Below, one piece after another: positions 1 to 64,000 of a stretch of 64,000 bases of DNA. The notes under the pieces are model-generated. The model was not told the origin of the DNA, did no database searches, and saw only the letters and a list, made by a program, of their open reading frames with translations. Origin of the DNA: Henricia sp. BOLD:AAB3569 (Eukaryota; Echinodermata; Asteroidea; Spinulosida; Echinasteridae); the NCBI GenBank assembly GCA_037783545.1, contig JBBELK010001632.1, positions 1-64,000 on the forward strand. The letters are read 5' to 3'. The position numbers and the translations under genes were made by a program. Position 1 is the first letter of the stretch. Each line of letters opens with the position of its first letter.

Positions 1-285
1 GCAATATAGAGTGTTTGGAGCATGCAAAATTTGAAGTTCGTCGGAATATTTTTTGACCTCCAAATTTGCCGACGTTTGGACCACACTTTGACCAAAATCC
101 CGTCCCAAACTGGGCCGCGTCAACGACAGTCCGAAGGACTGAGCATGCGCACGAGTCAGGAATACACCAAAGAGGTGTGTACAGACAGCCACAGGTTGCG
201 GGAGCATCAGGAAGCGCCAACCCCTTTTTTTTCTAAACTCTGAAATTTCTCTGCCATTTCCCGGCGAAAGTCTGTCAATTTTTTA

Positions 286-360
286 GGACAAGTGCGCAAT
301 ATAGAGTGTTTGGAGCATGCAAAATTTGAAGTTCGTCGGAATATTTTTTGACCTCCAAAT
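286..360 (+). repeat. Box shared between satellites A and B (A version)
   Basis: This segment aligns with 26,645-26,720 in satellite B. It begins GGACAAGTGCGCAATATAGAG in A and GAACACGTTTGCGATATAGAG in B (16 of 21 identical). It then contains CAAAATTTGAAGTTCGTC, identical over 18 bases to the B copies with TTCGTC, and ends near CTCCAAAT (B: TTCCAAAAT). It is the only long similarity between the monomers, and the A-B junction falls at its right side. It may be the remnant of a common ancestor or a conserved protein-binding segment. Confidence 0.85.
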
Positions 361-421
361 TTGCCGACGTTTGGACCACACTTTGACCAAAATCCCGTCC
401 CAAACTGGGCCGTGTCAACGA

Positions 422-436
422 CAGTCCGAAGGACTG
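422..436 (+). other. Perfect 6-bp stem hairpin repeated in each A monomer
   Basis: CAGTCC, loop GAA, GGACTG: a perfect inverted repeat present in nearly every A monomer. Some copies change only the loop (AAA, near 725). Others break one pair: CAGTCC-GAA-TGACTG near 2,195, 4,565, 6,050, 14,637 and 22,220, and CAGTCT near 7,528. It could extrude as a small cruciform or fold in a satellite transcript. Function is not known. Confidence 0.75.
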
Positions 437-456
437 AGCATGCGCACGAGTCAGGA

Positions 457-475
457 ATACACCAAAGAGGTGTGT
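457..475 (+). other. Second short hairpin repeated in each A monomer
   Basis: ACACC (459-463), loop AAAGA, GGTGT (469-473). The stem extends in RNA by a T-G wobble and one A-T pair. It lies about 20 bases downstream of the first hairpin, with GAGCATGCGCACGAGTCAGG between them. It is conserved in nearly all A monomers outside the indel-rich block. The pair may be a structural element of the monomer or of a transcript. Confidence 0.6.
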
Positions 476-516
476 ACAGACAGCCACAGGTTGCGGGAGC
501 TTCCAGGAAGCGCCAA

Positions 517-528
517 CCCCTTTTTTTT
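517..528 (+). other. C4T8 tract, length-variable in satellite A
   Basis: Every A monomer has a CCCC run followed by T, usually eight, varying from about six to ten between copies (for example C4T6 near 1,110, and C5 with T8 near 6,731). It is the main length-polymorphic site and explains most 295-297 bp spacing differences in clean regions. A pol III terminator could look like this, but no convincing promoter boxes precede it. Confidence 0.7.
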
Positions 529-1495
529 CTAAACTCTGAAATTTCTCTGCCATTTCCCGGCGAAAGTCTGTCATTTTTTTAGGACAAGTGCGCAATATAG
601 AGTGTTTGGAGCATGCAAAATTTGAAGTTCGTCGGAATATTTTTTGACCTCCAAATTTGCCGACGTTTGGACCACACTTTGACCAAAATCCCGTCCCAAA
701 CTGGGCCGTGTCAACGACAGTCCAAAGGACTGAGCATGCGCACGAGTCAGGAATACACCAAAGAGGTGTGTACAGACAGCCACAGGTTGCGGGAGCATCC
801 AGGAAGCGCCAACCCCTTTTTTTTCTAAACTCTGAAATTTCTCTGCCATTTCCAGGCGAAAGTCTGTCAATTTTTTAGGACAAGTGCGCAATATAGAGTG
901 TTTGGAGCATGCAAAATTTGAAGTTCGTCGGAATATTTTTTGACCTCCAAATTTGCCGACGTTTGGACCACACTTTGACCAAAATCCCGTCCCAAACTGG
1001 GCCGTGTCAACGACAGTCCGAAGGACTGAGCATGCGCACGAGTCAGGAATACACCAAAGAGGTGTGTACAGACAGCCACAGCTTGCGAGAGCATCCAGGA
1101 AGCGCCAACCCCTTTTTTCTAAACTCTGAAATTTCTCTGCCATTTCCCGGCGAAAGTCTGTCAATTTTTTAGGACAAGTGCGCAATATAGAGTGTTTGGA
1201 GTATGCAAAATTTGAAGTTCGTCGGAATATTTGTTGACCTCCAAATTTGCCGACGTTTGGACCACACTTTGACCAAAATCCGTCCCAAACTGGACCGCGT
1301 CAACGACAGTCCGAAGGACTGAGCATGCGCACGAGTCAGGAATACACCAAAGAGGTGTGTACAGACAGCCACAGGTTGCGGGAGCATCCAGGAAGCGCAA
1401 CCCCTTTTTTTCTAAACTCTGAAATTTCTCTGCCATTTCCCGGCGAAAGTCTGTCAATTGTTTAGGACAAGTGCGCAATATAGAGTGTTTGGAGC

Positions 1496-2974
1496 ATGCA
1501 AAATTTGAAGTTCGTCGGAATATTTTTTGACCTCCAAATTTGCCGACGTTTGGACCACACTTTGACCAAAATCCCGTCCCAAACTGGGCCGTGTCAACGA
1601 CAGTCCGAAGGACTGAGCATGCGCACGAGTCAGGAATACACCAAAGAGGTGTGTACAGACAGCCACAGCTTGCGAGAGCATCCAGGAAGCGCCAACCCCT
1701 TTTTTTCTAAACTCTGAAATTTCTCTGCCATTTCCCGGCGAAAGTCTGTCAATTTTTTAGGACAAGTGCGCAATATAGAGTGTTTGGAGTATGCAAAATT
1801 TGAAGTTCGTCGGAATATTTGTTGACCTCCAAATTTGCCGACGTTTGGACCACACTTTGACCAAAATCCCGTCCCAAACTGGGCCGCGTCAACGACAGTC
1901 CGAAGGACTGAGCATGCGCACGAGTCAGGAATACACCAAAGAGGTGTGTACAGACAGCCACAGGTTGCGGGAGCATCCAGGAAGCGCCAACCCCTTTTTT
2001 TTCTAAACTCTGAAATTTCTCTGCCATTTCCCGGCGAAAGTCTGTCAATTTTTTAGGACAAGTGCGCAATATAGAGTGTTTGGAGCATGCAAAATTTGAA
2101 GTTCGTCGGAATATTGTTTGACCTCCAAATTTGCCGACGTTTGGACCACACTTTGACCAAAATCCCGTCCCAAACTGGGCCGCGTCAACGACAGTCCGAA
2201 TGACTGAGCATGCGCACGAGTCAGGAATACACCAAAGAGGTGTGTACAGACAGCCACAGTTTGCGGGAGCATCCAGGAAGCGCCAACCCCTTTTTTTTCT
2301 AAACTCTGAAATTTCTCTGCCATTTCCCGGCGAAAGTCTGTCAATTTTTTAGGACAAGTGCGCAATATAGAGTGTTTGGAGCATGCAAAATTTGAAGTTC
2401 GTCGGAATATTTGTTGACCTCCAAATTTGCCGACGTTTGGACCACACTTTGACCAAAATCCCGTCCCAAACTGGGCCGCGTCAACGACAGTCCGAAGGAC
2501 TGAGCATGCGCACGAGTCAGGAATACACCAAAGAGGTGTGTACAGACAGCCACAGGTTGCGGGAGCATCCAGGAAGCGCCAACCCCTTTTTTTTCTAAAC
2601 TCTGAAATTTCTCTGCCATTTCCCGGCGAAAGTCTGTCAATTTTTTAGGACAAGTGCGCAATATAGAGTGTTTGGAGCATGCAAAATTTGAAGTTCGTCG
2701 GAATATTTTTTGACCTCCAAATTTGCCGACGTTTGGACCACACTTTGACCAAAATCCCGTCCCAAACTGGGCCGCGTCAACGACAGTCCGAAGGACTGAG
2801 CATGCGCACGAGTCAGGAATACACCAAAGAGGTGTGTACAGACAGCCACAGGTTGCGGGAGCATCCAGGAAGCGCCAACCCCTTTTTTTTCTAAACTCTG
2901 AAATTTCTCTGCCATTTCCCGGCGAAAGTCTGTCAATTTTTTTGGAAAAGTGCGCAATATAGAGTGTTTGGAGC
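1496..2974 (+). repeat. Higher-order block A1, copy 1 (5 monomers)
   Basis: Five monomers carry variants in the same order as 3,864-5,344: CAGCTTGCGAG; GAGTATGC with ATTTGTTG; ATTGTTTG with CCGAATGACTG; ATTTGTTG; then a consensus-like monomer. The offset is 2,368-2,370 bp, that is 8 monomers. Similarity stops where copy 1 continues with a GCAACATTTG monomer and copy 2 with a CAAATTTTCCG monomer. Confidence 0.8.
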
Positions 2975-3250
2975 ATGCAACATTTGAAGTTCGTCGGAAT
3001 ATTTTTTGACCTCCAAATTTGCCGACGTTTGAACCACACTTTGACCAAAATCCCGACCCAAACTGGGCCGTGTCAACGACAGTCCGAAGGACTGAGCATG
3101 CGCACGAGTCAGGAATACACCAAAGAGGTGTGTACAGACAGCCACAGGTTGCGGGAGCATCCAGGAAGCCCCAACCCCTTTTTTTTTCTAAACTCTGAAA
3201 TTTCTCTGCCATTTCCCGGCGAAAGTCTGTCAATTTTTTAGGACAAGTGC
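2087..3250 (+). repeat. Higher-order block A2, copy 1 (4 monomers, far pair)
   Basis: Four monomers in the variant order ATTGTTTG; ATTTGTTG; consensus; GCAACATTTG with the rare TTTGAACCACAC (near 3,031). The same order and the same rare TTTGAACCACAC appear about 20,022 bp downstream. Confidence 0.8.
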
Positions 3251-3863
3251 GCAATATAGAGTGTTTGGAGCATGCAAAATTTGAAGTTCGTCGGAATATT
3301 TTTTGACCTCCAAATTTTCCGACGTTTGGACCACACTTTGACCAAAATCCCGTCCCAAACTGGGCCGTGTCAACGACAGTCCGAAGGACTGAGCATGCGC
3401 ACGAGTCAGGAATACACCAAAGAGGTGTGTACAGACAGCCACAGGTTGCGGGAGCATCCAGGAAGCGCCAACCCCTTTTTTTTCTAAACTCTGAAATTTC
3501 TCTGCCATTTCCCGGCGAAAGTCTGTCAATTTTTTAGGAAAAGTGCGCAATATAGAGTGTTTGGAGCATGCAAAATTTGAAGTTCGTCGGAATATTTTTT
3601 GACCTCCAAATTTGCCGACGTTTGGACCACACTTTGACCAAAATCCCGTCCCAAACTGGGCCGCGTCAACGACAGTCCGAAGGACTGAGCATGCGCACGA
3701 GTCAGGAATACACCAAAGAGGTGTGTACAGACAGCCACAGGTTGCGGGAGCATCCAGGAAGCGCCAACCCCTTTTTTTTCTAAACTCTGAAATTTCTCTG
3801 CCATTTCCCGGCGAAAGTCTGTCAATTGTTTAGGACAAGTGCGCAATATAGAGTGTTTGGAGC

Positions 3864-5344
3864 ATGCAAAATTTGAAGTTCGTCGGAATATTTTTTGACC
3901 TCCAAATTTGCCGACGTTTGGACCACACTTTGACCAAAATCCCGTCCCAAACTGGGCCGTGTCAACGACAGTCCGAAGGACTGAGCATGCGCACGAGTCA
4001 GGAATACACCAAAGAGGTGTGTACAGACAGCCACAGCTTGCGAGAGCATCCAGGAAGCGCCAACCCCTTTTTTTCTAAACTCTGAAATTTCTCTGCCATT
4101 TCCCGGCGAAAGTCTGTCAATTTTTTAGGACAAGTGCGCAATATAGAGTGTTTGGAGTATGCAAAATTTGAAGTTCGTCGGAATATTTGTTGACCTCCAA
4201 ATTTGCCGACGTTTGGACCACACTTTGACCAAAATCCCGTCCCAAACTGGGCCGCGTCAACGACAGTCCGAAGGACTGAGCATGCGCACGAGTCAGGAAT
4301 ACACCAAAGAGGTGTGTACAGACAGCCACAGGTTGCGGGAGCATCCAGGAAGCGCCAACCCCTTTTTTTTTCTAAACTCTGAAATTTCTCTGCCATTTCC
4401 CGGCGAAAGTCTGTCAATTTTTTTAGGACAAGTGCGCAATATAGAGTGTTTGGAGCATGCAAAATTTGAAGTTCGTCGGAATATTGTTTGACCTCCAAAT
4501 TTGCCGACGTTTGGACCACACTTTGACCAAAATCCCGTCCCAAACTGGGCCGCGTCAACGACAGTCCGAATGACTGAGCATGCGCACGAGTCAGGAATAC
4601 ACCAAAGAGGTGTGTACAGACAGCCACAGTTTGCGGGAGCATCCAGGAAGCGCCAACCCCTTTTTTTTCTAAACTCTGAAATTTCTCTGCCATTTCCCGG
4701 CGAAAGTCTGTCAATTTTTTAGGACAAGTGCGCAATATAGAGTGTTTGGAGCATGCAAAATTTGAAGTTCGTCGGAATATTTGTTGACCTCCAAATTTGC
4801 CGACGTTTGGACCACACTTTGACCAAAATCCCGTCCCAAACTGGGCCGCGTCAACGACAGTCCGAAGGACTGAGCATGCGCACGAGTCAGGAATACACCA
4901 AAGAGGTGTGTACAGACAGCCACAGGTTGCGGGAGCATCCAGGAAGCGCCAACCCCTTTTTTTTCTAAACTCTGAAATTTCTCTGCCATTTCCCGGCGAA
5001 AGTCTGTCAATTTTTTAGGACAAGTGCGCAATATAGAGTGTTTGGAGCATGCAAAATTTGAAGTTCGTCGGAATATTTTTTGACCTCCAAATTTGCCGAC
5101 GTTTGGACCACACTTTGACCAAAATCCCGTCCCAAACTGGGCCGCGTCAACGACAGTCCGAAGGACTGAGCATGCGCACGAGTCAGGAATACACCAAAGA
5201 GGTGTGTACAGACAGCCACAGGTTGCGGGAGCATCCAGGAAGCGCCAACCCCTTTTTTTTCTAAACTCTGAAATTTCTCTGCCATTTCCCGGCGAAAGTC
5301 TGTCAATTTTTTAGGACAAGTGCGCAATATAGAGTGTTTGGAGC
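3864..5344 (+). repeat. Higher-order block A1, copy 2 (5 monomers)
   Basis: Matches 1,496-2,974 monomer by monomer, including diagnostic substitutions such as CAGCTTGCGAG and the CCGAATGACTG plus CAGTTTGCGGG pair. The next monomers contain the same two variants as the first region but in swapped order, as expected from unequal exchange between out-of-register HORs. Confidence 0.8.
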
Positions 5345-7122
5345 ATGCAAAATTTGAAGTTCGTCGGAATATTTTTTGACCTCCAAATTTTCCGACGTTT
5401 GGACCACACTTTGACCAAAATCCCGTCCCAAACTGGGCCGTGTCAACGACAGTCCGAAGGACTGAGCATGCGCACGAGTCAGGAATACACCAAAGAGGTG
5501 TGTACAGACAGCCACAGGTTGCGGGAGCATCCAGGAAGCGCCAACCCCTTTTTTTTCTAAACTCTGAAATTTCTCTGCCATTTCCCGGCGAAAGTCTGTC
5601 AATTTTTTAGGAAAAGTGCGCAATATAGAGTGTTTGGAGCATGCAACATTTGAAGTTCGTCGGAATATTTTTTGACCTCCAAATTTGCCGACGTTTGGAC
5701 CACACTTTGACCAAAATCCCGACCCAAACTGGGCCGTGTCAACGACAGTCCGAAGGACTGAGCATGCGCACGAGTCAGGAATACACCAAAGAGGTGTGTA
5801 CAGACAGCCACAGGTTGCGGGAGCATCCAGGAAGCGCCAACCCCTTTTTTTTTCTAAACTCTGAAATTTCTCTGCCATTTCCCGGCGAAAGTCTGTCAAT
5901 TTTTTAGGACAAGTGCGCAATATAGAGTGTTTGGAGCATGCAAAATTTGAAGTTGGTCGGAATATTTTTTGACCTCCAAATTTGCCGACGTTTGGACCAC
6001 ACTTTGACCAAAATCCCGTCCCAAACTGGGCCGTGTCAACGACAGTCCGAATGACTGAGCATGCGCACGAGTCAGGAATACACCAAAGAGGTGTGTACAG
6101 ACAGCCACAGGTTGCGGGAGCATCCAGGAAGCGCCAACCCCTTTTTTTTCTAAACTCTGAAATTTCTCTGCCATTTTCCGGCGAAAGTCTGTCAATTTCT
6201 TAGGACAAGTGCGCAATATAGAGTGTTTGGAGCATGCAAAATTTGAAGTTCGTCGGAATATTTTTTGACCTCCAAATTTGCCGACGTTTGGACCACACTT
6301 TGACCAAAATCCCGTCCCAAACTGGGCCGCGTCAACGACAGTCCGAAGGACTGAGCATGCGCACGAGTCAGGAATACACCAAAGAGGTGTGTACAGACAG
6401 CCACAGGTTGCGGGAGCATCCAGGAAGCGCCAACCCCTTTTTTTTCTAAACTCTGAAATTTCTCTGCCATTTCCCGGCGAAAGTCTGTCAATTTTTTAGG
6501 ACAAGTGCGCAATATAGAGTGTTTGGAGCATGCAAAATTTGAAGTTCGTCGGAATATTTTTTGACCTCCAAGTTTGCCGACGTTTGGACCACACTTTGAC
6601 CAAAATCCCGTCCCAAACTGGGCCGCGTCAACGACAGTCCGAAGGACTGAGCATGCGCACGAGTCAGGAATACACCAAAGAGGTGTGTAAAGACAGCCAC
6701 AGGTTGCGGGAGCATCCAGGAAGCGCCAACCCCCTTTTTTTTCTAAACTCTGAAATTTCTCTGCCATTTCCGGGCGAAAGTCTGTCATTTTTTTAGGACA
6801 AGTGCGCAATATAGAGTGTTTGGAGCATGCAAAATTTGAAGTTCGTCGGAATATTTTTTGACCTCCAAATTTGCCGACGTTTGGACCACACTTTGACCAA
6901 AATCCCGTCCCAAACTGGGCCGTGTCAACGACAGTCCGAAGGACTGAACATGCGCACGAGTCAGGAATACACCAAAGAGGTGTGTACAGACAGCCACAGG
7001 TTGTGGGAGCATCCAGGAAGCGCCAACCCCTTTTTTTTCTAAACTCTGAAATTTCTCTGCCATTTCCCGGCGAAAGTCTGTCATTTTTTTAGGACAAGTG
7101 CGCAATATAGAGTGTTTGGAGC

Positions 7123-8306
7123 ATGCAAAATTTGAAGTTCGTCGGAATATTTTTTGACCTCCAAATTTGCCGACGTTTGGACCACACTTTGACCAAAATC
7201 CCGTCCCAAACTGGGCCGCGTCAACGACAGTCCGAAGGACTGAGCATGCGCACGAGTCAGGAATACACCAAAGAGGTGTGTACAGACAGCCACAGGTTGC
7301 GGGAGCATCCAGGAAGCGCCAACCCCTTTTTTTTCTAAACTCTGAAATTTCTCTGCCATTTCCCGGCGAAAGTCTGTCAATTTTTTAGGAAAAGTGCGCA
7401 ATATAGAGTGTTTGGAGCATGCAAAATTTGAAGTTCGTCGGAATATTTTTTGACCTCCAAATTTGCCGACGTTTGGACCACACTTTGACCAAAATCCCGA
7501 CCCAAACTGGGCCGTGTCAACGACAGTCTGAAGGACTGAGCATGCGCACGAGTCAGGAATACACCAAAGAGGTGTGTACAGACAGCCACAGGTTGCGGGA
7601 GCATCCAGGAAGCGCCAACCCCTTTTTTTTCTAAACTCTGAAATTTCTCTGCCATTTCCCGGCGAAAGTCTGTCAATTTTTTAGGACAAGTGCGCAATAT
7701 AGAGTGTTTGGAGCATGCAAAATGTGAAGTTCGTCGGAATATTTTTTGACCTCCAAATATGCCGACGTTTGGACCACACTTTGACCAAAATCCCGTCCCA
7801 AACTGGGCCGCGTCAACGACAGTCCGAAGGACTGAGCATGCGCACGAGTCAGGAATACACCAAAGAGGTGTGTACAGACAGCCACAGGTTGCGGGAGCAT
7901 CCAGGAAGCGCCAACCCCTTTTTTTCCAAACTCTGAAATTTCTCTGCCATTTCCCGGCGAAAGTCTGTCAATTTTTTAGGACAAGTGCGCAATATAGAGT
8001 GTTTGGAGCATGCAAAATTTGAAGTTCGTCGGAATATTTTTTGACCTCAAAGTTTGCCGACGTTTGGACCACACTTTGACCAAAATCCCGTCCCAAACTG
8101 GGCCGCGTCAACGACAGTCCGAAGGACTGAGCATGCGCACGAGTCAGGAATACACCAAAGAGGTGTGTACAGACAGCCACAGGTTGCGGGAGCATCCAGG
8201 AAGCGCCAACCCCTTTTTTTTTCTAAACTCTGAAATTTCTCTGCCATTTCCGGGCGAAAGTCTGTCAATTTTTTAGGACAAGTGCGCAATATAGAGTGTT
8301 TGGAGC
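7123..8306 (+). repeat. Higher-order block A3, copy 1 (4 monomers)
   Basis: Four monomers repeated at 9,491-10,675 with an offset of 2,368-2,369 bp (8 monomers). The order is consensus; CCGACCC type; AAAATGTGAAG with CCAAATATGCC; CTCAAAGTTTGCC. Small private differences, such as CAGTCTGAAGG near 7,526 in this copy only, show the copies have diverged slightly. Confidence 0.78.
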
Positions 8307-10082
8307 ATGCAAAATTTGAAGTTGGTCGGAATATTTTTTGACCTCCAAATTTGCCGACGTTTGGACCACACTTTGACCAAAATCCCGTCCCAAACTGGGC
8401 CGTGTCAACGACAGTCCGAAGGACTGAGCATGCGCACGAGTCAGGAATACACCAAAGAGGTGTGTACAGACAGCCACAGGTTGCGGGAGCATCCAGGAAG
8501 CGCCAACCCCTTTTTTTTCTAAACTCTGAAATTTCTCTGCCATTTTCGGCGAAAGTCTGTCAATTTCTTAGGACAAGTGCGCAATATAGAGTGTTTGGAG
8601 CATGCAAAATTTGAAGTTCGTCGGAATATTTTTTGACCTCCAAATTTGCCGACGTTTGGACCACACTTTGACCAAAATCCCGTCCCAAACTGGGCCGCGT
8701 CAACGACAGTCCGAAGGACTGAGCATGCGCACGAGTCAGGAATACACCAAAGAGGTGTGTACAGACAGCCACAGGTTGCGGGAGCATCCAGGAAGCGCCA
8801 ACCCCTTTTTTTTCTAAACTCTGAAATTTCTCTGCCATTTCCCGGCGAAAGTCTGTCAATTTTTTAGGACAAGTGCGCAATATAGAGTGTTTGGAGCATG
8901 CAAAATTTGAAGTTCGTCGGAATATTTTTTGACCTCCAAATTTGCCGACGTTTGGACCACACTTTGACCAAAATCCCGTCCTAAACTGGGCCGTGTCAAC
9001 GACAGTCCGAAGGACTGAGCATGCGCACGAGTCAGGAATACACCAAAGAGGTGTGTACAGACAGCCACAGGTTGCGGGAGCATCCAGGAAGCGCCAACCC
9101 CTTTTTTTTCTAAACTCTGAAATTTCTCTGCCATTTCCCGGCGAAAGTCTGTCAATTTTTTAGGACAAGTGCGCAATATAGAGTGTTTGGAGCATGCAAA
9201 ATTTGAAGTTCGTCGGAATATTTTTTGACCTCCAAGTTTGCCGACGTTTGGACCACACTTTGACCAAAATCCCGTCCCAAACTGGGCCGCGTCAACGACA
9301 GTCCGAAGGACTGAGCATGCGCACGAGTCAGGAATACACCAAAGAGGTGTGTAAAGACAGCCACAGGTTGCGGGAGCATCCAGGAAGCGCCAACCCCCTT
9401 TTTTTTCTAAACTCTGAAATTTCTCTGCCATTTCCGGGCGAAAGTCTGTCATTTTTTTAGGACAAGTGCGCAATATAGAGTGTTTGGAGCATGCAAAATT
9501 TGAAGTTCGTCGGAATATTTTTTGACCTCCAAATTTGCCGACGTTTGGACCACACTTTGACCAAAATCCCGTCCCAAACTGGGCCGCGTCAACGACAGTC
9601 CGAAGGACTGAGCATGCGCACGAGTCAGGAATACACCAAAGAGGTGTGTACAGACAGCCACAGGTTGCGGGAGCATCCAGGAAGCGCCAACCCCTTTTTT
9701 TTCTAAACTCTGAAATTTCTCTGCCATTTCCCGGCGAAAGTCTGTCAATTTTTTAGGAAAAGTGCGCAATATAGAGTGTTTGGAGCATGCAAAATTTGAA
9801 GTTCGTCGGAATATTTTTTGACCTCCAAATTTGCCGACGTTTGGACCACACTTTGACCAAAATCCCGACCCAAACTGGGCCGTGTCAACGACAGTCCGAA
9901 GGACTGAGCATGCGCACGAGTCAGGAATACACCAAAGAGGTGTGTACAGACAGCCACAGGTTGCGGGAGCATCCAGGAAGCGCCAACCCCTTTTTTTTCT
10001 AAACTCTGAAATTTCTCTGCCATTTCCCGGCGAAAGTCTGTCAATTTTTTAGGACAAGTGCGCAATATAGAGTGTTTGGAGC
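8010..10082 (+). repeat. Higher-order block A4, copy 1 (7 monomers)
   Basis: Seven monomers repeated at 11,564-13,633 with an offset of 3,554 bp (12 monomers). Markers in order: CTCAAAGTTTGCC; GAAGTTGGTCGG; consensus; CGTCCTAAACTGG; GGTGTGTAAAGACAG with a C5 tract; consensus; CCGACCC. The shared rare CGTCCTAAACTGG (near 8,979 and 12,533) makes the match unambiguous. It overlaps block A3, so several exchange events are layered here. Confidence 0.78.
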
Positions 10083-10675
10083 ATGCAAAATGTGAAGTTC
10101 GTCGGAATATTTTTTGACCTCCAAATATGCCGACGTTTGGACCACACTTTGACCAAAATCCCGTCCCAAACTGGGCCGCGTCAACGACAGTCCGAAGGAC
10201 TGAGCATGCGCACGAGTCAGGAATACACCAAAGAGGTGTGTACAGACAGCCACAGGTTGCGGGAGCATCCAGGAAGCGCCAACCCCTTTTTTTTCTAAAC
10301 TCTGAAATTTCTCTGCCATTTCCCGGCGAAAGTCTGTCAATTTTTTAGGACAAGTGCGCAATATAGAGTGTTTGGAGCATGCAAAATTTGAAGTTCGTCG
10401 GAATATTTTTTGACCTCAAAGTTTGCCGACGTTTGGACCACACTTTGACCAAAATCCCGTCCCAAACTGGGCCGCGTCAACGACAGTCCGAAGGACTGAG
10501 CATGCGCACGAGTCAGGAATACACCAAAGAGGTGTGTACAGACAGCCACAGGTTGCGGGAGCATCCAGGAAGCGCCAACCCCTTTTTTTTTCTAAACTCT
10601 GAAATTTCTCTGCCATTTCCGGGCGAAAGTCTGTCAATTTTTTAGGACAAGTGCGCAATATAGAGTGTTTGGAGC
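9491..10675 (+). repeat. Higher-order block A3, copy 2 (4 monomers)
   Basis: Same variant order as 7,123-8,306. The following monomers differ: copy 1 continues with a GAAGTTGGTCGG monomer, copy 2 with a GAAGTTCGTCGG monomer. This marks an exchange point. Confidence 0.78.
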
Positions 10676-11563
10676 ATGCAAAATTTGAAGTTCGTCGGAA
10701 TATTTTTTGACCTCCAAATTTGCCGACGTTTGGACCACACTTTGACCAAAATCCCGTCCCAAACTGGGCCGTGTCAACGACAGTCCGAAGGACTGAGCAT
10801 GCGCACGAGTCAGGAATACACCAAAGAGGTGTGTACAGACAGCCACAGGTTGCGGGAGCATCCAGGAAGCGCCAACCCCTTTTTTTTCTAAACTCTGAAA
10901 TTTCTCTGCCATTTCCGGGCGAAAGTCTGTCAATTTTTTAGGACAAGTGCGCAATATAGAGTGTTTGGAGCATGCAAAATTTGAAGTTCGTCGGAATATT
11001 TTTTGACCTCCAAATTTGCCGACGTTTGGACCACACTTTGACCAAAATCCCGTCCCAAACTGGGCCGCGTCAACGACAGTCCGAAGGACTGAGCATGCGC
11101 ACGAGTCAGGAATACACCAAAGAGGTGTGTACAGACAGCCACAGGTTGCGGGAGCATCCAGGAAGCGCCAACCCCTTTTTTTTCTAAACTCTGAAATTTC
11201 TCTGCCATTTCCCGGCGAAAGTCTGTCAATTTTTTAGGAAAAGTGCGCAATATAGAGTGTTTGGAGCATGCAAAATTTGAAGTTCGTCGGAATATTTTTT
11301 GACCTCCAAATTTGCCGACGTTTGGACCACACTTTGACCAAAATCCCGTCCCAAACTGGGCCGCGTCAACGACAGTCCGAAGGACTGAGCATGCGCACGA
11401 GTCAGGAATACACCAAAGAGGTGTGTACAGACAGCCACAGGTTGCGGGAGCATCCAGGAAGCGCCAACCCCTTTTTTTTCCAAACTCTGAAATTTCTCTG
11501 CCATTTCCCGGCGAAAGTCTGTCAATTTTTTAGGACAAGTGCGCAATATAGAGTGTTTGGAGC

Positions 11564-13633
11564 ATGCAAAATTTGAAGTTCGTCGGAATATTTTTTGACC
11601 TCAAAGTTTGCCGACGTTTGGACCACACTTTGACCAAAATCCCGTCCCAAACTGGGCCGCGTCAACGACAGTCCGAAGGACTGAGCATGCGCACGAGTCA
11701 GGAATACACCAAAGAGGTGTGTACAGACAGCCACAGGTTGCGGGAGCATCCAGGAAGCGCCAACCCCTTTTTTTTTCTAAACTCTGAAATTTCTCTGCCA
11801 TTTCCGGGCGAAAGTCTGTCAATTTTTTAGGACAAGTGCGCAATATAGAGTGTTTGGAGCATGCAAAATTTGAAGTTGGTCGGAATATTTTTTGACCTCC
11901 AAATTTGCCGACGTTTGGACCACACTTTGACCAAAATCCCGTCCCAAACTGGGCCGTGTCAACGACAGTCCGAAGGACTGAGCATGCGCACGAGTCAGGA
12001 ATACACCAAAGAGGTGTGTACAGACAGCCACAGGTTGCGGGAGCATCCAGGAAGCGCCAACCCCTTTTTTTTCTAAACTCTGAAATTTCTCTGCCATTTC
12101 CGGCGAAAGTCTGTCAATTTCTTAGGACAAGTGCGCAATATAGAGTGTTTGGAGCATGCAAAATTTGAAGTTCGTCGGAATATTTTTTGACCTCCAAATT
12201 TGCCGACGTTTGGACCACACTTTGACCAAAATCCCGTCCCAAACTGGGCCGCGTCAACGACAGTCCGAAGGACTGAGCATGCGCACGAGTCAGGAATACA
12301 CCAAAGAGGTGTGTACAGACAGCCACAGGTTGCGGGAGCATCCAGGAAGCGCCAACCCCTTTTTTTTCTAAACTCTGAAATTTCTCTGCCATTTCCCGGC
12401 GAAAGTCTGTCAATTTTTTAGGACAAGTGCGCAATATAGAGTGTTTGGAGCATGCAAAATTTGAAGTTCGTCGGAATATTTTTTGACCTCCAAATTTGCC
12501 GACGTTTGGACCACACTTTGACCAAAATCCCGTCCTAAACTGGGCCGTGTCAACGACAGTCCGAAGGACTGAGCATGCGCACGAGTCAGGAATACACCAA
12601 AGAGGTGTGTACAGACAGCCACAGGTTGCGGGAGCATCCAGGAAGCGCCAACCCCTTTTTTTTCTAAACTCTGAAATTTCTCTGCCATTTCCCGGCGAAA
12701 GTCTGTCAATTTTTTAGGACAAGTGCGCAATATAGAGTGTTTGGAGCATGCAAAATTTGAAGTTCGTCGGAATATTTTTTGACCTCCAAGTTTGCCGACG
12801 TTTGGACCACACTTTGACCAAAATCCCGTCCCAAACTGGGCCGCGTCAACGACAGTCCGAAGGACTGAGCATGCGCACGAGTCAGGAATACACCAAAGAG
12901 GTGTGTAAAGACAGCCACAGGTTGCGGGAGCATCCAGGAAGCGCCAACCCCCTTTTTTTTCTAAACTCTGAAATTTCTCTGCCATTTCCGGGCGAAAGTC
13001 TGTCATTTTTTTAGGACAAGTGCGCAATATAGAGTGTTTGGAGCATGCAAAATTTGAAGTTCGTCGGAATATTTTTTGACCTCCAAATTTGCCGACGTTT
13101 GGACCACACTTTGACCAAAATCCCGTCCCAAACTGGGCCGCGTCAACGACAGTCCGAAGGACTGAGCATGCGCACGAGTCAGGAATACACCAAAGAGGTG
13201 TGTACAGACAGCCACAGGTTGCGGGAGCATCCAGGAAGCGCCAACCCCTTTTTTTCTAAACTCTGAAATTTCTCTGCCATTTCCCGGCGAAAGTCTGTCA
13301 ATTTTTTAGGAAAAGTGCGCAATATAGAGTGTTTGGAGCATGCAAAATTTGAAGTTCGTCGGAATATTTTTTGACCTCCAAATTTGCCGACGTTTGGACC
13401 ACACTTTGACAAAATCCCGACCCAAACTGGGCCGTGTCAACGACAGTCCGAAGGACTGAGCATGCGCACGAGTCAGGAATACACCAAAGAGGTGTGTACA
13501 GACAGCCACAGGTTGCGGGAGCATCCAGGAAGCGCCAACCCCTTTTTTTTCTAAACTCTGAAATTTCTCTGCCATTTCCGGCGAAAGTCTGTCAATTTTT
13601 TAGGACAAGTGCGCAATATAGAGTGTTTGGAGC
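11564..13633 (+). repeat. Higher-order block A4, copy 2 (7 monomers)
   Basis: Same variant series as 8,010-10,082. Its last monomers run into the indel-rich region (one base missing near 13,410), so the end of this copy is less reliable. Confidence 0.75.
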
Positions 13634-16600
13634 ATGCAAAATTTGAAGTTCGTCGGAATATTTTTTGACCTCAAAGTTTGCCGACGTTTGGACCACAACT
13701 TTGACCAAAATCCCGTCCCAAACTGGGCCGCGTCAACGACAGTCCGAAGGACTGAGCATGCGCACGAGTCAGGAATACACCAAAGAGGTGTGTACAGACA
13801 GCCACAGGTTGCGGGAGCATCCAGGAAGCGCCAACCCCTTTTTTTTTCTAAACTCTGAAATTTCTCTGCCATTTCCGGGCGAAAGTCTGTCAATTTTTTA
13901 GGACAAGTGCGCAATATAGAGTGTTTGGAGCATGCAAAATTTGAAGTTCGTCGGAATATTTTTTGACCTCCAAATTTGCCGACGTTTGGACCACACTTTG
14001 ACCAAAATCCCGTCCCAAACTGGGCCGCTGTCAACGACAGTCCGAAGGACTGAGCATGCGCACGAGTCAGGAATACACCAAAGAGGTGTGTACAGACAGC
14101 CACAGGTTGCGGGAGCATCCAGGAAGCGCCAACCCCTTTTTTTTCTAAACTCTGAAATTTCTCTGCCATTTCCCGGCGAAAGTCTGTCAATTTTTTAGGA
14201 CAAGTGCGCAATATAGAGTGTTTGGAGCATGCAAAATTTGAAGTTCGTCGGAATATTTTTTGACCTCCAAATTTGCCGACGTTTGGACCACACTTTGACC
14301 AAAATCCCGTCCCAAACTGGGCCGCGTCAACGACAGTCCGAAGGACTGAGCATGCGCACGAGTCAGGAATACACCAAAGAGGTGTGTACAGACAGCCACA
14401 GGTTGCGGGAGCAGCCAGGAAGCGCCAACCCCTTTTTTTTTCTAAACTCTGAAATTTCTCTGCCATTTCCCGGCGAAAGTCTGTCAATTTTTTAGGACAA
14501 GTGCGCAATATAGAGTGTTTGGAGCATGCAAAATTTGAAGTTGTCGGAATATTTTTTGACCTCCAAATTTGCCGACGTTTGGACCACACTTTGACCAAAA
14601 TCCCGTCCCAAACTGGGCCGTGTCAACGACAGTCCGAATGACTGAGCATGCGCACGAGTCAGGAATACACCAAAGAGGTGTGTACAGACAGCCACAGGTT
14701 TGCGGGAGCATCCAGGAAGCGCCAACCCCTTTTTTTTCTAAACTCTGAAATTTCTCTGCCATTTTCCGGCGAAAGTCTGTCAATTTCTTAGGACAAGTGC
14801 GCAATATAGAGTGTTTGGAGCATGCAAAATTTGAAGTTCGTCGGAATATTTTTTGACCTCCAAATTTGCCGACGTTTGGACCACACTTTGACCAAAATCC
14901 CGTCCCAAACTGGGCCGCGTCAACGACAGGTCCCGAAGGACTGAGCATGCGCACGAGTCAGGAATACACCAAAGAGGTGTGTACAGACAGCCACAGGTTG
15001 CGGGAGCATCCAGGAAGCGCCAACCCCTTTTTTTTCTAAACTCTGAAATTTCTCTGCCATTTCCCGGCGAAAGTCTGTCAATTTTTTAGGACAAGTGCGC
15101 AATATAGAGTGTTTGGAGCATGCAAAATTTGAAGTTCGTCGGAATATTTTTTGACCTCCAAGTTTGCCGACGTTTGGACCACACTTTGACCAAAATCCCG
15201 TCCCAAACTGGGGCCGCGTCAACGACAGTCCGAAGGACTGAGCATGCGCACGAGTCAGGAATACACCAAAGAGGTGTGTAAAGACAGCCACAGGTTGCGG
15301 GAGCATCCAGGAAGCGCCAACCCCCTTTTTTTTCTAAACTCTGAAATTTCTCTGCCATTTCCGGGCGAAAGTCTGTCATTTTTTTTAGGACAAGTGCGCA
15401 ATATAGAGTGTTTGGAGCATGCAAAATTTGAAGTTCGTCGGAATATTTTTTGACCTCCAAATTTGCCGACGTTTGGACCACACTTTGACCAAAATCCCGT
15501 CCCAAACTGGGCCGTGTCAACGACAGTCCGAAGGACTGAACATGCGCACGAGTCAGGAATACACCAAAGAGGTGTGTACAGACAGCCACAGGTTGTGGGA
15601 GCATCAGGAAGCGCCAACCCCTTTTTTTTCTAAACTCTGAAATTTCTCTGCCATTTCCGGCGAAAGTCTGTCAATTTTTTAGGACAAGTGCGCAATATAG
15701 AGTGTTTGGAGCATGCAAAATTTGAAGTTCGTCGGAATATTTTTTGACCTCCAAATTTGCCGACGTTTGGACCACACTTTGACCAAAATCCCGTCCCAAA
15801 CTGGGCCGCGTCAACGACAGTCCGAAGGACTGAGCATGCGCACGAGTCAGGAATACACCAAAGAGGTGTGTACAGACAGCCACAGGTTGCGGGAGCATCC
15901 AGGAAGCGCCAAACCCCTTTTTTTTCTAAACTCTGAAATTTCTCTGCCATTTCCCGGCGAAAGTCTGTCAATTTTTTAGGAAAAGTGCGCAATATAGAGT
16001 GTTTGGAGCATGCAAAATTTGAAGTTCGTCGGAATATTTTTGACCTCCAAATTTGCCGACGTTTGGACCACACTTTGACCAAAATCCCGACCCAAACTGG
16101 GCCGTGTCAACGACAGTCCTGAAGGACTGAGCATGCGCACGAGTCAGGAATACACCAAAGAGGTGTGTACAGACAGCCACAGGTTGCGGGAGCATCCAGG
16201 AAGCGCCAACCCCTTTTTTTTCTAAACTCTGAAATTTCTCTGCCATTTCCCGGCGAAAGTCTGTCAATTTTTTAGGACAAGTGCGCAATATAGAGTGTTT
16301 GGAGCATGCAAAATGTGAAGTTCGTCGGAATATTTTTTGACCTCCAAATATGCCGACGTTTGGACCACACTTTGACCAAAATCCCGTCCCAAACTGGGGC
16401 CGCGTCAACGACAGTCCGAAGGACTGAGCATGCGCACGAGTCAGAATACACCAAAGAGGTGTGTACAGACAGCCACAGGTTGCGGGAGCATCCAGGAAGC
16501 GCCAACCCTTTTTTTTCCAAACTCTGAAATTTCTCTGCCATTTCCCGGCGAAAGTCTGTCAATTTTTTAGGACAAGTGCGCAATATAGAGTGTTTGGAGC

Positions 16601-19600
16601 ATGCAAAATTTGAAGTTCGTCGGAATATTTTTTGACCTCAAAGTTTGCCGACGTTTGGACCACACTTCTGACCAAAATCCCGTCCCAAACTGGGGCCCGC
16701 GTCAACGACAGTCCGAAGGACTGAGCATGCGCACGAGTCAGGAATACACCAAAGAGGTGTGTACAGACAGCCACAGGTTGCGGGAGCATCCAGGAAGCGC
16801 CAACCCCTTTTTTTTTTCTAAACTCTGAAATTTCTCTGCCATTTCCGGGCGAAAGTCTGTCAATTTTTAGGACAAGTGCGCAATATAGAGTGTTTGGAGC
16901 ATGCAAAATTTGAAGTTGGTCGGAATATTTTTTGACCTCCAAATTTGCCGACGTTTGGACCACACTTTGACCAAAATCCCGTCCCAAACTGGGCCGTGTC
17001 AACGACAGTCCGAAGGACTGAGCATGCGCACGAGTCAGGAATACACCAAAGAGGTGTGTACAGACAGCCACAGGTTGCGGGAGCATCCAGGAAGCGCCAA
17101 CCCCTTTTTTTTCTAAACTCTGAAATTTCTCTGCCATTTTCCGGCGAAAGTCTGTCAATTTCTTAGGACAAGTGCGCAATATAGAGTGTTTGGAGCATGC
17201 AAAATTTGAAGTTCGTCGGAATATTTTTTGACCTCCAAATTTGCCGACGTTTGGACCACACTTGACCAAAATCCCGTCCCAAACTGGGCCGCGTCAACGA
17301 CAGTCCGAAGGACTGAGCATGCGCACGAGTCAGGAATACACCAAAGAGGTGTGTACAGACAGCCACAGGTTGCGGGAGCATCCAGGAAGCGCCAACCCCT
17401 TTTTTTTTCTAAACTCTGAAATTTCTCTGCCATTTCCCGGCGAAAGTCTGTCAATTTTTTAGGACAAGTGCGCAATATAGAGTGTTTGGAGCATGCAAAA
17501 TGTGAAGTTCGTCGGAATATTTTTTGACCTCCAAATATGCCGACGTTTGGGACCACACTTTGACCAAAATCCCGTCCCAAACTGGGCCGCGTCAACGACA
17601 GTCCGAAGGACTGAGCATGCGCACGAGTCAGGAATACACCAAAGAGGTGTGTACAGACAGCCACAGGTTGCGGGAGCATCCAGGAAGCGCCAACCCCTTT
17701 TTTTTCTAAACTCTGAAATTTCTCTGCCATTTCCCGGCGAAAGTCTGTCAATTTTTTAGACAAGTGCGCAATATAGAGTGTTTGGAGCATGCAAAATTTG
17801 AAGTTCGTCGGAATATTTTTTGACCTCCAAGTTTGCCGACGTTTGGACCACACTTTGACCAAAATCCCGTCCCAAACTGGGCCGTGTCAACGACAGTCCG
17901 AAGGACTGAGCATGCGCACGAGTCAGGAATACACCAAAGAGGTGTGTACAGACAGCCACAGGTTGCGGGAGCATCCAGGAAGCGCCAACCCCTTTTTTTT
18001 CTAAACTCTGAAATTTCTCTGCCATTTTCCCGGCGAAAGTCTGTCAATTTTTTAGGACAAGTGCGCAATATAGAGTGTTTGGAGCATGCAAAATTTGAAG
18101 TTCGTCGGAATATTTTTTGACCTCCAAATTTGCCGACGTTTGGACCACACTTTGACCAAAATCCCGTCCCAAACTGGGCCGCAGTCAACGACAGTCCGAA
18201 GGACTGAGCATGCGCACGAGTCAGGAATACACCAAAGAGGTGTGTACAGACAGCCACAGGTTGCGGGAGCATCCAGGAAGCGCCAACCCCTTTTTCTTTT
18301 CTAAACTCTGAAATTTCTCTGCCATTTCCCGGCGAAAGTCTGTCAATTTTTTTAGGAAAAGTGCGCAATATAGAGTGTTTGGAGCATGCAACAATTTGAA
18401 GTTCGTCGGAATATTTTTTGACCTCCAAATTTGCCGACGTTTGGACCACACTTTGACCAAAATCCCGACCCAAACTGGGGCCGTGTCAACGACAGTCCGA
18501 AGGACTGAGCATGCGCAAGAGTCAGGAATACACCAAAGAGGTGTGTACAGACAGCCACAGGTTGCGGGAGCATCCAGGAAGCGCCAACCCCTTTTTTTTC
18601 TAAACTCTGAAATTTTCTCTGCCATTTCCCGGCGAAAGTCTGTCAATTTTTTAGGACAAGTGCGCAATATAGAGTGTTTGGAGCATGCAAAATGTGAAGT
18701 TCGTCGGAATATTTTTTGACCTCCAAATTTGCCGACGTTTGGACCACACTTTGACCAAAATCCCGTCCCAAACTGGGCCGCGTCAACGACAGTCCGAAGG
18801 ACTGAGCATGCGCACGAGTCAGGAATACACCAAAGAGGTGTGTACAGACAGCCACAGGTTGCGGGAGCATCCAGGAAGCGCCAACCCCTTTTTTTTCTAA
18901 ACTCTGAAATTTCTCTGCCATTTCCCGGCGAAAGTCTGTCAATTTTTTAGGACAAGTGCGCAATATAGAGTGTTTGGAGCATGCAAAATTTGAAGTTCGT
19001 CGGAATATTTTTTGACCTCCAAGTTTGCCGACGTTTGGACCACACTTTGACCAAAATCCCGTCCCAAACTGGGCCGCGGTCAACGACAGTCCGAAGGACT
19101 GAGCATGCGCACGAGTCAGGAATACACCAAGAGGTGTGTACAGACAGCCACAGGTTGCGGGAGCATCCAGGAAGCGCCAACCCCTTTTTTTTTCTAAACT
19201 CTGAAATTTCTCTGCCATTTCCCGGGCGAAAGTCTGTCAATTTTTTAGGACAAGTGCGCAATATAGAGTGTTTGGAGCATGCAAATTTGAAGTTCGTCGG
19301 AATATTTTTTGACCTCCAAATTTGCCGACGTTTGGACCACACTTTGACCAAAATCCCGTCCCAAACTGGGCCGTCGTCAACGACAGTCCGAAGGGACTGA
19401 GCATGCGCACGAGTCAGGAATACACCAAAGAGGTGTGTACAGACAGCCACAGGTTGCGGGAGCATCCAGGAAGCGCCAACCCCTTTTTTTTCTAAACTCT
19501 GAAATTTCTCTGCCATTTCCCGGCGAAAGTCTGTCAATTTTTTAGGACAAGTGCGCAATATAGAGTGTTTGGAGCATGCAAAATTTGAAGTTCGTCGGAA

Positions 19601-20462
19601 TATTTTTTGACCTCCAAATTTGCCGACGTTTTGGACCCACACTTTGACCAAAATCCCGTCCCAAACTGGGCCGCGTCAACGACAGTCCGAAGGACTGAGC
19701 ATGCGCACGAGTCAGGAATACACCAAGAGGTGTGTACAGACAGCCACAGGTTGCGGGAGCATCCAGGAAGCGCCAACCCCTTTTTTTTCTAAACTCTGAA
19801 AATTTCTCTGCCATTTCCCGGCGAAAGTCTGTCAATTTTTTAGGACAAGTGCGCAATATAAAGTGTTTGGAGCATGCAAAATTTGAAGTTCGTCGGAATA
19901 TTTTTTGACCTCCAAATTTGCCGACGTTTGGACCACACTTTGACCAAAATCCCGTCCCAAACTGGGCCGTGTCAACGACAGTCCGAAGGACCTGAGCATG
20001 CGCACGAGTCAGGAATACACCAAAGAGGTGTGTACAGACAGCCACAGGTTGCGGGAGCATGCAGGAAGCGCCAACCCTTTTTTTTTCTAAACTCTGAAAT
20101 TTCTCTGCCATTTCCCGGCGAAAGTCTGTCAATTGTTTAGGACAAGTGCGCAATATAGAGTGTTTGGAGCATGCAAAATTTGAAGTTCGTCGGAATATTT
20201 TTTGACCTCCAAATTTGCCGACGTTTTGGACCACACTTTGACCAAAATCCCGACCCAAACTGGGCCGCGTCAACGACAGTCCGAAGGACTGAGCATGCGC
20301 ACGAGTCAGGAATACACAAAGAGGTGTGTACAGACAGCCACAGGTTGCGGGAGCATCCAGGAAGCGCCAACCCCTTTTGTTTCTAAACTCTGAAATTTCT
20401 CTGCCATTTCCCGGCGAAAGTCTGTCAATTTTTAGGACAAGTGCGCAATATAGGCGAATATA
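13400..20462 (+). other. Indel-rich, low-fidelity block inside satellite A
   Basis: Private one-base gains and losses appear in almost every monomer, unlike both flanks. Examples: GACAAAATCCC (13,410), CACAACTTTG (13,697), AGTTGTCGG (14,543), CTTCTGACC (16,667), GTCAGAATAC (16,442), TTTAGACAAG (17,757), ACCAAGAGG (19,128 and 19,725) and CGTTTTGGACCCAC (19,628). Many fall at homopolymers. Longer apparent reading frames here (for example 13,600-14,598 on the minus strand) come from these shifts. The likeliest explanation is poor consensus or a gap patch rather than biology. Confidence 0.75.
14520..17200 (+). repeat. Noisy copy of the 5.93-8.61 kb block
   Basis: Rare markers match at an offset near 8,590 bp: CCGAATGACTG (14,637 and 6,050), GGTGTGTAAAGACAG (15,278 and 6,686), ACTGAACATGCGC with GGTTGTGGG (15,535-15,600 and 6,945-7,012), AAAATGTGAAG (16,312 and 7,721), CTCAAAGTTTG (16,638 and 8,048) and GAAGTTGGTCGG (16,917 and 8,324). 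ACTGAACATGCGC is found nowhere else in the window. The block is therefore a second, error-laden version of a known clean segment. Confidence 0.75.
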
Positions 20463-20466
20463 GAGT
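20444..20466 (+). other. 10-bp insertion at the end of the indel-rich block
   Basis: The usual GCGCAATATAGAGTG is replaced by GCGCAATATA, then GGCGAATATA, then GAGTG: ten extra bases resembling a local duplication of the adjoining GCGCAATATA. It occurs once in the window and lies exactly where private indels stop, so it may be a join between sequence sources. Confidence 0.7.
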
Positions 20467-21660
20467 GTTTGGAGCATGCAAAATTTGAAGTTCGTCGGAA
20501 TATTTTTTGACCTCCAAATTTGCCGACGTTTGGACCACACTTTGACCAAAATCCCGTCCCAAACTGGGCCGCGTCAACGACAGTCCGAAGGACTGAGCAT
20601 GCGCACGAGTCAGGAATACACCAAAGAGGTGTGTACAGACAGCCACAGGTTGCGGGAGCATCCAGGAAGCGCCAACCCCCTTTTTTTTCTAAACTCTGAA
20701 ATTTCTCTGCCATTTCCGGGCGAAAGTCTGTCAATTTTTTAGGACAAGTGCGCAATATAGAGTGTTTGGAGCATGCAAAATTTTAAGTTCGTCGGAATAT
20801 TTTTTGACCTCCAAATTTGCCGACGTTTGGACCACACTTTGACCAAAATCCCGTCCCAAACTGGGCCGTGTCAACGACAGTCCGAAGGACTGAGCATGCG
20901 CACGAGTCAGGAATACACCAAAGAGGTGTGTACAGACAGCCACAGGTTGCGGGAGCATCCAGGAAGCGCCAACCCCTTTTTTTTATAAACTCTGAAATTT
21001 CTCTGCCATTTTCCGGCGAAAGTCTGTCAATTTCTTTGGACAAGTGCGCAATATAGAGTGTTTGGAGCATGCAAAATTTGAAGTTCGTCGGAATATTTTT
21101 TGACCTCCAAATTTGCCGACGTTTGGACCACACTTTGACCAAAATCCCGTCCCAAACTGGGCCGCGTCAACGACAGTCCGAAGGACTGAGCATGCGCACG
21201 AGTCAGGAATACACCAAAGAGGTGTGTACAGACAGCCACAGGTTGCGGGAGCATCCAGGACGCGCCAACCCCTTTTTTTTCTAAACTCTGAAATTTCTCT
21301 GCCATTTCCCGGCGAAAGTCTGTCAATTTTTTAGGACAATTGCGCAATATAGAGTGTTTGGAGCATGCAAAATTTGAAGTTCGTCGGAATATTTTTTGAC
21401 CTCCAAATTTGCCGACGTTTGGACCACACTTTGACCAAAATCCCGTCCCAAACTGGGCCGTGTCAACGACAGTCCGAAGGACTGAGCATGCGCACGAGTC
21501 AGGAATACACCAAAGAGGTGTGTACAGACAGCCACAGGTTGCGGGAGCATCCAGGAAGCGCCAACCCCTTTTTTTTCTAAACTCTGAAATTTCTCTGCCA
21601 TTTCCCGGCGAAAGTCTGTCAATTTTTTAGGACAAGTGCGCAATATAGAGTGTTTGGAGC

Positions 21661-22108
21661 ATGCAAAATTTGAAGTTCGTCGGAATATTTTTTGACCTCC
21701 AAGTTTGCCGACGTTTGGACCACACTTTGACCAAAATCCCGTCCCAAACTGGGCCGCGTCAACGACAGTCCGAAGGACTGAGCATGCGCACGAGTCAGGA
21801 ATACACCAAAGAGGTGTGTACAGACAGCCACAGGTTGCGGGAGCATCCAGGAAGCGCCAACCCCCTTTTTTTTCTAAACTCTTAAATTTCTCTGCCATTT
21901 CCGGGCGAAAGTCTGTCAATTTTTTAGGACTGAGCATGCGCACGAGTCAGGAATACACCAAAGAGGTGTGTACAGACAGCCACAGGTTGCGGGAGCATCC
22001 AGGAAGCGACAACCCCTTTTTTTTCTAAACTCTGAAATTTCTCTGCCATTTCCCGGCGAAAGTCTGTCAATTTTTTAGGACAAGTGCGCAATATAAAGTG
22101 TTTGGAGC
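21661..22108 (+). repeat. A monomer followed by a 151-bp partial monomer (145-bp deletion)
   Basis: Near 21,926-21,931 the text TTTTTTAGGAC, normally followed by AAGTGCGC, runs directly into TGAGCATGCGCACGAG, normally preceded by CCGAAGGAC. The shared AGGAC is kept once, and about 145 bp between the two AGGAC occurrences are missing. The landmark spacing here is 448 bp instead of 296. It lies in a clean region and is the only such deletion seen in array A. Confidence 0.85.
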
Positions 22109-23270
22109 ATGCAAAATTTGAAGTTCGTCGGAATATTGTTTGACCTCCAAATTTGCCGACGTTTGGACCACACTTTGACCAAAATCCCGTCCCAAACTGG
22201 GCCGCGTCAACGACAGTCCGAATGACTGAGCATGCGCACGAGTCAGGAATACACCAAAGAGGTGTGTACAGACAGCCACAGTTTGCGGGAGCATCCAGGA
22301 AGCGCCAACCCCTTTTTTTTCTAAACTCTGAAATTTCTCTGCCATTTCCCGGCGAAAGTCTGTCAATTTTTTAGGACAAGTGCGCAATATAGAGTGTTTG
22401 GAGCATGCAAAATTTGAAGTTCGTCGGAATATTTGTTGACCTCCAAATTTGCCGACGTTTGGACCACACTTTGACCAAAATCCCGTCCCAAACTGGGCCG
22501 CGTCAACGACAGTCCGAAGGACTGAGCATGCGCACGAGTCAGGAATACACCAAAGAGGTGTGTACAGACAGCCACAGGTTGCGGGAGCATCCAGGAAGCG
22601 CCAACCCCTTTTTTTTCTAAACTCTGAAATTTCTCTGCCATTTCCCGGCGAAAGTCTGTCAATTTTTTAGGACAAGTGCGCAATATAGAGTGTTTGGAGC
22701 ATGCAAAATTTGAAGTTCGTCGGAATATTTTTTGACCTCCAAATTTGCCGACGTTTGGACCACACTTTGACCAAAATCCCGTCCCAAACTGGGCCGCGTC
22801 AACGACAGTCCGAAGGACTGAGCATGCGCACGAGTCAGGAATACACCAAAGAGGTGTGTACAGACAGCCACAGGTTGCGGGAGCATCCAGGAAGCGCCAA
22901 CCCCTTTTTTTCTAAACTCTGAAATTTCTCTGCCATTTCCCGGCGAAAGTCTGTCAATTTTTTAGGAAAAGTGCGCAATATAGAGTGTTTGGAGCATGCA
23001 ACATTTGAAGTTCGTCGGAATATTTTTTGACCTCCAAATTTGCCGACGTTTGAACCACACTTTGACCAAAATCCCGACCCAAACTGGGCCGTGTCAACGA
23101 CAGTCCGAAGGACTGAGCATGCGCACGAGTCAGGAATACACCAAAGAGGTGTGTACAGACAGCTACAGGTTGCGGGAGCATCCAGGAAGCCCAACCCCTT
23201 TTTTTTTCTAAACTCTGAAATTTCTCTGCCATTTCTCGGCGAAAGTCTGTCAATTTTTTAGGACAAGTGC
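22109..23270 (+). repeat. Higher-order block A2, copy 2 (4 monomers, far pair)
   Basis: Matches 2,087-3,250 with a constant offset of 20,021-20,022 bp, including TTTGAACCACAC near 23,051. It starts directly after the 151-bp partial monomer near 21,930, so that deletion may mark where this block was joined. Private differences such as CAGCTACAGG near 23,161 show that it is not an exact assembly duplicate. Confidence 0.78.
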
Positions 23271-25665
23271 GCAATATAGAGTGTTTGGAGCATGCAAAAT
23301 TTGAAGTTCGTCGGAATATTTTTTGACCTCCAAATTTGCCGACGTTTGGACCACACTTTGACCAAAATCCCGTCCCAAACTGGGCCGTGTCAACGACAGT
23401 CCGAAGGACTGAGCATGCGCACGAGTCAGGAATACACCAAAGAGGTGTGTACAGACAGCCACAGGTTGCGGGAGCATCCAGGAAGCGCCAACCCCTTTTT
23501 TTTCTAAACTCTGAAATTTCTCTGCCATTTCCTGGCGAAAGTCTGTCAATTTTTTAGGAAAAGTGCGCAATATAGAGTGTTTGGAGCATGCAACATTTGA
23601 AGTTCGTCGGAATATTTTTTGACCTCCAAATTTGCCGACGTTTGGACCACACTTTGACCAAAATCCCGACCCAAACTGGGCCGTGTCAACGACAGTCCGA
23701 AGGACTGAGCATGCGCACGAGTCAGGAATACACCAAAGAGGTGTGTACAGACAGCCACAGGTTGCGGGAGCATCCAGGAAGCGCCAACCCCTTTTTTTTT
23801 CTAAACTCTGAAATTTCTCTGCCATTTCCCGGCGAAAGTCTGTCAATTTTTTAGGACAAGTGCGCAATATAGAGTGTTTGGAGCATGCAAAATTTGAAGT
23901 TGGTCGGAATATTTTTTGACCTCCAAATTTGCCGACGTTTGGACCACACTTTGACCAAAATCCCGTCCCAAACTGGGCCGTGTCAACGACAGTCCGAAGG
24001 ACTGAGCATGCGCACGAGTCAGGAATACACCAAAGAGGTGTGTACAGACAGCCACAGGTTGCGGGAGCATCCAGGAAGCGCCAACCCCTTTTTTTTCTAA
24101 ACTCTGAAATTTCTCTGCCATTTTCCGGCGAAAGTCTGTCAATTTCTTAGGACAAGTGCGCAATATAGAGTGTTTGGAGCATGCAAAATTTGAAGTTCGT
24201 CGGAATATTTTTTGACCTCCAAATTTGCCGACGTTTGGACCACACTTTGACCAAAATCCCGTCCCAAACTGGGCCGCGTCAACGACAGTCCGAAGGACTG
24301 AGCATGCGCACGAGTCAGGAATACACCAAAGAGGTGTGTACAGACAGCCACAGGTTGCGGGAGCATCCAGGAAGCGCCAACCCCTTTTTTTTCTAAACTC
24401 TGAAATTTCTCTGCCATTTCCCGGCGAAAGTCTGTCAATTTTTTAGGACAAGTGCGCAATATAGAGTGTTTGGAGCATGCAAAATTTGAAGTTCGTCGGA
24501 ATATTTTTTGACCTCCAAATTTGCCGACGTTTGGACCACACTTTGACCAAAATCCCGTCCCAAACTGGGCCGTGTCAACGACAGTCCGAAGGACTGAGCA
24601 TGCGCACGAGTCAGGAATACACCAAAGAGGTGTGTACAGACAGCCACAGGTTGCGGGAGCATCCAGGAAGCGCCAACCCCTTTTTTTTCTAAACTCTGAA
24701 ATTTCTCTGCCATTTCCCGGCGAAAGTCTGTCAATTTTTTAGGACAAGTGCGCAATATAGAGTGTTTGGAGCATGCAAAATTTGAAGTTCGTCGGAATAT
24801 TTTTTGACCTCCAAATTTGCCGACGTTTGGACCACACTTTGACCAAAATCCCGACCCAAACTGGGCCGTGTCAACGACAGTCCGAAGGACTGAGCATGCG
24901 CACGAGTCAGGAATACACCAAAGAGGTGTGTACAGACAGCCACAGGTTGCGGGAGCATCCAGGAAGCGCCAACCCCTTTTTTTTCTAAACTCTGAAATTT
25001 CTCTGCCATTTCCCGGCGAAAGTCTGTCAATTTTTTAGGACAAGTGCGCAATATAAAGTGTTTGGAGCATGCAAAATGTGAAGTTCGTCGGAATATTTTT
25101 TGACCTCCAAATATGCCGACGTTTGGACCACACTTTGACCAAAATCCCGTCCCAAACTGGGCCGCGTCAACGACAGTCCGAAGGACTGAGCATGCGCACG
25201 AGTCAGGAATACACCAAAGAGGTGTGTACAGACAGCCACAGGTTGCGGGAGCATCCAGGAAGCGCCAACCCCTTTTTTTTTTCTAAACTCTGAAATTTCT
25301 CTGCCATTTCCCGGCGAAAGTCTGTCAATTTTTTAGGACAAGTGCGCAATATAGAGTGTTTGGAGCATGCAAAATTTGAAGTTCGTCGGAATATTTTTTG
25401 ACCTTCAAGTTTGCCGACGTTTGGACCACACTTTGACCAAAATCCCGTCCCAAACTGGGCCGCGTCAACGACAGTCCGAAGGACTGAGCATGCGCACGAG
25501 TCAGGAATACACCAAAGAGGTGTGTACAGACAGCCACAGGTTGCGGGAGCATCCAGGAAGCGCCAACCCCTTTTTTTTTCTAAACTCTGAAATTTCTCTG
25601 CCATTTCCGGGCGAAAGTCTGTCAATTTTTTAGGACAAGTGCGCAATATAGAGTGTTTGGAGCAT

Positions 25666-25720
25666 GCAAAATTTGAAGTTCGTCGGAATATTTTTGGCGA
25701 CCACTTCAGACGCAATGTTT
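25666..25720 (+). other. Junction between satellite A and satellite B
   Basis: The last A monomer is intact through GTCGGAATATTTTT (to about 25,695). It is then followed by GGCGACCACTTCAGACGC, which belongs to B just after its shared box. At most one or two bases (TG) are ambiguous. No spacer, target-site duplication or transposon end is visible. Compared with B, about 13 bp of box are missing, so the exchange was close to register. Flanking monomers on both sides are clean. Confidence 0.88.
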
Positions 25721-25790
25721 ACCGAAAGCGGCGTCTGCTTGTGCGAAAACTGTGCCGGCAAAGAGTTTTTGCTAGATTCGACGATAACTC

Positions 25791-25807
25791 GGTCGGTTTA
25801 AACGGGA
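25791..25807 (+). other. CENP-B-box-like 17-mer in satellite B
   Basis: GGTCGGTTTAAACGGGA compared with the CENP-B box core NTTCGNNNNANNCGGGN: eight of the nine fixed positions match (TCG, A, CGGG), with only the first T replaced by G. Against the full box YTTCGTTGGAARCGGGA, 12 of 17 match. Copies with GGTTGG lose the C of TCG. Copies with TATACGGGA change only a non-essential position. Chance is a fair alternative: my rough estimate is about 4% for one such 8/9 match in a 205-bp monomer on either strand. Confidence 0.4.
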
Positions 25808-25864
25808 AATTGCTGAAATTTGCAGAACACGTTTGCGATATAGAGTTGTTTTAGCAGACAAAAT

Positions 25865-26069
25865 TTGAAGTTTGTCGTGAAATTCCTTCAGTTCCAAAAT
25901 AGGGACCACTTCAGACGCAATGTTTACCGAAAGCGGCGTCTGCTTGTGCGAAAACTGTGCCGGCAAGGAGTTTTTGCTAGATTCGACGATAACTCGGTCG
26001 GTTTATACGGGAAATTGCTGAAATTTGCAGAACACGTTTGGGATATAGAGTTGTTTTAACAGACAAAAT
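25865..26069 (+). repeat. Representative satellite B monomer (205 bp)
   Basis: In order: the shared box; a GACCACTTC segment; the CAGACGC/GCGTCTG inverted repeat around GTTTACCGAAAG; TGTGCGAAAACTG; the 8-bp palindrome TGCCGGCA; GAGTTTTTGCTAG; TTCGACGATAACTCGG; the CENP-B-box-like segment (here with TATACGGGA); GCTGAAATTTGCAGAACACG; then the next box. Most copies contain a PmeI site (GTTTAAAC), which this class lacks. At 205 bp the unit is close to common nucleosome repeat lengths. Confidence 0.95.
25912..25942 (+). other. Perfect 7-bp inverted repeat in each B monomer
   Basis: CAGACGC (25,912-25,918) and GCGTCTG (25,936-25,942) are exact reverse complements around a 17-base spacer that itself contains CGAAAGCG. 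Both arms are kept in nearly all B monomers, including several truncated ones. Rare copies alter one arm: CAGATGC near 29,653, 48,457 and 52,194; CAGACAC near 40,341, 46,708 and 50,441; GCGTATG near 36,640. It may be a dyad binding site or a cruciform-forming element. Confidence 0.7.
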
Positions 26070-26644
26070 TTGAAGTTTGTCTGGACATTCCTTCAGTTCC
26101 AAAATAGCGACAACTTCAAACGCAATGTTTACCGAAAGCGGCGTCTGCTTGTGCGAAAACTGTGCCGGCAAGGAGTTTTTGCTAGATTCGACGATAACTC
26201 GGTCGGTTTATACGGGAAATTGCTGAAATTTGCAGAACACGTTTGGGATATAGAGTTGTTTTAGCAGACAAAATTTGAAGTTTGTTTGGCAATTCCTTCA
26301 GTTCCAAAATAGAGACCATTTCAGACGCAATGTTTCCCGAAAGCGGCGTCTGCTTGTGCAAAAACTGTGCCGGCAAGGAGTTTTTGCTAGATTCGACGAT
26401 AACTCGGTCGGTTTAAACGGGAAATTGCTGAAATTTGCAGAACACGTTTGCGATATAGAGTTGTTTTAGCAGACAAAATTTGAAGTTTGTCTGGAAATTC
26501 GTTAAGTTCCAAAATAGCGACCACTTCAGACGCAATGTTTCCCGAAAGCGGCGTCTGCTTGTGCAAAAACTGTGCCAGCAAGGAGTTTTTGATAGATTCG
26601 ACGATAACTCGGTTGGTTTAAACGGGAACTTGCTGAAATTTGCA

Positions 26645-26720
26645 GAACACGTTTGGGATATAGAGTTGTTTTAGCAGACAAAATTTGAAGTTCGTCTGGA
26701 CATTCCTTCAGTTCCAAAAT
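26645..26720 (+). repeat. Box shared between satellites A and B (B version)
   Basis: The B counterpart of 286-360. This copy has GTTCGTC rather than the commoner GTTTGTC, so CAAAATTTGAAGTTCGTC is identical to satellite A over 18 bases. Copies with TTCGTC are mainly the last monomer of the core module, the class most similar to A here. Confidence 0.85.
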
Positions 26721-26884
26721 GGCGACCACTTCAGACGCAATGTTTACCGAAAGCGGCGTCTGCTTGTGCGAAAACTGTGCCGGCAAAGAGTTTTTGCTAG
26801 ATTCGACGATAACTCGGTCGGTTTAAACGGGAAATTGCTGAAATTTGCAGAACACGTTTGCGATATAGAGTTGTTTTAGCAGAC

Positions 26885-27180
26885 AAAATTTGAAGTTTGT
26901 CTGGAAATTCGTTAAGTTGTGCCGGCAGGGAGTTTTTGCTAGCTTCGACGATAACTCGGTCGGTTTAAACGGGAAATTACTGAAATTTGCAGAACACGTT
27001 TGTGATATAGAGTTGTTTTAGCAGACAAAATTTGAAGTTTGTCTGGACAAAATGTTCCAAAATGGCGACCACTTCAGACGCAATGTTTCCCGAAAGCGGC
27101 GTCTGTTTGTGCGAAAACTGTTCCGGCAGTGAGTTTTTGCTAGATTCGACGATAACTCGGTCGGTTTAAACGGGAAATTG
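26885..27180 (+). repeat. B short-monomer cassette type I, copy 1
   Basis: A 142-bp monomer in which GTTAAGTT joins GTGCCGGCAGGG (63 bp missing, including one arm-to-arm span of the 7-bp inverted repeat) and with GCTAGCTTCG instead of GCTAGATTCG. Next comes a monomer with CTGGACAAAATGTTCC (4 bp shorter) and CCGGCAGTGAG. Its GGGAAATTG then joins CGACCACTTC of the next unit, deleting 90 bp. Recurrence shows that the deletions are old and were copied as a unit. Confidence 0.85.
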
Positions 27181-28167
27181 CGACCACTTCAGACGCAATG
27201 TTTCCCGAAAGCGGCGTCTGTTTGTGCGAAAACTGTTCCGGCAGAGAGTTTTTGATAGATTCGACGATAACTCGGTCGGTTTAAACGGGAAATTGCTGAA
27301 ATTTACAGAACACGTTTGCGATATAGAGTTGTTTTAGCAGACAAAATTTGAAGTTTGTCTGGAAATTCGTTAAGTTCCAAAATAGCGACCACTTCAGACG
27401 CAATGTTTCCCGAAAGCGGCGTCTGCTTGTGCAAAAACTGTGCCGGCAAGGAGTTTTTGCTAGATTCGACGATAACTCGGTTGGTTTAAACGGGAAATTG
27501 CTGAAATTCGCAGAACACGTTTGGGATATAGAGTTGTTTTAGCAGACAAAATTTGAAGTTTGTCTGGAAATTCGTTAAGTTCCAAAATAGCGACCACTTC
27601 AAACGCAATGTTTCCCGAAAGCGGCGTCTGCTTGTGCGAAAACTGTGCCCGCAAGGAGTTTTTGCTAGATTCGACGATAACTCGGTCGGTTTAAACGGGA
27701 AATTGCTGAAATTTGCAGAACACGTTTGCGATATAGAGTTGTTTTAACAGACAAAATTTGAAGTTTGTCTGGACATTCCTTCAGTTCCAAAATAGCGACA
27801 ACTTCAAACGCAATGTTCACCGAAAGCGGCGTCTGCTTGTGCGAAAACTGTGCCGGCAAGGAGTTTTTGCTAGATTCGACGATAACTCGGTCGGTTTATA
27901 CGGGAAATTGCTGAAATTTGCAGAACACGTTTGGGATATAGAGTTGTTTTAGCAGACAAAATTTGAAGTTTGTTTGGAAATTCCTTCAGTTCCAAAATAG
28001 AGACCATTTCAGACGCAATGTTTCCCGAAAGCGGCGTCTGCTTGTTCGAAAACTGTGCCGGCAAGGAGTTTTTGCTAGATTCGACGATAACTCGGTTGGT
28101 TTAAACGGGAAATTGCTGAAATTTGCAGAACACGTTTGCGATATAGAGTTGTTTTAGCAGACAAAAT

Positions 28168-29192
28168 TTGAAGTTTGTCGTGAAATTCCTTCAGTTCCAA
28201 AATAGGGACCACTTCAGACGCAATGTTTACCGAAAGCGGCGTCTGCTTGTGCGAAAACTGTGCCGGCAAGGAGTTTTTGCTAGATTCGACGATAACTCGG
28301 TCGGTTTATACGGGAAATTGCTGAAATTTGCAGAACACGTTTGGGATATAGAGTTGTTTTAACAGACAAAATTTGAAGTTTGTCTGGACATTCCTTCAGT
28401 TCCAAAATAGCGACAACTTCAAACGCAATGTTTACCGAAAGCGGCGTCTGCTTGTGCGAAAACTGTGCCGGCAAGGAGTTTTTGCTAGATTCGACGATAA
28501 CTCGGTCGGTTTATACGGGAAATTGCTGAAATTTGCAGAACACGTTTGGGATATAGAGTTGTTTTAGCAGACAAAATTTGAAGTTTGTTTGGCAATTCCT
28601 TCAGTTCCAAAATAGAGACCATTTCAGACGCAATGTTTCCCGAAAGCGGCGTCTGCTTGTGCAAAAACTGTGCCGGCAAGGAGTTTTTGCTAGATTCGAC
28701 GATAACTCGGTCGGTTTAAACGGGAAATTGCTGAAATTTGCAGAACACGTTTGCGATATAGAGTTGTTTTAGCAGACAAAATTTGAAGTTTGTCTGGAAA
28801 TTCGTTAAGTTCCAAAATAGCGACCACTTCAGACGCAATGTTTCCCGAAAGCGGCGTCTGCTTGTGCAAAAACTGTGCCAGCAAGGAGTTTTTGATAGAT
28901 TCGACGATAACTCGGTTGGTTTAAACGGGAAATTGCTGAAATTTGCAGAACACGTTTGGGATATAGAGTTGTTTTAGCAGACAAAATTTGAAGTTCGTCT
29001 GGACATTCCTTCAGTTCCAAAATGGCGACCACTTCAGACGCAATGTTTACCGAAAGCGGCGTCTGCTTGTGCGAAAACTGTGCCGGCAAAGAGTTTTTGC
29101 TAGATTCGACGATAACTCGGTCGGTTTAAACGGGAAATTGCTGAAATTTGCAGAACACGTTTGCGATATAGAGTTGTTTTAGCAGACAAAAT
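28168..29192 (+). repeat. B core module, copy 2
   Basis: Same five-monomer order as copy 1 at a constant offset of 2,303 bp. Differences are few, for example GGGAAATTGC in monomer 4 where copy 1 has GGGAACTTGC. Confidence 0.85.
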
Positions 29193-30421
29193 TTGAAGTT
29201 CGTCTGGACATTCCTTCAGTTCCAAAATGGCGACCACTTCAGACGCAATGTTTCCCGAAAGCGGCGTCTGTTTGTGCGAAAACTGTTCCGGCAGAGAGTT
29301 TTTGATAGATTCGACGATAACTCGGTCGGTTTAAACGGGAAATTGCTGAAATTTGCAGAACACGTTTGCGATATAGAGTTGATTTAGCAGACAAAATTTG
29401 AAGTTTGTCTGGAAATTCGTTAAGTTCCAAAATAGCGACCACTTCAGACGCAATGTTTCCCGAAAGCGGCGTCTGCTTGTGCAAAAACTGTGCCGGCAAG
29501 GAGTTTTTGCTAGATTCGACGATAACTCGGTTGGTTTAAACGGGAAATTGCTGAAATTCGCAGAACACGTTTGGGATATAGAGTTGTTTTAGCAGACAAA
29601 ATTTGAAGTTTGTCTGGAAATTCGTTAAGTTCCAAAATAGCGACCACTTCAGATGCAATGTTTCCCGAAAGCGGCGTCTGTTTGTGCGAAAACTGTTCCG
29701 GCAGAGAGTTTTTGCTAGATTCGACGATAACTCGGTCGGTTTAAACGGGAAATTGCTGAAATTTGCAGAACACGTTTGCGATATAGAGTTGTTTTAGCAG
29801 ACAAAATTTGAAGTTTGTCTGGAAATTCGTTAAGTTCCAAAATAGCGACCACTTCAGACGCAATGTTTCCCGAAAGCGGCGTCTGTTTGTGCGAAAACTG
29901 TTCCGGCAGAGAGTTTTTGCTAGATTCGACGATAACTCGGTCGGTTTAAACGGGAAATTGCTGAAATTTGCAGAACACGTTTGCGAATAGAGTTGTTTTA
30001 ACAGACAAAATTTGAAGTTTGTCTGGACATTCCTTCAGTTCCAAAATAGCGACAACTTCAAACGCAATGTTTCCCGAAAGCGGCGTCTGCTTGTGCGAAA
30101 ACTGTGCCGGCAAGGAGTTTTTGCTAGATTCGACGATAACTCGGTCGGTTTATACGGGAAATTGCTGAAATTTGCAGAACACGTTTGGGATATAGAGTTG
30201 TTTTAGCAGACAAAATTTGAAGTTTGTTTGGAAATTCCTTCAGTTCCAAAATAGAGACCATTTCAGACGCAATGTTTCCCGAAAGCGGCGTCTGCTTGTG
30301 CGAAAACTGTGCCGGCAAGGAGTTTTTGCTAGATTCGACGATAAGTCGGTTGGTTTAAACGGGAAATTGCTGAAATTTGCAGAACACGTTTGCGATATAG
30401 AGTTGTTTTAGCAGACAAAAT

Positions 30422-31446
30422 TTGAAGTTTGTCGTGAAATTCCTTCAGTTCCAAAATAGGGACCACTTCAGACGCAATGTTTACCGAAAGCGGCGTCTGC
30501 TTGTGCGAAAACTGTGCCGGCAAGGAGTTTTTGCTAGATTCGACGATAACTCGGTCGGTTTATACGGGAAATTGCTGAAATTTGCAGAACACGTTTGGGA
30601 TATAGAGTTGTTTTAACAGACAAAATTTGAAGTTTGTCTGGACATTCCTTCAGTTCCAAAATAGCGACAACTTCAAACGCAATGTTTACCGAAAGCGGCG
30701 TCTGCTTGTGCGAAAACTGTGCCGGCAAGGAGTTTTTGCTAGATTCGACGATAACTCGGTCGGTTTATACGGGAAATTGCTGAAATTTGCAGAACACGTT
30801 TGGGATATAGAGTTGTTTTAGCAGACAAAATTTGAAGTTTGTTTGGAAATTCCTTCAGTTCCAAAATAGAGACCATTTCAGACGCAATGTTTCCCGAAAG
30901 CGGCGTCTGCTTGTGCAAAAACTGTGTCGGCAAGGAGTTTTTGCTAGATTCGACGATAACTCGGTCGGTTTAAACGGGAAATTGCTGAAATTTGCAGAAC
31001 ACGTTTGCGATATAGAGTTGTTTTAGCAGACAAAATTTGAAGTTTGTCTGGAAATTCGTTAAGTTCCAAAATAGCGACCACTTCAGACGCAATGTTTCCC
31101 GAAAGCGGCGTCTGCTTGTGCAAAAACTGTGCCAGCAAGGAGTTTTTGATAGATTCGACGATAACTCGGTTGGTTTAAACGGGAAATTGCTGAAATTTAC
31201 AGAACACGTTTGGGATATAGAGTTGTTTTAGCAGACAAAATTTGAAGTTCGTCTGGACATTCCTTCAGTTCCAAAATGGCGACCACTTCAGACGCAATGT
31301 TTACCGAAAGCGGCGTCTGCTTGTGCGAAAACTGTGCCGGCAAAGAGTTTTTGCTAGATTCGACGATAACTCGGTCGGTTTAAACGGGAAATTGCTGAAA
31401 TTTGCAGAACACGTTTGCGATATAGAGTTGTTTTAGCAGACAAAAT
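30422..31446 (+). repeat. B core module, copy 3
   Basis: Same order, 2,254 bp after copy 2. Monomer 3 has GTTTGGAAATTCC rather than GTTTGGCAATTCC and TGTGTCGGC near 30,927; monomer 4 has ATTTACAGAAC. A short-monomer cassette follows directly. Confidence 0.85.
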
Positions 31447-31738
31447 TTGAAGTTTGTCTGGAAATTCGTTAAGTTGTGCCGGCAGGGAGTTTTTGCTAGC
31501 TTCGACGATAACTCGGTCGGTTTTAAACGGGAAATTGCTGAAATTTGCAGAACACGTTTGGGATATAGAGTTGTTTTAGCAGACAAAATTTGAAGTTTGT
31601 CTGGACAAAATGTTCCAAAATGGCGACCACTTCAGACGCAATGTTTCCCGAAAGCGGCGTCTGTTTGTGCGAAAACTGTTCCGGCAGTGAGTTTTTGCTA
31701 GATTCGACGATAACTCGGTCGGTTTAAACGGGAAATTG
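31442..31738 (+). repeat. B short-monomer cassette type I, copy 2
   Basis: Same structure as copy 1, with one extra T (GGTTTTAAACGG near 31,520). It follows core module copy 3. Confidence 0.83.
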
Positions 31739-32925
31739 CGACCACTTCAGACGCAATGTTTCCCGAAAGCGGCGTCTGCTTGTGCAAAAACTGTGCCGGC
31801 AAGGAGTTTTTGCTAGATTCGACGATAACTCGGTTGGTTTAAACGGGAAATTGCTGAAATTCGCAGAACACGTTTGGGATATAGAGTTGTTTTAGCAGAC
31901 AAAATTTGAAGTTTGTCTGGACATTCCTTCAGTTCCAAAATGGCGACCACTTCAGACGAAATGTTTCCCGAAAGCGGCGTCTGTTTGTGCGAAAACTGTT
32001 CCGGCAGAGAGTTTTTGCTAGATTCGACGATAACTCGGTCGGTTTAAACGGAAAATTGCTGAAATTTGCAGAACACGTTTGCGATATAGAGTTGTTTTAG
32101 CAGACAAAATTTGAAGTTTGTCTGGAAATTCGTTAAGTTCCAAAATAGCGACCACTTCAGACGCAATGTTTCCCGAAAGCGGCGTCTGTTTGTGCGAAAA
32201 CTGTTCCGGCAGAGAGTTTTTGCTAGATTCGACGATAACTCGGTTGGTTTAAACGGGAAATTGCTGAAATTTGCAGAACACGTTTGCGATATAGAGTTGT
32301 TTTAGCAGACAAAATTTGAAGTTTGTCGTGAAATTCCTTCAGTTCCAAAATGGCGACCACTTCAGACGCAATGTTTACCGAAAGCGGCGTCTGCTTGTGC
32401 GAAAACTGTGCCGGCAAAGAGTTTTTGCTAGATTCGACGATAACTCGGTCGGTTTAAACGGGAAATTGCTGAAATTTGCAGAACACGTTTGCGATATAGA
32501 GTTGTTTTAGCAGACAAAATTTGAAGTTTGTCTGGAAATTCGTTAAGTTCCAAAATAGCGACCACTTCAGACGCAATGTTTCCCGAAAGCGGCGTCTGCT
32601 TGTGCAAAAACTGTGCCGGCAAGGAGTTTTTGCTAGATTCGACGATAACTCGGTTGGTTTAAACGGGAAATTGCTGAAATTTGCAGAACACGTTTGGGAT
32701 ATAGAGTTGTTTTAGCAGACAAAATTTGAAGTTTGTCTGGAAATTCGTTAAGTTCCAAAATAGCGACCACTTCAGACGCAATGTTTCCCGAAAGCGGCGT
32801 CTGTTTGTGCGAAAACTGTTCCGGCAGAGAGTTTTTGCTAGATTCGACGATAACTCGGTCGGTTTAAACGGGAAATTGCTGAAATTTGCAGAACACGTTT
32901 GCGATATAGAGTTGTTTTAGCAGAC

Positions 32926-33222
32926 AAAATTTGAAGTTTGTCTGGAAATTCGTTAAGTTGTGCCGGCAGGGAGTTTTTGCTAGCTTCGACGATAACTCGG
33001 TCGGTTTAAACGGGAAATTGCTGAAATTTGCAGAACACGTTTGGGATATAGAGTTGTTTTAGCAGACAAAATTTGAAGTTTGTCTGGACAAAATGTTCCA
33101 AAATGGCGACCACTTCAGACGCAATGTTTCCCGAAAGCGGCGTCTGTTTGTGCGAAAACTGTTCCGGCAGTGAGTTTTTGCTAGATTCGACGATAACTCG
33201 GTCGGTTTTAAACGGGAAATTG
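32926..33222 (+). repeat. B short-monomer cassette type I, copy 3
   Basis: Same two deletions and CTGGACAAAATGTTCC, with an extra T before the second fusion (33,205-33,210). It is only 1,484 bp after copy 2 and has no complete core module between. Confidence 0.83.
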
Positions 33223-33389
33223 CGACCACTTCAGACGCAATGTTTCCCGAAAGCGGCGTCTGCTTGTGCAAAAACTGTGCCGGCAAGGAGTTTTTGCTAG
33301 ATTCGACGATAACTCGGTTGGTTTAAACGGGAAATTGCTGAAATTCGCAGAACACGTTTGGGATATAGAGTTGTTTTAGCAGACAAAAT

Positions 33390-35333
33390 TTGAAGTTTGT
33401 CTGGACATTCCTTCAGTTCCAAAATGGCAACCACTTCAGACGAAATGTTTCCCGAAAGCGGCGTCTGTTTGTGCGAAAACTGTTCCGGCAGAGAGTTTTT
33501 GCTAGATTCGACGATAACTCGGTCGGTTTAAACGGAAAATTGCTGAAATTTGCAGAACACGTTTGCGATATAGAGTTGTTTTAGCAGACAAAATTTGAAG
33601 TTTGTCTGGAAATTCGTTAAGTTCCAAAATAGCGACCACTTCAGACGCAATGTTTCCCGAAAGCGGCGTCTGTTTGTGCGAAAACTGTTCCGGCAGAGAG
33701 TTTTTGCTAGATTCGACGATAACTCGGTTGGTTTAAACGGGAAATTGCTGAAATTTGCAGAACACGTTTGCGATATAGAGTTGTTTTAGCAGACAAAATT
33801 TGAAGTTTGTCGTGAAATTCCTTCAGTTCCAAAATGGCGACCACTTCAGACGCAATGTTTACCGAAAGCGGCGTCTGCTTGTGCGAAAACTGTGCCGGCA
33901 AAGAGTTTTTGCTAGATTCGACGATAACTCGGTCGGTTTAAACGGGAAATTGCTGAAATTTGCAGAACACGTTTGCGATATAGAGTTGTTTTAGCAGACA
34001 AAATTTGAAGTTTGTCTGGAAATTCGTTAAGTTCCAAAATAGCGACCACTTCAGACGCAATGTTTCCCGAAAGCGGCGTCTGCTTGTGCAAAAACTGTGC
34101 CGGCAAGGAGTTTTTGCTAGATTCGACGATAACTCGGTTGGTTTAAACGGGAAATTGCTGAAATTTGCAGAACACGTTTGGGATATATAGAGTTGTTTTA
34201 GCAGACAAAATTTGAAGTTTGTCTGGAAATTCGTTAAGTTCCAAAATAGCGACCACTTCAGACGCAATGTTTCCCGAAAGCGGCGTCTGTTTGTGCGAAA
34301 ACTGTTCCGGCAGAGAGTTTTTGCTAGATTCGACGATAACTCGGTCGGTTTTAAACGGGAAATTGCTGAAATTTGCAGAACACGTTTGCGATATAGAGTT
34401 GTTTTAACAGACAAAATTTGAAGTTTGTCTGGACATTCCTTCAGTTCCAAAATAGCGACAACTTCAAACGCAATGTTTACCGAAAGCGGCGTCTGCTTGT
34501 GCGAAAACTGTGCCGGCAAGGAGTTTTTGCTAGATTCGACGATAACTCGGTCGGTTTATACGGGAAATTGCTGAAATTTGCAGAACACGTTTGGGATATA
34601 GAGTTGTTTTAGCAGACAAAATTTGAAGTTTGTTTGGAAATTTCTTCAGTTCCAAAATAGAGACCATTTCAGACGCAATGTTTCCCGAAAGCGGCGTCTG
34701 CTTGTGCGAAAACTGTGCCGGCAAGGAATTTTTGCTAGATTCGACGATAACTCGGTTGGTTTAAACGGGAAATTGCTGAAATTTGCAGAACACGTTTGCG
34801 ATATAGAGTTGTTTTAGCAGACAAAATTTGAAGTTTGTCGTGAAATTCCTTCAGTTCCAAAATAGGGACCACTTCAGACGCAATGTTTACCGAAAGCGGC
34901 GTCTGCTTGTGCGAAAACTGTGCCGGCAAGGAGTTTTTGCTAGATTCGACGATAACTCGGTCGGTTTATACGGGAAATTGCTGAAATTTGCAGAACACGT
35001 TTGGGATATAGAGTTGTTTTAACAGACAAAATTTGAAGTTTGTCTGGACATTCCTTCAGTTCCAAAATAGCGACAACTTCAAACGCAATGTTTACCGAAA
35101 GCGGCGTCTGCTTGTGCGAAAACTGTGCCGGCAAGGAGTTTTTGCTAGATTCGACGATAACTCGGTCGGTTTATACGGGAAATTGCTGAAATTTGCAGAA
35201 CACGTTTGGGATATAGAGTTGTTTTAGCAAGGAGTTTTTGCTAGATTCGACGATAACTCGGTTGGTTTAAACGGGAAATTGCTGAAATTCGCAGAACACG
35301 TTTGGGATATAGAGTTGTTTTAGCAGACAAAAT
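33390..35333 (+). repeat. Nested higher-order block B-N, copy 1 (about 1.94 kb)
   Basis: It starts with the rare ATGGCAACCACTTCAGACGAAATG monomer class, runs through a monomer with GGGATATATAGAG (2-bp insertion, near 34,185), core-type monomers including GGAAATTTCTTCAG and CAAGGAATTTTTGC, and ends with a 96-bp monomer remnant. All these markers recur in the next two copies. Confidence 0.82.
35221..35326 (+). repeat. 96-bp B monomer remnant, copy 1
   Basis: GTTTTAGCA, normally followed by GACAAAATTTG, joins AGGAGTTTTTGCTAG, normally preceded by GTGCCGGCA. GCA microhomology is kept once and about 109 bp are missing. Landmark spacing is 301 bp (205 + 96). Confidence 0.83.
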
Positions 35334-37688
35334 TTGAAGTTTGTCTGGACATTCCTTCAGTTCCAAAATGGCAACCACTTCAGACGAAATGTTTCCCGAA
35401 AGCGGCGTCTGTTTGTGCGAAAACTGTTCCGGCAGAGAGTTTTTGCTAGATTCGACGATAACTCGGTCGGTTTAAACGGAAAATTGCTGAAATTTGCAGA
35501 ACACGTTTGCGATATAGAGTTGTTTTAGCAGACAAAATTTGAAGTTTGTCTGGAAATTCGTTAAGTTCCAAAATAGCGACCACTTCAGACGCAATGTTTC
35601 CCGAAAGCGGCGTCTGTTTGTGCGAAAACTGTTCCGGCAGAGAGTTTTTGCTAGATTCGACGATAACTCGGTTGGTTTAAACGGGAAATTGCTGAAATTT
35701 GCAGAACACGTTTGCGATATAGAGTTGTTTTAGCAGACAAAATTTGAAGTTTGTCGTGAAATTCCTTCAGTTCCAAAATGGCGACCACTTCAGACGCAAT
35801 GTTTACCGAAAGCGGCGTCTGCTTGTGCGAAAACTGTGCCGGCAAAGAGTTTTTGCTAGATTCGACGATAACTCGGTCGGTTTAAACGGGAAATTGCTGA
35901 AATTTGCAGAACACGTTTGCGATATAGAGTTGTTTTAGCAGACAAAATTTGAAGTTTGTCTGGAAATTCGTTAAGTTCCAAAATAGCGACCACTTCAGAC
36001 GCAATGTTTCCCGAAAGCGGCGTCTGCTTGTGCAAAAACTGTGCCGGCAAGGAGTTTTTGCTAGATTCGACGATAACTCGGTTGGTTTAAACGGGAAATT
36101 GCTGAAATTTGCAGAACACGTTTGGGATATATAGAGTTGTTTTAGCAGACAAAATTTGAAGTTTGTCTGGAAATTCGTTAAGTTCCAAAATAGCGACCAC
36201 TTCAGACGCAATGTTTCCCGAAAGCGGCGTCTGTTTGTGCGAAAACTGTGCCGGCAAAGAGTTTTTGCTAGATTCGACGATAACTCGGTCGGTTTAAACG
36301 GGAAATTGCTGAAATTTGCAGAACACGTTTGCGATATAGAGTTGTTTTAGCAGACAAAATTTGAAGTTTGTCTGGAAATTCGTTAAGTTCCAAAATAGCG
36401 ACCACTTCAGACGCAATGTTTCCCGAAAGCGGCGTCTGCTTGTGCAAAAACTGTGCCGGCAAGGAGTTTTTGCTAGATTCGACGATAACTCGGTTGGTTT
36501 AAACGGGAAATTGCTGAAATTTGCAGAACACGTTTGGGATATATAGAGTTGTTTTAGCAGACAAAATTTGAAGTTTGTCTGGAAATTCGTTAAGTTCCAA
36601 AATAGCGACCACTTCAGACGCAATGTTTCCAGAAAGCGGCGTATGTTTGTGCGAAAACTGTTCCGGCAGAGAGTTTTTGCTAGATTCGACGATAACTCGG
36701 TCGGTTTAAACGGGAAATTGCTGAAATTTGCAGAACACGTTTGCGATATAGAGTTGTTTTAACAGACAAAATTTGAAGTTTGTCTGGACATTCCTTCAGT
36801 TCCAAAATAGCGACAACTTCAAACGCAATGTTTACCGAAAGCGGCGTCTGCTTGTGCGAAAACTGTGCCGGCAAGGAGTTTTTGCTAGATTCGACGATAA
36901 CTCGGTCGGTTTATACGGGAAATTGCTGAAATTTGCAGAACACGTTTGGGATATAGAGTTGTTTTAGCAGACAAAATTTGAAGTTTGTTTGGAAATTTCT
37001 TCAGTTCCAAAATAGAGACCATTTCAGACGCAATGTTTCCCGAAAGCGGCGTCTGCTTGTGCGAAAACTGTGCCGGCAAGGAATTTTTGCTAGATTCGAC
37101 GATAACTCGGTTGGTTTAAACGGGAAATTGCTGAAATTTGCAGAACACGTTTGCGATATAGAGTTGTTTTAGCAGACAAAATTTGAAGTTTGTCGTGAAA
37201 TTCCTTCAGTTCCAAAATAGGGACCACTTCAGACGCAATGTTTACCGAAAGCGGCGTCTGCTTGTGCGAAAACTGTGCCGGCAAGGAGTTTTTGCTAGAT
37301 TCGACGATAACTCGGTCGGTTTATACGGGAAATTGCTGAAATTTGCAGAACACGTTTGGGATATAGAGTTGTTTTAACAGACAAAATTTGAAGTTTGTCT
37401 GGACATTCCTTCAGTTCCAAAATAGCGACAACTTCAAACGCAATGTTTACCGAAAGCGGCGTCTGCTTGTGCGAAAACTGTGCCGGCAAGGAGTTTTTGC
37501 TAGATTCGACGATAACTCGGTCGGTTTATACGGGAAATTGCTGAAATTTGCAGAACACGTTTGGGATATAGAGTTGTTTTAGCAAGGAGTTTTTGCTAGA
37601 TTCGACGATAACTCGGTTGGTTTAAACGGGAAATTGCTGAAATTCGCAGAACACGTTTGGGATATAGAGTTGTTTTAGCAGACAAAAT
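35334..37688 (+). repeat. Nested higher-order block B-N, copy 2 (about 2.36 kb)
   Basis: Same markers as copy 1, but 411 bp longer: two extra monomers (about 36,156-36,567) duplicate the GGGATATATAGAG pair, which occurs twice here. It ends with the same 96-bp remnant. Confidence 0.82.
37575..37681 (+). repeat. 96-bp B monomer remnant, copy 2
   Basis: Identical junction to 35,221 at the end of the second nested block. The same breakpoint twice means the deletion predates the block duplication. Confidence 0.83.
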
Positions 37689-39536
37689 TTGAAGTTTGTC
37701 TGGACATTCCTTCAGTTCCAAAATGGCAACCACTTCAGACGAAATGTTTCCCGAAAGCGGCGTCTGTTTGTGCGAAAACTGTTCCGGCAGAGAGTTTTTG
37801 CTAGATTCGACGATAACTCGGTCGGTTTTAAACGGAAAATTGCTGAAATTTGCAGAACACGTTTGCGATATAGAGTTGTTTTAGCAGACAAAATTTGAAG
37901 TTTGTCTGGAAATTCGTTAAGTTCCAAAATAGCGACCACTTCAGACGCAATGTTTCCCGAAAGCGGCGTCTGTTTGTGCGAAAACTGTTCCGGCAGAGAG
38001 TTTTTGCTAGATTCGACGATAACTCGGTTGGTTTAAACGGGAAATTGCTGAAATTTGCAGAACACGTTTGCGATATAGAGTTGTTTTAGCAGACAAAATT
38101 TGAAGTTTGTCGTGAAATTCCTTCAGTTCCAAAATGGCGACCACTTCAGACGCAATGTTTACCGAAAGCGGCGTCTGCTTGTGCGAAAACTGTGCCGGCA
38201 AAGAGTTTTTGCTAGATTCGACGATAACTCGGTCGGTTTAAACGGGAAATTGCTGAAATTTGCAGAACACGTTTGCGATATAGAGTTGTTTTAGCAGACA
38301 AAATTTGAAGTTTGTCTGGAAATTCGTTAAGTTCCAAAATAGCGACCACTTCAGACGCAATGTTTCCCGAAAGCGGCGTCTGCTTGTGCAAAAACTGTGC
38401 CGGCAAGGAGTTTTTGCTAGATTCGACGATAACTCGGTTGGTTTAAACGGGAAATTGCTGAAATTTGCAGAACACGTTTGGGATATATAGAGTTGTTTTA
38501 GCAGACAAAATTTGAAGTTTGTCTGGAAATTCGTTAAGTTCCAAAATAGCGACCACTTCAGACGCAATGTTTCCCGAAAGCGGCGTCTGTTTGTGCGAAA
38601 ACTGTTCCGGCAGAGAGTTTTTGCTAGATTCGACGATAACTCGGTCGGTTTAAACGGGAAATTGCTGAAATTTGCAGAACACGTTTGCGATATAGAGTTG
38701 TTTTAACAGACAAAATTTGAAGTTTGTCTGGACATTCCTTCAGTTCCAAAATAGCGACAACTTCAAACGCAATGTTTACCGAAAGCGGCGTCTGCTTGTG
38801 CGAAAACTGTGCCGGCAAGGAGTTTTTGCTAGATTCGACGATAACTCGGTCGGTTTATACGGGAAATTGCTGAAATTTGCAGAACACGTTTGGGATATAG
38901 AGTTGTTTTAGCAGACAAAATTTGAAGTTTGTTTGGAAATTTCTTCAGTTCCAAAATAGAGACCATTTCAGACGCAATGTTTCCCGAAAGCGGCGTCTGC
39001 TTGTGCGAAAACTGTGCCGGCAAGGAATTTTTGCTAGATTCGACGATAACTCGGTTGGTTTAAACGGGAAATTGCTGAAATTTGCAGAACACGTTTGCGA
39101 TATAGAGTTGTTTTAGCAGACAAAATTTGAAGTTTGTCGTGAAATTCCTTCAGTTCCAAAATAGGGACCACTTCAGACGCAATGTTTACCGAAAGCGGCG
39201 TCTGCTTGTGCGAAAACTGTGCCGGCAAGGAGTTTTTGCTAGATTCGACGATAACTCGGTCGGTTTATACGGGAAATTGCTGAAATTTGCAGAACACGTT
39301 TGGGATATAGAGTTGTTTTAACAGACAAAATTTGAAGTTTGTCTGGACATTCCTTCAGTTCCAAAATAGCGACAACTTCAAACGCAATGTTTACCGAAAG
39401 CGGCGTCTGCTTGTGCGAAAACTGTGCCGGCAAGGAGTTTTTGCTAGATTCGACGATAACTCGGTCGGTTTATACGGGAAATTGCTGAAATTTGCAGAAC
39501 ACGTTTGGGATATAGAGTTGTTTTAGCAGACAAAAT
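37689..39536 (+). repeat. Nested higher-order block B-N, copy 3
   Basis: Same start (GGCAACCACTTCAGACGAAATG) and one GGGATATATAGAG. It does not end in the 96-bp remnant but continues into the remaining core-module monomers, so it marks the downstream edge of the amplification. Confidence 0.8.
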
Positions 39537-40151
39537 TTGAAGTTTGTTTGGCAATTCCTTCAGTTCCAAAATAGAGACCATTTCAGACGCAATGTTTCCC
39601 GAAAGCGGCGTCTGCTTGTGCAAAAACTGTGCCGGCAAGGAGTTTTTGCTAGATTCGACGATAACTCGGTCGGTTTAAACGGGAAATTGCTGAAATTTGC
39701 AGAACACGTTTGCGATATAGAGTTGTTTTAGCAGACAAAATTTGAAGTTTGTCTGGAAATTCGTTAAGTTCCAAAATAGCGACCACTTCAGACGCAATGT
39801 TTCCCGAAAGCGGCGTCTGCTTGTGCAAAAACTGTGCCAGCAAGGAGTTTTTGATAGATTCGACGATAACTCGGTTGGTTTAAACGGGAAATTGCTGAAA
39901 TTTGCAGAACACGTTTGGGATATAGAGTTGTTTTAGCAGACAAAATTTGAAGTTCGTCTGGACATTCCTTCAGTTCCAAAATGGCGACCACTTCAGACGC
40001 AATGTTTACCGAAAGCGGCGTCTGCTTGTGCGAAAACTGTGCCGGCAAAGAGTTTTTGCTAGATTCGACGATAACTCGGTCGGTTTAAACGGGAAATTGC
40101 TGAAATTTGCAGAACACGTTTGCGATATAGAGTTGTTTTAGCAGACAAAAT
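39127..40151 (+). repeat. B core module, copy 4
   Basis: Same five-monomer order, directly followed by a type I cassette. It forms the left part of a 2.71-kb block duplicated exactly 10,100 bp downstream. Confidence 0.85.
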
Positions 40152-40441
40152 TTGAAGTTTGTCTGGAAATTCGTTAAGTTGTGCCGGCAGGGAGTTTTTG
40201 CTAGCTTCGACGATAACTCGGTCGGTTTAAACGGGAAATTACTGAAATTTGCAGAACACGTTTGTGATATAGAGTTGTTTTAGCAGACAAAATTTGAAGT
40301 TTGTCTGGACAAAATGTTCCAAAATGGCGACCACTTCAGACACAATGTTTCCCGAAAGCGGCGTCTGTTTGTGCGAAAACTGTTCCGGCAGTGAGTTTTT
40401 GCTAGATTCGACGATAACTCGGTCGGTTTAAACGGCAAATT
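40146..40441 (+). repeat. B short-monomer cassette type I, copy 4
   Basis: Same structure. It carries CAGACACAATG (shared with the copies at 46,506 and 50,247), TGTGATATAG and a private AACGGCAAATTG at the fusion. Confidence 0.83.
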
Positions 40442-41839
40442 GCGACCACTTCAGACGCAATGTTTCCCGAAAGCGGCGTCTGTTTGTGCGAAAACTGTTC
40501 CGGCAGAGAGTTTTTGCTAGATTCGACGATAACTCGGTCGGTTTAAACGGAAAATTGCTGAAATTTGCAGAACACGTTTGCGATATAGAGTTGTTTTAGC
40601 AGACAAAATTTGAAGTTTGTCTGGAAATTCGTTAAGTTCCAAAATAGCGACCACTTCAGACGCAATGTTTCCCGAAAGCGGCGTCTGCTTGTGCAAAAAC
40701 TGTGCCGGCAAGGAGTTTTTGCTAGATTCGACGATAACTCGGTTGGTTTAAACGGGAAATTGCTGAAATTCGCAGAACACGTTTGGGATATAGAGTTGTT
40801 TTAGCAGACAAAATTTGAAGTTTGTCTGGACATTCCTTCAGTTCCAAAATAGCGACCACTTCAAACGCAATGTTTCCCGAAAGCGGCGTCTGCTTGTGCG
40901 AAAACTGTGCCCGCAAGGAGTTTTTGCTAGATTCGACGATAACTCGGTCGGTTTAAACGGGAAATTGCTGAAATTTGCAGAACACGTTTGCGATATAGAG
41001 TTGTTTTAGCAGACAAAATTTGAAGTTTGTCTGGAAATTCGTTAAGTTCCAAAATAGCGACCACTTCAGACGCAATGTTTCCCGAAAGCGGCGTCTGTTT
41101 GTGCGAAAACTGTTCCGGCAGAGAGTTTTTGCTAGATTCGACGATAACTCGGTTGGTTTAAACGGGAAATTGCTGAAATTTGCAGAACACGTTTGCGATA
41201 TAGAGTTGTTTTAGCAGACAAAATTTGAAGTTTGTCGTGAAATTCCTTCAGTTCCAAAATGGCGACCACTTCAGACGCAATGTTTACCGAAAGCGGCGTC
41301 TGCTTGTGCGAAAACTGTGCCGGCAAAGAGTTTTTGCTAGATTCGACGATAACTCGGTCGGTTTGAACGGGAAATTGCTGAAATTTGCAGAACACGTTTG
41401 CGATATAGAGTTGTTTTAGCAGACAAAATTTGAAGTTTGTCTGGAAATTCGTTAAGTTCCAAAATAGCGACCACTTCAGACGCAATGTTTCCCGAAAGCG
41501 GCGTCTGCTTGTGCAAAAACTGTGCCGGCAAGGAGTTTTTGCTAGATTCGACGATAACTCGGTTGGTTTAAACGGGAAATTGCTGAAATTTGCAGAACAC
41601 GTTTGGGATATAGAGTTGTTTTAGCAGACAAAATTTGAAGTTTGTCTGGACATTCCTTCAGTTCCAAAATGGCGACCACTTCAGACGCAATGTTTCCCGA
41701 AAGCGGCGTCTGTTTGTGCGAAAACTGTTCCGGCAGAGAGTTTTTGATAGATTCGACGATAACTCGGTCGGTTTAAACGGGAAATTGCTGAAATTTACAG
41801 AACACGTTTGCGATATAGAGTTGTTTTAGCAGACAAAAT

Positions 41840-42401
41840 TTGAAGTTTGTCTGGAAATTCGTTAAGTTCCAAAATAGCGACCACTTCAGACGCAATGTTT
41901 CCCGAAAGCGGCGTCTGCTTGTGCAAAAACTGTGCCAGCAAGGAGTTTTTGATAGATTCGACGATAACTCGGTTGGTTTAAACGGGAAATTGCTGAAATT
42001 TGCAGAACACGTTTGCGATATAGAGTTGTTTTAGCAGACAAAATTTGAAGTTTGTCTGGAAATTCGTTAAGTTCCAAAATAGCGACCACTTCAGACGCAA
42101 TGTTTCCCGAAAGCGGCGTCTGCTTGTGCAAAAACTGTGCCAGCAAGGAGTTTTTGATAGATTCGACGATAACTCGGTTGGTTTAAACGGGAAATTGCTG
42201 AAATTTGCAGAACACGTTTGCGATATAGAGTTGTTTTAGCAGACAAAATTTGAAGTTTGTCTGGAAATTCGTTAAGTTCCAAAATAGCGACCACTTCAGA
42301 CGCAATGTTTCCCGAAAGCGGCGTCTGCTTGTGCAAAAACTGTGCCAGCAAGGAGTTTTTGATAGATTCGACGATAACTCGGTCGGTTTAAACGGGAAAT
42401 T
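41840..42401 (+). repeat. Run of one B monomer class in tandem, then a fusion
   Basis: Two consecutive monomers and the start of a third are apparently identical (AATTCGTTAAG, TGTGCCAGCAAGG, GATAGATTCG). The third then fuses at GGGAAATTG to CGACCACTTC, the same junction as in type I cassettes but outside one. This is a recent local expansion by single-monomer slippage or exchange. Confidence 0.75.
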
Positions 42402-43589
42402 GCGACCACTTCAGACGCAATGTTTCCCGAAAGCGGCGTCTGCTTGTGCAAAAACTGTGCCGGCAAGGAGTTTTTGCTAGATTCGACGATAACTCGGTTG
42501 GTTTAAACGGGAAATTGCTGAAATTCGCAGAACACGTTTGGGATATAGAGTTGTTTTAGCAGACAAAATTTGAAGTTTGTCTGGACATTCCTTCAGTTCC
42601 AAAATGGCGACCACTTCAGACGAAATGTTTCCCGAAAGCGGCGTCTGTTTGTGCGAAAACTGTTCCGGCAGAGAGTTTTTGCTAGATTCGACGATAACTC
42701 GGTCGGTTTAAACGGAAAATTGCTGAAATTTGCAGAACACGTTTGCGATATAGAGTTGTTTTAGCAGACAAAATTTGAAGTTTGTCTGGAAATTCGTTAA
42801 GTTCCAAAATAGCGACCACTTCAGACGCAATGTTTCCCGAAAGCGGCGTCTGTTTGTGCGAAAACTGTTCCGGCAGAGAGTTTTTGCTAGATTCGACGAT
42901 AACTCGGTTGGTTTAAACGGGAAATTGCTGAAATTTGCAGAACACGTTTGCGATATAGAGTTGTTTTAGCAGACAAAATTTGAAGTTTGTCGTGAAATTC
43001 CTTCAGTTCCAAAATGGCGACCACTTCAGACGCAATGTTTACCGAAAGCGGCGTCTGCTTGTGCGAAAACTGTGCCGGCAAAGAGTTTTTGCTAGATTCG
43101 ACGATAACTCGGTCGGTTTAAACGGGAAATTGCTGAAATTTGCAGAACACGTTTGCGATATAGAGTTGTTTTAGCAGACAAAATTTGAAGTTTGTCTGGA
43201 AATTCGTTAAGTTCCAAAATAGCGACCACTTCAGACGCAATGTTTCCCGAAAGCGGCGTCTGCTTGTGCAAAAACTGTGCCGGCAAGGAGTTTTTGCTAG
43301 ATTCGACGATAACTCGGTTGGTTTAAACGGGAAATTGCTGAAATTTGCAGAACACGTTTGGGATATAGAGTTGTTTTAGCAGACAAAATTTGAAGTTTGT
43401 CTGGAAATTCGTTAAGTTCCAAAATAGCGACCACTTCAGACGCAATGTTTCCCGAAAGCGGCGTCTGTTTGTGCGAAAACTGTTCCGGCAGAGAGTTTTT
43501 GCTAGATTCGACGATAACTCGGTCGGTTTAAACGGGAAATTGCTGAAATTTCCAGAACACGTTTGCGATATAGAGTTGTTTTAGCAGAC

Positions 43590-43885
43590 AAAATTTGAAG
43601 TTTGTCTGGAAATTCGTTAAGTTGTGCCGGCAGGGAGTTTTTGCTAGCTTCGACGATAACTCGGTCGGTTTAAACGGGAAATTGCTGAAATTTGCAGAAC
43701 ACGTTTGGGATATAGAGTTGTTTTAGCAGACAAAATTTGAAGTTTGTCTGGACAAAATGTTCCAAAATGGCGACCACTTCAGACGCAATGTTTCCCGAAA
43801 GCGGCGTCTGTTTGTGCGAAAACTGTTCCGGCAGTGAGTTTTTGCTAGATTCGACGATAACTCGGTCGGTTTAAACGGGAAATTG
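43590..43885 (+). repeat. B short-monomer cassette type I, copy 5
   Basis: Same two deletions. The preceding monomer has ATTTCCAGAAC near 43,549, a private change. Confidence 0.83.
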
Positions 43886-45486
43886 CGACCACTTCAGACG
43901 CAATGTTTCCCGAAAGCGGCGTCTGCTTGTGCAAAAACTGTGCCGGCAAGGAGTTTTTGCTAGATTCGACGATAACTCGGTTGGTTTAAACGGGAAATTG
44001 CTGAAATTCGCAGAACACGTTTGGGATATAGAGTTGTTTTAGCAGACAAAATTTGAAGTTTGTCTGGACATTCCTTCAGTTCCAAAATGGCGACCACTTC
44101 AGACGAAATGTTTCCCGAAAGCGGCGTCTGTTTGTGCGAAAACTGTTCCGGCAGAGAGTTTTTGCTAGATTCGACGATAACTCGGTCGGTTTAAACGGAA
44201 AATTGCTGAAATTTGCAGAACACGTTTGCGATATAGAGTTGTTTTAGCAGACAAAATTTGAAGTTTGTCTGGAAATTCGTTAAGTTCCAAAATAGCGACC
44301 ACTTCAGACGCAATGTTTCCCGAAAGCGGCGTCTGTTTGTGCGAAAACTGTTCCGGCAGAGAGTTTTTGCTAGATTCGACGATAACTCGGTTGGTTTAAA
44401 CGGGGAAATTGCTGAAATTTGCAGAACACGTTTGCGATATAGAGTTGTTTTAGCAGACAAAATTTGAAGTTTGTCGTGAAATTCCTTCAGTTCCAAAATG
44501 GCGACCACTTCAGACGCAATGTTTACCGAAAGCGGCGTCTGCTTGTGCGAAAACTGTGCCGGCAAAGAGTTTTTGCTAGATTCGACGATAACTCGGTCGG
44601 TTTAAACGGGAAATTGCTGAAATTTGCAGAACACGTTTGCGATATAGAGTTGCTTTTAGCAGACAAAATTTGAAGTTTGTCTGGAAATTCGTTAAGTTCC
44701 AAAATAGCGACCACTTCAGACGCAATGTTTCCCGAAAGCGGCGTCTGGCTTGTGCAAAAACTGTGCCGGCAAGGAGTTTTTGCTAGATTCGACGATAACT
44801 CGGTTGGTTTAAACGGGAAATTGCTGAAATTTGCAGAACACGTTTGGATATAGAGTTGTTTTAGCAGACAAAATTTGAAGTTTGTCTGGAAATTCGTTAA
44901 GTTCCAAAATAGCGACCACTTCAGAGCAATGTTTCCCGAAAGCGGCGTCTGTTTGTGCGAAAACTGTTCCGGCAGAGAGTTTTTGCTAGATTCGACGATA
45001 ACTCGGTCGGTTTAAACGGGAAATTGCTGAAATTTGCAGAACACGTTTGCGATATAGAGTTGTTTTAACAGACAAAATTTGAAGTTTGTCTGGACATTCC
45101 TTCAGTTCCAAAATAGCGACAACTTCAAACGCAATGTTTACCGAAGCGGCGTCTGCTTGTGCGAAAACTGTGCCGGCAAGGAGTTTTTGCCTAGATTCGA
45201 CGATAACTCGGTCGGTTTATACGGGAAATTGCCTGAAATTTGCAGAACACGTTTGGGATATAGAGTTGTTTTAGCAGACAAAATTTGAAGTTTGTTTGGA
45301 AATTTCTTCAGTTCCAAATAGAGACCATTTCAGACGCAATGTTTCCCGAAAGCGGCGTCTGCTTGTGCGAAAACTGTGCCGGCAAGGAGTTTTTGCTAGA
45401 TTCGACGATAACTCGGTTGGTTTAAACGGGAAATTGCTGAAATTTGCAGAACACGTTTGCGATATAGAGTTGTTTAGCAGACAAAA

Positions 45487-46511
45487 TTTGAAGTTTGTCG
45501 TGAAATTCCTTCAGTTCCAAAATAGGGACCACTTCAGACGCAATGTTTACCAAAGCGGCGTCTGCTTGTGCGAAAACTGTGCCGGCAAGGAGTTTTTGCT
45601 AGATTCGACGATAACTCGGTCGGTTTATACGGGAAATTGCTGAAATTTGCAGAACACGTTTGGGATATAGAGTTGTTTTAACAGACAAAATTTGAAGTTT
45701 GTCTGGACATTCCTTCAGTTCCAAAATAGCGACAACTTCAAACGCAATGTTTACCGAAAGCGGCGTCTGCTTGTGCGAAAACTGTGCCGGCAAGGAGTTT
45801 TTGCTAGATTCGACGATAACTCGGTCGGTTTATACGGGAAATTGCTGAAATTTGCAGAACACGTTTGGGATATAGAGTTGTTTTAGCAGACAAATTTGAA
45901 GTTTGTTTGGCAATTCCTTCAGTTCCAAAATAGAGACCATTTCAGACGCAATGTTTCCCGAAAGCGGCGTCTGCTTGTGCAAAAACTGTGCCGGCAAGGA
46001 GTTTTTGCTAGATTCGACGATAACTCGGTCGGTTTAAACGGGAAATTGCTGAAATTTGCAGAACACGTTTGCGATATAGAGTTGTTTTAGCAGACAAAAT
46101 TTGAAGTTTGTCTGGAAATTCGTTAAGTTCCAAAATAGCGACCACTTCAGACGCAATTGTTTCCCGAAAGCGGCGTCTGCTTGTGCAAAAACTGTGCCAG
46201 CAAGGAGTTTTGATAGATTCGACGATAACTCGGTTGGTTTAAACGGGAAATTGCTGAAATTTGCAGAACACGTTTGGGATATAGAGTTGTTTTAGCAGAC
46301 AAAATTTGAAGTTCGTCTGGACATTCCTTCAGTTCCAAAATGGCGACCACTTCAGACGCAATGTTTACCGAAAGCGGCGTCTGCTTGTGCGAAAACTGTG
46401 GCCGGCAAAGAGTTTTTGCTAGATTTCGACGATAACTCGGTCGGTTTAAAAACGGGAATTGCTGAAATTTGCAGAACACGTTTGCGATATAGAGTTGTTT
46501 TAGCAGACAAA
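45487..46511 (+). repeat. B core module, copy 5 (indel-rich)
   Basis: Same order as the other copies but with many private indels: TACCAAAGCGG (45,549), GACAAATTTG (45,889), GCAATTGTTTCCC (46,154), GAGTTTTGATAG (46,206), GTGGCCGGC (46,399). It corresponds to 39,127 at an offset near 6,360 and to 49,227 at an offset near 3,740. Confidence 0.75.
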
Positions 46512-46804
46512 ATTTGAAGTTGTCTGGAAATTCGTTAAGTTGTGCCGGCAGGGAGTTTTTGCTAGCTTCGACGATAACTCGGTCGGTTTAAACGGGAAAT
46601 TACTGAAATTTGCAGAACACGTTTGTGATATAGAGTTGTTTTAGCATGACAAAATTTGAAGTTTGTCTGGACAAAATGTTCCCAAAAGGCGACCACTTCA
46701 GACACAATGTTTCCCGAAAGCGGCGTCTGTTTGTGCGAAAACTGTTCCGGCAGTGAGTTTTTGCTAGATTCGACGATAACTCGTCGGTTTAAACGGGAAA
46801 TTGC
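46506..46804 (+). repeat. B short-monomer cassette type I, copy 6 (indel-rich)
   Basis: Same architecture with private errors: GAAGTTGTCTGG, TTAGCATGACAAAA, ATGTTCCCAAAAGGCG and AACTCGTCGG. It lies in the noisy 44.4-48.15 kb block and shares CAGACACAATG with the copies at 40,146 and 50,247. Confidence 0.75.
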
Positions 46805-48201
46805 GACCACTTCAGACGCAATGTTTCCCGAAAGCGGCGTCTGTTTGTGCGAAAACTGTTCCGGCAGAGAGTTTTTGCTAGATTCGACGATAACTCGGTC
46901 GGTTTAAACGGAAAATTGCTGAAATTTGCAGAACACGTTTGCGATATAGAGTTGTTTTAGCAGACAAAATTTGAAGTTTGTCTGGAAATTCGTTAAGTTC
47001 CAAAATAGCGACCACTTCAGACGCAATGTTTCCCGAAAGCGGCGTCTGCTTGTGCAAAAAACTGTGCCGGCAAGGAGTTTTTGCTAGATTCGACGATAAC
47101 TCGGTTGGTTTAAACGGGAAATTGCTGAAATTCGCAGAACACTTTTGGGATATAGAGTTGTTTTAGCAGACAAAATTTGAAGTTTGTCTGGTCATTCCTT
47201 CAGTTCCAAAATAGCGACCACTTCAAACGCAATGTTTCCCGAAAGCGGCGTCTGCTTGTGCGAAAACTGTGCCGCAAGGAGTTTTTGCTAGATTCGACGA
47301 TAACTCGGTCGGTTTAAACGGGAAATTGCTGAAATTTGCAGAACACGTTTGCGATATAGAGTTGCTTTAGCAGACAAAATTGAAGTTTGTCTGGAAATTC
47401 GTTAAGTTCCAAAATAGCGACCACTTCAGACGCAATGTTTCCCGAAAGCGGCGTCTGTTTGTGCGAAAACTGTTCCGGCAGAGAGTTTTTGCTAGATTCG
47501 ACTATAACTCGGTTGGTTTAAACGGAAATTGCTGAAATTTGCAGAACACGTTTGCGATATAGAGTTGTTTTAGCAGACAAAATTTGAAGTTTGTCGTGAA
47601 ATTCCTTCAGTTTCCAAATGGCGACCACTTCAGACGCAATGTTTACCGAAAGCGGCGTCTGCTTGTGCGAAAACTGTGCCGGCAAAGAGTTTTTTGCTAG
47701 ATTCGACGATAACTCGGTCGGTTTGAACGGGAAATTGCTGAAATTTGCAGAACACGTTTGCGATATAGAGTTGTTTTAGCAGACAAAATTTGAAGTTTTG
47801 TCTGGAAATTCGTTAAGTTCCAAAATAGCGACCACTTCAGACGCAAATGTTTCCGAAAGCGGCGTCTGCTTGTGCAAAAACTGTGCCGGCAAGGAGTTTT
47901 TTGCTAGATTCGACGATAACTCGGTTGGTTTAAACGGGAAATTGCTGAAATTTGCAGAACACGTTTGGGATATTAGAGTTGTTTTAGCAGACAAAATTGA
48001 AGTTGTCTGGACATTCCTTCAGTTCCAAAATGGCGACCACTTCAGACGCAATGTTTCCCGAAAGCGGCGTCTGTTTGTGCGAAAACTGTTCCGGCAGAGA
48101 GTTTTTGATAGATTCGACGATAACTCGGTCGGTTTTAAACGGGAAATTGCTGAAATTTACAGAACACGTTTGCGATATAGAGTTGTTTTAGCAGACAAAA
48201 T

Positions 48202-48816
48202 TTGAAGTTTGTCTGGAAATTCGTTAAGTTCCAAAATAGCGACCACTTCAGACGCAATGTTTCCCGAAAGCGGCGTCTGCTTGTGCAAAAACTGTGCCGG
48301 CAAGGAGTTTTTGCTAGATTCGACGATAACTCGGTTGGTTTAAACGGGAAATTGCTGAAATTCGCAGAACACGTTTGGGATATAGAGTTGTTTTAGCAGA
48401 CAAAATTTGAAGTTTGTCTGGAAATTCGTTAAGTTCCAAAATAGCGACCACTTCAGATGCAATGTTTCCCGAAAGCGGCGTCTGTTTGTGCGAAAACTGT
48501 TCCGGCAGAGAGTTTTTGCTAGATTCGACGATAACTCGGTCGGTTTAAACGGGAAATTGCTGAAATTTGCAGAACACGTTTGCGATATAGAGTTGTTTTA
48601 GCAGACAAAATTTGAAGTTTGTCTGGAAATTCGTTAAGTTCCAAAATAGCGACCACATAAGACGCAATGTTTCCCGAAAGCGGCGTCTGTTTGTGCGAAA
48701 ACTGTTCCGGCAGAGAGTTTTTGCTAGATTCGACGATAACTCGGTCGGTTTAAACGGGAAATTGCTGAAATTTGCAGAACATGTTTGCGATATAGAGTTG
48801 TTTTAACAGACAAAAT
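48202..48816 (+). repeat. Three-monomer block repeated at +3,738 bp
   Basis: This block and 51,940-52,554 share two rare monomers: one with CAGATGCAATG and one with CGACCACATAAGACGC plus GAACATGTTTGCG. The offset is 3,738 bp, which is also the spacing of the noisy block from its downstream copy, so about 3.74 kb is a local HOR length. Confidence 0.8.
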
Positions 48817-49226
48817 TTGAAGTTTGTCTGGACATTCCTTCAGTTCCAAAATAGCGACAACTTCAAACGCAATGTTCACCGAAAGCGGCGTCTGCTTGTG
48901 CGAAAACTGTGCCGGCAAGGAGTTTTTGCTAGATTCGACGATAACTCGGTCGGTTTATACGGGAAATTGCTGAAATTTGCAGAACACGTTTGGGATATAG
49001 AGTTGTTTTAGCAGACAAAATTTGAAGTTTGTTTGGAAATTCCTTCAGTTCCAAAATAGAGACCATTTCAGACGCAATGTTTCCCGAAAGCGGCGTCTGC
49101 TTGTTCGAAAACTGTGCCGGCAAGGAGTTTTTGCTAGATTCGACGATAACTCGGTTGGTTTAAACGGGAAATTGCTGAAATTTGCAGAACACGTTTGCGA
49201 TATAGAGTTGTTTTAGCAGACAAAAT

Positions 49227-50251
49227 TTGAAGTTTGTCGTGAAATTCCTTCAGTTCCAAAATAGGGACCACTTCAGACGCAATGTTTACCGAAAGCGGCG
49301 TCTGCTTGTGCGAAAACTGTGCCGGCAAGGAGTTTTTGCTAGATTCGACGATAACTCGGTCGGTTTATACGGGAAATTGCTGAAATTTGCAGAACACGTT
49401 TGGGATATAGAGTTGTTTTAACAGACAAAATTTGAAGTTTGTCTGGACATTCCTTCAGTTCCAAAATAGCGACAACTTCAAACGCAATGTTTACCGAAAG
49501 CGGCGTCTGCTTGTGCGAAAACTGTGCCGGCAAGGAGTTTTTGCTAGATTCGACGATAACTCGGTCGGTTTATACGGGAAATTGCTGAAATTTGCAGAAC
49601 ACGTTTGGGATATAGAGTTGTTTTAGCAGACAAAATTTGAAGTTTGTTTGGCAATTCCTTCAGTTCCAAAATAGAGACCATTTCAGACGCAATGTTTCCC
49701 GAAAGCGGCGTCTGCTTGTGCAAAAACTGTGCCGGCAAGGAGTTTTTGCTAGATTCGACGATAACTCGGTCGGTTTAAACGGGAAATTGCTGAAATTTGC
49801 AGAACACGTTTGCGATATAGAGTTGTTTTAGCAGACAAAATTTGAAGTTTGTCTGGAAATTCGTTAAGTTCCAAAATAGCGACCACTTCAGACGCAATGT
49901 TTCCCGAAAGCGGCGTCTGCTTGTGCAAAAACTGTGCCAGCAAGGAGTTTTTGATAGATTCGACGATAACTCGGTTGGTTTAAACGGGAAATTGCTGAAA
50001 TTTGCAGAACACGTTTGGGATATAGAGTTGTTTTAGCAGACAAAATTTGAAGTTCGTCTGGACATTCCTTCAGTTCCAAAATGGCGACCACTTCAGACGC
50101 AATGTTTACCGAAAGCGGCGTCTGCTTGTGCGAAAACTGTGCCGGCAAAGAGTTTTTGCTAGATTCGACGATAACTCGGTCGGTTTAAACGGGAAATTGC
50201 TGAAATTTGCAGAACACGTTTGCGATATAGAGTTGTTTTAGCAGACAAAAT
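49227..50251 (+). repeat. B core module, copy 6
   Basis: Clean copy, exactly 10,100 bp after copy 4 and followed by the same cassette. Confidence 0.85.
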
Positions 50252-50542
50252 TTGAAGTTTGTCTGGAAATTCGTTAAGTTGTGCCGGCAGGGAGTTTTTG
50301 CTAGCTTCGACGATAACTCGGTCGGTTTAAACGGGAAATTACTGAAATTTGCAGAACACGTTTGTGATATAGAGTTGTTTTAGCAGACAAAATTTGAAGT
50401 TTGTCTGGACAAAATGTTCCAAAATGGCGACCACTTCAGACACAATGTTTCCCGAAAGCGGCGTCTGTTTGTGCGAAAACTGTTCCGGCAGTGAGTTTTT
50501 GCTAGATTCGACGATAACTCGGTCGGTTTAAACGGGAAATTG
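50247..50542 (+). repeat. B short-monomer cassette type I, copy 7
   Basis: Clean copy following core module copy 6, with CAGACACAATG as at 40,146. It is the last type I cassette in the window. Confidence 0.83.
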
Positions 50543-52554
50543 CGACCACTTCAGACGCAATGTTTCCCGAAAGCGGCGTCTGTTTGTGCGAAAACTGTTC
50601 CGGCAGAGAGTTTTTGCTAGATTCGACGATAACTCGGTCGGTTTAAACGGAAAATTGCTGAAATTTGCAGAACACGTTTGCGATATAGAGTTGTTTTAGC
50701 AGACAAAATTTGAAGTTTGTCTGGAAATTCGTTAAGTTCCAAAATAGCGACCACTTCAGACGCAATGTTTCCCGAAAGCGGCGTCTGCTTGTGCAAAAAC
50801 TGTGCCGGCAAGGAGTTTTTGCTAGATTCGACGATAACTCGGTTGGTTTAAACGGGAAATTGCTGAAATTCGCAGAACACGTTTGGGATATAGAGTTGTT
50901 TTAGCAGACAAAATTTGAAGTTTGTCTGGACATTCCTTCAGTTCCAAAATAGCGACCACTTCAAACGCAATGTTTCCCGAAAGCGGCGTCTGCTTGTGCG
51001 AAAACTGTGCCCGCAAGGAGTTTTTGCTAGATTCGACGATAACTCGGTCGGTTTAAACGGGAAATTGCTGAAATTTGCAGAACACGTTTGCGATATAGAG
51101 TTGTTTTAGCAGACAAAATTTGAAGTTTGTCTGGAAATTCGTTAAGTTCCAAAATAGCGACCACTTCAGACGCAATGTTTCCCGAAAGCGGCGTCTGTTT
51201 GTGCGAAAACTGTTCCGGCAGAGAGTTTTTGCTAGATTCGACGATAACTCGGTTGGTTTAAACGGGAAATTGCTGAAATTTGCAGAACACGTTTGCGATA
51301 TAGAGTTGTTTTAGCAGACAAAATTTGAAGTTTGTCGTGAAATTCCTTCAGTTCCAAAATGGCGACCACTTCAGACGCAATGTTTACCGAAAGCGGCGTC
51401 TGCTTGTGCGAAAACTGTGCCGGCAAAGAGTTTTTGCTAGATTCGACGATAACTCGGTCGGTTTGAACGGGAAATTGCTGAAATTTGCAGAACACGTTTG
51501 CGATATAGAGTTGTTTTAGCAGACAAAATTTGAAGTTTGTCTGGAAATTCGTTAAGTTCCAAAATAGCGACCACTTCAGACGCAATGTTTCCCGAAAGCG
51601 GCGTCTGCTTGTGCAAAAACTGTGCCGGCAAGGAGTTTTTGCTAGATTCGACGATAACTCGGTTGGTTTAAACGGGAAATTGCTGAAATTTGCAGAACAC
51701 GTTTGGGATATAGAGTTGTTTTAGCAGACAAAATTTGAAGTTTGTCTGGACATTCCTTCAGTTCCAAAATGGCGACCACTTCAGACGCAATGTTTCCCGA
51801 AAGCGGCGTCTGTTTGTGCGAAAACTGTTCCGGCAGAGAGTTTTTGATAGATTCGACGATAACTCGGTCGGTTTAAACGGGAAATTGCTGAAATTTACAG
51901 AACACGTTTGCGATATAGAGTTGTTTTAGCAGACAAAATTTGAAGTTTGTCTGGAAATTCGTTAAGTTCCAAAATAGCGACCACTTCAGACGCAATGTTT
52001 CCCGAAAGCGGCGTCTGCTTGTGCAAAAACTGTGCCGGCAAGGAGTTTTTGCTAGATTCGACGATAACTCGGTTGGTTTAAACGGGAAATTGCTGAAATT
52101 CGCAGAACACGTTTGGGATATAGAGTTGTTTTAGCAGACAAAATTTGAAGTTTGTCTGGAAATTCGTTAAGTTCCAAAATAGCGACCACTTCAGATGCAA
52201 TGTTTCCCGAAAGCGGCGTCTGTTTGTGCGAAAACTGTTCCGGCAGAGAGTTTTTGCTAGATTCGACGATAACTCGGTCGGTTTAAACGGGAAATTGCTG
52301 AAATTTGCAGAACACGTTTGCGATATAGAGTTGTTTTAGCAGACAAAATTTGAAGTTTGTCTGGAAATTCGTTAAGTTCCAAAATAGCGACCACATAAGA
52401 CGCAATGTTTCCCGAAAGCGGCGTCTGTTTGTGCGAAAACTGTTCCGGCAGAGAGTTTTTGCTAGATTCGACGATAACTCGGTCGGTTTAAACGGGAAAT
52501 TGCTGAAATTTGCAGAACATGTTTGCGATATAGAGTTGTTTTAACAGACAAAAT

Positions 52555-52759
52555 TTGAAGTTTGTCTGGACATTCCTTCAGTTCCAAAATAGCGACAACT
52601 TCAAACGCAATGTTCACCGAAAGCGGCGTCTGCTTGTGCGAAAACTGTGCCGGCAAGGAGTTTTTGCTAGATTCGACGATAACTCGGTTGGTTTAAACGG
52701 GAAATTGCTGAAATTTGCAGAACACGTTTGCGATATAGAGTTGTTTTAGCAGACAAAAT
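52555..52759 (+). repeat. Fused B monomer (one monomer lost by exchange)
   Basis: It begins like the monomer at 48,817 (GACATTCC, GACAACTTCAAACGC, GTTCACCG) and ends like the next monomer at 49,022 (CTCGGTTGG, TTTGCGATA). Total length stays 205 bp. Offsets change from 3,738 before it to 3,533 after it, exactly one monomer lost by homologous exchange. Confidence 0.78.
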
Positions 52760-53784
52760 TTGAAGTTTGTCGTGAAATTCCTTCAGTTCCAAAATAGGGA
52801 CCACTTCAGACGCAATGTTTACCGAAAGCGGCGTCTGCTTGTGCGAAAACTGTGCCGGCAAGGAGTTTTTGCTAGATTCGACGATAACTCGGTCGGTTTA
52901 TACGGGAAATTGCTGAAATTTGCAGAACACGTTTGGGATATAGAGTTGTTTTAACAGACAAAATTTGAAGTTTGTCTGGACATTCCTTCAGTTCCAAAAT
53001 AGCGACAACTTCAAACGCAATGTTTACCGAAAGCGGCGTCTGCTTGTGCGAAAACTGTGCCGGCAAGGAGTTTTTGCTAGATTCGACGATAACTCGGTCG
53101 GTTTATACGGGAAATTGCTGAAATTTGCAGAACACGTTTGGGATATAGAGTTGTTTTAGCAGACAAAATTTGAAGTTTGTTTGGCAATTCCTTCAGTTCC
53201 AAAATAGAGACCATTTCAGACGCAATGTTTCCCGAAAGCGGCGTCTGCTTGTGCAAAAACTGTGCCGGCAAGGAGTTTTTGCTAGATTCGACGATAACTC
53301 GGTCGGTTTAAACGGGAAATTGCTGAAATTTGCAGAACACGTTTGCGATATAGAGTTGTTTTAGCAGACAAAATTTGAAGTTTGTCTGGAAATTCGTTAA
53401 GTTCCAAAATAGCGACCACTTCAGACGCAATGTTTCCCGAAAGCGGCGTCTGCTTGTGCAAAAACTGTGCCAGCAAGGAGTTTTTGATAGATTCGACGAT
53501 AACTCGGTTGGTTTAAACGGGAAATTGCTGAAATTTGCAGAACACGTTTGGGATATAGAGTTGTTTTAGCAGACAAAATTTGAAGTTCGTCTGGACATTC
53601 CTTCAGTTCCAAAATGGCGACCACTTCAGACGCAATGTTTACCGAAAGCGGCGTCTGCTTGTGCGAAAACTGTGCCGGCAAAGAGTTTTTGCTAGATTCG
53701 ACGATAACTCGGTCTGTTTAAACGGGAAATTGCTGAAATTTGCAGAACACGTTTGCGATATAGAGTTGTTTTAGCAGACAAAAT
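52760..53784 (+). repeat. B core module, copy 7
   Basis: Clean copy, 3,533 bp after copy 6. The spacing is one monomer shorter than the 3,738-bp offset upstream because of a monomer fusion at 52,555. Monomer 5 has CTCGGTCTGTTTAAAC, a private change in the CENP-B-like segment. Confidence 0.85.
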
Positions 53785-54121
53785 TTGAAGTTTGTCTGGA
53801 AATTCGTTAAGTTGTGCCGGCAGGGAGTTTTTGCTAGCTTCGACGATAACTCGGTCGGTTTAAACGGGAAATTGCTGAAATTTGCAGAACACGTTTGGGA
53901 TATAGAGTTGTTTTAGCAGACAAAATTTGAAGTTTGTCTGGACAAAATGTTCCAAAATGGCGACCACTTCAGACGCAATGTTTCCCGAAAGCGGCGTCTG
54001 TTTGTGCGAAAACTGTTCCGGCAGTGAGTTTTTGCTAGATTCGACGATAACTCGGTCGGTTTAAACGGGAAATTGCTGAAATTTGCAGAACACGTTGCGA
54101 TATAGAGTTGTTTTAGCAGAC
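53780..54121 (+). repeat. B short-monomer cassette type II, copy 1
   Basis: It has the 142-bp truncated monomer and the CTGGACAAAATGTTCC monomer, but the latter runs on normally through GGGAAATTGCTGAAATTTG to full length (about 201 bp) instead of fusing early. One T is missing at CACGTTGCG near 54,095. Confidence 0.82.
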
Positions 54122-55351
54122 AAAATTTGAAGTTTGTCTGGAAATTCGTTAAGTTCCAAATAGCGACCACTTCAGACGCAATGTTTCCCGAAAGCGGCGT
54201 CTGTTTGTGCGAAAACTGTTCCGGCAGAGAGTTTTTGCTAGATTCGACGATAACTCGGTTGGTTTAAACGGGAAATTGCTGAAATTTGCAGAACACGTTT
54301 GCGATATAGAGTTGTTTTAGCAGACAAAATTTGAAGTTTGTCGTGAAATTCCTTCAGTTCCAAAATGGCGACCACTTCAGACGCAATGTTTACCGAAAGC
54401 GGCGTCTGCTTGTGCGAAAACTGTGCCGGCAAAGAGTTTTTGCTAGATTCGACGATAACTCGGTCGGTTTAAACGGGAAATTGCTGAAATTTGCAGAACA
54501 CGTTTGCGATATAGAGTTGTTTTAGCAGACAAAATTTGAAGTTTGTCTGGAAATTCGTTAAGTTCCAAAATAGCGACCACTTCAGACGCAATGTTTCCCG
54601 AAAGCGGCGTCTGCTTGTGCAAAAACTGTGCCGGCAAGGAGTTTTTGCTAGATTCGACGATAACTCGGTTGGTTTAAACGGGAAATTGCTGAAATTTGCA
54701 GAACACGTTTGGGATATAGAGTTGTTTTAGCAGACAAAATTTGAAGTTTGTCTGGACATTCCTTCAGTTCCAAAATAGAGACCATTTCAGACGCAATGTT
54801 TCCTGAAAGCGGCGTCTGCTTGTGCAAAAACTGTGCCGGCAAGGAGTTTTTGCTAGATTCGACGATAACTCGGTCGGTTTAAACGGGAAATTGCTGAAAT
54901 TTGCAGAACACGTTTGCGATATAGAGTTGTTTTAGCAGACAAAATTTGAAGTTTGTCTGGAAATTCGTTAAGTTCCAAAATAGCGACGAACTTCAGACGC
55001 AATGTTTCCCGAAAGCGGCGTCTGCTTGTGCAAAAACTGTGCCAGCAAGGAGTTTTTGATAGATTCGACGATAACTCGGTTGGTTTAAACGGGAAATTGC
55101 TGAAATTTGCAGAACACGTTTGGGATATAGAGTTGTTTTAGCAGACAAAATTTGAAGTTCGTCTGGACATTCCTTCAGTTCCAAAATGGCGACCACTTCA
55201 GACGCAATGTTTACCGAAAGCGGCGTCTGCTTGTGCGAAAACTGTGCCGGCAAAGAGTTTTTGCTAGATTCGACGATAACTCGGTCGGTTTAAACGGGAA
55301 ATTGCTGAAATTTGCAGAACACGTTTGCGATATAGAGTTGTTTTAGCAGAC

Positions 55352-55694
55352 AAAATTTGAAGTTTGTCTGGAAATTCGTTAAGTTGTGCCGGCAGGGAGT
55401 TTTTGCTAGCTTCGACGATAACTCGGTCGGTTTAAACGGGAAATTGCTGAAATTTGCAGAACACGTTTGGGATATAGAGTTGTTTTAGCAGACAAAATTT
55501 GAAGTTTGTCTGGACAAAATGTTCCAAAATGGCGACCACTTCAGACGCAATGTTTCCCGAAAGCGGCGTCTGTTTGTGCGAAAACTGTTCCGGCAGTGAG
55601 TTTTTGCTAGATTCGACGATAACTCGGTCGGTTTAAACGGGAAATTGCTGAAATTTGCAGAACACGTTTGCGATATAGAGTTGTTTTAGCAGAC
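55352..55694 (+). repeat. B short-monomer cassette type II, copy 2
   Basis: 142-bp truncated monomer plus a 201-bp CTGGACAAAATGTTCC monomer, 1,572 bp after copy 1. Confidence 0.82.
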
Positions 55695-57130
55695 AAAATT
55701 TGAAGTTTGTCTGGAAATTCGTTAAGTTCCAAAATAGCGACCACTTCAGACGCAATGTTTCCCGAAAGCGGCGTCTGTTTGTGCGAAAACTGTTCCGGCA
55801 GAGAGTTTTTGCTAGATTCGACGATAACTCGGTTGGTTTAAACGGGAAATTGCTGAAATTTGCAGAACACGTTTGCGATATAGAGTTGTTTTAGCAGACA
55901 AAATTTGAAGTTTGTCGTGAAATTCCTTCAGTTCCAAAATGGCGACCACTTCAGACGCAATGTTTACCGAAAGCGGCGTCTGCTTGTGCGAAAACTGTGC
56001 CGGCAGAGAGTTTTTGCTAGATTCGACGATAAACTCGGTCGGTTTAAACGGGAAATTGCTGAAATTTGCAGAACACGTTTGCGATATAGAGTTGTTTTAG
56101 CAGACAAAATTTGAAGTTTGTCAGGAAATTCGTTAAGTTCCAAAATAGCGACCACTTCAGACGCAATGTTTCCCGAAAGCGGCGTCTGTTTGTGCGAAAA
56201 CTGTTCCGGCAGAGAGTTTTTGCTAGATTCGACGATAACTCGGTTGGTTTAAACGGGAAATTGCTGAAATTCGCAGAACACGTTTGGGATATAGAGTTGT
56301 TTTAACAGACAAAATTTGAAGTTTGTCTGGACATTCCTTCAGTTCCAAAATAGCAACAACTTCAAACGCAATGTTTACCGAAAGCGGCGTCTGCTTGTGC
56401 GAAAACTGTGCCGGCAAGGAGTTTTTGCTAGATTCGACGATAACTCGGTCGGTTTATACGGGAAATTGCTGAAATTTGCAGAACACGTTTGGGATATAGA
56501 GTTGTTTTAGCAGACAAAATTTGAAGTTTGTTTGGCAATTCCTTCAGTCCTAAAATAGAGACCATTTCAGACGCAATGTTTCCCGAAAGCGGCGTCTGCT
56601 TGTGCAAAAACTGTGCCGGCAAGGAGTTTTTGCTAGATTCGACGATAACTCGGTCGGTTTAAACGGGAAATTGCTGAAATTTGCAGAACACGTTTGCGAT
56701 ATAGAGTTGTTTTAGCAGAGAAAATTTGAAGTTTGTCTGGAAATTCGTTAAGTTCCAAAATAGCGACCACTTCAGACGCAATGTTTCCCGAAAGCGGCGT
56801 CTGCTTGTGCAAAAACTGTGCCAGCAAGGAGTTTTTGATAGATTCGACGATAACTCGGTTGGTTTAAACGGGAAATTGCTGAAATTTGCAGAACACGTTT
56901 GGGATATAGAGTTGTTTTAGCAGACAAAATTTGAAGTTCGTCTGGACATTCCTTCAGTTCCAAAATGGCGACCACTTCAGACGCAATGTTTACCGAAAGC
57001 GGCGTCTGCTTGTGCGAAAACTGTGCCGGCAAAGAGTTTTTGCTAGATTCGACGATAACTCGGTCGGTTTAAACGGGAAATTGCTGAAATTTGCAGAACA
57101 CGTTTGCGATATAGAGTTGTTTTAGCAGAC

Positions 57131-57473
57131 AAAATTTGAAGTTTGTCTGGAAATTCGTTAAGTTGTGCCGGCAGGGAGTTTTTGCTAGCTTCGACGATAA
57201 CTCGGTCGGTTTAAACGGGAAATTGCTGAAATTTGCAGAACACGTTTGGGATATAGAGTTGTTTTAGCAGACAAAATTTGAAGTTTGTCTGGACAAAATG
57301 TTCCAAAATGGCGACCACTTCAGACGCAATGTTTCCCGAAAGCGGCGTCTGTTTGTGCGAAAACTGTTCCGGCAGTGAGTTTTTGCTAGATTCGACGATA
57401 ACTCGGTCGGTTTAAACGGGAAATTGCTGAAATTTGCAGAACACGTTTGCGATATAGAGTTGTTTTAGCAGAC
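57131..57473 (+). repeat. B short-monomer cassette type II, copy 3
   Basis: Same 142 + 201 bp structure, 1,779 bp after copy 2, following the partial core module at 56,316-57,135. Confidence 0.82.
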
Positions 57474-58913
57474 AAAATTTGAAGTTTGTCTGGAAATTCG
57501 TTAAGTTCCAAAATAGCGACCACTTCAGACGCAATGTTTCCCGAAAGCGGCGTCTGTTTGTGCGAAAACTGTTCCGGCAGAGAGTTTTTGCTAGATTCGA
57601 CGATAACTCGGTTGGTTTAAACGGGAAATTGCTGAAATTTGCAGAACACGTTTGCGATATAGAGTTGTTTTAGCAGACAAAATTTGAAGTTTGTCGTGAA
57701 ATTCCTTCAGTTCCAAAATGGCGACCACTTCAGACGCAATGTTTACCGAAAGCGGCGTCTGCTTGTGCGAAAACTGTGCCGGCAAAGAGTTTTTGCTAGA
57801 TTCGACGATAACTCGGTCGGTTTAAACGGGAAATTGCTGAAATTTGCAGAACACGTTTGCGATATAGAGTTGTTTTAGCAGACAAAATTTGAAGTTTGTC
57901 TGGAAATTCGTTAAGTTCCAAAATAGCGACCACTTCAGACGCAATGTTTCCCGAAAGCGGCGTCTGCTTGTGCAAAAACTGTGCCGGCAAGGAGTTTTTG
58001 CTAGATTCGACGATAACTCGGTTGGTTTAAACGGGAAATTGCTGAAATTTGCAGAACACGTTTGGGATATAGAGTTGTTTTAGCAGACAAAATTTGAAGT
58101 TTGTCTGGACATTCCTTCAGTTCCAAAATGGCGACCACTTCAGACGCAATGTTTCCCGAAAGCGGCGTCTGTTTGTGCGAAAACTGTTCCGGCAGAGAGT
58201 TTTTGATAGATTCGACGATAACTCGGTCGGTTTAAACGGGAAATTGCTGAAATTTGCAGAACACGTTTGCGATATAGAGTTGTTTTAGCAGACAAAATTT
58301 GAAGTTTGTCTGGAAATTCGTTAAGTTCCAAAATAGCGACCACTTCAGACGCAATGTTTCCCGAAAGCGGCGTCTGTTTGTGCGAAAACTGTTCCGGCAG
58401 AGAGTTTTTGCTAGATTCGACGATAACTCGGTCGGTTTAAACGGGAAATTGCTGAAATTTGCAGAACACGTTTGCGATATAGAGTTGTTTTAACAGACAA
58501 AATTTGAAGTTTGTCTGGACATTCCTTCAGTTCCAAAATAGCGACAACTTCAAACGCAATGTTTACCGAAAGCGGCGTCTGCTTGTGCGAAAACTGTGCC
58601 GGCAAGGAGTTTTTGCTAGATTCGACGATAACTCGGTCGGTTTATACGGGAAATTGCTGAAATTTGCAGAACACGTTTGGGATATAGAGTTGTTTTAGCA
58701 GACAAAATTTGAAGTTTGTTTGGAAATTCCTTCAGTTCCAAAATAGAGACCATTTCAGACGCAATGTTTCCCGAAAGCGGCGTCTGCTTGTGCGAAAACT
58801 GTGCCGGCAAGGAGTTTTTGCTAGATTCGACGATAACTCGGTTGGTTTAAACGGGAAATTGCTGAAATTTGCAGAACACGTTTGCGATATAGAGTTGTTT
58901 TAGCAGACAAAAT

Positions 58914-59938
58914 TTGAAGTTTGTCGTGAAATTCCTTCAGTTCCAAAATAGGGACCACTTCAGACGCAATGTTTACCGAAAGCGGCGTCTGCTTGTGCGA
59001 AAACTGTGCCGGCAAGGAGTTTTTGCTAGATTCGACGATAACTCGGTCGGTTTATACGGGAAATTGCTGAAATTTGCAGAACACGTTTGGGATATAGAGT
59101 TGTTTTAACAGACAAAATTTGAAGTTTGTCTGGACATTCCTTCAGTTCCAAAATAGCGACAACTTCAAACGCAATGTTTACCGAAAGCGGCGTCTGCTTG
59201 TGCGAAAACTGTGCCGGCAAGGAGTTTTTGCTAGATTCGACGATAACTCGGTCGGTTTATACGGGAAATTGCTGAAATTTGCAGAACACGTTTGGGATAT
59301 AGAGTTGTTTTAGCAGACAAAATTTGAAGTTTGTTTGGAAATTCCTTCAGTTCCAAAATAGAGACCATTTCAGACGCAATGTTTCCCGAAAGCGGCGTCT
59401 GCTTGTGCAAAAACTGTGCCGGCAAGGAGTTTTTGCTAGATTCGACGATAACTCGGTCGGTTTAAACGGGAAATTGCTGAAATTTGCAGAACACGTTTGC
59501 GATATAGAATTGTTTTAGCAGACAAAATTTGAAGTTTGTCTGGAAATTCGTTAAGTTCCAAAATAGCGACCACTTCAGACGCAATGTTTCCCGAAAGCGG
59601 CGTCTGCTTGTGCAAAAACTGTGCCAGCAAGGAGTTTTTGATAGATTCGACGATAACTCGGTTGGTTTAAACGGGAAATTGCTGAAATTTGCAGAACACG
59701 TTTGGGATATAGAGTTGTTTTAGCAGACAAAATTTGAAGTTCGTCTGGACATTCCTTCAGTTCCAAAATGGCGACCACTTCAGACGCAATGTTTACCGAA
59801 AGCGGCGTCTGCTTGTGCGAAAACTGTGCCGGCAAAGAGTTTTTGCTAGATTCGACGATAACTCGGTCGGTTTAAACGGGAAATTGCTGAAATTTGCAGA
59901 ACACGTTTGCGATATAGAGTTGTTTTAGCAGACAAAAT
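58914..59938 (+). repeat. B core module, copy 8
   Basis: Clean copy followed by a type II cassette. Monomer 3 has GTTTGGAAATTCC and ends ATATAGAATTG. A partial module lacking monomer 1 lies upstream at about 56,316-57,135. Confidence 0.83.
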
Positions 59939-60276
59939 TTGAAGTTTGTCTGGAAATTCGTTAAGTTGTGCCGGCAGGGAGTTTTTGCTAGCTTCGACGA
60001 TAACTCGGTCGGTTTAAACGGGAAATTGCTGAAATTTGCAGAACACGTTTGGGATATAGAGTTGTTTTAGCAGACAAAATTTGAAGTTTGTCTGGACAAA
60101 ATGTTCCAAAATGGCGACCACTTCAGACGCAATGTTTCCCGAAAGCGGCGTCTGCTTGTGCAAAAACTGTGCCGGCAAGGAGTTTTTGCTAGATTCGACG
60201 ATAACTCGGTTGGTTTAAACGGGAAATTGCTGAAATTCGCAGAACACGTTTGGGATATAGAGTTGTTTTAGCAGAC
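59933..60276 (+). repeat. B short-monomer cassette type II, copy 4 (recombinant)
   Basis: 142-bp truncated monomer followed by CTGGACAAAATGTTCC, but the second monomer then has CTTGTGCAAAAACTGTGCCGGCAAGG and CTCGGTTGG instead of TTCCGGCAGTGAG. It therefore switches to another monomer class inside the inverted-repeat region. Confidence 0.8.
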
Positions 60277-61501
60277 AAAATTTGAAGTTTGTCTGGAAAT
60301 TCGTTAAGTTCCAAAATAGCGACCACTTCAGACGCAATGTTTCCCGAAAGCGGCGTCTGTTTGTGCGAAAACTGTTCCGGCAGAGAGTTTTTGCTAGATT
60401 CGACGATAACTCGGTTGGTTTAAACGGGAAATTGCTGAAATTTGCAGAACACGTTTGCGATATAGAGTTGTTTTAGCAGACAAAATTTGAAGTTTGTCGT
60501 GAAATTCCTTCAGTTCCAAAATGGCGACCACTTCAGACGCAATGTTTACCGAAAGCGGCGTCTGCTTGTGCGAAAACTGTGCCGGCAAAGAGTTTTTGCT
60601 AGATTCGACGATAACTCGGTCGGTTTAAACGGGAAATTGCTGAAATTTGCAGAACACGTTTGCGATATAGAGTTGTTTTAGCAGACAAAATTTGAAGTTT
60701 GTCTGGAAATTCGTTAAGTTCCAAAATAGCGACCACTTCAGACGCAATGTTTCCCGAAAGCGGCGTCTGCTTGTGCAAAAACTGTGCCGGCAAGGAGTTT
60801 TTGCTAGATTCGACGATAACTCGGTTGGTTTAAACGGGAAATTGCTGAAATTTGCAGAACACGTTTGGGATATAGAGTTGTTTTAGCAGACAAAATTTGA
60901 AGTTTGTCTGGACATTCCTTCAGTTCCAAAATGGCGACCACTTCAGACGCAATGTTTCCCGAAAGCGGCGTCTGTTTGTGCGAAAACTGTTCCGGCAGAG
61001 AGTTTTTGATAGATTCGACGATAACTCGGTCGGTTTAAACGGGAAATTGCTGAAATTTGCAGAACACGTTTGCGATATAGAGTTGTTTTAGCAGACAAAA
61101 TTTGAAGTTTGTCTGGAAATTCGTTAAGTTCCAAAATAGCGACCACTTCAGACGCAATGTTTCCCGAAAGCGGCGTCTGCTTGTGCAAAAACTGTGCCGG
61201 CAAGGAGTTTTTGCTAGATTCGACGATAACTCGGTTGGTTTAAACGGGAAATTGCTGAAATTCGCAGAACACGTTTGGGATATAGAGTTGTTTTAGCAGA
61301 CAAAATTTGAAGTTTGTCTGGACATTCCTTCAGTTCCAAAATGGCGACCACTTCAGACGCAATGTTTCCCGAAAGCGGCGTCTGTTTGTGCGAAAACTGT
61401 TCCGGCAGAGAGTTTTTGATAGATTCGACGATAACTCGGTCGGTTTAAACGGGAAATTGCTGAAATTTGCAGAACACGTTTGCGATATAGAGTTGTTTTA
61501 G

Positions 61502-61712
61502 CAGACAAAATTGAAGTTTGTCTGGAAATTCGTTAAGTTCTAAAATAGCGACCACTTCAGACGCAATGTTTCCCGAAAGCGGCGTCTGCTTGTGCAAAAA
61601 CTGTTCCGGCAGAGAGTTTTTGCTAGATTCGACGATAACTCGGTCGGTTTAAACGGGAAATTGCTGAAATTTGCAGAACACGTTTGCGATATAGAGTTGT
61701 TTTAGCAGAAAA
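61502..61712 (+). repeat. Chimeric, slightly degenerate B monomer
   Basis: It has ACAAAATTGAAG (one T missing), GTTCTAAAATAG, and CTTGTGCAAAAACTG directly followed by TTCCGGCAGAG, so the left half is one monomer class and the right half another. The next box reads GCAGAAAAAAATTG. The surroundings are clean, so this may be genuine divergence. Confidence 0.65.
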
Positions 61713-61920
61713 AAATTGAAGTTTGTCTGGAAATTCGTTAAGTTCCAAAATAGCGACCACTTCAGACGCAATGTTTCCCGAAAGCGGCGTCTGTTTGTGC
61801 GAAAACTGTTCCGGCAGAGAGTTTTTGCTAGATTCGACGATAACTCGGTCGGTTTAAACGGGAAATTGCTGAAATTTGCAGAACACGTTTGCGATATAGA
61901 GTTGTTTTAACAGACAAAAT

Positions 61921-63150
61921 TTGAAGTTTGTCTGGACATTCCTTCAGTTCCAAAATAGCGACAACTTCAAACGCAATGTTTACCGAAAGCGGCGTCTGCT
62001 TGTGCGAAAACTGTGCCGGCAAGGAGTTTTTGCTAGATTCGACGATAACTCGGTCGGTTTATACGGGAAATTGCTGAAATTTGCAGAACACGTTTGGGAT
62101 ATAGAGTTGTTTTAGCAGACAAAATTTGAAGTTTGTTTGGAAATTCCTTCAGTTCCAAAATAGAGACCATTTCAGACGCAATGTTTCCCGAAAGCGGCGT
62201 CTGCTTGTGCGAAAACTGTGCCGGCAAGGAGTTTTTGCTAGATTCGACGATAACTCGGTTGGTTTAAACGGGAAATTGCTGAAATTTGCAGAACACGTTT
62301 GCGATATAGAGTTGTTTTAGCAGACAAAATTTGAAGTTTGTCGTGAAATTCCTTCAGTTCCAAAATAGGGACCACTTCAGACGCAATGTTTACCGAAAGC
62401 GGCGTCTGCTTGTGCGAAAACTGTGCCGGCAAGGAGTTTTTGCTAGATTCGACGATAACTCGGTCGGTTTATACGGGAAATTGCTGAAATTTGCAGAACA
62501 CGTTTGGGATATAGAGTTGTTTTAACAGACAAAATTTGAAGTTTGTCTGGACATTCCTTCAGTTCCAAAATAGCGACAACTTCAAACGCAATGTTTACCG
62601 AAAGCGGTGTCTGCTTGTGCGAAAACTGTGCCGGCAAGGAGTTTTTGCTAGATTCGACGATAACTCGGTCGGTTTATACGGGAAATTGCTGAAATTTGCA
62701 GAACACGTTTGGGATATAGAGTTGTTTTAGCAGACAAAATTTGAAGTTTGTTTGGAAATTCCTTCAGTTCCAAAATAGAGACCATTTCAGACGCAATGTT
62801 TCCCGAAAGCGGCGTCTGCTTGTGCGAAAACTGTGCCGGCAAGGAGTTTTTGCTAGATTCGACGATAACTCGGTTGGTTTAAACGGGAAATTGCTGAAAT
62901 TTGCAGAACACGTTTGCGATATAGAGTTGTTTTAGCAGACAAAATTTGAAGTTTGTCGTGAAATTCCTTCAGTTCCAAAATAGGGACCACTTCAGACGCA
63001 ATGTTTACCGAAAGCGGCGTCTGCTTGTGCGAAAACTGTGCCGGCAAGGAGTTTTTGCTAGATTCGACGATAACTCGGTCGGTTTATACGGGAAATTGCT
63101 GAAATTTGCAGAACACGTTTGGGATATAGAGTTGTTTTAACAGACAAAAT
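61921..63150 (+). repeat. Trimeric higher-order repeat, 615 bp, two full copies
   Basis: Monomers alternate strictly in threes: GACAACTTCAAACGC class, GTTTGGAAATTCC with AGAGACCATTTC class, and GTCGTGAAATTCC class, at 61,921, 62,126, 62,331 and again at 62,536, 62,741, 62,946. A third round starts near 63,150 and enters noisy sequence. It is the front of the core module cycling without monomers 4 and 5. Confidence 0.8.
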
Positions 63151-63199
63151 TTGAAGTTTGTCTGGACATTCCTTCAGTTCCAAAATAGCGACAACTTCA

Positions 63200-64000
63200 A
63201 ACGCAATGTTTACCGAAAGCGGCGTCTGCCGAAAACTGTGCCGGCAAGGAGTTTTTGCTAGATTCGACGATAACTCGGTCGGTTTATACGGGAAATTGCT
63301 GAATTTGCAGAACACGTTTGGGATATAGAGTTGTTTTAGCAGACAAAATTTGAAGTTTGTTTGGAAATTCCTTCAGTTCCAAAATAGAGACCATTTCAGA
63401 CGCAATGTTTCCCGAAAGCGGCGTCTGCTTGTGCAAAAACTGTGCCGGCAAGGAGTTTTTGCTAGATTCGACGATAACTCGGTCGGTTTAAACGGGAAAT
63501 TGCTGAAATTTGCAGAACACGTTTGCGATAAAGAGTTGTTTTAGCAGACAAAATTGAAGTTTGTCTGGAAATTCGTTAAGTTCCAAAATAGCGACCACTT
63601 CAGACGCAATGTTATCCCGAAAGCGGCGTCTGCTTGTGCAAAAACTGTGCCAGCAAGGAGTTTTTGATAGATTCGGACGATAACTCGGTTGGTTAAACGG
63701 GAAATTGCTGAAATTTGCAGAACACGTTTGGGATATAGAGTTGTTTTAGCAGACAAAATTTGAAGTTCGTCTGGACATTCCTTCAGTTCCAAAATGGCGA
63801 CCACTTCAGACGCAACTGTTTACCGAAATGCGGCGTCTGCTTGTGCGAAAACTGTGACGGCAAAGAGTTTTTGCTAGATTCGACGATAACTCGGTCGGTT
63901 TTAAACGGGAAATTGCTGAAATTGCAGAACACGTTTGCGATATAGAGTTGTTTTAGCAGACAAAATTTGAAGTTTGTCTGGAAATTCGTTAAGTTCCAAA
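63200..64000 (+). other. Indel-rich end of the window
   Basis: Private errors resume: GTCTGCCGAAAACTG (63,226; several bases missing), GCTGAATTTGC (63,299), GATAAAGAG (63,528), GTTATCCCG (63,611), TTCGGACG (63,673), GGTTAAACG (63,691), CAACTGTTTACC (63,814), GAAATGCGG (63,826), GTGACGGC (63,855). The monomers still follow the core-module order. Probably another low-quality consensus zone continuing past the window. Confidence 0.7.

Follow-up and report, generated by a model that had tools for sequence, protein, structure and literature searches.

The 64,000 nucleotides analysed here (the window) hold two satellite families, A and B, which we regard, with a probability of roughly two in three, as a chimeric pair: one module of about 105 bp has been kept in both, the remainder of the unit has been replaced, and the units have then been homogenised. 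The two families form a clear case of modular satellites in adjacent arrays with a visible junction between them, and lend themselves to the question of how new satellites arise.

Organization of the two arrays

The window is satellite DNA from end to end and is made up of two tandem families, as detected by TRF. Satellite A occupies positions 1..25696 (the end being approximate) on the plus strand, about 25.7 kb of 296-bp units arranged head to tail, with copies about 97-98% alike. Satellite B follows at 25697..64000, also on the plus strand, with about 38.3 kb of 205-bp units organized into a higher-order repeat that includes truncated units of about 142, 115 and 96 bp. According to TRF, both A and B are long head-to-tail arrays of near-identical units, as expected of satellite DNA. 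From these arrays alone the host setting would be eukaryotic and probably pericentromeric or centromeric.

The A consensus (296 bp) was built from 83 of 85 start-to-start intervals, intervals outside 288-304 bp being left out, and the B consensus (205 bp) from 156 of 179, without intervals outside 199-211 bp. Sites depart from the consensus by 0.0098 on average in A and by 0.032 in B. Units of B fall into classes, defined by 22 positions with at least 12% variation, and the order of these classes, read by eye, is similar each time it recurs along the array.

The collections searched for outside relatives were prokaryotic, viral or plasmid. A two-part pattern had no match in viral_contigs, and its two matches in genome_contigs were single copies in bacterial contigs with flanks unlike the satellite. 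The 18-mer of the box shared by A and B (see below; C or T allowed) found three single matches in viral_contigs, again with flanks unlike the satellite, and the A-only and B-only patterns found none there. Literature text searches with satellite sequence strings gave no match, and those combining unit lengths with 'satellite DNA' or 'monomer' returned nothing related. A structured RNA was considered and rejected: no Rfam family reached gathering scores in the window, the one match (E 4.8) lying in a 701-bp stretch of A, and folding of A gave z values of -0.72 for approximately the non-block part (374-564) and +0.81 for approximately the block (564-671). The non-block part of A carries, at consensus positions 129-180 (e.g. 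422-473), the perfect inverted repeats CAGTCC-GAA-GGACTG and ACACC-AAAGA-GGTGT; its overall folding is not unusual.

A block of about 105 bp is shared by A and B

An earlier note on this DNA had described a box of about 75 bp common to both monomers, and positions 286-360 are one A copy that matches this description. Local alignment of the doubled consensus sequences of A and B gave a score of 60 over 110 columns, 81 of them identical, 20 mismatched and 9 with gaps. Not one of 2000 dinucleotide shuffles of A reached this score (mean 18.5, sd 2.4, maximum 33); alignment to the opposite strand scored 24. Chance similarity of A and B, refuted by the shuffles, is virtually out of the question. The score was thus far from being no better than that of shuffled monomers, the outcome named in the note as contrary to its claim, and the sharing of a box stands; its length had been put too low.

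The common block is colinear and in the same orientation in A and B, spans about 105 bp and has 74% identity. By local alignment it comprises positions 265-296 plus 1-75 of the A consensus (107 bp, about 36% of the unit) and 107-205 plus 1-5 of the B consensus (104 bp, about half of the unit). Examples of it, placed by consensus alignment with coordinates taken from the sequence, are 262..368 in one A unit, repeated along A, and 26008..26111 in one B unit, repeated in full B units, both on the plus strand. Along the block, identity is 66% in the left 38 columns, 77% in the next 22, 94% in the 18-base core and 69% in the right 32. Extension to the left of ATATAGAG has moderate support, its score being reached by 10 of 500 shuffles and, under three scoring schemes, by 0, 3 and 1 of 150. 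To the right of TCCAAA the extension is poorly supported (171 of 500; 8, 50 and 2 of 150).

Outside the block, ten global and local tests with five scoring schemes and two shuffle controls revealed no clear similarity between A and B (p 0.087-0.538), and the opposite strand and the reversed sequence scored nearly as well or better. When the two remainders were compared in the same orientation, 95 of 500 shuffles reached the score, which is not significant. The remainders of the monomers therefore look unrelated, as the note had put it, with one exception: tested separately, the 60 bp at the right edge gave p values of 0.027 and 0.075 (two other sub-regions 0.29-0.37), so the block may end less sharply on this side than its coordinates suggest. 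Apart from this marginal stretch, A and B show partial homology beyond chance with none detected elsewhere, that is, they are related satellites with a common module. When an 88-bp box was cut out and the remaining parts of A and B were compared, one match in inverted orientation had a score of 24, which only 4 of 500 shuffles reached; its B side belongs to the left tail of the extended block, and AAATTT palindromes are part of it. At the A edge, a test for self-inverted similarity was negative (p 0.46).

The core of the block, CAAAATTTGAAGTTCGTC, is found for instance at 320..337 in one A unit, on the plus strand. Counting as cores all 18-mer matches with up to two substitutions, we found the exact sequence in 68 of 86 A cores and in 12 of 178 B cores, the first of these 12 being located at 26679..26696 on the plus strand. 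The claim that 18 bases are identical in A and in one class of B is thus confirmed for these 12 copies; most B copies deviate from the A-type 18-mer at one C/T position, the types TTTGTC and TTTGTT accounting for 145 and 19 of the 178. Three recurrent variants of the A core make up 15 of the 86 copies. In all, the window contains 263 occurrences of the 18-mer with up to two mismatches, versus 0.01 expected in shuffles. All cores found are on the plus strand, and a search for minus-strand cores in the window, allowing up to one substitution in CAAAATTTGAAGTT, detected none. The step from TTCG to TTTG is the kind of change expected at CpG, and the A form may therefore be the older one. Most of the window's DNA seems to show no CpG depletion: the observed/expected ratio is 1.61 outside the block in B (consensus 6-105, e.g. 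25702-25801), 1.14 and 1.36 within the block in B and A, respectively, and 0.73 in the A remainder.

A is about equally distant from all major B classes

We compared A with the 12 largest B classes, which include 134 of the 156 units. Alignment scores ranged from 46 to 60, and A is about equally far from all of them; sharing of the module therefore predates these classes. The class that bears the A-type 18-mer scores 57 and is no nearer to A than the others. Within the block, 70-81 identical positions in 94-110 columns were counted in 11 of the 12 classes, and 54 of 71 in the remaining one.

These distances bear on the idea that the similarity arose later, by gene conversion between the adjacent arrays. 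A and B do adjoin each other and have the same orientation; however, no single B class is much closer to A than the rest, and in none of the 12 largest is the block near-identical to that of A. Conversion of recent date would be expected to leave stretches of near-identity in some copies, the present comparison being one of class consensus sequences. We consider gene conversion highly improbable.

The junction and the internal rearrangements

The transition from A to B lies at 25651..25705 (plus strand). The last A core is complete, A continues up to ...GGAATATTTTT, and B then begins with GGCGACCAC, so that the junction is located 3' of an intact A core and the sequence goes on at B position 205/1. 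Both sides of the junction fall within the shared block, offset by about 14 bp as judged by eye. Simple arithmetic, from the lengths of block and units, gives a chance of about 5% that a single random junction would have both sides in the block.

Further joins occur within the arrays. In the 115-bp B units (e.g. 27065..27179, plus strand; 8 such joins in the window) B117 is joined to B1, and the core and most of the block are absent. The 90 missing bases, approximately B118-207, are those between two copies of AAAT(T/A)GC. Class-specific B bases, read by eye, make this unit look like a derived deletion and not like an empty site. The core is also absent from the 96-bp units, where B160 is joined to B61 (e.g. 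35131..35226, plus strand; 2 such joins). Units of 142 bp result from 11 joins of 197 to 66, and the 142- and 115-bp units recur at similar places in the class order. A contains one partial duplication of 152 bp (21774..22081, plus strand), joined at AGGAC and lacking a second core; the joins within A are a short insertion at 296/1 and a join of 292 to 137. Inspection by eye showed short homologies at the joins, namely AGGAC in the 152-bp duplication of A, AAAT(T/A)GC in the 115-bp units and GCA in the 96-bp units. B units without a core turn up repeatedly in the array, so not every unit requires the box.

The position of these joins could mean that the block, not necessarily its core, is prone to recombination and promotes exchange within and between A and B, as is proposed for Box 1 of Meloidogyne; such a property would be compatible with common descent. 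Apart from the placement of the A-B junction, 9 of the 12 sides of the five kinds of join and the junction lie in the block, where its share of the units would predict about 5.4. This is hand arithmetic (binomial approximately 0.03) on sides that are not mutually independent, and the count was made with the data already known. There are, however, only six kinds of join, none of the five kinds of A/B join has a side inside the 18-base core, and the joins examined display other short homologies. The AT-richness of the block and its many short repeats may suffice as a reason. A special tendency of the block to recombine thus appears quite improbable to us.

Is the core under special constraint?

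The earlier note had alternatively suggested selection on the shared block, as for a binding site. According to this explanation, the core would bind a chromosomal protein, centromeric, CENP-B-like or other, and would have been selected in both satellites while the remainder turned over. The core does retain 17 of 18 bases, with 12 of the 178 B cores identical to A, and a comparison with the other 92 columns, 64 of them identical, yields a Fisher p of 0.021; this value is uncorrected, the core having been chosen as the best stretch. Once the choice is taken into account, the excess disappears. The best 18-column window, with the core at 17/18, was no better than expected under random placement of mismatches (p 0.42, or 0.46 with neighbouring gaps merged). 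Likewise, permutation of the 110 columns showed the best-kept segment to be no better than random, with p values of 0.49, 0.50 and 0.30 under three mismatch penalties at which part of the block is singled out; under the mildest, the segment extends over all of it (p 1.0). Identity did not change significantly with distance from the core (p 0.16).

Variation among copies tells much the same. In A it amounts to 0.012 in the core versus 0.0096 outside, 0.0127 versus 0.0081 for the block and 0.0100 versus 0.0097 for the 75-bp box. In B the core varies less than the rest (0.0153 versus 0.0336), a difference that is not significant, as 26% of rotations are as low or lower; the corresponding values for the block are 0.0301 and 0.034. 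Cold-spot scans of A and B with windows of 20, 40 and 75 bp and three thresholds gave no p below 0.2. The best hint of constraint is the low divergence among the consensus sequences of the 12 largest B classes at positions 141-179 (1.2%, as compared with 4.2% at 106-205 and 5.0% at 1-105), and it is not significant in the cold-spot scans. The note had proposed to compare per-site variation inside and outside the box, and had taken equality of the two as contrary evidence. Variation in the A box is indeed about equal to that of the rest, and in B it is not significantly lower. Within-array variation is, however, a weak test of old selection because homogenisation shapes such variation. A box significantly better conserved than its surroundings, of the kind described in Meloidogyne, is not what the core represents; it is the whole block that is conserved relative to the rest of the unit.

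Nor does the core closely resemble the human CENP-B box. It matches 9 of 17 positions in A and 7 of 17 in the main B type, which is below the best match elsewhere in each unit and also below the average best match of about 11 of 17 in shuffled units. Of the essential bases of that box, A has 5 of 9 in the core and the main B type 3 of 9; elsewhere in A the best match to them is 7 of 9, attained by 62% of 300 shuffles. No full match to NTTCGNNNNANNCGGGN, the CENP-B box, is present in the A or B unit. To the left of the shared core, positions 95-111 of B (e.g. 25791-25807), with the sequence GGTCGGTTTAAACGGGA, match 12 of 17 positions and 8 of 9 essential bases of the human box. An 8/9 match is reached by 3.3% of 300 shuffled B units. 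Among the 156 full units, 82 have 8 of 9, and the commonest 7-of-9 form occurs in 60.

A binding-site core does have a precedent: PMC3694981 and PMC9673304 report a 17-bp CENP-B box-like motif kept in divergent satellites of Meloidogyne, and a 19-bp CenH3-associated box is cited in PMC9673304. The low divergence of B classes at 141-179 is in its favour as well. Against it are the scan-corrected p value of 0.42, box variation that is not significantly lower, the three recurrent variants of the A core, the recurrence of B units without the core (eight 115-bp joins and two 96-bp joins) and the poor likeness to the human CENP-B box. We therefore regard selection on a binding site as unsupported and rather unlikely. 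Distinctly unlikely, too, is its more specific form, in which a chromosomal protein with no relation to CENP-B would bind ATATAGAG...CAAAATTTGAAGTTYGTC, and two centromeric satellites would have retained this stretch as the rest of the unit around it was replaced. If the core were a binding site, it would represent a further sequence-dependent chromosomal element outside mammals. Judged by its sequence, the core bears no clear sign of special protection.

Discussion

Descent of A and B from a common source, followed by replacement of the remainder, could have proceeded as follows. An older repeat containing the module would have given rise to both A and B. In one line at least, illegitimate (short-homology) recombination would have replaced or joined the remainder of the unit; amplification and homogenisation of each new chimera would have followed. 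The module would have reached its 26% divergence before B split into its present classes, and the long runs of identity, including the core, would be a chance outcome of uniform divergence of the block. We infer the replacement step, its mechanism and the order of events from the present-day units; no ancestor or intermediate family was seen in the window. Of the two interpretations put forward in the earlier note, common descent is supported by the colinear stretch of about 105 bp with its 74% identity, by the loss of detectable similarity outside it and by the about equal distance of A from the 12 largest B classes, and selection is not borne out. As it stands, the data point to ancestry, not to function.

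The closest parallels known to us come from nematodes of the genus Meloidogyne. PMC9673304 describes 11 divergent Meloidogyne satellites that have kept a CENP-B box-like motif of 17 bp, and PMC3694981 describes switches between monomer types at this Box 1, for which a role in recombination is proposed. As far as these excerpts go, A and B are like the Box 1 satellites in that one segment is common to divergent families. In Meloidogyne the 17-bp box stands out among 11 satellites, whereas here two families are seen, about 105 bp are shared, and the core does not stand out. Monomer types change there at the box, and here, similarly, the single A-B junction lies within the shared block, though 3' of an intact core; this core is less like the CENP-B box than Box 1 is.

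A separate 19-bp box is found in CenH3-associated tandem repeats of Meloidogyne (Despot-Slade et al. 2021, as cited in the accessible part of PMC9673304). These repeats are 45-83 bp long and form arrays of up to 1 kb, according to the citation in the excerpt of PMC10264360. They too combine a common box with otherwise divergent sequence. Association with CenH3 is reported for those Meloidogyne repeats. In mammalian alpha satellite, the CENP-B box is present in only some units of the higher-order satellite, as stated in the available portion of PMC12321929. So far as that portion allows comparison, the core of A and B is similar in being a short element carried by only some higher-order units, and differs from the CENP-B box of alpha satellite in its sequence, with 9 of 17 matching positions in A and 7 of 17 in the main B type.
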